Of a stretch of DNA of 64,000 nt, positions 1-64,000 are shown in pieces. Positions within the stretch are counted from its first letter, which is position 1, and each line of letters opens with the position of its first letter. Under the pieces are notes generated by a model. That model was not told the DNA's origin. It worked only from the letters and a program-made list of their open reading frames with translations, and did not search any database. The DNA lies in NCBI GenBank assembly GCA_018894105.1, contig CM032123.1, positions 21,863,744 to 21,927,743 of the forward strand, read 5' to 3'. The stretch comes from Jacaranda mimosifolia. Its lineage: Eukaryota > Streptophyta > Magnoliopsida > Lamiales > Bignoniaceae. The translations under genes and the position numbers were made by a program.

Positions 1-1335
1 GCGTAGAGCCAGAATGGTTTTCCAAAATCATTCATTTTAGCCAGTTAGTTGGGCTCCATAGGCTTAAGGTTTACTTGAGTTGATTAGTTTAAAGGAGTTT
101 AAACGAATATGAATATTCGACATTCTTAAGTCCTATGTCCAATGAATGGTAGAATCTAATAGATGACACACAAAAGCCAATTGCAAATCCTAATTGATGA
201 AAAGGAATTTTCTAAAAGTTAGAAAACTCCTACATGATTGATTTTGGAGGTTGACCGATTGATGCTACTTGCAGTCATTTTTGGCTTGATCAATTTAATT
301 GTTAAATTGACCTAATTAATTTAAGGAGTTAAATTAGGACCAATTAATTAAGGAGTTAATTATTTGGTGCCACATGACTATCAATTGGTCAAGTTAACTT
401 AAATAGTTAAGTTAACAATGTCTTGCTTAAGGAGTTAAGCAAATTGACTTAAAGAGTTAAGTGAAATTAATTAAATTAAAATATTTAATTTAATTAAAAT
501 AAAAAAATTAATTTTTGAGGAAAATTCAAATGAAATGTTCATTTGGTGTGAACTATAATTTATTTGGAAGACATTTCATGAGATGAAATAAAGATTCCAA
601 ATGAAATTCAAATTCACACAAAATTCAAAATTCACATGCCAACTTGCAAGAGCAAATAGGCGACCACCTTGAGGAAGGTGTGATGCTAGCTTGGCATCAC
701 ACCATCCTCCCTCTATATATAGATATAGAGAGCGAATGGGGCGGTACATGTGACTTGCAAGCTAGAATTAGATTCTCTCAATTTCCCTCCAAATTCTCAA
801 GTGTTGCCTCATGTGTTGAAGCTTCACTTCTCTTCTTCTCCTACCTCCAAATCAGGGCTTCATCCAAACTCTTCTTTTCATTATTCTCTAGCTAATATTG
901 AGAGGCAAAGGATTGTGCATTGGTGTGTGGATCTTTACATTAGAGGCAAGATAATTGGATTGCTAGCCTTTGGAGATCTTCTATTTCAGGTAGTAATTTT
1001 AGAGTGACGTTTGGAGGTCTTGCTGGATCCATTTTGAGCTGAATTTTTTAATTGAAGATACATCAAGGAGTTGGTGTTCTTTTGGTACAAATTTCACTCA
1101 AATAGAAGTTTGTTTGGTTGGGCAAAAGTTGCTCGAACTCTGCTGTGCCGCTGGAAGATAGTTTTCAAGGAGTTGAGATCTTCCTCCATCTTTCTTTGAT
1201 TTTCTGAAAATCAACGAAATTCTTCTTCCAAATCTAAATCTATGGCATGTTTAGATCCTTGGCTTCATATGTAGTCTAGTTATTTTAGCATTTTTTAGCT
1301 TTGATAATTGGATCCTAGTGCTACAAACGACTTCA
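1..1335 (+). repeat. Partial long copia LTR, 3' portion, cut by window edge
   Basis: This is the last 1.34 kb of the window's dominant LTR family; comparison with the LTR starting at 27441 puts base 1 at about LTR position 840. It holds a U3 hairpin array (290-462), a hairpin just before the promoter (677-703), a TATA-type element CTCTATATATAGATATAGAG (711-730), the conserved GTGTGGATC...TTAGAGGCAAG segment near 925-950, and the LTR end GACTTCA at 1335. The next bases are GAAAT and no primer-binding site follows, so it is either a solo LTR or the 3' LTR of a plus-strand element lying mostly outside the window. Confidence 0.85.
290..462 (+). promoter_or_regulatory. U3 array of six short hairpins
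   Basis: Six consecutive inverted repeats are visible. Arms: TCAATTTAA/TTAAATTGA (290-310), TAATTTAA/TTAAATTA (317-336, loop GGAG), TAATTAA/TTAATTA (345-362, loop GGAG), GTTAACTTAA/TTAAGTTAAC (393-416, loop ATAG), TTGCTTAA/TTAAGCAA (423-442, loop GGAG), ACTTAA/TTAAGT (447-462, loop AGAG). The arms differ, but all are closed by TTAA/TTAA, and five share a four-base loop ending in AG. The array lies in U3, 250-420 bp upstream of the TATA element. Any function is inference. Confidence 0.75.
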
Positions 1336-1580
1336 GAAATGTCATCCAAATTAAATTCTAATACACTCCAAATGAACCCTTCATTTAAAGTTTCCCTCCA
1401 AAATTGGTTCTTTATTTTAATTAAATTAAACACTTTAATTTAATTAATTAACCTTTGACTTAACTCTTAAGTCAATTAGTTTAACTCTTTAAGCTAGTTT
1501 ATTGTTAACTCTTTAACTTGACCAATTGATAGTCATGTGGCACCAATTAAATTAACCCCTTAATTTAATTAAATTAAGTC
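1336..1580 (-). repeat. Fragment of the same LTR family, opposite orientation
   Basis: The sequence from GAAATGTCATCCAAATT onward is the reverse complement of mid-U3 sequence of the family; compare 58150-58420 in another minus copy. It includes the AACTCTTAAGTCAA-type hairpin arms. It starts exactly where the plus LTR ends, so the plus LTR may have inserted into an older minus copy whose other half is outside the window. The right edge near 1580, where recognisable LTR sequence stops, is approximate. Confidence 0.65.
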
Positions 1581-2636
1581 ATCCTGCTACTACTGATGGT
1601 CATGCTCACCTTGTTGAGGTAGAAGCTATTAGTAGTAGGGTGTGGAGGGGGCAAGCCACCAGAATCTGACGAAAGATCTCTCTATATGACTAGCTAAATG
1701 ATCATATTTTGTATCACGTCAAACTGCTCAGTGAACATGCTCTGTATATCTTGCATACTATCTTACAAACCAGCTTAGAGAAAGGCCTACAAATTAGCCT
1801 ACAAACGAGCCTCCAAGCTTGCCTCCAAGTAGGTTGTAGCTGATGGACGAGGCTCCTCTTAAAGCACAATGGTGTATGAGGGCCACTATTGGTAGCTTAG
1901 CCCATAAACCCACCTCTTATTGTTTAGGTCACCCAAAGTTTGAGTCTATAATTTAGCGCCCGCAGGACGTTCTTCTGCAAGGCATAAAATTTAAAAAAAT
2001 AATGAAATATAATGTAAATAAAATCATTTATGTCATATGTAATAAACTTACAGTAGCTCTCATCGCTCTCTCGTCCACCCAACCCTACCGACCCGCCTCT
2101 GGTGGGTACGAGCAAAAACCTCCTCCATCATCGGGGTCTTTTGCAACTCCTGAGCCAATACAAAAAACAAGAATTAACATAACTATATTATATATACATA
2201 ATATTAAACTATAATAAAGTTAATAAAAAAATTCAGTGACGTCTTCCCTAAAATTGGTCTTTGCCACAAAACAAAAGTACAACAACAACCAAATAAATGA
2301 TAATATATTATCAACAAAATAAACAAATAACCAGTGAGAAGGCACCAACCCCTTCCCCATAAGCCAAATAAATGAATAACAAATGGGAAGAGCACCAATC
2401 GTTCCCCATCGACTATGTCATACAAATATTATAAACATAAGTCAATTTAACAAACAATAAGAAAGTAGACTAAGTTTACTAAAGACTAAAAGTTAGAAAA
2501 CTTACTAAACGATCAACATATGTCCCAATAGATATACTTCCTCTAGTATAGAGGGATCCATCTATCTCAAAAGCCTAATTCTTCTTAACTTCCATGGACT
2601 TCTTTTGGAAATCTTGGGATTTTCTAGAAATGTTAG
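1581..2636. other. Unassigned sequence with a 12-bp tandem repeat
   Basis: No gene or known element was recognised in this stretch. At 1785-1832 there are four 12-bp tandem units beginning GCCTACAAA or GCCTCCAAG, with two weaker units before them (1761-1784). In one forward frame they read A-(Y/S)-K-(L/R) repeatedly, followed by a stop. From about 1990 the sequence becomes AT-rich. Short open frames on both strands here (for example 2002-2214) resemble nothing I know and are probably chance. Confidence 0.4.
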
Positions 2637-2740
2637 TACTGTGTAAAATTATGCGTTCTTAGATCATAGGTTGAAAATTCACTTGAGGTTGACCTGAAGT
2701 GAATTTTCAACTTATGATCGTAGAATAATTTTCCACAGTA
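2637..2740. repeat. Near-perfect 104-bp foldback
   Basis: The left arm starts TACTGTGTAAAATTAT and the right arm ends ATAATTTTCCACAGTA. The two arms of about 50 nt pair almost throughout, including a shared GTTGAAAATTCACTT core, with only about 2 nt between them. The outer TA dinucleotides could be a TA target duplication around a CTGTG...CACAG foldback element. It could also be a miniature inverted-repeat element of another class or a small-RNA hairpin. Confidence 0.7.
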
Positions 2741-3540
2741 TTGGCATTCTTCTTTGTAGTTGTTAGAATAGCATTGTGAAGATGAGATGATGAAATTTTT
2801 GTTCTTTATATTTCTAACTTTTGAAAATCTTTAAGATAGATAGAGTTGGGAAGAGTTTGAATAGAGAGTTGGTTGGTATAATAGGCTATTATGTAATTAG
2901 AGGCAATGATAATTCGATTATACTTAGCAATATACATAATTTTTAGTTAAACTTTAATTATTTAACTTTAAAATAATTTGTAACATAACCATTTAGAATA
3001 AGGAAATTTAGTTTCGTAGGCTACTTTAGTTATCCTATATGATTTTTTTGAGTATTCAGCCTCCATAGTATTTCTTTATGATCTCAATATTAATTATCAT
3101 TGCATAAGCTACCTTGGCTATTTTGAATAGTCTGAGTTATCCTAGAACCAATTCTAAACTAAAATGCCTCATTTGTTTTGAAGGATTGTGCATGATAAAT
3201 ACATAATTCAAGCACTCTGGTCCCACCTCTTGGTTAGTACACTTGGATCCATGATTGATAAGTGGCCTGGTATTTATTATGATTAATCCTAGATTATGCA
3301 TCCCATATTAGTTGCCTAATTTGGAACCTTAACATTAGAGACCTCAAATATGTGTAGAGGGATAAAAAAATTATGGCAAAAATTAAAGGTTAATTATGTC
3401 ATCTTATCGATTATAAAGATTAACATATAAAACTAACAAAATAAATAAAGATATAAAAATAATTAAGAAATTGATGTAATAAAGGACGACGACGATATGG
3501 CGACGACATGTGCGAGCGAGAGGCGACAGGAGCATCAGCA
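2741..3540. other. AT-rich intergenic sequence, no gene recognised
   Basis: No coding signal or transposon terminus was recognised. A GC-rich tract made largely of GAC/GCGA trinucleotides (about 3486-3535) sits directly before the LTR-like sequence that starts near 3541. Confidence 0.4.
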
Positions 3541-5785
3541 GCAACAGTCACAAGCCAATTAGATTGGTCTTGTAAACTATTTCCTTATAAGACAATCTTA
3601 ATTGAATGATATTCATTATATGGCTATCTTCATCTTATGCTCATTATTACTTCACTGGCATTTGGTTGAAGCTCTTAGATCACACAAGACAATAGGACTT
3701 GGTCATTCATTGGGTGGTGATCATGGAATAAGTCTTATATAGTCATGATCTTGAATCTTCCAAGTCAAGGATCTTATGAGATAGGGCATCTAAGATTCAG
3801 ATATACTTGCACTAACGATGCCTAAATCCAAGGGTTGGATGTTGCTCCATTCCATGAGCAATCCCATATGAGATATAGATGCATGTTAGTGGATACTTGT
3901 TAGAGAATAAGGCATTGAAGGCCCGCCCGGAGAATCCACTAGATATTCGAAGTGGCAAGTCGGTAGTGGCAAGTTCTCCAGCTTATGCTAGTACATATAA
4001 TTAGTCATTTGACCTGAGGATCCATGATAAGCTTGTGTCTAGGTCCTCATGCTTGGACTCATTCATGGTCACTTAGCAGGACGTTCAGGTGGTGATTGGG
4101 CATGAGCTATTTAGACATAGAGGATTGTGAGATCTAAGATGGAATTAGACTCCTTGTCTTTGTGAAGGGCGAGTGCATCTCCTATGTATTCTATAATGAT
4201 TGATTCGAAGAAATCCTTGAGCAAGGTGGTATGACAATTTGGAAAAGGAGTTTTCAAAAGATTAGGTCATAAAGGAAATCAAACATTGAGAATAAAAACA
4301 TAGTATTAAGGCTATTAGAGAGCTGGCAAATATCTTTCCCTAGGCCTTTTTCGGAAGATAGGAGATGGAAGGACTGTATTCGCATGTTCTGAGTAGAGCT
4401 AGAATGATTCTTCAAAAGGATTCATTTCGGCCAATTAGTTGGGCTCCGTGGGCAGAGGTTGGACATTAACCATGAAAATTGGGTATTCTTCAATTAATGG
4501 AGATTAATTAAATTGAGTCAATTAGTTTAAAGGTGTTTAAACTAAGATGAATATATGATATTCAAAAGTCACAAAGAATTGTGAGCCCATGTTCAATGAA
4601 TGGTAGAACCTAATGGGTCACACACGAAAGCCAATTGCATTTCCTACTTGATGGAGGAGAAAGTTCTAAGAGTTAGAAAAATTCTTCTAGTGGACCAATT
4701 TGAGGTTGGCAAAAATTGAGGTCATTTTTGGCTTTATCAATTTAATTGTTAAATTAGCTCAATTAATTTAAGGAGTTAAATTAGACCAATAATTAAGGAG
4801 TTAGTTATTTGGTTCAACATGACCATCAATTAGTCAAGTTAGCTTAAAGAGTTAAAGTTAACAAGTCTTAGCTTAAAGAGTTATGCTAATCGACATAAGA
4901 GTTAAGTCAAAGGTTAATTAATTAAATTAAAGTGTTTAATTTAACTTTAATTTAATTAATGAGAGGAATCAATTTTGGAGGAAAAATTCAAATGAAAGGT
5001 TCATTTGGTGTGGCATTTTAATTAATTTGAAATTAGATTCTAAATGAAATTATAATGCACACAAAATTCAAATTCAAATTTGAATTGCAAGTTGCCAACT
5101 TGCATGGCCAAGTTGGCGCTCACCTTAAGGCCATGGCATCACACCATCCTCACTCTATATATTGATATAGAGGATGAGAGAGACGGCCAACTCATGCTCC
5201 AATGAAGAATTAGATTCTTTCACATTTTCCCTCAAATATCTTAAGTGTTGCCTCATGTGTTGAAGCTCCACTTCTTTTCTTTTTCTCTTCTTCTCCTACC
5301 TCAAATCAAGCCTCTATCTCTGCAAATCTCCTTTGTGTTTTCCAGCTAACACCAAGGAGATTGGGATCTAGCATTGGTGTGTGGATCATATTGTTAGAGG
5401 CAAGACATTTGAATTGCTTGCTCTTGAAAGATCTACTGTCAGGGTAGTCCACTTGGCGATTTTTGTTTGGCACTTACCTGAAACTTTTTAGGCTAAATTT
5501 TTTATAGTAGCTTCATCAAGGAGTTGAGAAGGCTCTGTAATGTTTCAAAAATTTTGGAGGAGTTTGGATCGAGCAAAAGTTTCTCCAAATCCACTGCATT
5601 GTTGTTTGACAGTTTCTGGATTGAAGAAGTCTTCTTCATCTTTCCTTTGCATTTTGCTAATCAAGGTAATTCTCCATTCAAATTTGAATCATAAACATGT
5701 TTAGATCCTTGTTTGCTTGTGTTGCACTAGTTAATTTTAGCTTTTGAAGTTTAATTATTGGATCCTAGCGCATCACTTGCCTTCA
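3541..5785 (+). repeat. Old near-complete copia LTR (plus), probably solo
   Basis: From CACAAGCCAATTAGATTGG the sequence follows the family LTR over its full length: the GATCACACAAGAC block near 3690, the GGGCTCC...GAGG block near 4440, the U3 hairpin array near 4735-4915, a TATA element near 5154-5172, and the end TTGCCTTCA at 5785. The first bases (expected TGTTGGAATAG) are degraded to AGCAGCAACAG. No PBS follows, so it is most likely a solo LTR. The 5-bp flanks do not form a convincing target duplication. Confidence 0.8.
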
Positions 5786-6462
5786 AGAGAATGACAGGGA
5801 GTATGTATGGGAACACATGGGGGGCAAGAGGAGGGAGGTAGAATAAGAAAGGAAGAAGAAAGAAAAATGGAGAGCGTTTAATTTAATTAGGTTTTTCAAA
5901 AAAAATTCCATTGAAAAATAACTTTTTCAAAATAAAAAAAATTCAACTTTTCGATGTGTTTGCGCCTTTTCGCGCAATATCCCCTCCAAATTTACAAATG
6001 ATTTCCATCTATTTTCATCATACTTTCGATGAATCCATTTGTCCTCATAAATCCATCCAAAATCCTTCAAGAATTTTTTATGGAAGTTTTCCATCAAAAA
6101 TTTCTATTGGAAAAATAATTTTTTTTTGTAGTATTCTTGGGACTTATTATTTATAGATTTTATCTTAATGGGCATAGGCCCATCAAGTTTTTCTGCCCTT
6201 TTTTGTGGGCTTAAATTGTTTTTGGGCTCTCCGGCCCTCTTACATAGTTAATTCACTTAAATCATTGGACCACTTTTAGTTAATTTATTAAATTACCTTT
6301 ATAGTCAATTTTATCAGTATCATTAAGCCTCCCTATTTTCGAAAGGGAGATTTTTAATTTTCATATCAAAAATATGTTTACAAATCCAACTTTTTATATT
6401 TTGTTTGCTTTAATTTATTAAAATAAATTTATTAAATAATTATTTTTAAGTCATGTGTCTAC
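5786..6462. other. Intergenic sequence left of the hAT element
   Basis: No gene was recognised. The stretch has a purine-rich GGAGG/GAAGAAGAAAG tract (5820-5870), then AT-rich sequence with stray GGGC motifs. Its last 8 bases, GTGTCTAC (6455-6462), are the left target-site duplication of the hAT element. The sequence would have continued directly into GAGTCC at 41185 before that insertion. Confidence 0.45.
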
Positions 6463-7683
6463 CAGTGTTTGAAAAATCAGACTGTTTGTTGAATCGAAAA
6501 ACCTACCCATTCATGGTTCACAGGTTCAACCGTTGATTGGACCGTAATTGAATTACAATTGAACTATGATATCATAATTACATAATATATATTGTATATA
6601 TTACTTGAAGTCAGCAAAATGTCAAAACATAAAACATAAAGAGCTTAAATGATATTATTCAACTTCACAATCCAAACTTCATGATTCATATTATAACATG
6701 TTCATCACAATTTAAGTCTCTTAAATCTAAAATCTAAACACAATAATAATTTAATTATATTAACCACTCCTCATCGTCTTCTCCATCCTCATCAAGGTTT
6801 TCATGAACTTAGTTGCTATTCTAGCACTAGTACCAATACCAATAGCAACATCATATAAGTTTGTCCTACCATAGTCATGTTTTCAAAGATAGTTAAATAT
6901 GTATCTTCTTCAAAAACACCACATGATAGTTGCTCTTCATCATCAACTACACAAAAATAAAAGAAAAAAATTATAACAATTCACTTCAGTATCTTACTAA
7001 ATCAACATTTAAAGTTTAGACTATAAAAATATAATATGTATACAATATAGATTGTTTCAAACATACCCTCTAGAGGACGTTGTCCTTGTTGATTGAGGAT
7101 TGGAGTTTCTAACTCCTCACAAAGTGTTTTTTCCAACTCTTCACAACTAAGAAAATGTTCTTCTTCTTCCTCCACAACCCAAAAATCAGTTTTGTCTATG
7201 CTTCTATAGTGAATTGAGTCATATCCTTTTTCGTTTACTTCAATTATGAAGATATTCACATGAAAAATAGATTTGAATGCATTTTAAAATGATAGTAGTT
7301 ATATATATTCAAATAAGTAGCTTTCTTTTGTTTGAGCTTCATGTTGTAGTGAACATATATAAGATCATTCAATCTTTGATATTCAAGTCGATTCCTTTTC
7401 TTGGAATGTATCCACTCAAAAACGCTCCAATTCCATTCACAGCCAGAAGAGCCACCTGTTTGTCCAAAAATCTTAACCACCGACATTTTCAAATTTAGTG
7501 CACTATCGCCAAATAATCTCCACCATTCATTTTGACAATTAAAGAAATAAGAAAAAAATATGTTCATCAAATCTTTAGTAAAAAGAAAATAAACATTAAA
7601 TTATTTAATCAAATATGAATCAAAAAATAAAAACATACCAGATTGAATGGTCTTGCATGATTTAATGACATGTTCATGTCCAA

Positions 7684-8579
7684 TAAGGGTGGCCACAAGC
7701 TGGGATTATCAGGATTGGGACAACCAAGTCAGGTACCTAGTTGATCGGGATCAAAATTTCTCATCCTGATCTCAATCCGGCTATTAATCCGGTACCCGAT
7801 CCCGATCTTAAGTTTTGGGATCGGGTAATTGGGTTTTTATGAAGGAAAGGAAAAAAATAAAGAAAAATAATGGAATTAGAAATAGCCTGGTCACTACTGT
7901 GGGTTTGCAAGTATAGTTGGAAGCCAACCAACTTTCACTAATTCTGAATGAATTAATTTCTTTTCTTGAAAGTTACAAAACTATATGATACTTTTCTCCT
8001 CCATATATTACTTCCCATCTCCATCGCATTCAAATTTCTTCTATGTTTGCTCTTTAAGTGGGTTTTCATTTATCATCCTCACACCTGAAGCTTCTATTAA
8101 AGAAATATAATTTACATATGTAGGTAGCGGATACAATTTACACATACAATTTACTGAGGTTGAGGAAGGCCAATATCAGTCGAGCACTTTGTTCGAGAGA
8201 AATAGATGCGGTAGACCGCAAGAGCTTGGTTGGAGTGAGCGATTTGAGAATTGAGAAATTGGGAAATTGAGATTTGAGATATAGATTGTTATTTGCTAAC
8301 ATAAACTATTAAACTGTTAATGCTGTTTTTTATCCTTCTTTTCATTACTCTTCTTCTTCTTCTTCTTCTTCTTCTTCTTCTCTATTTATTTTTTATTTTT
8401 TAACTGGATACCTAATATCCCATCAGGATTGGTTTCATAACCAGAATCCCTGTCTGATTTTAATAGATCAGGTACCCGAGAAATCCCAATTTTTTGTTCC
8501 ATATCTTTAAAAATTGATTGGGTCGTGTGAGTCTGGTCAGGTCCAATACCCAAAGCCCGATCCTATTTACCCACCCCTA
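7684..8579. mobile_element. Insert in the hAT gene with hAT-like ends, non-autonomous
   Basis: This roughly 0.9-kb block interrupts transposase coding sequence, which resumes on both sides. Its ends are inverted relatives: TAAGGGTGGCCA on the left, and TAGGGGTGGGTA as the reverse complement of the right end (9 of 12 match). Subterminal regions repeat GGTACCCGA/GATCGGG words, as hAT elements often do. It contains no coding frame. The flanking 8-mers share only 4 of 8 bases, so the target duplication is not proven. Confidence 0.55.
8342..8381. repeat. (TTC)n microsatellite
   Basis: About a dozen consecutive TTC/CTT trinucleotides lie inside the non-autonomous insert. It is a simple repeat with no coding role visible. 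Confidence 0.9.
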
Positions 8580-10502
8580 TCGTTCGAAGCTCTCTAAATG
8601 ATCTCAAAACAACTTTATTTTCTCAATGTATTTTTTTTCCTGTGCCTTTTGTCTCAATCATATCATATACTTCTTTCATGATTTCAGGCTTTTGGCCAAA
8701 GGACGATTGATCATATTGAGAAATAGGATTTAACCAATAGGCAGTAGCATAGATACTCTTGTTCAAATACTTATCCCATCTCAAATTCACAAGCTTTGTG
8801 TATTCACCATACGGCTCTTTTCAATTCCTAAAATCAACTTTGATTCCTTAACATGAGTATGCCTTCATAAACATATCCACAGAAGGTTTTCTATACCCAT
8901 CAACGATATGCAAAAGACGCATCATAAGCACTACAATCTTCACAATAACATTATAAGCATTCCAAAATTGTCTATCTAAAATTATTGCAACTACTGCCTT
9001 TGTTTTTTTCCCCTTAAAAGTCTTGAATTAATGAATTGAATAGTTTGCAAGTCACCAAAGCTTTTAAATCATGCATGTGTTGACTTATACTTTTGAAAGC
9101 AAGAAAAGTAGTTGCAGGCCTTGTTTGTCCTAAATGCACAATCTCTATCCGATCAGGCCTTTTTCTCAACCAACTCAACCAAAAAGTATGATTGTACACA
9201 AACTTTGATGTCTTTGAGGCTTTTCTGGCAAGCTCAGACATATCTCCTCTTTCAACTACATCTCTCATCAACAAGTTCAAACAACGCACTACACAAGGAG
9301 ACCAATTTATACTAAGATACTCATCACTAATCAATCTTCGTACAACCACGTAATTGGATCCATTACCAATCACCATGTGGACAATATTTTTCACACCAAC
9401 CCATTAAATGACTTATCAAAACAAGTTAAATAACATTTGTGCATCCTTAACAACATCAAATGCGTTAACAAATTTCAAAAACATAGTTCTACGTGGGTAG
9501 TAGACAAGAAAATTGATTATTAATCTATGTCTACCATCAAACCAAGCATCACATATGATTATGCAACTAGTTTCTTCCCAAACATTTCTAAGACTATCAA
9601 CAAATAATTGAATCTCTTTCTTTCTATATCTTAATAGCAGAATGCAAAGATCATCGCAGAATGGAACCTTGAATCCCGATCCAATTGTAGTTTCTGCATC
9701 AAATATAACCTAAAAATCTATGGAATTTATAGTATTTATTGGAATGCAAGTGTCATAAAAGAACTTAGCTATAGTCATGTGAGCTCTATGTATAGCCTCA
9801 TTTGATGCCAAAACACTTTTCAAGATTGGTTGGGAGCCTAGAGCGGTTCTTGGAGCAAAAACATTAGGAATTGTTGCAGCTCTTTTACCCTTTGAATTTT
9901 GAAAAAGTGTAGCTCCACTTTGAAGTGTTTTTCCTCAACCATCCTTGTTTGACAAAGGTCAACACATTTAGGGGCACAACTCCTTCATTTTGTGAAGCAT
10001 AAAAACCATATGGATTTTCAGTCTAATACTTTTCTTGTGCTTTTATTTTCTCTTCCATAACACCTCTAAATGATTATTCCATTTGATATCTAACATTTGG
10101 TGGAACAGATTTACAAGACCTGATGTTACCCTTTTTTCCAGCAAGATTTTGTTTCATTCTATGTATGCTACCCCCTTTAGTTACCAATCCACAATAAGAG
10201 CAGTTGAGACTCTTTGAACCATCACTAGAAACTCGTAGTGAAATATGATTCTAAGCAATGTCATTTTTTCCACAGACTGAAGAACTGAATTATTAGAAGC
10301 AGCAGTAGAATCTTATCCAAAACTAGAATCTATGATCCTATTAAAAATATAAATAATATGCAATCAGATTCAAGTTCAAGCATTCATAAAAAAATCAATT
10401 CATATGAAATCTAGTAAGAAGATTAGTAAGAAAACTAAACTCAAACTTAACTAAGTTCAATTAATCAGCAAGCATACTACTTTCTTGTAGCACTGATCTT
10501 TT

Positions 10503-11939
10503 TGACATACTAGTACTCCGCAAGCCAATTCTATTCGCATTGTAAACTATTTCAATTGTGATACAATCTTGATTGAATGATATTCTTTAAATGATCATCT
10601 TCATCTTATGCACATATTTACTTCACTGGCATTTGGTTGAAACCCTTAGATCACACAAGACTATGGGACTTGGTCATGCACTAGGTGGTGATCATGAAAC
10701 AAGTCTTACACAGTCGTGATCTTAAATACTTTCAAGTCCTAGGATCTTATGAGACCAAGGGCATCTAAGATCCAGATAGACTTGCACTAACGATGCATTA
10801 ATCTAAGGAGTTGGATATTGCTTGTTAGATAACAAGGCACTAAAGACCCGCTAGGAGAATCCACTAGTAGCCATAGTGGCAAGTTCTCCAACTTACGCTA
10901 GTGTATATAATTAGTCCTTTGACCTGAAGATCCATTGAACTTTGGGTTTAGGTCCTCATATTGACTCTTCCCTAGCCACATAACAGGTTGTTTGGGTGGA
11001 GATTAGGAATAAGCTACTTAGACATTGAGATTTATGAGATCCAAAATAGGATCCGAATCCTTGTCATTGTGAATGGGGAGTACATCTCCTATATATTCTA
11101 TAATAATCGATACCATGAAATCCTTGTGCAAGATAGTATGATAATTTGGAAAAAGAGTTTTCCAAAGATGAGGTCATAACAGGCAATTGAGGCTATTGGA
11201 AAGCTAACAAATTTCTTGTCCTAAGCTTTTTTCGGGAGATAGAAGATGAAAGGATTGTATTTGCATAGCACACGTAGAGCTAGAATGGTTCTCCAAAAGT
11301 ATTCATTTCGGCCAACTAGTTGGGCTCCACGGGCTTGAGGTTGGACATCGACCATGGAGATTAGATACTCTTCAATTAATAGAGATTAATTGAATTGAGT
11401 CGATTAATTTACTGGAGTTTAAACTAAAGTGAATATTTGATATTCCAAAGTCATAAAGAGTTGTAAGTCAATGTCCAATGAATGGTAGAAATGAACGGGT
11501 CACATGCACGAGTCAATTTCATATCCTAGGCAACTAAGGGGAATTTTCTAAGAGTTAGAAATATTCTCACATAACCGATTTAAAGGTGACTGATTGACAC
11601 AAATGTTGTGGTCATTTTTTTGGCTTGATCAATTTAACTATTAAATTGATCTAATTAATTTAAGGAGTTAAATTAAAATTAATAATTAAGGAGTTAATTA
11701 TTTGGTCCCACATGACTATCAATTGGTCAAGTTAACAATTGCTAGCTAAAGGAGTTTAGCTAATTGACTTAAATTAAACTAAAGGAGTTTAATTTAATTA
11801 AAATGGAGAATTAATTTTGGAAGGAAAATTCAAATGAAAGGTTCATTTGCTGTGGCATTAGAATTTATTTAGATGAAATTTCATAAGATGAAATGAAGAT
11901 TCCAAATAAAATTCAAATGCACATATAACTCACATCCTT
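10503..11939 (+). repeat. Copia LTR (plus), first part, host of element B
   Basis: It starts with a degraded TGACATACTAGTACTCCGC (family start TGTTGGAATAGTGC...) immediately after hAT sequence and runs through U3 to CACATCCTT at 11939. TCCTT (11935-11939) recurs at 17566-17570 on the far side of element B, where the same LTR resumes at TCATGTTCTT. A loss of about 240 bp in this LTR, covering the TATA region, is inferred by comparison with 28975-29206. Its third part is 19916-20096. A perfect hairpin (arms TAGCTAAA/TTTAGCTA, loop GGAG) lies at 11743-11762. Confidence 0.75.
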
Positions 11940-11940
11940 A

Positions 11941-13851
11941 TGGATCACTCCATAAAAATTCGCCAACTAGAAGCTGCTGTAGGTGGATCTTCAAAACTGC
12001 AAGTCAAGTGCCTTGTCTCTATTGATATGATCCACACACCAAACAATCTTCCAATTTCCCCTCACTAGAAGCTTGAGTTAGAGAGGAGAAAATGAGGTAG
12101 AGGAGGCTGATTTTCAAGTTGGGAAGAAGAATGAATGCAAAGCTTCAACACATGATGCAATGCATAGAGAGAGAGATTTTTGAAGGAATGCAAGAATCTA
12201 ATTCTCACAGTTTCAGCAATGTGTTTTGAATTTTGCTTGCACTTTATATCTATATATAGAGGGTGGAAGGTGTGATGCTAGTTGACATCACACCTTCCAC
12301 AAGGTGACCACCCAAGTGGCATGCCAAGTTGGCAAAATTCAAATTCAAGTCTCATTTGAATTTCATGTGCAATTCAATTTCGTTTGGAATCTAATTCCAA
12401 ATTAATTTAAATGGACACGTCATTTAAATTTTTCCTCTAAAAAGTATTCTTCCCATTAATTAAATTAAACACGTTAATTTAATTAATTAACCGTTGATTT
12501 AACTCTTAAATCAAACAAGCTTAACTCTTAAGCTTAAATTAGTCAACTTAATTCTTTAAGTCAACTTGTCCAATTGATGGTCAACATGGTACCAAATAAT
12601 TAAATCCTTAATTATTGGTCTAATTTAACTCTTTAAATTACTTGATTAATTTAACACTTAAATTAAGCAAACTAAAATTGATCGTCAAATTGAATCCTTA
12701 AAAATCAGTCACCAAAGGGGTGATTTTCTAACACTTAGAAAATTGCTCTACCAATTTTGGAAGCTATTTGGCTTTTGTGTGTGACCCAATAGGTTCTGCC
12801 ATTCATTGGGTATGAGCTCACAACTCTTTGTGACTTTTGCATATCTTATATTTATTTTAGTTTAAAATTCCTTTTAAACTAATCGACTCAATTCAATTAA
12901 TCTCATTAACTGAAGAGTACCTAATCTCCATGGTCAATGTCCAACCTCAAGCCAATGGAGCCAAACTAATTAGCCAAAATGAATATTTTGGAGAACTATC
13001 ATAGCTCTACGCATACTATGCAAATACAGTCCTTCCGTTTCCTATCTCCCAAAAGAGGCCTAGGGCAAGATATTTGTCAGCTCCTTAATAGCCTTGATGC
13101 TATGTTTCTATTCTCAATGTTCCATTCCCTTGTGTGACCTCACCTTTGGAACACTCCTTTTCCAAATTCTCACACCACCTTGTGCAAAGATTTCTTGGAA
13201 TCGATCATTATAGAACACATAGGAGATGCACTCGCCCTTCACAAAAGCGAGGAGTCGGATTCCATCTTGGATCTCACAAACTCTATGCCAAGTAGCTCAT
13301 ACCCAACCTCAACACGAAAGACCCGCTAAGTGGTCAAGGAAGAGTCAAAGCATGAGGACCAGACATAAAGTTACAATGGATCCTCAGGTTAGAGGACTAA
13401 TAATACGCACTAGCGTAAGCGGAAGAATTAACCACACTACGACTATCTAGTGGATTCTCCGGAGGGTCTTCAGTGCTTTGTTCTCTAACAAGCACCTACT
13501 AACATGCACCATACAGATTGCTCATGGAATGGAGCAATATCCAACTCTTGGATTTATGCATTATTAGTGCAAGTCTATCCGGGTCTTAGATGCCCTATCT
13601 CATAATATTCTACGACTTGGTAGATTTAAGACCACGACCGTATAAGACTTATTTCATGATCACCACCCAGTGAACTGACTAAGTCCCATAGTCATGTGTG
13701 ATCTAAGAGCTTCATCCAAATGCAAGTGAACTAATAAAAGAGCATAAGATGAAGATGGGCATTTAAAGAATATCATTCAATCAAGATTGTTTTACAAGGA
13801 AATAGATTTCACAAGGCCAATCTAATTGGCTTGCCAGGCACTATTCTAACA
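11941..13851 (-). repeat. 3' LTR of element B, truncated
   Basis: In minus-strand sense it begins TGTTAGAATAGTGCC at 13851, right after a polypurine-like GTAAGTGGGATAT. It runs through the U3 hairpins (about 12700-12480), the pre-TATA hairpin and TATA (about 12300-12245), and stops at GGATCACTCC near 11941. The last 0.4 kb of a full LTR is absent. The left edge abuts the plus-strand LTR directly. Confidence 0.8.
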
Positions 13852-13865
13852 ATATCCCACTTACC

Positions 13866-16800
13866 CTAAAGCCAATGCCCCATGGCCTTAAGACCCATAT
13901 TCTCAAGATGTTCTTCAAAGACCTTATGCGCTAGGAGTTTAGTCGGTGAATTTGTTATATTCTCTTCCAAGGCAACTCTCTCCACTCGAATGTCGTCTCT
14001 ACCAATGATTTCCCGGATCAAATAATATCACCTCAAAATGTGCTTGGATTTCTGATGAGATCTTAGCTCTTTGGCTTGCATCACTGCCCCAGTACTGTCA
14101 CAAAAGACAACAACTGGCTCAACAATGCTAAGCACTACATTCAACTCTTGAATGAAGTTTGTCATCCAAACACCTTCCTTTGCATCTTTCGAAGCCTTAA
14201 TATATTGTGCTTTAGTAGTAGAATCGGCTGTGGTATCTTGTTTGGAACTCTTCCAACTCACTGCGCCGCCATTGAGGCAAAATATAAATCTAGAAGTGGA
14301 TTTGAGGTTATCTACATCAAATTGGAAACTTGAGTCCGAAAATGCCTCTATTTTCAATTCTCCATTTCTGTATACCAAAAACAAGTCCTTAGTCCTTCTC
14401 AAGTACTTAAGGATGATTGCTTTCACGGCTATCCAACGACTCTTACTGGGATTGGATTTGAACCTACTCGTAACACTTAGCGAGTGTGCCACATCCGATC
14501 TTGTACATTAAACTGTATACATTATGCTACCAATAGCGAAGGCATAAGGTATGTATGACATCCTTAGTTTCTCTTCCTCAATCTTGGGGGCCATAGATTT
14601 GAGAGACGATTGGCATGTCCCATAGGAAGAATCCCTTCTTGGATTCTTCCACACCAAACCTCTTTAGTATCTTGTCAATGTACGAGATTTGGGATAGCCC
14701 CAGCATCCTCTTAGATCTATCTCTATAGATACATATTTCCAATACGTAAGTGCTTCTCCCAAATCCTTCATGGAGAATTGTGTAGATAACAATACTTTAG
14801 CACACTTTAACATTCCTACCTCATTCCCAATGAGAAGGATGTCATCGACATAAAGCACAATAAATTGTACTGACCTCCCACTAGCCTTCTTGTACACACA
14901 TGGTTCATACACATTTTTGACAAAGCCAAACGATTTAACTATTTTGTCAAAATGTATGTTCCAACTTCGGGACGCTTGTTTAAGTCCATAAATGAATCTT
15001 TGGAGTTTGCAAACCTTTTTCTCACTCTCCCTAGTAAAATCTTGTAGTTGCTCCATATAGATGTCGTCTTCAACATCACCATTGAGGAATGCAGTTTTCA
15101 CATCTATTTGCCATATCTCATAGTCGTTATATGCAGCTATGGCAAGTAGAATCCGAATGGACTTAGGCATAGAGACTAGTGAAAAGGTTTCCTCAAAATC
15201 AATACTGAGTCTTTGAGCGTAACCTTTTGCCACTAGTGGTGCCTTAAAGGTCACTACTTCTCCATCTACTCCAAGTTTTCGCTTATAGATCCACTTGCAA
15301 CCAACGAGAACTATTCCCTTCGGTGGATCTACCAAAGTCCATGCTTTGTTTGAGTACATAGAGTCCATTTCAGATCTCATAGCTTCAAGCTAGCATCCCG
15401 AATCTATGTCCAACATAGCTTCTTCATAGGTCTTCAGATCATCATCCGATTGGCCCGTCTCATGAAGGAATCCGAACCTTTTGGGTTGCTTCTTGATTTG
15501 GTCTGACCTATATAGTAGTTGTGTACTAGGCTCCACTTGCTCGCTTGTTTCCACCGCTTGTGGAATTTCATGATCATCTTGAACTTCATCAAGTTCAACA
15601 ACAACACCATTACTATCTAATAGAAATTGCTTTTCCAAAATGTAGGTATTCCACGAGACAAACACCTTTTGTTCTGAGAGATCATAGAAGTAGTAACCCA
15701 TAGACTCTCTAGGGTATCCCACAAACTTGCACAAGATGGATCTACTATCCAACTTTTCTCCCACTGTCTGTCTCACGTAGGCGGGAGATCCCAAAATCTT
15801 AAGATAATGGTAAGAGAGTGCTTTCCCATGCGCATGGTTGTAAATGGGTAGGGTGGAATGTAAATGGGTAGGGTTCCACCCTACCCAAGCCTATACCCAA
15901 ACAATACCCAAAATTAATACCTATTATCTACCCTACCCACTTAGACCCATTACCCATTGGGTCTGCTGTTTGGACCCAGCAGGCAGTCGATTCTGTTGCC
16001 GATTGAGGCAATAAATTCAACTGAAAATTTCCAACAGCCCATGAAAGAAAAGAAAAAAGAAGTCCTGCTAGTCTGCTACTAGTCTAAGCATTTTTTCTGA
16101 AGGAAAATATCATCTATAAAATTATAACGGCACAAGTCTAAGTTCTGATGGTTTCAGAGCATCTCTCAACCGATAATTATAGAAGAAGAAGAACAAGAAT
16201 ATTGAAGTTCCTTATTTTTAATATTAACCCACAAACGCCAAAAGAAAGATAGAAGGCCCAATTCTTTCAGTAAGAGGCGCAAACATAGATTTCAACTGTG
16301 GTTCCAGGCCATCAAAAGATATCTAAACCAAAAACAGGGGTGTAGTGGTGGAAAACAAACATATATAATTGTATAACATTATCTAGAAAAAAAGTAACCC
16401 ATTTTCACAAATCAGATTATACCTTTGATTGAAAACAAAAAAATGTTGTCGAGCAAAAATACAACCCAGCGGAGGCGCGCCGATGGATGTCAGTGGAGGC
16501 GTCACCGGTGGATTGCAGTGGTGGAGATGGGCGCTAGCGGAGGTGTTTTCTCACTTTTTTGGAGATGTGCAATGGAGGTGGCGCCGGTGGATGTGCATCG
16601 GTGGAGAGCGGTGGAGATGGGCACAGGCTGTCATCAGTCAGTGGTGGAGCCGTGGAGGTGTTTTCAGAATCTGATAATTTTTATCTATTATTATTTTTAG
16701 ATTAATTTAGACCGTTGGATTTTAATAAAATCCAATGGTCTAAAATATTTAGGGTGAATGGGTATTTAATGGGTAGAAATCCTACCCAGGCCCATTTAAA

Positions 16801-17404
16801 ATTTTTTATTGGGCCTGGGTCTGGGTCTTGGTATAATATAGAATTATTGGGTCTGGGCCTGGGTAATATATTGTTGCTGTGGGCTTGGGTACGGTAAAAC
16901 CCTACCCATTTACAGCCCTACCCATGCCATATCTCATATGGTGTTTTGGGCACCGACTTTGAAGCTACTATATTGAGTAGCTTCGCCACCGTAAGTAAGG
17001 TGTATCCCTAAAAGGATACGGGCACATCAAAAAAGCTCATCATAGAACATACTATGTCCAACAAGGTACGATTTCTCCTCTCGGCTACTCTATTGGTTGG
17101 GGTGTGTTGGGTAGAGTCCATTAAAAGAGAATCCTATTCTCCTTTAGATAATCAAAGAACTCAATGCTCAAGTATTCTCCCTCTTGATTCGATCGAAGAG
17201 CTTTAATACTTAGCCCTAATTGCTTTTCCACTTCACTCCTATACTCTTTGAACTTTTCAAAGGCTTCAGACTTGTTCTTCATAAGAAACACATGTCATCG
17301 GTGAAGGTGATGAAGTACGAATAACCTTATTTCCCACTTACTCTTAGGGGCCCCACAAACATCCATATGGATCAAATCCAAGAGACTTGTGGAGCGCTCC
17401 ATTT
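13866..17404 (-). pseudogene. Copia pol of element B: partial integrase, RT, RNase H
   Basis: In minus sense, an integrase-core remnant (17404-16929) keeps the catalytic Glu context NRVAERRNRT (near 17100-17070). After the hAT insert, the integrase C-terminal/linker region is an open frame of 134 codons (15794-15390). The reverse transcriptase frame of 238 codons (15380-14664) carries IWQIDVKTAFLNGD and the YVDD active site (plus coordinates 14841-14852). RNase H follows (14492-14028) with YIKASKDAKEGVWMTNF and VFCDSTGA. The stop is at 13866-13868. Frames are broken between the pieces. This would have been the polyprotein that copies and integrates the element; it lacks gag and protease. Confidence 0.85.
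15833..16920. mobile_element. Non-autonomous hAT element (1088 bp) in element B integrase
   Basis: The left end starts CATGGTTGTAAATGGGTAGG; the right end, reverse-complemented, starts TAGGGCTGTAAATGGGTAGG. They match at 19 of the first 22 positions. The 8-bp flanks are CCCATGCG (15825-15832) and CCCATGCC (16921-16928), 7 of 8. Removing the block restores copia integrase sequence as seen at 25471-25500. Subterminal GGGTAGGGT and GGGTCTGGG words recur at both ends. The interior has a GC-rich part (16465-16660) rich in GGTGGAGATGGGC-type repeats and no transposase. Open frames of 81 and 91 codons there look like repeat artefacts. Confidence 0.85.
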
Positions 17405-17565
17405 GTCATGTGTGATCTAAGGGCTTCATCCAAATGCAAGTGAAGTAATAAATGAGCATAAGATGAAGATGGTAATTTAAAGAATATCATTCAATCAAGA
17501 TTGTTTTACAAGGAAATAGATTTCACAAGGCCAATCTAATTGGCTTGCTGGGTACTATTCCAACA
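17405..17565 (-). repeat. Remnant of element B 5' LTR (first ~160 bp)
   Basis: In minus sense this is the first 160 bp of the LTR, beginning TGTTGGAATAGTACCC at 17565. It is fused to mid-integrase sequence at a shared GTC (17405-17407), the mark of a microhomology-mediated deletion. Confidence 0.8.
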
Positions 17566-17570
17566 TCCTT

Positions 17571-17624
17571 TCATGTTCTTCTCTTTATTCTCCAGTTGAT
17601 ATTGAGGAGAACTGGTGTTACATT
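17571..17624 (+). repeat. Copia LTR (plus), second part of the host LTR
   Basis: TCATGTTCTTCTCTTTATTC onward matches LTR sequence just downstream of the TATA region (compare 29211-29264). It ends in ACATT (17620-17624), which is duplicated as GCATT at 19916 around the solo LTR. Confidence 0.75.
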
Positions 17625-19915
17625 TGAAAGCAAGTAAGGCACTAGGATCCAATTATAAAAACTTCAAAAGCTTAATAAACTAGTGATTGTATGCTAACTA
17701 GGATCAAATCATGCCTAAGATTCATATTTAGATAGAGTGTTACCTTGAAATGCAAAATCCAAGGAGAATGTGGTGAACCTTTCACCAATCCAGAAATTGC
17801 CAGAAAACACGCAGCCAGAGTGCAATGATTTTTACCAGCATCAAATCTCCTCCAACAATCATGAAAAAATTATTGGAGCCTATCAACACCTTGGGGAACT
17901 CACACTAAAAATTCAAATCAAAAAGCTTTCTAGATCTCCTTGGAGAAAATTGCCAAATCGGACTATGTACTAGTGGATCTCCAAACCGTAGCAAACTAAC
18001 TTGTTTACCTCTATTGATACGATCCACACACTAAAGAGATATTCCAAAATCTCTAGCCTATAAGCTGGAATAAGGCAAGAGATTAGCTATGGTGGAGGCT
18101 GATTTTTGGTAAGGAAGAAGAATAAGAAGAGAGCAAATCTTTCAACATATAAATACAATGCTTGTAAAGAGTTTTGGAAGCGAATGGTGGAGAATCTAAT
18201 TCTTCACACCTTTTGACATAATGACCAGCCCTCTCTCTATATATCTATATATAAGGGTTGAAAGGTGTGATGTCAAGGTGGCAACACATCTCCCATGAGG
18301 AAAAGGGGCGACCAACTTGCATTTTGCCAAGGTGGCAAATGCAAATCCAAATTTATTTGAAATTCATTTGCATTTTAATTACATTTGAAATCTAATTTCA
18401 AGTTAATTAAAATGCTAATTCAAAAAAACATTTAATTTGAAATTTCCATTCAAAATGTGTTCTTCCCATTAATTAAATTAAACACTTTAATTTAATTAAT
18501 TAACCTTTGACTTAACTCTTAAGTCAAACAAGCTCAACTCTTAAGCTTACATTTGGTTAACTTAACTCTTCAAGTTAACTTGACCAATTGATGGTCATAT
18601 TGGCACCAAATAATTAATTCCTTAATTATTGGTCTAATTTAACTCCTTAAATCAATTGATTAATTTAACGCTTAAATTAATCAAGTCAAAATTAACCTTC
18701 AAAATTGGCACCTTAAAATCGGTCCACTATGAGACATTTTCTAACACTTAGAAAATCTTTTCTCCATCAAATAGAAAGCTAAATGGCTTTTGTGTGGGCC
18801 AATAGGTTCTACCATTCATTGGACATGGGCTCACAACTCATTGTGACTTTTGAATATCATATATATTTAATTTAGTTTAAAGAGTTGTGACTTTTGAATA
18901 TCATATATATTTAATTTAGTTTAAAACACTTTTAAACTAATCGACTCAATTTAATTAACCTCATCAATTGAAGAGTACCCAATCTCCATGGTCGATTTCG
19001 AACCTCAAGCCCATAGAGCCCAACTAATTGGCTGAAATGAATGTTTTAGAGAACCATTATAACTCTATGCATACCATGCAAATACGGTCCTTCCCTCTCC
19101 TATCTCCCGAAAGAGGCCTATGGCAAGATATTTACTGGTTCCCTAATAGCATCACTGCTATGCTTCTATTCTCAATGTTTGATTCCCTTGTGTGATCTCA
19201 TCTTTGGAAAACTCATTCTCCAAATTGTCACACCACCTTGCACAAGAATTTCTTGGAATCGATCATTATAGAATATATAGGAGATGCACTTGCCCTTGAC
19301 AAAAGCTAAGAGTCGGATTCCATCTTAGATCTCACAACCTCCATGCCAAGTAGCTCATACCCAACCTCAACCCGAAAGACCCGCTAAGTGGTCAAGAAAG
19401 AGGCAAAGCATAAGGACCAGACACAAGGTTGCCATAGATCCTCAGGTCAGATGACTAATAATATGCACTAGTGAAAGTTGGAAAACTTACCACTACCGAC
19501 TTGCCACTGCGGCTATCTAGTGGATTCTCCGGTGGGTTTTCAGTGCCTTGTTCTCTAACAAGCACCCACTAACATGCATCCATATCTCACATGGTTGCTC
19601 ATGGAATGAAGCAATATCCAACTCTTGAATTTATGCATCTTAGTGCAAGTCTATCCGGATCTTAAATGCCCTGTCTCATGAGATCCTACGACTTGGAAGA
19701 TTTAAGATCATGACCATGTGAGACTTATTCCATGGTCACTGAACCAAGTCCCATAGTCATAAGTGATCTAGGGGCTTCATCTAAATAAAAGTGAAGTAGT
19801 AAGAAGCATCAGATAAGGATGGCCATATAAAGAATATCATTCAATCAAGATTATTTTACAAGAAAATAGCTCATACAAGGCCAATCTAATTGGCTTTCCG
19901 GGTACTATTCCAATA
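17625..19915 (-). repeat. Solo copia LTR (minus, 2291 bp)
   Basis: In plus orientation it starts TGAAAGCAAGTAAGGCAC and ends GGTACTATTCCAATA, a complete family LTR with its TG terminus mutated to TA. Target duplications are ACATT (17620-17624) and GCATT (19916-19920). No internal region is present, so it arose by LTR-LTR recombination. A 44-bp tandem duplication lies at 18841-18928. It sits in an oppositely oriented LTR of the same family, so the two form an interrupted inverted repeat. Confidence 0.88.
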
Positions 19916-20096
19916 GCATTGGTGTGTGGATCTTAATGTTAGAGGCAAGATAATTTGATTGCTATGCCTTTTGGAGATCCAATTTCTAGCAGTAACTTTC
20001 GAGCCACCTTTGGAGGTCTTTTTGAGTTCTGATTGAGCTGAATTTTGGACTGAAGATATATCAAAGAGTACAAGTTTCACTCAAAGAGTTGGTGTT
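19916..20096 (+). repeat. Copia LTR (plus), third part of the host LTR
   Basis: GCATTGGTGTGTGGATCTTA onward continues the LTR interrupted at 17624. It stops near CAAAGAGTTGGTGTT (about 20096), about 210 bp before the expected LTR end. There it is fused to an earlier LTR position (GTTTAAGTCCTCATGC). Confidence 0.7.
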
Positions 20097-21833
20097 TAAG
20101 TCCTCATGCTTTGACTCCTCCCTAGTCACCTAGCTGGCCGTTCGGGTGGTGATTGGGCATGAGCTATTTAGACATGGAGGTTTGTAAGATACAAGATGGA
20201 ATCAGACTCCTCGTCTTTGTGAAGGATTAGTGCATCTTCTATGAATTCTATAATGATCAATACTAAAGAGCCTTTGCACAAGGCAATATTACAATTTGGA
20301 AAAAGAGTTTCCCAAAGATGAGGTCATAAAGTGGAAATGAGCATTGGGAATAGAGACATTATATCAAGACTATTAGGGAGTCGGCAAATATCTTGGCCTA
20401 AGCCTCTTTCGAGAGATGGGAGATGAAAGGACCGTATTTGTATAGTACACGTAGAGCTATAATGGTTATCCAAAAGCATTCATTTCGAGTAATTAGTTGG
20501 GCTCCATGAGCTTGAGGTTGGACATCAACCAGGAGTTAGGTACTCTTCAATTAATGGAAATTAATTGAATTGAGTCGATTAGTTTAAAGGAGTTTAAACT
20601 AAAATAAATATTCGATATTCAAAAGTCACAAGGAGTCGTGAGCCCATGTCCAATGAATGGTAAAACCAATCAGGTCACACATAAAAGCCAATTACATTTC
20701 CTAAGTAATGGAGTAACTTTTTAAGTGTTAGAAAATTCACTCTGTAGAGACTGATTTTGGGATAATCGAAAATTGAGGTCTATGTTGGCTTAATTAATTT
20801 AAGTGTTAAATTGATCAACTAATTTAAGGAGTTAAATTAGATCAATAATTAAAGAGTTAATTATTTGGTGTCACATGACCATCAATAGGTCAAGTTTAAG
20901 TTAAAAAGTTAAGTTAACAAAATTTAGCTCAAAAAGTTAAGCTAGTTGACTTAAGAGTTAAAGAATTAATTAATTAAATTAAATTATTTAATTTAATTAA
21001 TAAGGAGAATATTCTTGGTGGGAAAATTAAAATGATAGGATCATTTTATTATGGCATTTAATTAATTTGAAATTAGATTTCAAATATAATTGAAATGCAC
21101 ACAAATTCAAATTAGATTTGAATTTGCCAACTAAGCATGCAAGGCATGCATGTTGGCGGTCCCCCTCCTTGAGGAAGGTATGATGCCACCTCGGCATCAC
21201 ACCATCTTTACCTATATATAGATATAGAGTGAGGGGGGTGAAATCAAGCATCTTGCAAGTGAAGAATTAGATTTTCACTTTTTCCTCTATTTTCAAGGTG
21301 TTCATTCCTGTGTTGAAGATCACCTTCCTCTTCTTCTTCTCCCTACCCAAAAATCGGCCATCTCCCTCTCAACTCTCCTCTCTTTCTCTAGCTAAAAGTG
21401 AGGAGTAGTAGGAATTGGATTGGTGTGTGGATCATTTCAATAAAGGCAAAACAAACGATTTGCTAAGGCTTTGGAGATCCACAAGCAGGACCAGTCATTT
21501 GGTGATTTTATTCCAGGAGATCCAGAAGAATTTTTGAGTTGCAATTTATTCCAGTAGCTTTCCCAAGGAGTTAAGCGTCTACTAGAATTTTTTCAGTATT
21601 CTTGGAGAGTTTTGAGTTGGTCAAAAATTGCTTGCTTCCAACTGCGCCACTGTCTGGCAAATTCTGTTTAAAGAAGGAGTTCTTCAATCTACCTTGGGAT
21701 TTTTCTTTTCAAGGCAATTCTTCAACAAAATCTAAATCCTAAAGCATGTTTGGATCCTTGGTTGCTTGTAAGCACTAGTTTATTTGAGCTTTTGAAGTTT
21801 TATTATTGGATTCTAGTGTCTTATTTGCTTTCA
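20097..21833 (+). repeat. Element C 5' LTR, lacking its first ~0.5 kb
   Basis: It starts at GTTTAAGTCCTCATGC, a mid-LTR position, and contains the U3 hairpin array (about 20790-20965). A pre-TATA hairpin follows with arms GGTATGATGCC and GGCATCACACC, one wobble. The TATA is at 21212-21227 and the end ATTTGCTTTCA at 21833. The PBS and about 230 bp of leader are deleted right after it. Confidence 0.8.
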
Positions 21834-23578
21834 ATATGTTCATATAGCATGTTGTTAATGGCCTTAAGGTGTTTTGGTCAATTTTAGATCCAATATGAAT
21901 AGGGTTTTGTTGGAGATTTTTGAAGAATAAGATTCTCACTTAAACTTGTTTTTGAAAGCATGATTGAGCACATGAAATTCCTTTTTCAAAGATGTTTTGA
22001 ACCTGGAATTTCATCTATATTGTGTGATTTAATGTTTAGAATGTGTTCTAAATATTTTGGTGCACAAAAGTTGAGCCAAAACTCATATGACTCGGTGCCG
22101 AAGTGAAACAGGGCATGTTGCCTTAATTAGCCAGGCGTTAGCCGAGCAGCAGGCGTGTCTGCCGCGCAATAGTGTGCCCAGCCTAGGTGGATAGCGGTCC
22201 AGTTTATTTTGGCATGAGCTTGGTTAATTTTTTAGCTCTTTTAAGTGATCAAAAGTGTTTTACATCATACATAATAGATGCAAAAATGTTGTGCAAATTC
22301 TCAAAATTATGTTTTGACATTTTTTATTGCTTTTAAAAATTAGTTAAAGTTAATCTTCAACAATGTGGCATAATTGTTATGCTTCATCTTGCTTGGCTAA
22401 TTAATTGTGTATGAGATAAGCATTTAATTATTGGAATTGAATGTCAACTATTGATTTATTTATTGTTCATTTAAATGTTGAATGGATGATGAATGAATGG
22501 GGATGATCATGAGTCTTTAATATTAATTTTATTTTTTTCAAGTTGTTGAAAAGGGTTGTATTAAATTGAGGCTTGCATGCCTCTTAATTTCTATCTTGTA
22601 AATGTTAAGAGAGTAGAATCACTAGAAGTGGGGATTCTTTCTCATGTAAATGTTACAAGGAGAAAAGAAGACCATTGAAGGCATGGAGACCCAAGAGGAC
22701 TCATGAATGTATGGGTTACACTCATGTAATAGCTAAATTTAATCAACCCACTTAAAATCAACTAGATGGTGCACCTATGGCTCTAAGTGCACCACTTGGC
22801 TAGGCTTCTGGTCATCATACCCGAGGAGCATGCTAGGCACATTTACTTATTTATGCTTTCCATATCCTATTGATATATGTGATGCATGGAATAGGATTTA
22901 GAAAACTTAAATAAGAAGATTAAAATGATGAAATCTTTGCAAGCAAGAAAAACCCTCCACTTAGAATGTCTATGTGCTATCAATATTAAGTCAAAGTGGA
23001 TATAAATTAAAAGGAGTTTTAATTAATCTATGCTTTCTACCAATAGTATATGCCATGACAACACTGTCGATTTTGTGTGATGGAACTCCATCACACTTAG
23101 GAGGAAAGCTGTGAACATATACTTAGCATACGATGCACCTTTGATTTGAGAATGCCCATGCATTGGCACTCGGTCACGAGGGATGTCATGATGCCATCTC
23201 AAGTCAAAGGTTGATTGGTAGGTCCAACTTAACACCTAGTAATGTAGATGGCACACGGTCACATGGATCTACATGAAAAGTGAGGCAAAATATATCAAGA
23301 GCTGCATAAAGATGCAATTATTCAAAGGTTGCTTACCCTTCGATTGGTTGCGGATGCCACTCAGTCATGGGGGTCCACTTCCAAGTCTTTGGGATCTTGA
23401 TTCTCACTAGAAAATATGATTTCCCGAATTCTTCTAGGAGGTGAAGGATTTGATAAAATAGTGGGAGGAAAACATGCTTCAAAGACCATGAACATTTTTT
23501 TTCAAATATCAATATTTAATCATATGCTTATACTCTTCTTTTTACCTCTTGTAGATTTTCGAAATCTTCAAAAACAAA
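21834..23578 (+). other. Element C non-coding leader (PBS deleted)
   Basis: This sequence aligns with the leaders of elements A (31729-33675) and D (46928-48873) but starts about 230 bp in, so PBS and first bases are lost. It has a GC-rich, poorly conserved patch (about 22095-22200). It also carries the four-fold motif array at 23075-23375. No long frame is present. In the intact element it would be the 5' untranslated, packaging-type region. Confidence 0.7.
23075..23375 (+). promoter_or_regulatory. Leader motif array, four sites (element C version)
   Basis: Sites: 23075-23096 (a GTGTGATGG/CCATCACAC hairpin), 23164-23186 (GGCACTCGGTCACGAGGG), 23247-23269 (GGCACACGGTCACATGG) and 23353-23375 (GCCACTCAGTCATGGGGG). 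Each lies between small site-specific arms, for example ATGTAGAT/ATCTACAT around the third. The equivalent sites in elements A and D carry different versions. Confidence 0.65.
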
Positions 23579-26500
23579 ATGGCTAAGAATTCACTTCACA
23601 CGATTTTGGAAACTAATAAACTTATTGGGCCAAACTTCTGTGATTGGTTGAGAAATCTCAAAATCATTCTTGACTTCGAAAAGAGGACCTATGTCCTTGA
23701 TCAAAGTCCGCGGACACATTGGGTGACGATGCCACTAATGAGGAGCATGAATTGTTACTAAGTTTGTAGATGATGATCTACAAGCAAGATACCTCATGAT
23801 GGCTTCCATGACCAATGAGCTCCAAAAGACTCATAAGCATATCAAGCATGCAAGTGAGATCCCTGTGCACCTATAAGATTTGTATGGTATACAAACTAGG
23901 CATGAAAGGTTCGCTTTGTCTACAGAACTCTTTAGGTCAAGATTGGTTGAGAGTTCTAGAATCCATGATCATAGGCTTAAGATGATAGAACTCATCGAGA
24001 ACTTTGGAAAACTAAATGTTGTGATGGATAATGACCTCTACGTAGATTTTATTCTACAATCATTACCTTCTTCGCTCGACCAATTCGTTGTAAAATTTAA
24101 TATGCCCAAGTAAGAGATCAATGAAATGGTGAACACGCTTGTGACCACTGAGGCAACTATGAAAAAAAAAACCTCTTATGCTTACTTCCACCTCAAAGTC
24201 AAAGGGCCCTAAGGGTTTAAAAATGAGGTAAGAGGAAGAAAAGTTCTTTCTCTAAAGGAACGCAACCCTTTAAAGGTTTGGAGGGAGTGAAGAAGAAGAA
24301 AAAGAATAAAACCAATGCGAGTTATTTCCATTGTGGTGAGAAGGGGCATTGGAGAACGAATTGCAAAGCTTACCTTGCAACCCTTAAGAAGGGTATATAC
24401 TTTATTGAAGTGCACTTAACGACTAATTCTTCCTCATGGGTATTTGATACCGCATGTGGTTCTCACCTATGTAATTAGTTACATGGTATGGAAAGAAGAA
24501 AGAGTCTTCATGAAGAGGATATGATCCTCCACCTTGAAAATGGAGCAAAAATTGCTACCATGGTCCAAGGTATAACAAAGTTAGACTTGGGGAATGCTTG
24601 CATTGTACTTGATCCGGTTTATTATGTACTCAACCTTGTGAAAAATATTACTTCTATTCCCATTCTTGATAATTAAGGATTTGATTTTTCTATATCGAAT
24701 GGGATGTTAAGGGCATTAAAGAATGGTTCTTTAATTGCACAACGGATTGTGCATACTTAATTCCCAACCTTCACTTATGCACATTCAACCAAGTAAAAGA
24801 AAATTAGATAACCAATAAGATGCCAACATTTAGCATGCTAGACTTGGACATATTTCTAAAAATGGGATGAACAAGTTAGAAGCTCTCAAAGCACTAAATG
24901 TTAGTGGCATTAAGGACCTTCCAACTTGAGAATCTTGTTTAAAGGGAAAAATGACCAAGGCTCCTTTTGTAGGACAAACAGAGCGCAAAATAAATCCTTT
25001 GGATTTAATCCATACGGATGTTTGTGGCCCACTAAGAGTTAGAGCGAGAGGAGGCTATTCATACTTCATCACCTCTATCGATGATTATAGTCGGTTCAGA
25101 CATGTGTATCTTATGAAGTACAAGTCCGAAGCCTTTGAAAAGTTTAAAGAGTATAGGAATGAAGTAGAAAAGCAAAAGGAACTTGGTATTAAAGCCCTTC
25201 GATCCGATCGAGGAAAAGAATACTTAAGTACCAAATTCTTGAGTTATCTAAAAGAGAATGAGATTCTCTCTCAATGGACTCCACCTTGCACACCCCAACA
25301 TAATGGAGTAGCCAAGAAAATGAACCATACCTTGTTGGACATGGTACGATCCATGATGAGCTTTTCTAATGTACCCATATCCTTTTGGGGATATGCCTTA
25401 GAAATGACAACGAGGCTACTAAACATAGTACCCTCAAAGTCGGGGTGAAAAACACCACATGAGATGTGGTATGGCAAAGCACTCTCTTACCATTATCTTA
25501 AGGTTTGGGGGTCTCCCACTTATGTGAAGCGGTTAGTGAGAGACAAGTTGGATAGTAGATCCACCTTGTGCAAGTTTGTGGGATGCCCAAGAGGGTCTTT
25601 GGGTTATTATTTTTATGATCCCTAGGAACAAAAGGTGTTTGTCTCAAGGAATGCTCACTTTTTGAAAAAGAAATTTCTATTAGATAGAAATGGCATTGTT
25701 ATTGAACTTGATGAAGTTTAAGATGATCAACAAATTCCACAAGCAGTGGAAACAAATAAGCAATAAAAGTCTTACATAAAACCTCTAAAAAGATTGGACC
25801 GAATCAAGAAGAAACCCAAAAGGTTCGAATTTCTTCATGAGAGGGCCAATCGGATATTAATCCGAAGACCTATGAGGAAGCTATATTGGACATAAACTCA
25901 GGATATTGGCTTGACGCCATGAAATTCGAAATGGACTCCATGTATTCCAACAAAGTATGGACTTTGGTAGATCCACCGGAGGGAATAGTTCTCATTGGTT
26001 GCAAGTAGATCTATAAACGAAAGTTAGGAGTCGATGGAAAAATTGTAAACTTTAAGGCGCGACTAGTGGCAAAATGTTACACTCAAAGAACTGGTATCGA
26101 TTTTAAGGAAATCTTTTCACCGATCGCAATGCCTAAGTCTATTCAGATTTTACTTGCCATAGCCTTATATTATGACTATAAGATATGGCAAATGGATGTG
26201 AAAACCACTTTCCTCAATGGAAACATTGAAAAAGGAATATATATAGAGCAACCACAAGGCTTTACATCCAACGGGAGCGAGCAAAAGATTTGAAAACTCC
26301 AGAGATCTATTTATAGACTCAAACAGGTGTCCCAAAGTTGGAACATTATTTTGACAAGACAGTAAAATTGTTTGGCTTTGTCAAAAATGTGTATGAGAAG
26401 GCTAGTGGGAGTAGCATACAGTTTATTGTACTTTACGTCGATGACATTCTTCTCATTGGGAATGAGATAGAAATGTTAGAGTATACTAAAGCATGGTTAT

Positions 26501-27420
26501 CTACTCAATTCTTCATGAAGGATTTGGGAAAAGCGTCCTATGTATTAGGAATACATATGTATCTATCAAGATAGATCGAGGAGGACGCTGGGGCTTTCCA
26601 AAATCCCGTACATTTATAAGATACTAAAGGGATTTAGTATTGAAGAATCCAAGAAGGGATTCCTCCCTTTGGGACATCAAATTCATCTCTTCAAGTCTAT
26701 AGCCCCTAAGGTTGACGATGAAAGATAAAGAATATCCCACATACCTTATGTATCCGCTATAAGGAGAATAATGCACGACATTCAATGCATGAGATCGGAT
26801 GTGGCACATACTCTAAGTGTTAGGAGTCATTTCTAATCCAACCCCCGTGAATGTCATTGGATGGCCATTAAAACGATCCTTAAGTACTTGAGAAAGACGA
26901 AGGAGTTTCTTTTGGTATACGATAATAGAGAATTGAAACTTAATGGGTTTTCAGATTCTAGTTTCCAATCCAATGTAAATGACCTAAAATCCACTTCTAG
27001 ATTTATATTTTGCCTCAATGGCGATATGGTGAATTGAAAAGGTTCCAAACAAGATACCACGGCTAATTCTACCACCGAGGTAAAATATATTGTGGCTCCG
27101 AAAGCTACAAATGAAGGTGTTTTTGATAAAAAAACTTCATCCAAGAGTTGGATGTGGTGCCTGGCATTGATGAGCCAGTCGTTGTCTTCTGTGACAACAA
27201 TGGGACGGTAGTACAAGCTAAAGAGCCAAGATCTCATCAGTGGTCCAAGCACATTTTGAGGCGATATCATTTGATCTAGGAGATCATTGATAGAGGAAAC
27301 ATCCGAGTGGAGAGAGTTGCCTCTAAAGAGAATATAGCAGATCCATTAACTAAACCCCTACCTCAAAAGGTCTTTGAAGGACATCTTGAGAAGGTGGGTC
27401 TTAAGACTATGGGGAATTAG
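23579..27420 (+). pseudogene. Element C gag-pol (Ty1-copia, TNT1-like)
   Basis: Start ATG at 23579 (MAKNSLHTILETNKLIGPNF). The UBN2-like gag runs to about 24280. The zinc knuckle is near 24323 (YFHCGEKGHWRTNC; its first Cys is Tyr). The protease motif is FDTACGSH near 24443. The integrase zinc-binding region has a TGA in place of a Cys codon (24928). The integrase core (24951-25448) has Asp in HTDVCGP and RSDRGKEY, but the third acidic residue is Lys (GVAKKMNHT). RT covers about 25900-26800 with YVDD at 26434-26445, and RNase H about 26880-27400, ending with TAG at 27418. Numerous stops and shifts break it. Intact, it would encode capsid, protease, integrase and RT/RNase H. Confidence 0.88.
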
Positions 27421-27440
27421 ATTTAAGATAAGTAAGAAAT

Positions 27441-29273
27441 TGTTGGAATACTGCCCCCACAATCCAATTAGATTGACGTTGTAAACTATTTCACTTATGA
27501 TATAATCTTGATTGAATGATATTCTTTAAATGGCTATCTTCATCTTATACACATATTTACTTCACTAGCATTTGGTTAAGCCCTTAGATTACAAAAGACT
27601 ATGATGGGACTTGGTTACTCACTAGGTGGTGATCATGAAACAAGTCTTACACGGTCATGATCTTAAATACTTCCAAGTCATAGGATCTTATGAGACCAAG
27701 GACATCTAAGATCCGGATTACACAAACGATACATTAATCCAAAGAGTTAGATGTTACTCCGTTTCATGAGCAATGCCATATAAGATATGGGTGCATGTTG
27801 GTGGGAGCTTGTTAGAGAATAAGGCACTAAAGACCCGATTGGAGAATCCACTAGATAGCTATAGTAGCAAGTATGCAGTGGCAAGTTCTCTAGCTTACAC
27901 TAGTGCATATAATTAGTCCTTTGACCTAAGGATCCATTGTAACCTTGTGTTTAGGTCCTCATGCTTTAACTTTTTCCTGGCTATGTAGCAAGTCATTAGG
28001 GTGGAGATTGGGTATGAGCTACTTAGACATGGAGGTTTATGAGATCCAAGATCCAATCCGACTCCTCGTCGTTGTGAAGGAAGAGTACATCTCCCATGAA
28101 ATCCTTGCGCAAGCCAGTATGATAATTTGGAAAAGGAATTTTCCAAAGATTAGGTCATAATAGGGAATCGAACATTGAGAATAGAAACATAGTATCAAGG
28201 CTATAAAGGAGCCAACAACTATCTTGCCTTAGGCCTCTTTTGGGAGATAGTAGACAGAAGAACCATATTTGCGTGGCACACGTAGACCTAGAATGGTTCT
28301 CCAAAAACATTCATTTTAGCTAACTAGTTAGGTTTAATGGGCTTGAGGTTAGACATCGACCATGGAGATTAGGTACTCTTCAATTAATAGAGATTAATTG
28401 AATTGAGTCGATTAGTTTAAAGGAGTTTAAACTAAAGTGAATAATTGATATTCTAAAGTCACGGAGAGTTGTGAGCCAATGTTTAATAAATGGTAGAAAT
28501 GAACGGGTCACACACATAAGTCAATTTCATATCCTAGGGGATGAACGGGAATTTTCTAAGAGTAAGAAATATTCTCACAAAACCAATTTGGAGGTAACCG
28601 ATTAACACAAATATTGTGGTCATTTTTTTGGCTTGATCAATTTAACTGTTAAATTGATCTAATAAATTTAAGGAGTTAAATTAAAATCAATAATTAAGGA
28701 GTTAATTATTTGGTGCCACTTGACTATCAATTGGTCAAGTTAACTTAAGGGGTCAAGTTAACAATTGTTAGCTAAAGGAGATTAGCTAATGGACTTAAAA
28801 ACTTAAGTCAAGATGATTAATTAAATTAAAGGAGTTCAATTTAATTAAATGGAGAATTAATTTTTGAGGGAAAATTCAAATGAAAGGTTCATTTGGTGTG
28901 GCATTAGAATTTATTTGGATGACATTTCATAAGATGAAATGAAGATTCCAAATGAAATTCAAATGTACACATAATTCATATTCATGCCAACTTGCAATGC
29001 AAGTGGGCGGTCCCCCCTCTTGAGGAAGGTGTGATGACAAGGTCCCTCTATATATAGATATAGAGAGGGGTGGCCAAAAAGAGTTACAAGACATCACATT
29101 TCATGTGAATTAGATTCTCTCAAATTTTCCCTCCAATTTTCAAATGTTGCATCATATGTTGAAGCTTTACTTCTCATCTTCTCCAACCCCCAATTCAAGC
29201 CTTCATCCTTGCATGTTCTTTTCTTTATTATCCAGCTGATATTGAGGAGAATTGGTGTTGCATTGGTGTGTGG
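27441..29273 (+). repeat. Element C 3' LTR, part 1
   Basis: It begins TGTTGGAATACTGCCC after a degraded polypurine tract and continues to CATTGGTGTGTGG (29273), where element A is inserted. TATA is at about 29042-29064. The pre-TATA hairpin has lost its right arm. The remainder of this LTR is at 39664-40055. Confidence 0.88.
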
Positions 29274-30467
29274 TGTTGGAATAGTCCCCGGCAAGCCAAT
29301 AGGATTAGCCTTATAAAAGTTATTTCTTTGTAAAAAAATCTTAATTGAATGATATTCTTGATATGGCCACCTTCATCTTATTCTTTATATTACTTCACTT
29401 GCATTTGAATGAAGCCCTTAGATCACACATGATTACGGGACTTGGTTTGATGACCATAGAATAAGTCTTACACGGTCATGATTTTAAATCTACCAAGTCA
29501 TAGGATCTTAAGAGATGGGGCATCTAAGATCCGGATAAACTTGCACTAATGATGCATAAATCCAAGAGTTGAATATTGCTCCGTTCCATGAGCAATCTGT
29601 ATGAGATACGGGTGCATGTTAGTAGATGTTTGTTAGAGAACAAGGTACTGAAGACCCTCCAGAGAATCCACTAGATAGCCGTAGTGACAAGTCGATAGTG
29701 ATCAATTCTCCCGCTTATGCTAGTGCATATTATTAGTCCTCTGACCTGAGGATCCATGGCAACCTTGTGCCCGGTCCTTATGCTTTGACTCTTCCTTGAC
29801 CACTTAGCGGGTCTTTCGGGTTGAGGTTGGGTATGAAATACTTGGCATAGAGGTTTGTGAGATCCAAGATGGAATCCGACTCCTCGCTTTTGTGAAAAAT
29901 GAGTGCATCTCCTATGTGTTCTATAATGATCGATTCCAAGAAATCCTTGCGCAAGGTGGTGTGACAATTTGGAAAAGGAGTTTTCCAAAGGTGAGGTCAC
30001 ACAAGGGAATCGAACATTGAGAATAGAGACATAGTATCGAGGCTATTAGGGAGCCGACAAAAATCTTAGCCTAGGCCTCTTTCGAGAGATAGGAGATGAA
30101 AGGACCGTATTTGAATGGTACGCGTAGAGCTATGATGGTTCTCCAGAATATTCATTTTGGACAATTAGTTGGGCTCCATGGGCTTGAGGTTGGACATCGA
30201 CCATGGAGATTGGGTACTCTTCAATTAATTAGAGTAATTGAATTAAGTCGATTAGTTTAAAATGAGTTTTAAACTAAAATGAATATAAGATATTCAAAAG
30301 TCACAAAGAGATGTGAGCCCATGTCCAATGAATGGTAGAACCTATTGGGTCACACACAAAAGCCAAATAGCTTCCAAAATTGGTAGAGCAATTTTCCAAG
30401 TGTTGGAAAAATCGCCCTTTGGTGACCGATTTTCAAGGTTCCAATCTAATGGTCAATTTTGGTTTGA

Positions 30468-30637
30468 TTAATTTAAGTGTTAAATTAATAAACTAATTTA
30501 AGAGTTAAAATTGACCAATAATTAAGGAGTTAATTATTTGGTACCATGTTGACCATCAATTGGACAAGTTGACTTTAAGAGTTAAGTTGACTAATTTAAG
30601 CTTAAGAGTTAAGCTTGTTAGATTTAAGAGTTAAATC
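30468..30637 (+). promoter_or_regulatory. U3 hairpin array, element A version
   Basis: Hairpins include TTAATTTAA/TTAAATTAA (30468-30488), an AATTAA/TTAATT pair with loop GGAG (near 30530), AAGCTTAA/TTAAGCTT (30598-30616, loop GAG) and GATTTAA/TTAAATC (30621-30637, loop GAG). At the last position other copies have GACTTAA/TTAAGTC, a paired C-G to T-A change. At the preceding one they have TTGCTTAA/TTAAGCAA or TAGCTAAA/TTTAGCTA. Confidence 0.72.
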
Positions 30638-31004
30638 AAAGGTTGATTAATTAAATTAAAGGGTTTAATTTAATTAATGGGAAGAATACTTTTTGGAGGA
30701 AAAATTTAAATGAAGTGTTCATTTAAATTAGCATCTTAATTAATTTGGAATTAGATTCCAAATGAAATTGAAATGCACTTGAAATTCAAGTAAGACTTGA
30801 ATTCGAATTTTGCCAAGTAAATCAAAGGTTGATTAATTAAATTAAAGGGTTTAATTTAATTAATGGGAAGAATACTTTTTGGAGGAAAAATTTAAATGAA
30901 GTGTTCATTTAAATTAGCATCTTAATTAATTTGGAATTAGATTCCAAATGAAATTGAAATGCACTTGAAATTCAAGTAAGACTTGAATTCGAATTTTGCC
31001 AACT
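30633..31004. repeat. 186-bp tandem duplication in element A 5' LTR
   Basis: Two virtually identical copies are adjacent, 30633-30818 and 30819-31004, both running from AAATCAAAGGTTGATTAA to TTTTGCCAA. The 3' LTR has one copy, so the duplication arose after insertion. Confidence 0.92.
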
Positions 31005-31034
31005 TGGCATGCCACTTGGGCAGTCACCTTGAGA

Positions 31035-31090
31035 AAGGTGTGATGCCAACTAGCATCACACCTTCCACCCTCTATATATATATATAGAGA
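31035..31090 (+). promoter_or_regulatory. Pre-TATA hairpin and TATA box, element A 5' LTR
   Basis: Arms AAGGTGTGATGC (31035-31046) and GCATCACACCTT (31053-31064) form a perfect 12-bp stem with a 6-nt loop. The TATA tract TCTATATATATATATAGAG follows within 10 bp. Other copies keep a hairpin here with different arms. Confidence 0.7.
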
Positions 31091-31715
31091 GAGAGAGAGA
31101 GCATGCAAAATTCGAAATTAGCTGCTGAAAAGTGTGAGAATTAGATTCTTGCATTCCCTCCAAAATCTCTCTCTCCATGCATTGCATCGTGAGTTGAAGC
31201 TTTGCATTTCTTCTTCTTCCCAACCTGAAAATTGGCCTCTTCTATCTTATTTTCACCTATCTAAATCCATATTCTATTGAGAGGAAATTGGAATATTGTT
31301 TCGTGTGTGGATCATGTCAATAGAGGCAAGGCGATTGACTTGCTCGATTTTGGAGATCCACCTGCAGCAGCTTCCAGTTGGAGAATTTTTATGGAACGAT
31401 ACAGAATTATTTTTTGCTCCAATTTTTTATAGTATCTTCCCTTGTGTGTGGAGGTGTTCCATATTTAATTTCTTGAATTTTGGATCAGTTTATCCTGGGC
31501 AATTGTTGTCATCTTTCTGTTGTGCCAGTTCCAGACAGTTTCTGGACTCGTGAGAGATAGTTGATCTTCTCCTTGATTTTGAGCTACAAGAGGTAATTCT
31601 TCATCCTAATCCAAATATATAGCATGACTAGATCCTTGGGAGCTTGATTAGCTTAGTTATTTTCAAGCTTATGAAGTTTTGATTTATGGATCCTATTGTT
31701 ACTCTAGCCTTCAAG

Positions 31716-31728
31716 TGGTATCGGAGCC
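31716..31728 (+). other. Primer-binding site, initiator tRNA-Met type
   Basis: TGGTATCGGAGCC begins two bases after the LTR end. It matches the usual plant copia PBS TGGTATCAGAGC with one A-to-G change. It would prime minus-strand DNA synthesis. Confidence 0.88.
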
Positions 31729-33675
31729 TTTTTCATGCTATGTTTTGGATTATTGTTTGATTGATTCATGTGATGAATTGATCAATATCACCAAATAATT
31801 GATCCAATACATGGATTGGAATGTTTGGATGATGATGCTTGTGGCTCTATTGCTTGATGAATTGAAAGCATGCTTTTATGTGATTTAAGTGTTAATTCAT
31901 ATTGTTTTAGTATGTGTTTCAATTCATAGAGATAAATGTTGAATGTTGATTTAGCATTATTGATGTTATATGGTGATATAGCATGTTGATGTTTGATCAA
32001 AAGAGTTTTGGTCATTTTTGGATCCAATGTGATTGGAGTTTTGTTGGAGATTTTTGAAGAATACGATTCTTACTTGAACTTGATTTTTGAAGCTTGATCG
32101 AGCACTTAAATTTCCAGTTTTAAAATGTGTTTTAGATCTGGAAATTGGTCCATAATGTGTGATTTAATGTTTAGAATGATTTCTAGCATTTTTGGTGCAC
32201 AAAAGTTGAGCCAAAAATGGCATAACTTGCCTTTGACCCAAAACAGGGGCTGCTGCCGGCTTTGGTGCACATTGGCAGGGCTGTGACCGAAGCTTACTTC
32301 CCAGCCATGTTCTTGCCTCAGCCAGCAGTGCCCGGTCATGGGTTGGGTGAGTTCTTGTGCAATTTTTGGGCTCCTTTGGTGACTAGAAATGATGTTAAAT
32401 CATGTGTTATGGATGCACAAGTGTTGTGCAAGTTCTCAATATAATGTTTGACATTTTTCAAGCTCCTTAAATCTTGTTAAAGTTTATCTCCAATAGTTGC
32501 ATAAGTGTTATGCTTGTTTAATTATTTGTTTATGAGATAAGCATTTAATTGTTAGAATTAATTGTTAATTCTAGATTTATTTATTGTTCATTTAATTGTT
32601 GAATGAATGATGAATGAATGAATGGGGATGATCATGAGCCTTTAATATTGATTTTATATGTTTCAAGTTGTTGAAATGGGCTGTATTAAATTAAGGCTTG
32701 CATGACTCTTTATGAGAGTAGAATCACTAGGAGTAAGGATTTCTTTCTCATGTAAAAGTTACATGGAGCAAATGAGACCTTGAAGGCATGGAGACTTTTG
32801 AAGACCCATGAATGTATGGGATACACTCGTGTAATAGTTAGATTTAATCAACCCACCTAAAATCAACTAGGTGGTGCACATGTGGCTCTAAGTGTACCAC
32901 TTAGTTAGGCTCATGGTCATCCCACCTTAGGAGCATGCTAGGCGCATTTACTTATTTATGCTTTTCATATCCTATTAATGTATGAGATGCATGGTTAGGA
33001 TATAGAAAACCTAAATAAGAAGATAAAATGATGAGATCTTTGCAAGCAAAAACCCTCCACTTAGAATGTCTAAGTGCCTTTCAAATATTAAGTCAAAATA
33101 AATACAAATTAAAAGAGTTTTAATTAATCCAAGCCTTCTACCAATAGTATATGGCATGAAGATGCTACCACCTTTGTGTGATATACATCCGGTCATGGGG
33201 TCATACTTAGGTGGAAAGTTGTGACCATACACTTTGCATGAGATGCACCTTTGATTTGGGAACGCCCACACATTATACACTCGGTCACGAGGGATGTTAT
33301 GGTGCCCGTCTCGAATCAAAGTTTGATTGGTAGGTTTGACTTAACACTGAGTAATGTAGAGGTCATCCATCAGGGGATCTACATGAAATGGTGAGGCAAA
33401 ATATATAAATAATTGCATGAGATGCAATTAGCAAAAGTTGCTTACCTTTGGATTGCTCGTGGATATACATTCGATCACGGGGGTCCACTTGCAAGTCTTT
33501 AGGATCTTGATTCTTACTAGGAAATATGATTTCTCGAATTCTTCTTAGGGGTGAAGAATTTGATAAAATAGTGGGAGGAAAACATGCTTGAAAGACCACG
33601 AGCATGTTTTTAATATCAAATTCAATCACATGATTGATCTTTTTTTCGCCTTTGAGGATTTGTGAAATCTCAAGA
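31729..33675 (+). other. Element A non-coding leader
   Basis: About 1.95 kb separates the PBS from gag. No long frame is present. It has the GC-rich variable patch (about 32240-32345) and the four-site motif array at 33180-33485. It aligns with the leaders of elements C and D outside those patches. Confidence 0.75.
33180..33485 (+). promoter_or_regulatory. Leader motif array, four sites (element A version)
   Basis: Sites: 33180-33202 (ATACATCCGGTCATGGGG), 33272-33293 (ATACACTCGGTCACGAGGG), 33359-33380 (GGTCATCCATCAGGGG, the most divergent) and 33462-33485 (ATACATTCGATCACGGGGG). Flanking arms include ACAT/ATGT at site 2 and GTGGA/TCCAC at site 4. The ATACAY start is specific to this element. 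Confidence 0.65.
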
Positions 33676-36600
33676 ATGGTTTAATGTTCCACTCAACGTT
33701 ATTTTGGAAACCAATAAATTAACCGGGCCAAACTTTCACAATTAACTTAACCTCAAAACTGTTCTAGATTCCTAGAAACGGATAAATATCCTATATCAAA
33801 GTGCTCCAAATCCCATCAGGATTAAAAGTAGATCAAGAGACATAGTCTCATGATGGCATCTACAAACTTTAAAAGTCTCAAAGACATATGAATAGTACGT
33901 TGGTAAAAGTTTACAAGAGTTGTAAAGCAAACAAGGTATGAGAAGTTTATAGTGTCAAAAGAGATTTTTCAAGCTAGGATGAATGCGAAGTCATGTGTCG
34001 TCGACTAGGGTCTAAAAATGATTAAGCTTGGAAAAGCTTTTTCTACTTGGATGTAGTGATGGACAATAATTTCCATGAGGATTTGATCCTCACATCCTCT
34101 CTGAGTTTTATTGATCAAATTATTGATCAAGAAGGAAACTACCATGACAAGGACAAACCTTTGACATTTGTTTCCTCCTCCAAGTCTATGGGCCCTATGG
34201 GTGCTAGAAAGGGAGGTAAAAGGAAGAAAAGTTCTTCCTCCAAGGGAAAATAACTATTAAAGGCATCGGAAGGAGTCAAGAAAATTATAGAGGAAATAAT
34301 CGATATTATTTGTTTCTACTTTGGCAAGATAGGCCATTGGAAGCCATTTTGCAAGGAATACCTTGCAACCCTTTGGAAGGGTACGTACTTTATTGAAATG
34401 TATTTAAGGATTAATTCTTCCTGGATATATGATATCGCATGTGGTTCTTATCTTTCTAAGTTGTTACAAAGAATAAGAAAGAAGAATAAAACTAAGTGAT
34501 GTGGATATGATCCACTGCCTTGGCCAAGGAGCAAGAGTTGTGACTAAAGCCGAAGGCGTATAATAAGTTGGACTTAAGGAATTCCATAATTGTATTGAAC
34601 CCTTGCTATTATGTGCCATATATTGTTGAAAACATTACTTCAAATTTCTATTTTGGATAGTGAAGGATTTGATCCTTCTATATCAAATGGGAGATTGAAG
34701 GCATTAAAGAATGGGTTCTTTAATTGCTTATTCTATACTTAACAAAGGATTATACATTTTGGATTCTCAACTATCACTAACGAAATTTCAACAAAGTAAG
34801 GAAATTAGATATCCAAGAATATGCCATTCTTTGGCATGCAAGACTTGCTCATATCTCTAAGAATAGGATGAGCAAGTTAGAAGCTCTCAAAGCACTAAGT
34901 GTTAGTGGCATTGAGGATCTTCCTACTTGTGAATCCTGTTTAAAGGGAAAAATGACCAAAGCTCCTTTTGTAGGACAAATGGAGCGCTCCACAAGTCTCT
35001 TGGATTTGATCTATACAGATGTTAGTGGACCACTAAGAGTTAGTGGGAGAGGAGGCTATTCCTACTTCATCACCTCCACCGATGACTATAGTCAGTTTGG
35101 ACATGTGTTTCTTATGAAGAACAAGTCCAAAGTCTTTGAAAAGTTCAAAGTGTATAAGAGTAAAGTAGAAAAGCAATTGGGGCTAAGTATCAAAGCTCTT
35201 CGATCGGATTGAATACTTGAGCACCGAATTCTTGGATTATCTAAAGAAGAATGGGATTCTCTCTCAATGGACTCCACCCGGCACACCTCAATACAATAGA
35301 GTAGCCGAAAGGAAAAACCATACCCTGTTGGACGTGGTACATTCCATGTTGAGCTTCTTCGATATACCTATATCCTTTAGGGGATACGCCTTATAGATGA
35401 CAGCGAAGTTACTAAGTGTAGTACCTTCCAAGTCGGTACAAAAACACCATATGAGATATGGCATGGCAAAGTACCCTTTTACCAATATATCAAAGTTTAG
35501 GGATCTCTCGCCTACGTGAGAAAGACAGTGGGAGATAAGTTAGATAGTAGATCCACCTTGTGCAAGTTTGTGGGAACAAAAGAGAGTCTATGGGTTATTA
35601 CTACTTCTATGATCCCTCGGAACAAAAGGTGTTTGTTTCGAGGAATGCCACCTTTTTGGAAAAGGAATTTCTATAAGATAGAAAAGGCGTAGTTGTTGAA
35701 CTTGGTGAAGTTCAAAATGATGATAAAATCCCACAAGAGGTAGAAACAAATAAATATATCAAAGAGCCTTGCACATAACCTCTAAGAAGGTCAAACCGAA
35801 TCAAGAAGCAACCCAAAAAGTTTGAATTCCTTCATAAAATGGGCCAATCGGATAGTGATCCGAAGACCTATGAGGGAGCTATGTTGGACATAGATTCGGG
35901 ACATTGGCTTGGAGCCATGAAATCCAAAATGGACTCCATGTACTCAAACAAAGTATGGACTTTGGTAGATCTACCAAAGGGCATAGTTCCCTTTGGTTGC
36001 TAGTGGATCTATAAGCGAAAGCTTAGAGTTGATGGAAAAGTGGCGATTTTTTAGGCACGACTAGTGGCAAAAGGTTACACTTTAAGACCCGGTATCAATT
36101 TCAAGGAAACCTTTTCACCGGTTACTATACCTAAGTCCATTTGGATTCTACTTGCCATAACCACATATCATGACTATGAGATATGGCAACTGGATGTGAA
36201 AACTGCTTTCCTCAATATTGACATTGAAGAAGAAATCTATATAGAGCAACCACAAGTTTTACATCCAGGGGAGTGAGCAAAAGGTTTGCAAACTCCAAAG
36301 ATCCATTTATGGACTCAAACAAGCGTCCCAAAATTGGACCATACATTTTAACAAAACGATCAAATCATTTGGCTTTGTCAAAAATATGTATGGACCATGT
36401 GTGCATAAGAAGGCTAGTGGGGGTAGCATACAGTTTATTGTGCTTTATGTCGATGACACCCTTCTCATTGGGAATGCGGTAGGAATGTTAGAGTGTACTA
36501 AAGTATGGTTATCTACACAATTCTCTATGAATGATTTGGGAGAAGCATCCTACATATTGGGAATACATATCTATAGAGATAGATTTAAGAAGATACTGGG

Positions 36601-37412
36601 GCTATCCCAAACCCTATACATTGACCAGATACTAAAGAGGTTTAGTATAGAAGAATCCAATAAGGGATTTCTTCCCATGGGACATGGCATTCGTCTTTCC
36701 AAGTCTATGGCCCCAAGACTGGCAACAAGAGATAAAATATGTCCTACATACCTTATGCCTCCACTATTAGGAGCATAATGTATGCGGATCAATGTATAAA
36801 ACCGGATGTGGCATACTCGCTAAGTGTTACGAGTAGGTTCTAATCTAATTCCAGTGAGAGTCACTGGATAGCCGTAAAAGTAATCCTTAAGTACTTGAGA
36901 AGGACTAAGGACTTGCTTTTGGTTCACGGCAATGGAGAATTGAAACTAGAAGGATTTTCAGATTCAAGTTTCCAATCAGATATAAAAAACCTCAAATCTA
37001 CTTTTGGATTTACATTTTTCCTCAATGGCAGCGTGGTGAGTTCGAAGAGTTTCAACATGACACTACGGCCGAGACAACCATTGAGGTGAAATAATTTGTG
37101 GTTTTGGAAACCGCTAAAGAAGGTGTTTGAATAAAAACTTCATCCAAAAGTTGGATGTAGTACCTAGCGTGCATGAGCCCACAATTATCTTTGGAAGACA
37201 ATTTTTGGGCTTGAGCCAAGATCTCATCAATGATCCAAACACAGTAAATATGTTATCATTTGATATAAAATATCAAATTGATAGAGGCAACAACTGAGCG
37301 GACAAAGTTGCCTTATAAGAGAATTTAGCAGAACCACTATCTAAACCCGTAATAGCAAAAGGTCTTTGAAGAACATCTTGAGAAGATGGGTCTCAAGGCC
37401 ACGGGACATTAG
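33676..37412 (+). pseudogene. Element A gag-pol, heavily decayed
   Basis: The presumed ATG at 33676 is followed at once by a stop codon. Gag is degenerate; the zinc knuckle near 34310 reads CFYFGKIGHWKPFC (second Cys lost) and the protease motif is YDIACGSY. The integrase is the best piece (34868-35212: CESCLKGKM, DLIYTDVSGP, then RSD), and the Glu context VAERKNHT near 35308 is kept. RT spans about 35900-36780 with YVDD at 36446-36457 and LGIHIYRDR. RNase H follows (from 36895, RRTKDLLLV) to the stop at 37410-37412. Many frameshifts occur. Its retained LTRs are much better preserved than its genes. Confidence 0.85.
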
Positions 37413-37432
37413 CTTTCAGGCAAGTGGGAGAT

Positions 37433-39658
37433 TATTGGAATAGTGCCCGGCAAGACAATAGGATTGGCCTTGTAAAAGTTATTTCCTTGTAAAACAATCT
37501 TAATTGAATGATATTCTTTATATGGCCACCTTCATCTTATTCTTTATATTACTTCACTTGCATTTGGATGAAGCCCTTAGATCACACATGATTACGGGAC
37601 TTGGTTTGATGACCATAGAATAAGTCTTACACGGTCATGATTTTAAATCTACTAAGTCATAAGATCTTAAGAGATGGGGCATCTAAGATCCGGATAGACT
37701 TGCACTAACGATGCATAAATCCAAGAGTTTAATATTGCTCCATTCCATGAGCAATCTGTATGAGATATGGGTGCATGTTGTAGGTGTTTATTAGAGAACA
37801 TGGTACTGAAGACCCTCCATAGAATCCACTAGATAGCTGTAGTGACAAGTCGGTAGTGATCAATTCTCCCGTTTACACTAGTGCATATTATTAGTCCTCT
37901 GACCTGAGGATCCATGGTAACCTTGTGCCCAATCCTCATGCTTTGACTCTTCCTTGACCACTTAGCAGGTCTTTCGGGTTGAGCTTGGGTATGAGCTACT
38001 TGGCATGGAGGTTTGTGAGATCCAAGATGGAATCCGACTCTTCGCTTTTGTGAAAAGCGAGTGCATCTCCTATGTGTTCTATAATGATCGATTCCAAGAA
38101 ATCCTTGCGCAAGGTGGCGTGACAATTTGGAAAAGAAGTTTTCCAAAGGTGAGGTCACACAAGGGAATCGAACATTGAGAATAGAGACATAGTATCAAGG
38201 CTATTAAGGAGCTGACAAATATCTTGCGCTAGGCTTTTTTCGGGAGATAGGAGACGGAAGCACCGTATTTGCATGGTACACATAAAGCTATTATGGTTCT
38301 CCAGAAGATTCATTTCGGCCAATTAGTTGGGCTCCATAGGCTTGGGTTGGACATCGACCATGGAGATTGGGTACTCTTCAATTAATGAGATTAATTGAAT
38401 TGAGTCAATTAGTTTAAAATAAGTTTTAAACTAAAATGAATATAAGATATTCAAAAGTCACAAAGAATTGTGAGCCCATGTCCAATGAATGGTAGAACCT
38501 ATTGGGTTACACACAAAAGCCAAATAGCTTTCAAAATTGGTAGAACAATTTTCCAAGTGTTGGAAAAATCACCCTTTCGTGACCAATTTTCAAGGTTCCA
38601 ATCTAACGGTCAATTTTGGTTTGATTAATTTAAGTGTTAAATTAATCAACTAATTTAAGAGTTAAATTAGACCAATAATTACGGAATTAATTATTTGGTA
38701 CCATGTTGACCATCAATTGGAAAAGTTGACTTTAAGAGTTAAGTTGACTAATTTAAGCTTAAGAGTTAAGCTTGTTTGATTTAAGAGTTAAATCAAAGGT
38801 TGATTAATTAAATTAAAAGGTTTAATGAAGGAAAAATTTAAATGAAGTGTTCATTTAAATTAGTATCTTAATTAATTTGGAATTAGATTCCAAATGAAAT
38901 TGAAATGCACTCGAAATTCCAGTAAGACTTGAATTTGAATTTTGCCAACTTGGCATGCCACTTGGGCGGTCACCTTGAGGAAGGTGTGATGCCAACTAGC
39001 ATCACACCTTCCACCCTCTATATATATATAGAGAGAGAGAGAGAGAGCATGCAAAATTCGAAATTAGCTGCTGAAAAGTGTGAGAATTAGATTCTTGCAT
39101 TCCCTCCAAAATCTCTCTCTCCATGCATTGCATCATGAGTTGAAGCTTTGCATTTCTTCTTCTTCCCAACCTGAAAATCAGCCTCATCTACGTCATTTTA
39201 TCCTCTCTAACTCCATATTCTAGTGAGGGGAAATTGGAAGATTGTTTCTTGTGTGGATCATATCAATAGAGGCAAGGCGATTGACTTGCTCGGTTTTGGA
39301 GATCCACCTGCAGTAGCTTCCAGTTGGAGAATTTTTCTGGAACGATCCGAATGGATTTTTGGCTCTAATTTTTCATAGTAGCTTCCTCTGTGTGTGGAGG
39401 TGTTCCAGATTTAATTTCCTGAATTTTTGAGCAGTTTAACCTGGGAAATTTTTGTCATATTTCTGCCGTGCCAGTTCCAGATAGTTTCTGGACTTGTGAG
39501 ATATAGTTGATCTTCTCCTTGATTTGAGCTACAAGAGGTAATTCTTCATCCTAATCCAGATCTATAGCATGAATAGATCCTTGGAAGCTCGAGTAGCTTA
39601 GTTATTTTCAAGCTTATGAAGTTTTGATTTATGGATCCTATTGCTACTCTAGCCTTCA
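37433..39658 (+). repeat. Element A 3' LTR (2226 bp)
   Basis: It starts TATTGGAATAGTGCCCGG, with the TG terminus mutated to TA, after the polypurine-rich CAAGTGGGAG. It ends CTAGCCTTCA. It matches the 5' LTR except for the single-copy 186-bp segment and a deletion of about 28 bp near 38825. The AGAGAG run after TATA differs in length from the 5' LTR. Confidence 0.92.
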
Positions 39659-39663
39659 TGTGG

Positions 39664-40055
39664 ATCTTAAAGTTAGAGGCAACACAATTAGATTGTTGTG
39701 CCTTTTGGAGATCCAATTTCTGGCAGCAACTTCTGTGCCACCTTTGGAGGTATTTTTGAGTTTGGTTGAGCTAAATTTTGGACTAAAGATACATCAAAGA
39801 GTTGGTGATATTTTGGTACAAGTTTCACCCAAATAGGAGTTCATTTTCCTGGTCATACATGATCGGAATCCACTGTGCCGCTGAAAGATAGTTTCTGAGT
39901 GTCAAAGGCTTTTTTCTTGCTTCCTTGGTTTTTGAGAAAAATAAGGTAATTCTCCATCTAAATCTGAATCAATGTCATGTTTAGATCATTGTTATCATGT
40001 GTAGCCCAGTTAATTTTCATTTTTAATGTTTTTATTATTGGATCCTATGGCGAAA
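39664..40055 (+). repeat. Element C 3' LTR, part 2
   Basis: ATCTTAAAGTTAGAGGCAAC continues directly from GTGTGG at 29273 once element A and one TGTGG copy are removed. It ends at AAGTGACTTCA (40055), after which hAT-type AT-rich sequence begins. Confidence 0.85.
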
Positions 40056-40235
40056 AGTGACTTCATAATTTAGAGCTCATCTCAAGCATGTCTGTCCTTT
40101 AAATCAAGAACCAATGTTATCCATCTCAAAATCGATAGGAATAAACATTTAATTCAAGTAGGAATTACGAAAATTGAATAACAATCTTCTGACAAATTTT
40201 AATAGAAGAAATAATATTTAATTAGAAAAAAATGT
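40056..40235. other. hAT 5' region between element C and the rDNA fragment
   Basis: AT-rich sequence with no coding signal. By position it belongs to the upstream part of the hAT element whose transposase lies at 7002-10350. Confidence 0.45.
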
Positions 40236-40640
40236 AGATGCCCAGGGAAGGCCCCCGAGGGAGTCGTAGCCAGTCCATCCCCCAGCCGACACGCAATGAC
40301 ACTATCATCACGGGAGCAGCTCGAGCAGTTCACCGACAGCCGATGGGTTTGGGTCTGGGACCCTTATGCCTAGCCTTCAGTGCCAATCCTTTTCCCGAGG
40401 TTACGGATCCATTTTGCTGACTTTCCTTGTCTACATTGTTCCATCGATCAGAGGCTATTCACCTTAGACACCTGATACGGTTATGAGTATGATCGGATGC
40501 GGATGACACTCGGTCCTCTAGATTTTCAAGGGCCACTGGGGGCGCACCGGACACCATGCGACATGCGGTGTTCTTCCAACTACTAGACCCTACCTCAAGG
40601 ACAATGCTTGGTGGCTCTGTGAATGCTAAACAGCTACCAA
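40236..40640 (-). rRNA. Decayed 25S rRNA gene fragment
   Basis: In minus-strand sense the sequence follows a central part of plant 25S rRNA from GTTTAGCATTC through GTAGGGTCTAGTAGTTGGAA, GGTGTCCGGTGCGCCCCC, CCCTTGAAAATCTAGAGGAC, TCTGATCGATGGAACAATGT, AAAATGGATCCGTAAC, CTGCTCGAGCTGCTCCC and CTCCCTCGGGGGCCTTCCC. Many differences from the functional sequence are C-to-T or G-to-A at CpG sites, as in methylated DNA. The fragment is only about 0.4 kb, with no 18S, 5.8S or spacer next to it. An apparent 60-codon frame at 40238-40420 on the other strand is a by-product. Confidence 0.9.
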
Positions 40641-41176
40641 ATCTATATGGGTTTTTTTTCTTTTCTTATTTTAGTCAAAAAATGGTCTCTGTACGGCTCA
40701 AGAAGGATGGTGATCGGTAACCATGTGAACATTGAGCAGCTACAAGCCTACGACTAGGAGAGACGATAGACGTGCACGGATACAATTGGGTTAAGACGTT
40801 GGGTAAGCAACAACTAAGGTCAAGGGGTTTTAGATTCTGCCTTGATAGTAAGCTCTCTGCTCCAACTGTAGAAGATCTAGAAATTAGGATATTTTGTTTT
40901 GGGGGCTTCCTAAGGTGTACTTTAGCCTTAGGAGTTTACAGTTAGGCAAAAAAAATTAAATTATGTCAAGAATTAAATGCAAAAAAATAAATGAATTGCT
41001 CCGATTCAATTAAACCATGAGCGGTTCAACAGTTCACGTAGTCCGACCACTGGTATGAACAGTTTTAACTAAATAAAGTAACTTTTTAAGTTTTCCATTT
41101 TTTATTAAAACTCGAATTAATTCATTGAGTGAACGATGGTTCAATCGCCTAGTCTGACCCAATTTTCTAAACAGTG
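40641..41176. other. hAT right-terminal region
   Basis: No gene was recognised in this stretch. From about 41020 it contains GGTTCAAC/GGTTCAATC and similar subterminal words. It ends in the inverted terminus ATTTTCTAAACAGTG, followed by GTGTCTGC (41177-41184). Confidence 0.55.
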
Positions 41177-41184
41177 GTGTCTGC

Positions 41185-41318
41185 GAGTCCTTACTTTTAC
41201 CCAAGTTTAGGTCTACTGGGTCTCTAAAGTCGTCAAAGTTTTTGAGAGGTATTCTATAAAGGTGGTTGTGTCAACACCTAAGGAGTTTGCAAAAAAGAGG
41301 AAAATTCCAGCTTCAGTT
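41185..41318 (+). pseudogene. Transposon-type gene remnant, piece 1
   Basis: A plus-strand frame near the end reads STPKEFAKKRKIPASV (to 41318). It continues across the solo LTR at 43517 as EKNTG then GSKRGAAKNPQG. This is probably the upstream part of the gene whose better pieces lie at 44043-44672 and beyond. Function is unknown. Confidence 0.4.
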
Positions 41319-43516
41319 TGTTAGAATAGTGCACTGCAGCCAATTAGAATTGGCATGTAAATACTACTCCAATTGCGAGACAATCTTGATTAAATGATAT
41401 CTTATAAAATGGTCATCTTCATCTTATGCCTTTTATACTTCACTTGCATTTGGTTGAAGCCCTTAAATCATACAAGATTATAGGACTAGATCTTGCATAT
41501 GATGGTGATCATAAAACAAGTTTCTAAGGTCATGATTTTAAATATTCCAAGTCATAGAATATTATGAGAAGGGGCATCTAATATTCAAATAGACTTGCAC
41601 TAATAATGCATACTCCAAGGGGTTAGATATTGCCCCATTTCATGGGCAATTTATGTTAGATATGGATGCATGTTAGTGGATGCTTGTACAAGTTCACTGA
41701 AGGCCTACTGAGCGAATCCACTAGATAGCTGTAGTGGCAAGTCGGTAGTGAAGAATTCTCAAAGCTTACGATAGTGCATGTAATTAGTTCTTTAACTTGA
41801 GGATCCACAATAACCTTGTGTTTAGATCCTCATGCTTTCCTGACCACGTGGCAGGTTATCCGGGGTTTAGATTGAGCATGAGCTAGTTAAATATAGAGGT
41901 AGGTGAGATCCAAAAAGGGATCTGTTTCCTTGTTGCTGTGAAGAACGAGTGCATCTCCTATGTATTCTATAATGATCGATTCCAAGAAATCCTTGCGCAA
42001 GGTAGTATGACAATTTGGAAAAGAAATTTTCCAAAGCTGGGATCATAAATTGGAATCGAACATTGGATATAGAGACATAGTTATTGAGGTTATTAGGGAG
42101 CCAACAAATATCTTGTCCTAGGCTTCTTTCGGGAAATAGGAGACGGAAGGATCGTATTTCTATAGTAGGGGTATATTGGTTCATCAAGATATAATTTATT
42201 CATCCAATTAGTTGGGCTCCATGGGCTTGTGGCTAGATATCAACCATAGAGATTAGGTACTCTTCAATTAATAGAGATTAATTGAAAGAGTTATTAGTTT
42301 AAACTAATTTGAATATTTTAATATTCAAAATATCATAAAAAGTTGTGAGCCCATGTCCAATGAGTGGATGAACCTAATGGTTCACACACAAAAGTCTAAG
42401 GAAACTCTTATTTGATATGAGGAATTTTCTTAGGAGTTAGAAAATTCAAAGTAGGTATTTTTGCCTAAGGAGAGAAAACAAGTTGGCTAATTATCAATGG
42501 GTCATTTTGGCTTGATTAATTTAAGTGTTAAATTAATCAAAATAATTTAAAGAGTTAAATTAGGCCAATTAAATTAAGGTGTTAATTTAATTGGTGCCAT
42601 ATGACATATTAATTAGTCACATTAACTTAAGGAGTTAAATTAGTTCAATTGACTTAAAGAGTTAAGTTAATTAACTTAAAAAGTTAAGTTAAATTAATTA
42701 ATTTAAAGAGTTAATTTAATTAAATAGGGAATTCAAGTTTTGGAGGGAAATCAAGTGAAAGAGTCCTTTAAAATTATGCAAGTTGGCATTTCAATTTATA
42801 AAATGAAATGCAAATGCAAATTCAAGCTAAATGAAGATTTAGCAAGTTGGCAAGTTAGCTCATGTGTAGAAGGTGTGATGGAAAGGCTTCCATCCCTTCC
42901 TATATATATCACACATGGCCAGCCATAGCTTATTATGAATGCTCTCACTTTTTCCCTCCAAAAGGTAGTATAATTCATGTGTTGAATAATTACCTCATAG
43001 ATTCCCTCATACTTCTCTCTTCCTCCAAAAATTGCTACTCACATCATCCTCTTCTATCTCTCTTCTCTAGCAAATAATGTGTGGATTGAGAGACCTTCCT
43101 AAGTGTGTGGACTATGCATTAGAGGCTTCATGCTTGGGAAGCTTAGGATTGATGATTGTACCACTCTAAAGGCTGATTTTCGGTGTTTTGTTAGAGCAAC
43201 CTTGGAGCTGGGTTTTCTCCTAAATTTCAACCAATAACAAGTTGTATTAGCAGTGATTTTGTGTGTGAAAGTTGTTGAATTTTGAAGGTCTTGGTGTGGA
43301 GAAATCAAATCAAGGTGGAGAAGCTTGTTGATCTTCATTTGGAGATATCCTTTCGAAGATCTACTTGATTCCTTTGATTCTTCTTTAAAGGTAATTTTTC
43401 AGCCTTTAAATCTTAATTTAGAGAATGCTGATAGATCTTTGGGATGGATATAACTAGTTTAATTTTTCCCTATTTTGGTTTTAAATTTATGGATCCTAGT
43501 TTATCTTCTACCTTCA
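41319..43516 (+). repeat. Solo copia LTR (plus, 2198 bp)
   Basis: It starts TGTTAGAATAGTGCACTGC and ends TTCTACCTTCA. The flanks are CAGTT (41314-41318) and AAGTT (43517-43521), a 4 of 5 duplication. No PBS follows. It is a divergent copy: the pre-TATA hairpin is GATGGAA/TTCCATC (42877-42894), and the TATA is CCTATATATATCACAC near 42900. Confidence 0.88.
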
Positions 43517-44672
43517 AAGTTGAGAAGAACACAGGATAAGGTTCCAAGAGAGGTGCTGCGAAAAACCCTCAAGGTAACTTCCTTCTACTTCATGATTCCT
43601 TGACTTTATGTCTTCACTTTGGCTTTCTAGTTGACAAATTTTTTTTTTTCCAATTTTTCTGAGTTAATAAAAAATTTAAGGGGTTTCAATGGGTCAAAGC
43701 ATGTTTAAGAGTTAGTCCTATTTTGAGTCAAACCTGAGGAAGGAACAATTGTGATGTTAGAAATTGGAAATCATTCCAGTCTCATTATAAGTCCCATTCA
43801 AAAAATCTAAGTTGGTGTTGGACACCTGAGGTCAAGCTCTTGCGACGAATGTCTAGGGCCCCCTGGGGCACCATGATGGACGTCCGTAGTGCAGAAAGGA
43901 TGAGTGCCTTTGGGGTGCCTTAGGTAGACACCCTTGAGGTGTTGCCTATTGAGGATTAGAAGCCAATGCTGACGGCATCCGACATTAGGGTGGTTGACTT
44001 GGGAGGTCTCTAGTATTTGAATTCGGTTCATGTTCATGGGATCCTCCTCCTTGTGGTGTTGCGGCATATTCTAAGTGTATTGGTCTTTCATTAGATATGT
44101 CATCAAACCAAGACTTAAAGAATGTTGAAGAGTCTCAAAAGTCAAGAAGTCAAGAAGTATAGGTATGGTCAAGGAGTTGTCTTCTTTGTTTGATCTTGAG
44201 TCTAAAGAAGAAGGTATTTTTAGTGAGAAACCTAAAAGTACTCCTAATGTGGATAGTAGCTTTGCTAGAGCAGTGGATGTCAATTGTTTACTTCAATCAT
44301 GTAAGTTAGATATTTTAAGATGTGGGATATATGTATCCAGCGATTTTGAGTGTGTCTTTCCTTCATCTAGGCATAATATGGCATCACCTCCTAGAGGATA
44401 TTTTATCATCTTAAATAGTTGTTTCACTTCAGGGCTTTCGCTATCTCCAAATCCCAATTTGTTGGAAATAGTAAGGAGTTATGGAGTGTATTTGAGTCAA
44501 TGCTTGCCTAACGTTAAGCATTTTTTGTTGGGTCCCGACAACGTTCGGCTAAGTTAGGTGTGCCAGTGTCCACAGATAGTTATTACACTTTATTCAAGGT
44601 GCATTGGGTACCAAATGAACTATTCCATTCATTCTTTTCATAAGCTAAACAATAAATTTTTATATGGGTTGT
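43517..44672 (+). pseudogene. Transposon-type gene remnant, pieces 2-3
   Basis: After GSKRGAAKNPQ a possible splice donor (AAGGTAACT near 43571) precedes about 470 bp with no clear frame. The best coding piece is 44165-44557 (130 codons). Its PPRGYFIILNSCFTSGLSLS and SYGVYLSQCLPNVKHFL resemble the N-terminal domain of proteins labelled putative gypsy-type transposon / plant transposon protein (PF04195-like) in plants. The frame continues NKFLYGLL to 44672, where element D is inserted, and resumes at 53815. The family call comes from recognising the pattern only. Confidence 0.45.
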
Positions 44673-46912
44673 TGTTGGAACAGTGCCCTACAAGCCAATT
44701 AGATTGGCTTTGTAAACTATTTTCTTGTAAGACAATCTTAACTAAATGATTATATGGCCATCTTCATCTTATGCTCATTATTTACTTTGCTCACATTTGG
44801 ATAAAGCCCTTAGATCACACAAGACTACGGGACTTGGTCATGCAATAGGTGGTGATCATGGAATAAGCCTTTCATGGTTGTGATCTTAAATCTTCCAAGT
44901 CATAAAATCTTATGAGACAGGGCATCAAAGATCCGAATAGACTTGCACTAATGATTCATAAATCCAAGGGTTGGATGTTGTTTCGTTCCATGAGTAATCC
45001 CATATGAGATATGGATGCATGTTAGTGGGTGCTTGTTAGAGAACAAGGCACTGAAGACACGCCCAGAGAATCCACTAGATAGCCTAATTGGCAAGTCAGT
45101 AGTGGTAAGTTCTCCAGTTTACGCTAGTACATATTATTAGTCTTTTGACCCAAGGATCCATGGTAACCTTATGTTTGGTCCTTATACTTTGACTCTTCCT
45201 AGGTCAATTAGCGGGCTACTCAGGTTGAGATCGGGCATGAACTACTAGCCATGGAGTTTTGTGAGATCCAAAATGGAATCCGACTCTTCACTTTTGTGAA
45301 GGGAGAGTACATCCCCTATGTGTTCTATAATGAACGATTCCTAAAAATTCTTACACAAGGTGATGTGAAATTTGGAATGGCGTTTCCAAAAATGAGGTCA
45401 CTAAGGGAATCGAACATTGAGAATAGAAGCATAGCATCGAGGCTATTATGGAGCTCACTAATATCTTGCCGTAGGCCTCTTTCATGGAGATAGGAGATAA
45501 AAGGATCGTATTTGCATGGTACGCGTAATGCTATAATGGTTCTCCAAGAGCATTCATTTCGGCCAATTAGTTGGGCTATATGGGCTTGAGGTTGGACATC
45601 GACCATGGAGATTAGGTACTCTTTAATTAATGAGATTAATTGAATTGAGTCGCTTAGTTTAAAAGAGTTTAAACTAATGTGAATATTTGATATTCCATAA
45701 GTCACAAGGAGTTGTGAGCCCTTGTCCAATGAATGGTAGAACCTAATGGGTCACACATAAAATCCAAATTGCTTGACCTATTGAATGAAGGAGAATTTTC
45801 TAAGTGTTAGAAAATTACTCTTAACCGAATTTGAAGGAAGCAAAAATTAGAGTCATTTTTGGCTTGATCAATTTAAGAGTTAAATTGGTCAATTTAATTT
45901 AAAAGTTAAATTAAGATCAATTAATTAAGAGTTAATTAATTGATTTCACACAACTATCAATTGGTCAAATTAATTTAAGCGTTAAATTAATTTTGACTAG
46001 CTTAAGGAGTTAAGCACTTTGACTTAAAAGTTAAGTCAAAGCATTATTGATTAAATTAAAGTGTTTAATTGAATTAAATTGGAGAGTTAATTTTGGAGAG
46101 AATTGTTAAATAAAGGGTTCATTTAATATGGAATTAGAATTTATTTGGAAGACATTTCATGAGATGTAATGTAAATTCCAAATGACATTCAAATTCACAC
46201 ATCACTAATTATTAGTGGCCACCTTGAACATGTGGCATCCCCTTCTTGAAGTTGGTGTGTGACCACACACCATCCTCTCTTATATATAGATATAGAGGGT
46301 GGCCATAATGCATGTTGATCGCAAGGTGTGAATTATTCTCCCAACAACAAACTTGGTTAGTGGGTATCTAGTAGTTAGATTCTCCAAAAATACTCTCCAA
46401 CCTCCCTCATCCTCCCCTTCCCTTCTTGGTCTTCTTTCCCCCATTTCTCTGCAATTATCTCCAACTATTTTTTTAGAGAAAATCTCATTCCATTTGGTGT
46501 GCAAACTATCTCGTTACAGGCAAAATGTTTGGGTTGCTATTGCTATTGGAAAGTTGTTTCTTGCAACCTCTTGCAACGAGTTCTGGGAGGACTTATTTTG
46601 TTCTATTGAGCTAAAATTTTAGTTGTTGGATCTTCAAGGTGTTATGGGAATATAGTAAAATTTTCAACACAAAATGAGAAGTTTTACTTGGGGAAATCGG
46701 TTGGTGTTTCTACTGCACCAGTGAATAGACTATTTCAAGAGTTGAAGAGTGTTTTCTCTCATTCCTTGATTTTCGATTTCATCAAGGTATTTCCCTCTCT
46801 AAATCTGAATCCTATGCATGTCTAGATCCTTGTGGATATGCGTGGGCTAGTTTTATTGAGTTATTTTTTTTTTTTTGAATTTTAATGGATCCTAGCGCCA
46901 CACATACCCTCA
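44673..46912 (+). repeat. Element D 5' LTR (2240 bp)
   Basis: It starts TGTTGGAACAGTGCCC and ends CATACCCTCA. It contains an especially regular U3 hairpin array (45866-46041), a pre-TATA hairpin TGGTGTGTG/CACACACCA (46253-46272) and TATA near 46281-46296. Confidence 0.93.
45866..46041 (+). promoter_or_regulatory. U3 hairpin array, element D version
   Basis: Stems include GATCAATTTAA/TTAAATTGGTC (45866-45890, loop GAG, one wobble), TCAAATTAATTTAA paired with TTAAATTAATTTTGA (45965-45996, one bulge), AGCTTAA/TTAAGC (45999-46015, loop GGAG) and a perfect 11-bp CTTTGACTTAA/TTAAGTCAAAG (46017-46041, loop AAG). Confidence 0.75.
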
Positions 46913-46914
46913 AG

Positions 46915-46927
46915 TGGTATCGAAGCC
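46915..46927 (+). other. Primer-binding site of element D
   Basis: TGGTATCGAAGCC lies two bases after the LTR end. It is the initiator tRNA-Met type with two changes from the usual copia site. Confidence 0.85.
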
Positions 46928-48873
46928 TTTTTCATGCATGGATCCGAATTTTGCTTGGATGATTGGTTCTTGTGAAGAATTGATCAACATCACCATGTAC
47001 TCGATCCATGTGATGGGTTGGAGTGTATGGATGATCTTGTTTGTGGCTCCTTGATTAATGGATTAAATCACCCTATTATGTGCTTTAAATGTTAAATCAT
47101 GTGATAAGTATGTTTTAATTCATTTTTCCTAATGTTGAATATTGTTTTGGCATTGGTGGATGTTATATGTTGATATAGCATATAGTGAATGGCCATAAGT
47201 TGTTTTGGTCATTTTTGGATCCAATGTCATTGGAGAAAATTGGAGATTCTTTGAAGAATTTGATTCTTGCTTAAACTTGTTTTTCAAGCAATATTGGGCA
47301 CTTGATATTTCAGTTTTAAAAGGTGTTTTAATCTAAAATTTTCATCCATGTATGTTTTGATGTTTAGAAGCTGTTCTAAAAATCTTGGTGCACGAAAGTT
47401 AAGCCAAAAATGGCTTGAGTTGCTCATGACTCAAAAACAAGGGAGCTGTCGGCCATGGCAGTGCACAAAGCAAAGCAGTGGCCGAGAACTACTACCCAAC
47501 CGTGCGCACTCCTTAGTCAGCAATGCTCGATTTTGTCTAGAGTGAGTTTTGATGCTTATTTTAGGTTCCTTTTGTGACCAAAGTGATATTGAAACACACA
47601 CAATGGATGCACAAGTGTTGTGCACGTTCTCAAAATTGTGTTAGACACTTTTAATTTCTTTTAAAACTTGTTAAAGTTAATTTCCAATTGGGCAAAAATA
47701 TGATGCATAAATGTTATGCTTGTTTTTGCATGACCAATTATTTGTTAATATGATTAGCATTAATTGATGGAATTGAATGTCAATTCTTGATTTATTTATT
47801 GTTCATTTAAGTGTTGAATGGATTTTGAATGAATAGGGATGATCATGAGCCTTTAATATTGATTTTATTTGTTTCAAGTTGTTGAAAAGGGTTGTATTAA
47901 ATTAGAGCTTGCATGTCTCTTAATTTTTATCTTATAAATGTTATGAGAGTAGAATCACTAGGAGTGAGAATTTCTTTCTCGTGTAAATGTTACAAGGAGC
48001 AAAAAAGACCATTAGAGGCATGAAGACCCATGAATGTATGGGATACAGTCATGTAATAGCTAGATTTATTCAACCCACTTAAAATCAACTAAATGGTGCA
48101 CCTGTGGCTCTAAATGCATCACTTGGTTAGGCTCATTGTCATCCCACCTTAGGAGCATGCTAAGCACATTTACTTATTTATGCTTTCTATATCCAATTGA
48201 TGTGTGAGATGCATGATTAGGATATAGAGAACCTAAATAAGAATATAAAATGATGAGATCTTTGCAAGTGCTTTCAAATATTAAGTCAAGATGGATACAA
48301 ATTAAAAGGGGTTCTCATTAATCCATGCCTTATACCAATCGTATGTGGCATGATAATGCTACTATTATTTGTGAGATGTCTCACGAGTCGTGGGTCACAC
48401 TTATAGTGGAAAGCTGTGACCATGTACTTAGCATGAGATCTATCTTTGATTTGAGAATGCCCATGCATTAGCACACAACTCATGGGATGTCGAAGGCCCA
48501 TCTTGAGTCAAAGCTTGATTGGTTGATTCGACTTAACACCTAGTAATGTAGATGTCTCACGAGTCGTGGGTCTACATGAAAAGTGAGGCAAAATATATCA
48601 AGAGTTGTATGAGATGCAATTAGCAAAAGTTGCTTACCTTTGGATTGTTTGTGGATGTCTCACGAGTCATAGGTTCAGTTGCAAGTCCTTAGGATCTTAA
48701 TTCTTACTAGGAAACAAGATTTCCCGAATTTTTCTAGGGGGTGACGTATTTGATAAAATAGTAGGACAAAAACATGCTTGAAAGACCATGAACATGTTTT
48801 CAATATCAATATTCAATCACATGCTTATACTCTTTTTTCGCCTCTTGTAGATTTTCTAAATCTTCAAAACAAA
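46928..48873 (+). other. Element D non-coding leader
   Basis: About 1.95 kb without a long frame, with a GC-richer variable patch (about 47430-47540) and the motif array at 48375-48676. It aligns with the leaders of A and C elsewhere. Confidence 0.75.
48375..48676 (+). promoter_or_regulatory. Leader motif array, four sites (element D version)
   Basis: GATGTCTCACGAGTCGTGGG occurs identically at 48375 and 48551. A near copy, GATGTCTCACGAGTCATAGG, is at 48654, and a divergent one (GCACACAACTCATGGGATGT) at 48471. Arms: TGTGA/TCACA at site 1, GCAT/ATGT at site 2, ATGTAGA/TCTACAT at site 3. The GTCTCACGAGTCGTGGG version is not seen in elements A or C. Confidence 0.7.
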
Positions 48874-51800
48874 ATGGCTAAAAATTCACTCGCAAGCATT
48901 TTAGAAACCAATAACCTCATCGGGCCTAACTTCCAAGATTGGTTGAGAAACCTTAAGATAATTCTCGACTCTAAAAAGAGGACTTATATCCTTGATCAAA
49001 GTTCTGTGGACACAATTGGTGATGATGCCACTGACGAGCTTCGTGAAATGTTCATGAAATTTCTAGATGATGATCTACAAGTTAGATGCGTCATGTTGGC
49101 CTCCATGTCTAATGACCTCCAAAAGACTCATGAGCATATGAAACATGCGAGTGAGATCTACAAACACATATAAGAGTTGTATGGTGTACAATCTAGACAT
49201 GAAAGGTTCACTTTGTTGAAGGAGTTCTTTAGGTCAAGGATGGGTAAGGGGACAAGTATCCATGATCACGGGCTTAAGATGATAGGACTCATTGATAAGC
49301 TTGGACAACTTGATGAGATTATGGACAATAACCTCTATGTGGATTTGATCCTCCAGTCATTACCACCATCGTTCGACCAATTCGTTATGAACTTTAACAT
49401 GTCTAAGAAAGAAATGACGATTAATGAATTGGTGAACATACTTGTGACCGCTGAGGCGATGATGCAAAAGGAAAAGCCTCTTATGCTTGCTTCTTTCTCC
49501 AAGTCAAATGGCCCTAGGGGCCCAAGAAATGGAGGTAAGAGGAAGAAGAGTTCTCCCTCAAAAAGGAAACAACTCGTGAAATGTTCTGGGAGGGTCAAGA
49601 AAAAGGCTAAAGCCAATGCAAGTTATTTCTACTGTGGTGAAAAGGGGCATTGGAAGAGAAACTGCAAGGCTTACCTTGCAACCCTTGAGAAGGGTATGTA
49701 TTTTAGTGAAGTGCATTTAACGACCAATTCTTCCCCATAGGTATTTGCTACCGCATATGGTTCTCACCTTTGTAATTCGTTACAAGGGATGGAAAGAAGA
49801 AAGAGTCTGTGTGAAGGGGATATGATCCTCCGCCTAGGAAAATGAAGCAAGAGTTGTGGCCATAGTCCAAGGCATAATCAAGTTAAACTTGGAGAATACT
49901 AGCATTGTACTTAATCCAGCTTATTATGTACCGAATCTTATTAAGAACATTATATCAATTCCTATTCTTGATTATGAAGGATATGATTTTTCTATATCGA
50001 ATGGGACATTGAAGGCATTGAAGAATAGTTCTTTAATTGCTCAAGGTACATTAATTAACGGATGGTACATACTTGATTCTCAACCTTGACTAATGCACAT
50101 TCAATCAAGTAAAAGAAAGTTAGATCCAAGAAGATGACATCCTTTAGCATGCAAGACTTGGGCATATCTCTAAGAATAGGATGAGCAAGATAGAAGCTCT
50201 CAAAGCACTAAAGTTAGTAGCATTGAGGACTTTCCTATTTCTAAATCTTGTTTGAAGGGAAAAATGATCAAAGCTCCATATGTAGGACAATCGGAGCACT
50301 TCACAAGTCCTTTGGATTTGTTCTATATAGATGTTTGTAGCCCACTAAGAGTTAGTGCAAGAAATAGTTATTCTTACTTCATCACCTTCACCGATAATTA
50401 TAGTCGGTTTGGACACGTGTATCTTATGAATTACAAGTCCAAAGCCTTTAAAAAGATCAAAGAGTATATGAATGAATTGAAAAAGCAATTAGGACTTAGT
50501 ATTAAAGCTCTTCGATCAGATCGAGGGGAAAATTAATTAAGTATCGAATTCTTTGATTATTTAAAGGAGAATGGAATTATCCCACAATGGACTCCGCCCG
50601 GCACACCCCAACACAATGGAGTAGCCAACAGAAGAAACCATACCTTATTGGACATGGTACGTTCCATGATGAGCTTCTTCGATGTGTTCATATCCTTTCG
50701 GCAATATGCCTTAGAAACGATAGTGAAGCTAATAAATGTAGTACCTTCAAAGTCGGTGCCAAAAACGCCGCATGAGATGTGCTATGGCAAAGCACAATTT
50801 TATCATTACCTTAGGGTTTAGGGGTCTCCTACTTACGTGAGATGGACAGTGGGAGACAAGTTGGATAGAAGATCCACTTTGTACAAGTTTGTGGGATACC
50901 CAAGAGAGTCTATGAGTTATTACTTTTATGATCCCTCGGAACAAAGAGTGTTTGTTTCGAGGAACGCCACCTTTTTGGAAAAGGATTTTCTATTAGATAG
51001 AAATGGCATTATTGTTGAACTTAATAAAGTTCAAGATGATCATCAAATCCCATAGGCGGTGTAAACAAGCAAGCAATAAGAGCCTCACACACAACTTCTG
51101 AGAAAGTCGGACCGAATCAAGAAGCAACTAGAAAGGTTCAGATTCCTTCATGAGACGAGCCAATCAGATATTGATCCAAAGACCTATGAGGAAACTATGT
51201 TGGATATAGACTCGGGACATTGGCGTAATGCCAAAAGATCCAAAATCAACTCCATGTACTCCAACAAAGTATGGACTTTGGTAGATCTACTAAAGGGAAT
51301 AGTTTCCATTAGTTGCAAGTGGATGTACAAGAGAAAGGTAGGAGTTAATGGAGAGATAGTGACCTTTAAGGTACAACTAATGGCAAAGGGTTACATTCGT
51401 AGACCCGGTATCAATTTCAAGGAAACCTTTTCACCAGTTGCAATACCTAAGTCCATTTGAATTCTACTTGACATAGCTGCATATTATGACTATGAGATAT
51501 GGCAAATGGATGTAAAAACTTCTTTTCTCAATGGAGACATTGAAGAAACAATCTATATAGAGCAACCACAAGGTTTTACATCCGAAAAGAGTGATCAAAA
51601 GGTTTACAAACTCCAGAGATCCATTTATAGACTCAAACAGGCATCCCGAAGTTGGAATGTACATTTTGATAAGACAATCAAATTGTTTGTCTTTGTTAAA
51701 AATATGTGTGAAGCATGTGTATAAATAAAAGCTAGTGGGAGTAGCATACAGTTTATTGTACCTTATGTCGATAACATCCTTCTTATTGGAAATGAGGTAA

Positions 51801-52740
51801 GAATGTTAGAGTGTACTATAGCGTAGTTATCTACTCAATTCTCCATGAAAGATTTGGGAAAACTATCCAATGTATTAGGAATACGTATCTATATAGATAG
51901 ATCGATGAAGATGCTGGGATTTTCCCAAACCCTGTACATTGACAAAATACTAAAGAGGTTTAGTATGGAAGAATCCAAGAGGGGATTCCTTCCCATGGGA
52001 CATGCCATTTATCTCTCTAAGCCTATGGCCCCTAAAGCTGAAGACGAGAGACAGAAGATGTCCCATATATCTTATGCATCTGTCATATGAAGCAAATGTA
52101 CACAGTTCAATGTATAAGATCGGATGTGGCATACGCTTTAAGTGTTATAAGCTGTTTCTAATCTGATCCCGATGAAACTCACTGGATAGCTGTAAAAGCA
52201 ATCCTTAACTTGAGAAGGACTAAGGACATATTTTCGGTATACAGTGATAGAGAATTCATACTGGAGGGGTTTTCGGATTCTAGTTTCCAATTCGATGTAG
52301 ATGACCTGAAATCCACTTCTGGATTCATATTTTGTCTCAATGGTAGTATGGTGAGTTGGAAGAGTTCCAAATAAAACACCACGGCCAACTCTACCATAGA
52401 GGAAAAATATATTACACCTTCGAAAGTTGCAAAGAAAGGTGTTTAGATGAAAAACTCCATTCATGAGTTGAATGTAGTGCCTAGCATTACTGAGCTAATA
52501 GTTGTCTACTGTGACAACAACGGGGTGATAGTGCAAGCTAAAGAGCCAAGATCTCATCAGCGATCCAAGCACATTTTGAGGCGATATCACTTGACCCAGG
52601 AGATCATCAATATAAGCGACATCCGAGTGGAGAGAGTTACCTCAGAAGAAAATATAGCAGATCCACTGACTAAACCCCTATCGCAAAAGGTCTTTAAAAG
52701 ACATATTGAGAAGATAGGTCTCAAGGCTATGGGGCATTAG
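48874..52740 (+). pseudogene. Element D gag-pol (Ty1-copia), least damaged gag
   Basis: ATG at 48874 (MAKNSLASILETNNLIGPNF). Gag is open to 49740 except for one TAA at 49171-49173. It has a UBN2-like capsid region, a basic stretch (GGKRKKSSPSKRK) and zinc knuckle YFYCGEKGHWKRNC, whose first Cys is Tyr as in element C. Protease DTG/DTA is degraded to FATAYGSH after a stop. Integrase (about 50150-50950) keeps Asp in FYIDVCSP and RSDRGEN, but the Glu position is Asn (GVANRRNHT). RT (about 51230-52080) has YVDN instead of YVDD (51764-51775), a catalytic Asp loss. RNase H runs to 52740 (VYCDNNGV, SEENIADPLTKPL). Not functional. Confidence 0.9.
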
Positions 52741-52745
52741 CTTTA

Positions 52746-53809
52746 GGGCATGTCCAATGAATGGTAGAACCTAATGAGTCACACACAAAAGCCAAATTGC
52801 TCGACCTATTGAAGGAATGAGAATTTTCTAAGTGTTATAAAATTCAATCTTGACCAAATTTGAAGGAGACCAAAATTGGAGTCATTTTTGGTTTGATCAA
52901 TTTAAGAGTTAAATTAAGATCAATTAATTAAGAGTTAATTAATTGATGTCACAGACCATCAATTGGTCAAATTAATTTAAGAGCTAAATTAATTTTTACT
53001 AGCTTAAGGAGTCAAGCACTTTGACTTAAGAGTTAAGTCAAAGCATTATTGATTAAATTAAAGTGTTTTAATTTAATTATATTTGAGAGTTAATTTTGGA
53101 GAGAATTGTTAAATGAGGGTTATGGAATTAAAATTCATTTGGAAGACATTTCATGAGATGAAATTTAATTTCAAATGACATTCAAATTCACACATCACTA
53201 ATTATTAGTGGCCACCTTGGCATAGACATGTGGCGTCCCCTCCTTGAAGATGATGTGTGACCACACACCATCCTCTTCCTATATATAGATATAGGGGGTA
53301 GCCACAATGCATGCTAATTGCAAGATGTTAATTATTCTCCCAACAATAAACTTGGTTAGTGGGCATCTAATAGTTAGATTCTCCAAAAATACTCAACAAC
53401 CTCCTTCATCCTCCCCTTCCATACTTGGTCTTCTTTCCTCCATTTCTCTTGGAAAGTTGTTTCTTGCAGCCACTTACAACGAGTTCTGGGAGGACTTATT
53501 TTGTTCTGATTGAGCTAAAACTTTGATTGTAGGATCTTCAATGTGTTGAGGGAATATAGTAAAATTTTTAGCTCAAAAGGAGAAGTTTTTCTTGGGGAAA
53601 TTGGTTGGTGTTTCTACTGCGCCAGTAAGGAGACTACTTCAAGAGTTGAAGAGTGTTTTCTCTCGTTCCTTGATTTTTGATTTCGTTAAGGTATTTCCCT
53701 CTCTAAATCTGAATCCTATGCATGTCGAGATCCTTGTGGACGTGTGTGGGCTAGTTTTATTTAGTTTTTTTTGTTATTTTAACGGATCCTAGCGTCACAC
53801 ATACCTTCA
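52746..53809 (+). repeat. Element D 3' LTR, 5'-truncated
   Basis: It starts at the TGTCCAATGAATGGTAGAAC block (about LTR position 1050) and runs to CATACCTTCA at 53809, followed by GTTGT. It matches the second half of the 5' LTR, with a deletion near 53450 (TCTCTGCAATTATC... segment missing). Confidence 0.9.
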
Positions 53810-53814
53810 GTTGT

Positions 53815-54005
53815 CTTTATTGAGGGGTCCTTTGAAAGATAGGTATTTTTTTTGTTCGGAACGAGGGCTAGAACATCCCACATGAATGGAGCAATTCTCT
53901 TTCCCTAATTCATTTGGTCCATGTTCATCATAACTTTTGTATGAGTTTTTCTAAGGCAGGGTTGTTTTGTTTTCCCTTTAATGTCACTTATATGTTTTCG
54001 GTGGG
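53815..54005 (+). pseudogene. Transposon-type gene remnant, piece 4
   Basis: With element D removed, the frame ending NKFLYGLL continues SLLRGPLKDRYFFCSERGLE and then meets a stop. A basic/aromatic KDRYFF stretch after the GYF domain fits the same putative plant transposon protein family. It is cut at 54005 by a solo LTR. Confidence 0.4.
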
Positions 54006-54542
54006 TGAAGGCAAGAGTAACATTAGGATCCATAAATCAAAACTTCATAAGCTTGACAATAACTAAGTTATTCAAGCTACCAAGGATCTAGTTATGCTAT
54101 ATATCTGGATTAGGATGAAAAATTACCTCTTGTAGCTCAAAAACAACAAGAAGATCAAGTATCTCTCACAAATCTAGAAATTGTCTAGAACTGGCACAGC
54201 AGAAAGATGGCAAAGTTTGCCCAGGCTATACTGCTCCAAAATTCACAAAATTAAATCTGGAACACCTCTACACATAAGGAAAGCTAATATGAAAATTGGA
54301 ACCAAAAAACCTTCTTGATCACACCAGAAAAAATCGCCAATTGGAAGTTGTTGCAGGTGGATCTCCAAAACTAAGCAAGTCAAGTGTCATGCCTCTATTG
54401 ATACGATCCACACACCAAACAATCTTCCAATTTCCCCTCATGAGCAGCTAGAGTTAGGTAGGAGAAAATGAGGTAGAGGAGGCCCGTTTTTAGGTTGGAA
54501 GAAAGAAGAAATGCAAAGCTTCAACTCATGATGCATTGCATG

Positions 54543-54574
<32 letters not shown>

Positions 54575-56250
54575 TGCAAGAATCTAATTCTCCCACTTTT
54601 TAGCAATGCTTATTCGAATTTTGCACACCCCTATATCTATATATAAAGAAGGTGGAAGGTGTGATGCTAGTTGGCATCACACCTTCCTTAAAATGACCGC
54701 CCAAGTGGTATGCCAAGTTGGGAAAATTCAAATTCAAGCCTTACTTGAATTTCAAGTGCATTTCAATTTCATTTTGGAATCTAATTCCAAATTAATTAAG
54801 ATGCTGATTTAAATAAACATTTTATTTAAATTTTCCCTCCAAAAAGTATTCTTCCCATTAATTAAATTAAACACTTTAATTTAATTAATTAACCTTTGAT
54901 TTAACTCTTAAATCAAACAAGCTTAACTCTTAAGCTTAAATTAGTCAACTTAACTCTTTAAGTCAACTTGTCCAATTGATGGTCAAAATGGTACCAAATA
55001 ATTAACTCCTTAATTATTGGTCTAGTTTAACTCTTAAATTAGTTGATTAATTTAACACTTAACTTAATCAAACCAAAATTGACCGTTGGATTATACCCTT
55101 GAAAATCGGTCACCGAAGGGTGATTTTCTAACACTTAGAAAATTGCTCTACTAATTTTGGAAGCTATTTGGCTATTGTGTGTGACCCAATAGGTTCTACC
55201 ATTCATTGGACATGGGCTTACAACTCTTTGTGACTTTTGAATATCTTATATTCATTTTAGTTTAAAACTCCTTTTAAACTAATCGCCTAAATTCAATTAA
55301 TCTCATTAATTGAAAAGTATCCAATCTCTATGGTCGATGTCCAACCTCAAGCCCATGGATCCCAACTAATTGGCCAAAATGAATATTTTGGAGAACAATC
55401 ATAGCTCTGCTCATACCATGCAAATACGGTCCTTCCGTCTCTTATCTCTTGAAAGAGACCTAAGGCAAGATATTTGTCGGCTCTCTAATAGCCTCAATAC
55501 TATGTCTCTATTCTCAATGTTCGATTCCCTTGTTTGACCTCACCTTTGGAAAACTTCTTTTCCAAATTGTCACACCACCTTACGCAAGGATTCCTTGGAA
55601 TCAATAATTATAGAACACATAGGAGATGTACTCGCCCTTCACAAATTAGATTCCATCTTGGATCTCACAAACCTCCATGCTAAGTAGCTCATACCCAACC
55701 TCAACCTGAAAGACCCACTAGGTGGTCAAAGAAGAGTCAAAGCATGAGGACTGAACACAAGGTTACCACAGATCGTTAGGTTAGAGGACTAATAATATAC
55801 ACTAGCGTAAGCAGGAGAATTGACCACTACCGACTTGCTAATATAGCTATCTAGTGGATTCTCTAGAGGGTCTTCAATGCCTTATTCTCTAACAAGCACC
55901 CACTAATATGTACCCATATCTCATATGGTTGCTCGTGGTACGGAGCAATATCCAACTCTTGGATTTATGCATCGTTAGTGCCAGTCTGTCTGGATCTTAG
56001 ATACCCCGTCTCTTAAGATCCTATAACTTGAAAGATTTAAGATCATGACCGTGTAAGACTTATTCTATGGTCACCAAACTGAGTCCCGTAGTCATAAGTG
56101 ATCTAAAGGCTTCATCCAAATGCAAGTGAAGTAATATAAAGCATAAGATGAAGGTGGCCATATAAAGAATATCATTCAATCAAGATTATTTTACAAGGAA
56201 AGAGATTTTACAAGGCTAATCTAATTAGCTTGCCAGGTACTATTCCAACA
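54006..56250 (-). repeat. Solo copia LTR (minus, 2245 bp)
   Basis: Plus-orientation start TGAAGGCAAGAGTAACATT and end GTACTATTCCAACA are intact termini. Flanks are GTGGG (54001-54005) and GGGGG (56251-56255), 4 of 5. It contains a (GA)n tract at 54543-54575 and, in inverse, TATA near 54632 and the U3 hairpins near 54900-55060. Confidence 0.9.
54543..54575. repeat. (GA)n simple repeat in the solo LTR
   Basis: An uninterrupted GA run with one AA break. The family LTRs have only short AGAG runs at the equivalent position. Confidence 0.9.
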
Positions 56251-57462
56251 GGGGGTACTTAGCTGATTTTTCTTTTGGTTCATTGTTCATGCTTGTATAT
56301 ATGTTTTTACTCGTTAGCATTTTTAGTTGTTATTCGTATTTTACTATGTTTTTATTCTGCTTCATGGCGAGGAATAAAATTGACTTTCCTAGGATTGCGA
56401 AAAGGGGAGTGCTTAGGAGACGTATCCCGGAGTCGAGCCATAGAGAGATACCACCAGGCGAGCATCATTTGAGCCTCCCAAACTCGCAATCAAGTGAGGC
56501 ATGCATTCCACCGGTACCTACGACGCAGTATGCCAATTGTTGTCGATAAGCCCGAAGTGTTGTCTTCTAGACCTATTGGGAAGCCTACGCATAGATCTAC
56601 CATTTTTCTAGAGACCACTTGCCCATTCATGCCAACAAGGGCAAGGGACTTTTTCTATTTTCATTTACGGCAGAATTATGGCATAGATTTTCATGAGGAT
56701 GTGGATGAGACTCCTTAGTTAAATGTATGTAGGGTATAGTGAGCAAGTACGATCAAATGAAATTGAAGTTATTCTTTTCTTCTTAGTTGATTAAGCTTGA
56801 TTTATTTTTATCTCTTTTTCTTTCCTTCATAATATTGTATAGATTTTTTATTTTCATACATTATCACACTTTTTGAGTGTGCAAATGGAACCTGTGAAAG
56901 TAAATATCTTGCAGAGCAAAGGGAGATAAGGTGAAAGTGACTCATCTTAAGGCGTAGGTTATTGAATCAGTTGGGTAGCAGAATCAGAAGAATGAGGACC
57001 TAGCTAAATTGTTGAAAGAGCATAAGCGCTTGAAGGTAAGGTATGCTAAGGAAGTGAGAACTAAGGAGAAGTTCTTAGAGTCTTCAATTAGGAGGATCCT
57101 TGTTAATGCTACTTATGAAGACATGATCAAAGAGTTCAAGAGTTCTAATGAGTTCTTCAAGACTGTTGAGGTGGAGACAATGGCGATCTTTGAGCAAATC
57201 ATCCAGAGTTGTCGCAGTATTTTAAGCGAGACCGAGTAGTACTTAACCAAGGACTTACATATGCTAGACAATATTATTCTAGTTAATCTTTCTATTAGAG
57301 AGTTCGAGAAAAGTCTTGAAATCGGGGTAGAAGCTATGATGAAGGAACCAACGGAAGCAGTTTCATAGGAATAAAGGTATCTTTCTTAGAGTAGGAATAA
57401 TGAGCATGGTTTATAGCTTTTGTTTGGGACTTGATACTACTTAGCATTTTCTAGTTGCTTGA
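56251..57462 (+). pseudogene. Transposon-type gene remnant, piece 5 (helical C-terminal region)
   Basis: The frame after 56365 reads RNKIDFPRIAKRGVLRRR. It is followed in another frame by a piece at 56494-56718, then an AT-rich, intron-like stretch (56720-56960). A 76-codon frame at 57009-57239 (KEHKRLKVRYAKEVRTKEKF... then FKTVEVETMAIFEQII) is rich in Lys/Glu and likely coiled-coil. A further fragment runs to about 57390. This fits the C-terminal part of the gene in 43517-44672. No domain name can be given with confidence. Confidence 0.4.
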
Positions 57463-59409
57463 TGAAGTAAAGTGTAGCACAAGGCTCCAAGTTATAAAGT
57501 AAAAAACAGCTAAATAAAAACTTGACTATACTTCATCTAAGGATCTAATCATGCTATTAAGATGGATATGGTTGCAGAAAAATACCTTGATCGCTAAAAT
57601 CTAAGGTAGAAAAGATGACAATATTGAACTCTTTAAAATTGCCAAATCCTAACGTAGCAAAGAACTGGCAACAATTGCCCAAGCAAATCACCTTTGATTG
57701 AGCTGAAAATTGGACATCAATGCCTCAACACCTTTGAGGATCTCTAGTAAAAATTTTAGCAAAAAGAAAAATTGGCAAGGTCACAAAAAATGCCTCCAAA
57801 CAATCTACACCGCAGTGAATCTATCAAGAGCAAAGCTCCCTAATCGTGAAGGCAAGCTCCAATCAATATCTGGTCTGCTAGATCACCAAAGGATGAAGAA
57901 GAGATGAAGGCCAAAAGTGGTGGAGAAGGAGAGGAAAGTGTGTGAAACTTCAACACATGAATGGATCACACTTTTGGAGGAAAAAAATGAAATCTAGCAT
58001 GAATGGCTTCAAGTGGCCGCCACCTCCTCTATTTATAGAGTTGGAGGTGTGATGCCAGTTGGAATCACACCCTCCACAAGGTGTGTTGCCAACTAGGCAA
58101 CCTACTTGCATGTGAAATGTGAATTTCACTTGCATTTGAATTTCATTTGAATTTTTCATTTCATCTCATGAAATGTCATCCAAATTAATTCTAAATACAC
58201 CTCAAGTGAACTCCTTCAATTGAATTTTCCTCCAAAATTAATTCCTCACATTAACTAAATTAACTCTTTAATTTATTAAATTGGTCTTGACTTAATTTTT
58301 TAAGTCATCTAACTTAACTTTTTAAGCTAGAAGGTGTTAACCTAACTCTTTAAGTTAACTTGACTAATTAATTGTCATATGTCACCAATTAAACTATCCT
58401 TAATTTAATTGGTTTAATTTAACTCTTTAAATTATTTTGATCAATTTAACAATTAAATCAATTAAGCCAAAATGACTAAAAACTAACCAACCATTTATCT
58501 CCACAAAATCGATCATGAAGTATTTTCTAACTCTTAGAAAATTCCCTTCATCAAATAGAACTTCCTTTAGGCTTTTGTGTGTGAGTCATTTGATTCTCCC
58601 ATTCATTGGACATAGGCTCACAACAATTGTGATATTTTGAATTTTAAAATATTCACATTAGTTTAAACTCTTTTAAACTTATAACTCATTCAATTAATCT
58701 CTACTAATTGAAAAGTACCTAATCTTCATGGTCGATGTCTAGCCTCAAGCCCATGGAGCCCAACTAATTGGATGAAAAGAATATGCCCTTGGTGAACCAT
58801 TATAGCTCTATGCTTACCATGCAAATACGATACTTTCATCTTCTATATCCCGAAAGAGACTTAGGGCAAAATATCTGTTGGCTCCCTAATAGCCTTGATA
58901 ACTATGTTTCTATTCTCAATGTTCGATTCTGGTTTATAACCTCATATGTGGAAAACTCTTTTTCCAAATTATCATATTGCCTTGCACAAAGACTCCTTGG
59001 AATCGATCAATTAAAGAATACATAGGAGATACACTCGCCCTTCACAACGACGAGGAGATGGATCCCATCTTGGATATCAGAAACCTCTATGTCTAAATAG
59101 CTCACACCTAATCTCAACACAGATGACCTGCTAAGTGTTCAAGGAAAAGTCAAGGTATGAGGACCTAAACATAAGGTTACCATGGGATCATCAAGTCTAA
59201 GAACTAATGATATGCACTAGCATAAGCTGGAGAACTTGCCACTATGGCTATCTAGTAGATTCGCCAGGCCGGCCATCAGTGAACTTATTCTCTAATAAAC
59301 ACTTACTAACATACACCGATGTCTAACACGAATTACTCATGAAACGGAGCAATATTCAACTCCTTGAATTTATGCATTCATTAGTGCAAGTCTATCCGAA
59401 TCTTAGATG
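57463..59409 (-). repeat. Copia LTR (minus), interrupted by element E
   Basis: It starts TGAAGTAAAGTGTAGC in plus orientation and follows the LTR in inverse to ATCCGAATCTTAGATG at 59409, about 0.27 kb short of the LTR start. There element E begins (TGAAGG...). The missing part should lie beyond the right window edge. The pre-TATA hairpin is partly kept (GGTGTGATGCC at 58047). Confidence 0.82.
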
Positions 59410-61618
59410 TGAAGGTGTGTATGCCGCTAGGATCCATTTAAATTCAAAAAAACTGAATAAAACTAACCCAAACACATCCACAATTATCTAGACATGCATA
59501 AGATTCAGATTTATAGAGGGAAATACCTCCTTGAAGAAATTGAAAATCAAGGAACAAGGAAGAACACCCTTCAAGTCTTGAAGTTGTCCCTTACTGGCAC
59601 AGCAAAAACACCATCGAATTTCCCTAAGTTAGACTCCTTGTTTTGAGCCGAATATTTCATTATATTCCCTCAACACCTTGAAGATCCTACAGCCAAAATT
59701 TTAGCCCAATCAAAACAAAATAAATCCCCCCAGAACTAGATGCAAGCGACAACCAAAAACTGCTTTCCAAGAGCAATAGCAACTCAAACATATTAACTCT
59801 AACGAGATAGTCCACACACCAAATGGAGAGACTCTTTCTCTACAAAAATAGCTGGAGATAATTGTAGAGAAATGAAGGAGAGGAGACCTAGAATGGAAGG
59901 GGAAGAATGAGGGAGATTGGAGAGATTTGTGGAGAATTTAACTTTTAGATGTATCCACAAATAATTTGTTGGGAGAAAATATTCCACACCACACTAAAGC
60001 ACAAAGTAGTCAGCCCTCTTTCCATATCCATATATAGAACGAGAATGGTGTGTGGACACACCATCCTCAATGAGAGGCTACCACCTACCCCATGCCAAGT
60101 GGCATGTGGTCCAAAGTGGTGTGTGGATTTGAATGTCATGTGGAATTTACATTTCATTTTATGAAATGTCATCCAAATGCATTCTAATTCTATATTAAAT
60201 GAACTCTTCATTTAATAATTCTTCCAAAATTAACTCTCCAATTTAATTAAATTAAACACTTTTAATATAAATAATAATCCTTTGACTTAACTCTTAAGTC
60301 AAAATGCTTAACTCTTTAGGCTAGCCAAAATTAATTTGACCAATTGATAGTCATGTGGTATCAATTAATTAACTATTAATTAATTGATCTTGATTTAACT
60401 CTTAAATTAATTTGACCAATTTAACTCTTAAATTGATCAAGCTAAAAATGACTTCAATTTTCTTCCTCTTCAATTCGGTCATGAATTTTCTAATTCTTAG
60501 AAAATTCTCCTTCTTTCAATAGGTCATTCATTTGGCTTTTGTGTGTGACCCATTAGGTTCTACCATTCACTGGACATAGGCTCACAACTATTTGTGACTT
60601 ATTGGAATATCAAACATTCACATTAGTTTAAACTCCTTTAAACTAAGTGACTCAATTTAATCAATCACATTAATTGAAGAGTACACAATCTCCATAGTCG
60701 ATGTCCAACCTTAAGCCCATGGAGCCCAACTAATTGACCAAAATGAATGCTCCTAGAAAACCATTCTAGCATTACACGTACCATGCCAATGCAGTCCTTC
60801 CGTCTTTTATCTCTATGAAGGCCTAGGGCAAGATATTAGTCAGCTCCCTAATAGCCTCGACGATATGCTTCTATTCTCAATGCTCGATTCCCTATGTGAC
60901 CTAATATTTAGAAACACCTTTCTAAATTATCACATCACCTTGTGCAAGGATTTTTTGGAATCGATCATTATAGAATGCATAGGAGATGCACTCGCCCTTC
61001 ACAAAGGTGAGGAGTCTGATTCTATCTTGGATCTCACAAACCTCCATGTCTAGTGACTCATGCCTAATCACCACCCGAAGGGCCCGCTAAGTGACTAAAG
61101 AGTAGGAGTCAAAACATGAGGATCAAACACAAGGTTATCATGGATCCTCATGTAAAATGACTAATTATATACACTAGCGTAAGCTGGAGAACTTCCTACT
61201 CCGGGTATCTAGTGGATTCTCTAGCGAGTCTTCAGTGCCTTGTTCTCTAATGAACACCAATAACATACATTCATATCTCATATGGAATTGCTCGTGGAAC
61301 GGAGCAACATCCAACTCTTGGATTTATGATGCATCAGTACAAGTCTATCCAAATCTTAGATGCCCTGTCTCATGAGATCCTATGACTTGGAAGATTTAAG
61401 ATCACGACTATGTGAAACTTATTGCATGATCATTATCCAATGTGTAATTAAGTCCCATAGTCTTATATGATCTAAGGGCTTCATCCAAATGCGAGTGAAG
61501 TAAATAAAGAGCATAAGATGAATATGGTCATATAATGAATATTACTCAATCAAGATTTTCGTACAAGGAAATAGTTTACAAGGCCAATCTAATTAGCTTG
61601 CGAGGCACTATTCCAACA
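59410..61618 (-). repeat. Element E 3' LTR (2209 bp)
   Basis: It runs from TGAAGGTGTGTATGCC to GGCACTATTCCAACA in plus orientation; both termini are intact. Its pre-TATA hairpin is of the TGGTGTGT/ACACACCA type (60045-60062), like element D. Confidence 0.9.
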
Positions 61619-61638
61619 ATACCCTACTTGCCCTAATG

Positions 61639-64000
61639 TCAATTCCCTATGGCCTAGAGACCCATCTTATCAAGATGTCCTTCAAAGACCTTTTGCAATG
61701 GGGTTTAGTCAGTGGATCTGTTATATTCTCTTCTGAGGCAACTATCTCCACTCGAATGTCGCCTCTATCAATGATCTTCCGGATCAAGTGATATTGCCTC
61801 AATATGTACTTAGGTCACTGATGAGATCTTGGCTCTTTAGCTTGCGCTACTGCCCCGTTGTTGTCGCAAAAGACAACCACTAGCTCACTAATGCTAAGCA
61901 CTACATTCAACTCTTGAATGAAGTTTTTCATCCAAACACCTTTCTTTACAGCTTCTGAAGCAACAATATATTCTGCCTTTATGGTAGAGTCGATCATGGT
62001 ATCTTGTTTGGAACTCTTCCAACTCACCATGCCACCATTGAGGTAAAATATAAATCCAGAAATGGATTTTAGGTCATCTACATTGGATTGGAAACTAGAA
62101 TTCGAAAACCCTTCAAGTTTTGATTCTCCATTATCGTATACAATAATATGTCCTTAGTCCTTCTCAAGTACTTAAGGATTGCTTTTATGGTTGTCTAGTG
62201 ACTTACTGGGATCAGATTGAAAATTGCTCGTAACACTTAGAACGTGTGCCACATCGAGTTTTGTATATTGAACTGCATACTTTATGCTCCCAATAGCATA
62301 TGCACAAGGTATGTAGGACATCATTTGTCTCTCGTCTTCAGTCTTGGGAGCCATAGACTTTGAGAGACGAATGTTATGTCCCATGGGAAGATATCCCCTC
62401 TTGGATTCTTCCATATTAAACCTCTTTAGCATTTTGTCAATGTACGGGGTTTGGGAAAGCCCTAGCATCCTTCTCAATCTATCTGTATGGATACTTATTC
62501 CTAATATGTAGGATGCTTATCCTAAATCTTTCATGGAGAATTGTGTAGATAACCACGCTTTAGTAGACTCTAACATTCCAACCTCATTCCTAATGAGAAG
62601 GATGTCATCGACATAAAGCACAATAAACTGAATATTTCGGCCACTAGCCTTCTTATGCACACATAATTCATACACATTTTTTATAAAGCCAAACAATTTG
62701 ACTGTCTTATCAAAATGTATGTTCCAACTTCGGGACACCTGATTGAGTCCATAAATAGATCTCTCGAGTTTGCAAACCTTTTGCTCACTCCCTTTAGATG
62801 TAAAACCCTGTGGTTGCTCCATATAGATTTCTTCTTCAATGTCTCCATTGATGAAAGCAGTTTTCACATCCATTTGCTATATCTCACAATCATAATATGT
62901 GGCTATAGCAAGCGGAATCCAAATGGACTTAGGCATTGCAACCGATAAAAAGGTTTCCTCGAAATCAATAACGGCGGGTCTTTGAGTGAACCCTTTGCCA
63001 CTAGTCGCACCTTAAAGGTCACTACCACTCCATCAACTCCCAGCTTTCGCTTTAGATCCACTTGCAACCAATGAGAACTATTCCTTTAGGTGGATCTACC
63101 AAAGTTCATACTTTATTGGAGTACATGAAGTCCATTTTGGATCTCATGGCATTAAGTCAATATCTCGAGTCTATGTCTAACATAGCTTCCTCATAGGTCT
63201 TCAGATCAATATCTAGTTGGCCAGTCTCATGAAAGAATTCGAACCTTTTAGGTTATTTCTTGATCTGGTCCGACCTTCTCAAAGGTTGTGTGTGAAGCTC
63301 TTACTGCTGGTTCTTCTCCACCGCTTGTAGGATTTGATGACCATATTGGACTTCACTAAGTTCAACAACAATGTCATTTCTATCCAATAGAAAATTCTTT
63401 TCTAAAAAGGTGGCGTTCCTCGAAACAAACACCCTTTGTTCTGAGGGATCATAAAAGTAATAACCCATAGACTTTCTTGGGTATTCCACAAACTTGCACA
63501 AGGTGGATTTATTATCCAACTTGTCTTCCACTGTCCGTCTTATGTAAGTAGGAGACCCCCAGACCCTAAGGTAGTAGTAAGAGGGTGATTTGTCATACCA
63601 CATCTCATGCGGTATCTTTGGCACAGACGTTGAAGGTACTACATTTAGTAGCTTCACCGCCATTTCTACGGTATATCTCCAAAAGGATATGGGCACATTA
63701 GAAAAGCTCATCATAGAACGTACCATGTCCAACAAGGTACGGTTTCTCCTCTAGGCTACTCCATTGTGTTGAGGTGTGCCAAGTGGAGTCCATTATGAGA
63801 GAATCACATTTCTCCTTTAAATAATCCAAGAATTCAGTTCTTAAGTATTCACCCCCTCGATCAAATTGAAGAGCTTTAATACTAAGTGTCAATTGCTTTT
63901 CCACTTCACTCCTATACTCCTTAAACTTTTCAAAGGCTTTGGACTTGTACTTCATAAGATACACATGTCCGAACCGACTATAATCATCGGTGAAGGTGAT
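61639..64000 (-). pseudogene. Element E pol, 3' portion: integrase, RT, RNase H
   Basis: In minus sense: integrase core from 64000 (MYLMKYKSKAFEKFKEYRS, Asp in LQFDRGGEYL). The catalytic Glu codon is a TAG stop near 63752. Integrase C-terminal frame 63735-63301. RT pieces 63120-62172 contain TAFINGDIEEEIYMEQPQGF, YVDD (plus 62604-62615) and MEESKRGYLPMGH. RNase H is at 62150-61639 (WKSSKQDTMIDSTIKAEYI, VFCDNNGAV), with a premature stop before the end at 61639. Several frameshifts occur. The rest of the polyprotein lies outside the window. Confidence 0.88.

Follow-up and report, generated by a model that had tools for sequence, protein, structure and literature searches.

Hairpins with differing arms and a common G-ending loop form an array in the U3 of a Ty1/copia element of Jacaranda mimosifolia

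A nest of one Ty1/copia element and its U3 array

We analysed a 64-kb stretch of DNA (the window) from a host assembly of 707 Mb in 65 contigs, and found it to be a nest of about 15 copies of a single plant Ty1/copia long terminal repeat (LTR) element. The LTR, about 2.24 kb long, starts with TGTTGGAATAG and ends with CTTCA. Directly 3′ of it lies TGGTATC, which we take to be the primer site. TG...CA ends, a 5-bp target duplication and a primer site adjoining the 5′ LTR agree with a Ty1/copia LTR. Scanning six protein fragments for domains identified copia gag, integrase and RVT_2 families (PF14223, PF00665, PF07727 and PF25597) in four of them and gave no domain match in the other two. Among the 120 best of 6524 matches, the reverse transcriptase (RT) fragment was nearest to an unnamed protein (78%) and next to a Sesamum protein (71%). 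One single insertion, element A, consists of LTR c8, an internal region and LTR c9, with the 5-bp target duplication TGTGG at the outer sides of both LTRs. Rfam gave no match at gathering level within the window, and two scans of viral contigs found no relatives. The window holds 15 array copies and the adjacent 200 kb (G000:C7:21930001-22130000) holds 12, which makes the window an unusually dense nest. Its main features are as follows.

1..735, plus strand: U3 of LTR copy c1, which holds the finding; 5′ part lost at the window edge
14667..15389, minus strand: reverse transcriptase fragment (RVT_2), from the domain scan
28098..29075, plus strand: U3 array of copy c7
29274..39658, plus strand: element A, a single insertion (LTR c8, internal region, LTR c9)
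31719..37434, plus strand: internal region of element A
38094..39050, plus strand: U3 array of copy c9
45340..46300, plus strand: U3 array of copy c11
49174..49737, plus strand: copia-type gag fragment with zinc knuckle, from the domain scan
54631..55598, minus strand: U3 array of copy c13

The initial annotation had reported about six small hairpins at 290-462, repeated in every full LTR copy. We found instead an array of about 15-18 inverted-repeat sites, with loops mostly of 3-4 nt, that begins near LTR position 690 and runs for about 0.9 kb up to the TATA box; it was indeed seen in all 15 U3 copies, with some members lost in individual copies. Perfect hairpins of at least 7 pairs number about ten per copy (150 in the 15 copies; mean 9.2 over an enlarged set of 53 copies). 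The five hairpins that had been quoted are perfect (423-442, 11743-11762, 30598-30616, 30621-30637 and 46021-46037). Closure by TTAA/TTAA, which had been ascribed to all hairpins, holds for the central group only; the others close with AAA/TTT, CTAA/TTAG, GAA/TTC, CAT/ATG or AAT/ATT. The members in copy c1, all on the plus strand, are listed below.

87..104, plus strand: hairpin GTTTAAA-GGAG-TTTAAAC
208..226, plus strand: hairpin TTTTCTAA-AAG-TTAGAAAA; CCAA/TTGG in c8 and c9
290..310, plus strand: hairpin TCAATTTAA-TTG-TTAAATTGA
317..336, plus strand: hairpin TAATTTAA-GGAG-TTAAATTA
339..368, plus strand: hairpin with arms ACCAATTAATTAA / TTAATTATTTGGT, loop GGAG and one mismatch
375..391, plus strand: hairpin TGACTA-TCAAT-TGGTCA, an odd member with a 5-nt loop and one mismatch
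393..416, plus strand: hairpin GTTAACTTAA-ATAG-TTAAGTTAAC
423..442, plus strand: hairpin TTGCTTAA-GGAG-TTAAGCAA; arms vary by subfamily, with pairing mostly kept
444..465, plus strand: hairpin TTGACTTAA-AGAG-TTAAGTGAA with one mismatch; GATTTAA/TTAAATC in c4, c8, c9 and c13
467..497, plus strand: hairpin TTAATTAAATTAAA-ATA-TTTAATTTAATTAA
527..545, plus strand: hairpin CAAATGAA-ATG-TTCATTTG
573..589, plus strand: hairpin ATTTCAT-GAG-ATGAAAT
677..703, plus strand: inverted repeat GGTGTGATGC / GCATCACACC with a 7-nt loop, the last before the TATA box; homologues at 38979 and 54654
711..730, plus strand: TATA-box region, palindromic too, CTCTATAT-ATAG-ATATAGAG

Two extra members, TTTGGAAAA/TTTTCCAAA (28126-28147) and TTCAATTAAT/ATTAATTGAA (28379-28402), have homologues in other copies and lie upstream of the stretch covered by the initial annotation; in c1 they are either beyond the window edge or deleted. 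Within the array of LTR c8, 30632-30816 and 30818-31002 form a perfect 185-bp tandem duplication; it is absent from the partner LTR c9 and therefore probably arose after insertion. Immediately downstream of LTR c1, 1336-1570 is a partial and inverted array copy, 81% to 342-577, which may mark the margin of a nested LTR in reverse orientation.

Hairpin excess, loop strand bias and occurrence elsewhere

We counted hairpins with perfect arms of at least 7 and loops of 3-5 nt, using 30 dinucleotide shuffles per set as the measure of chance. The U3 sequences (15 copies, 13.8 kb) contained 150 perfect hairpins against 5.3 (s.d. 2.1) after shuffling, and 90 against 0.3 when arms of at least 9 were required. 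There was no excess in LTR positions 1-650 (10 copies; 2 against 0.9) or in R-U5 (five copies; 1 against 0.8), and five stretches of internal region gave 51 against 5.4. Loop lengths in U3 peaked at 3 nt (86) and 4 nt (55), with 0-21 at other lengths and 1.75 expected at each; the other lengths are also raised because the AT arms are repetitive. The internal region of element A gave 17 loops of 3 nt, 6 of 4 nt and 0-3 at other lengths (0.5 expected each). Coding periodicity was rejected as the source of the 3-nt loops there, the counts for loops of 0, 6, 9 and 12 nt being 1, 0, 0 and 1.

The loops showed a marked strand bias. On the sense strand, 123 of the 150 U3 loops ended in G and 4 began with C, and the exact loops included GAG (26), GGAG (19) and AGAG (12). 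The loops had been described as 3-4 nt long and usually ending in AG; the length stands, and the recurring feature is the final G. Internal-region loops followed the same pattern (final G in 35 and initial C in 3 of 51). After loop registration, 153 of 187 loops were G-final, leaving aside the member with a 5-nt loop and badly paired rows, and the base preceding the 3′ arm was mostly G in 13 of 14 helices. Folding, which the initial annotation had suggested as a check, returned 286-497 as a chain of hairpins (z -6.8 as RNA, -10.9 as DNA); it did not discriminate between the strands, as the antisense folded equally strongly.

Such loops were specific to the element in the genome sampled. Neighbouring host DNA dissimilar to the window (153 kb) contained 150 hairpins with 3-4-nt loops, only 10 of which had a G-ending or C-starting loop, and the clusters listed there were AT microsatellites. 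The corresponding fraction was 115/141 in 47 kb similar to the window and 2/15 in four samples (16 kb) from other chromosomes. The rarity of these loops in dissimilar host DNA speaks against a host-wide process, and the 153 kb led us to set aside host-wide template switching. A similar hairpin density in control sequence, named at the outset as grounds for doubting the array, was looked for and not found in the shuffles, the two other LTR parts or the dissimilar DNA of the same genome.

An RT-alignment scan of bacterial and archaeal genomes yielded 12 contigs (L001-L012). L001-L007 are contigs filed under bacterial genomes, among them Solirubrobacter, Streptomyces and Bradyrhizobium; they encode Ty1/copia RTs and are probably eukaryotic contamination. 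Two of them, representing two other families, contained similar hairpin groups. L001 (RT 69% identical) had 25 and 18 hairpins with 3- and 4-nt loops (1.3 expected each), and L003 (RT 65% identical) had 17 and 2 (0.75 expected); there were 2-5 such hairpins in all in L002, L004 and L005, and 0-4 in L006-L012. A group of five in L003 (6414-6630) precedes a TATA motif at 6744, and another five in L001 (8820-9130) precede one at 9234; in both contigs the arms are unrelated to those of the window. The largest group in L001, ten hairpins with 3-4-nt loops at 10633-11390, lies past the promoter and ahead of the coding sequence that follows, in what is probably the leader of that element. Two homologous stretches of L001 also differ by paired changes (633 against 8820, 686 against 8874). 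G-ending and C-starting loops accounted for 32/43 and 2/43 in L001, and 16/19 and 2/19 in L003.

Hairpins also occurred in coding sequence. The leader and coding region of element A contain 24 scattered shorter hairpins, 18 with G-ending loops. We compared 17 open fragments, together 7.2 kb of the window and in part mutually homologous, with synonymous-codon shuffles, counting arms of at least 6 and 3-4-nt loops, and found 28 hairpins against 5.8 (maximum 12 of 100). The same test gave 9 against 2.3 for L001, 14 against 3.3 for L003, 7 against 2.3 for L002, 5 against 1.4 for L005, 7 against 2.2 for L006 and 11 against 5.3 for L012. All 11 coding sets (L008 and L009 were left out) lay above their codon-shuffle mean, so part of the excess is general. 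One coding hairpin of the window, ATACTAAA-GAGG-TTTAGTAT, corresponds to ATACTGAA-GAGG-TTCAGTAT in L001.

Paired arm changes and their timing

An all-pairs covariation test on the 15 copies had no power (best E 0.35), and we turned to a defined structure and then to more copies. The null placed each column's substitutions randomly on the tree, in 300 replicates for 15 copies and 200 for 53. Over 137 pairs, selected because at least three copies form each, the 15 copies had 46 two-sided Watson-Crick cells against 16.5 in the null (s.d. 4.6, maximum 30 of 300), and 1527 of 1852 cells were Watson-Crick against 1381 (maximum 1463). A counting tool gave 50 two-sided cells, compared with 26 for shuffled columns and 14-28 for slid versions, with pair types matching the shuffles (58 against 57.7). 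The larger set added 38 copies from the same genome, dropping the window's own locus and matches of fewer than 350 bases; 28 of its 53 rows are of the c1 type. It contained 111 two-sided cells against a null of 36 (s.d. 9, maximum 65 of 200), and 6177 of 7136 cells were Watson-Crick against 5694 (maximum 5976). Counted per pair, two-sided change affected 25 pairs (null 18.9, maximum 30), and there were 26 covarying pair types (null 19.6, maximum 30); both figures lay within the null. Loop registration, which favours pairing by construction, gave 1707 of 1925 Watson-Crick cells with 10 hairpins lost, and more than one Watson-Crick type at 74 of 141 pair positions, though some rows were mis-registered. 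That arms change on both sides together, as first noticed, held in both sets. Because the paired substitutions exceed the null cell counts, selection for structure and template switching were the right pair of options to propose. We conclude that the original observation is confirmed and larger than described, and that its interpretation is partly supported.

The two-sided changes were absent after the one proven insertion: the LTRs of element A, c8 and c9, differed on one side only at 5 of 5 differing pairs (22 pairs gapped). Copies c11 and c12, a probable LTR pair whose target duplication is unproven, differed one-sidedly at 8 of 8 (46 gapped), as did the close copies c3 and c7 at 15 of 15 (33 gapped). 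Among the 12 copy pairs compared, distant ones showed up to 8 two-sided Watson-Crick changes. As differences after insertion are one-sided and those between distant copies partly two-sided, paired change seems to be a feature of the replicating lineage and not of post-insertion decay.

Arms diverged less than spacers between copies. We rejected this as a sign of selection by itself, since arms also had fewer private changes; without composition matching, arms were not more constrained than spacers (p=0.12). Dividing old by private changes (I/T) gave, for A/T columns, 0.43 in the arms as against 0.71 in the spacers (p=0.001); arms and spacers did not differ in G/C columns. Loop columns had ratios of 0.23 for G/C (17 columns) and 1.0 for A/T (12 columns). 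The A/T arm ratio and the loop G/C ratio favour selection on the arms and the loop G, with the middle base of the loop free. Pair parsimony gave on average 23 one-branch two-sided changes, with 35 compensations and 15 reversions. Branch-helix events involved a single pair in 19 of 21 cases and two pairs in the other 2, and these one-pair steps are no less expected under selection than under template switching. Near the end of pol in element A (37258-37278, offset 5540), a perfect hairpin, ATTTGATAT-AAA-ATATCAAAT, is 2 nt longer than its four imperfect relatives and is a possible template-switch scar.

If the sense RNA is selected, G-U mismatches should be tolerated and A-C mismatches should not. 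In the 15 copies, G-U and A-C numbered 71 and 63 in aligned cells, 45.5 and 50 with parsimony ancestors, and 46 and 32 after loop registration (p=0.14); shared states numbered 8 and 2, singletons 17 and 21. The 53 copies gave 213 and 179 over all pairs (null 332 and 283), 143 and 113 at well-registered pairs (p=0.07), 21 and 18 among intermediates of covarying pairs, and 16 and 13 among states in at least three copies. Clade-majority non-Watson-Crick pairs were G-U in 24 and A-C in 11 cases, against 39 and 39 private ones (p=0.10). Hairpins with one mismatch gave 14 G-U and 10 A-C in U3 (local shuffles 1.7 to 1), 17 and 5 in the internal region (shuffles 1.1 to 1; a second sample 15 and 8, 1.5 to 1), 21 and 2 in L001 (local shuffles 2.1 to 1) and 5 and 2 in L003; L002, L004 and L005 together had 1 and 4, and L006-L012 had 3 and 6. 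Loops of 6-15 nt also gave 46 and 8 in L001 and 31 and 4 in L003, so the G-U excess of these two contigs is not specific to the present hairpins. Overall, the direction was often RNA-like and its strength borderline, with U3 by itself lacking the preference.

Known systems and competing readings of the array

Palindrome-rich LTR control regions are a known kind, and the initial statement that no named element has this form was too strong. Sirevirus LTRs carry clustered palindromic boxes (RM boxes) just upstream of the TATA box, one box being repeated, mostly with a CGG-CCG core and in CpG islands; Tnd-1 is described without that core (PMC2829016). Hairpins in maize Copia LTRs have a common consensus with a 3-nt centre (PMC10760457), and a palindrome-rich cis-region is reported for maize Sireviruses (PMC10760457, PMC5311732). 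The present array shares with these accounts the Ty1/copia LTR, the clustering upstream of TATA, the high sequence variability and the 3-nt centre. It differs in that each hairpin has its own AT-rich arms, and only loop length and the sense-strand G recur. By composition (no CpG-island program was used), the array has a GC content of 0.325 and AT-rich, differing arms, with no CGG-CCG core or CpG island. By eye, about 20 nt with one purine run separate the end of pol from the 3′ LTR in element A, with no polypurine-tract cluster of the Sirevirus type. Lacking this cluster and the GC core, the element was not filed under Sirevirus. Among the papers listed by searches on LTR palindromes and hairpins, none describes, as judged by title and opening of the abstract, heterogeneous LTR hairpins that share a loop. 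The combination of mixed arms with one strand-specific loop signature, two-sided changes and like groups in two families is apparently new, at least to us.

Two viral systems offer a comparison at the RNA level. Hepatitis B virus (HBV) has dispersed RNA packaging signals, stem-loops with a common RGAG loop (PMC7612645), which resemble the array in that the RNA of an element replicated by reverse transcription forms several stem-loops whose stems differ and whose loop is shared; here, too, the loop motif recurs on the genomic strand, as the G-ending loops show. Capsid-protein binding has been demonstrated in HBV, whereas our evidence is sequence-only and the loops are shorter and less uniform. 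The HIV-1 nucleocapsid has more than two dozen GGAG sites (PMC7395439). These are likewise short G-rich motifs, read by the nucleocapsid part of Gag, but they lie in the 5′ leader, the best of them in a weak UUUU:GGAG helix and not in hairpin loops, whereas the array lies in the 3′ U3.

The reading we place first, at a probability of roughly 0.4, is that the array comprises about 15-18 stem-loops maintained by selection in replicating Ty1/copia lineages and acting in sense RNA, the genomic transcript having U3 at its 3′ end. The stems would be free in sequence, and each would expose a G-final loop of 3-4 nt (GAG, RGAG or GTG). A loop shared by otherwise unconstrained stems would most naturally be recognised by an RNA-binding protein, and a first candidate, a guess by analogy with HBV and HIV, might be the zinc knuckle of the element's own Gag. 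Numerous weak sites, most crowded in U3 and sparser over the rest of the RNA, could then act jointly in packaging or particle assembly. We count in favour of selected sense-RNA stem-loops the loop strand bias, the base before the 3′ arm, the two-sided cells, the constraint on A/T arm columns, the low ratio of the loop G/C columns, the coding-hairpin excess, the position of the largest L001 group away from the promoter, the clade-majority G-U pairs (24 to 11) and the one-mismatch G-U excess of L001 and the internal region. Against it stand the weak G-U preference in U3, the second internal sample with its ratio close to that of shuffles, the unspecific excess in L001 and L003, the equal antisense folding, arms that appear unconstrained without composition matching, unconstrained A/T loop columns, the generality of part of the coding excess, and covarying pairs and pair types within the null. 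A transcription-factor site cannot demand long perfect arms of free sequence, so the array calls for either a structural role or a mutational mechanism.

It is possible, if rather unlikely, that the hairpins work in DNA, as has been proposed for the Sirevirus boxes: an enhancer or chromatin region upstream of TATA would consist of cis-regulatory palindromes recognised in double-stranded form or as small cruciforms, and its transcripts may feed small RNAs. The array does end at the TATA box, and the groups of five in L003 and L001 lie upstream of TATA motifs; LTR 1-650 and R-U5 lack such hairpins, U3 mismatches are nearly symmetric between G-U and A-C, DNA folding is strong (z -10.9), and the Sirevirus boxes provide a precedent. 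However, a palindrome reader needs no loop strand bias, similar hairpins occur in coding sequence and also away from the promoter, and arms vary between hairpins and families, so that no shared recognition site explains their length and perfection. Still less likely, in our estimate, is a purely mutational origin in which RT template switching (snap-back over a 3-4-nt loop) perfects imperfect inverted repeats without selection. Template-switch mutations can create and maintain hairpins, with 4-nt loops favoured, a proposal made for DNA replication on the basis of reconstructed rRNA histories (PMC8794818), and would explain perfect stems and one-step paired changes; in our case, such loops are rare in other host DNA. 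The prominence of 3-4-nt loops, a strand bias suited to a strand-specific step, confinement to the element, the lack of two-sided change in element A after insertion, the one-branch two-sided changes and the lengthened hairpin at offset 5540 all agree with such a mechanism. Yet LTR 1-650 is copied by the same RT and has almost no hairpins, A/T columns in the arms show signs of constraint, the G of the loop is retained, and the events come without telling multi-pair bursts.

The near head-to-tail spacing and the common core TTAA-NAG-TTAA of the central group suggest that one ancestral hairpin was duplicated in tandem, its copies keeping the loop while their arms drifted. Duplication cannot keep drifting arms complementary, and it leaves unexplained the flanking, coding-region and other-family hairpins with unrelated arms. 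The covariation largely refutes it as a full account, which makes it very improbable in that role; it may account for part of the central group.

Selected stem-loops in sense RNA remain our first choice, and their extension to a distributed packaging code, in which Gag would read dozens of G-loop stem-loops with co-evolving stems, densest in U3 and sparser across leader and coding sequence, is a doubtful proposal for a lineage of plant Ty1/copia elements. If true, it would to our knowledge be the first of its sort in an LTR retrotransposon, and promoter-proximal LTR palindromes would be by-products of an RNA signal; palindrome-rich LTR control regions have so far been read as enhancers or small-RNA sources. 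Drifting stems with kept pairing and a strand-specific loop separate a structural code from a sequence code, a distinction that is directly testable. At the RNA level, the array would be a packaging signal for plant retrotransposons; if its origin is mutational, reverse transcription would sculpt palindromes. The array points to a structural signal that is kept while the sequence of the element drifts.
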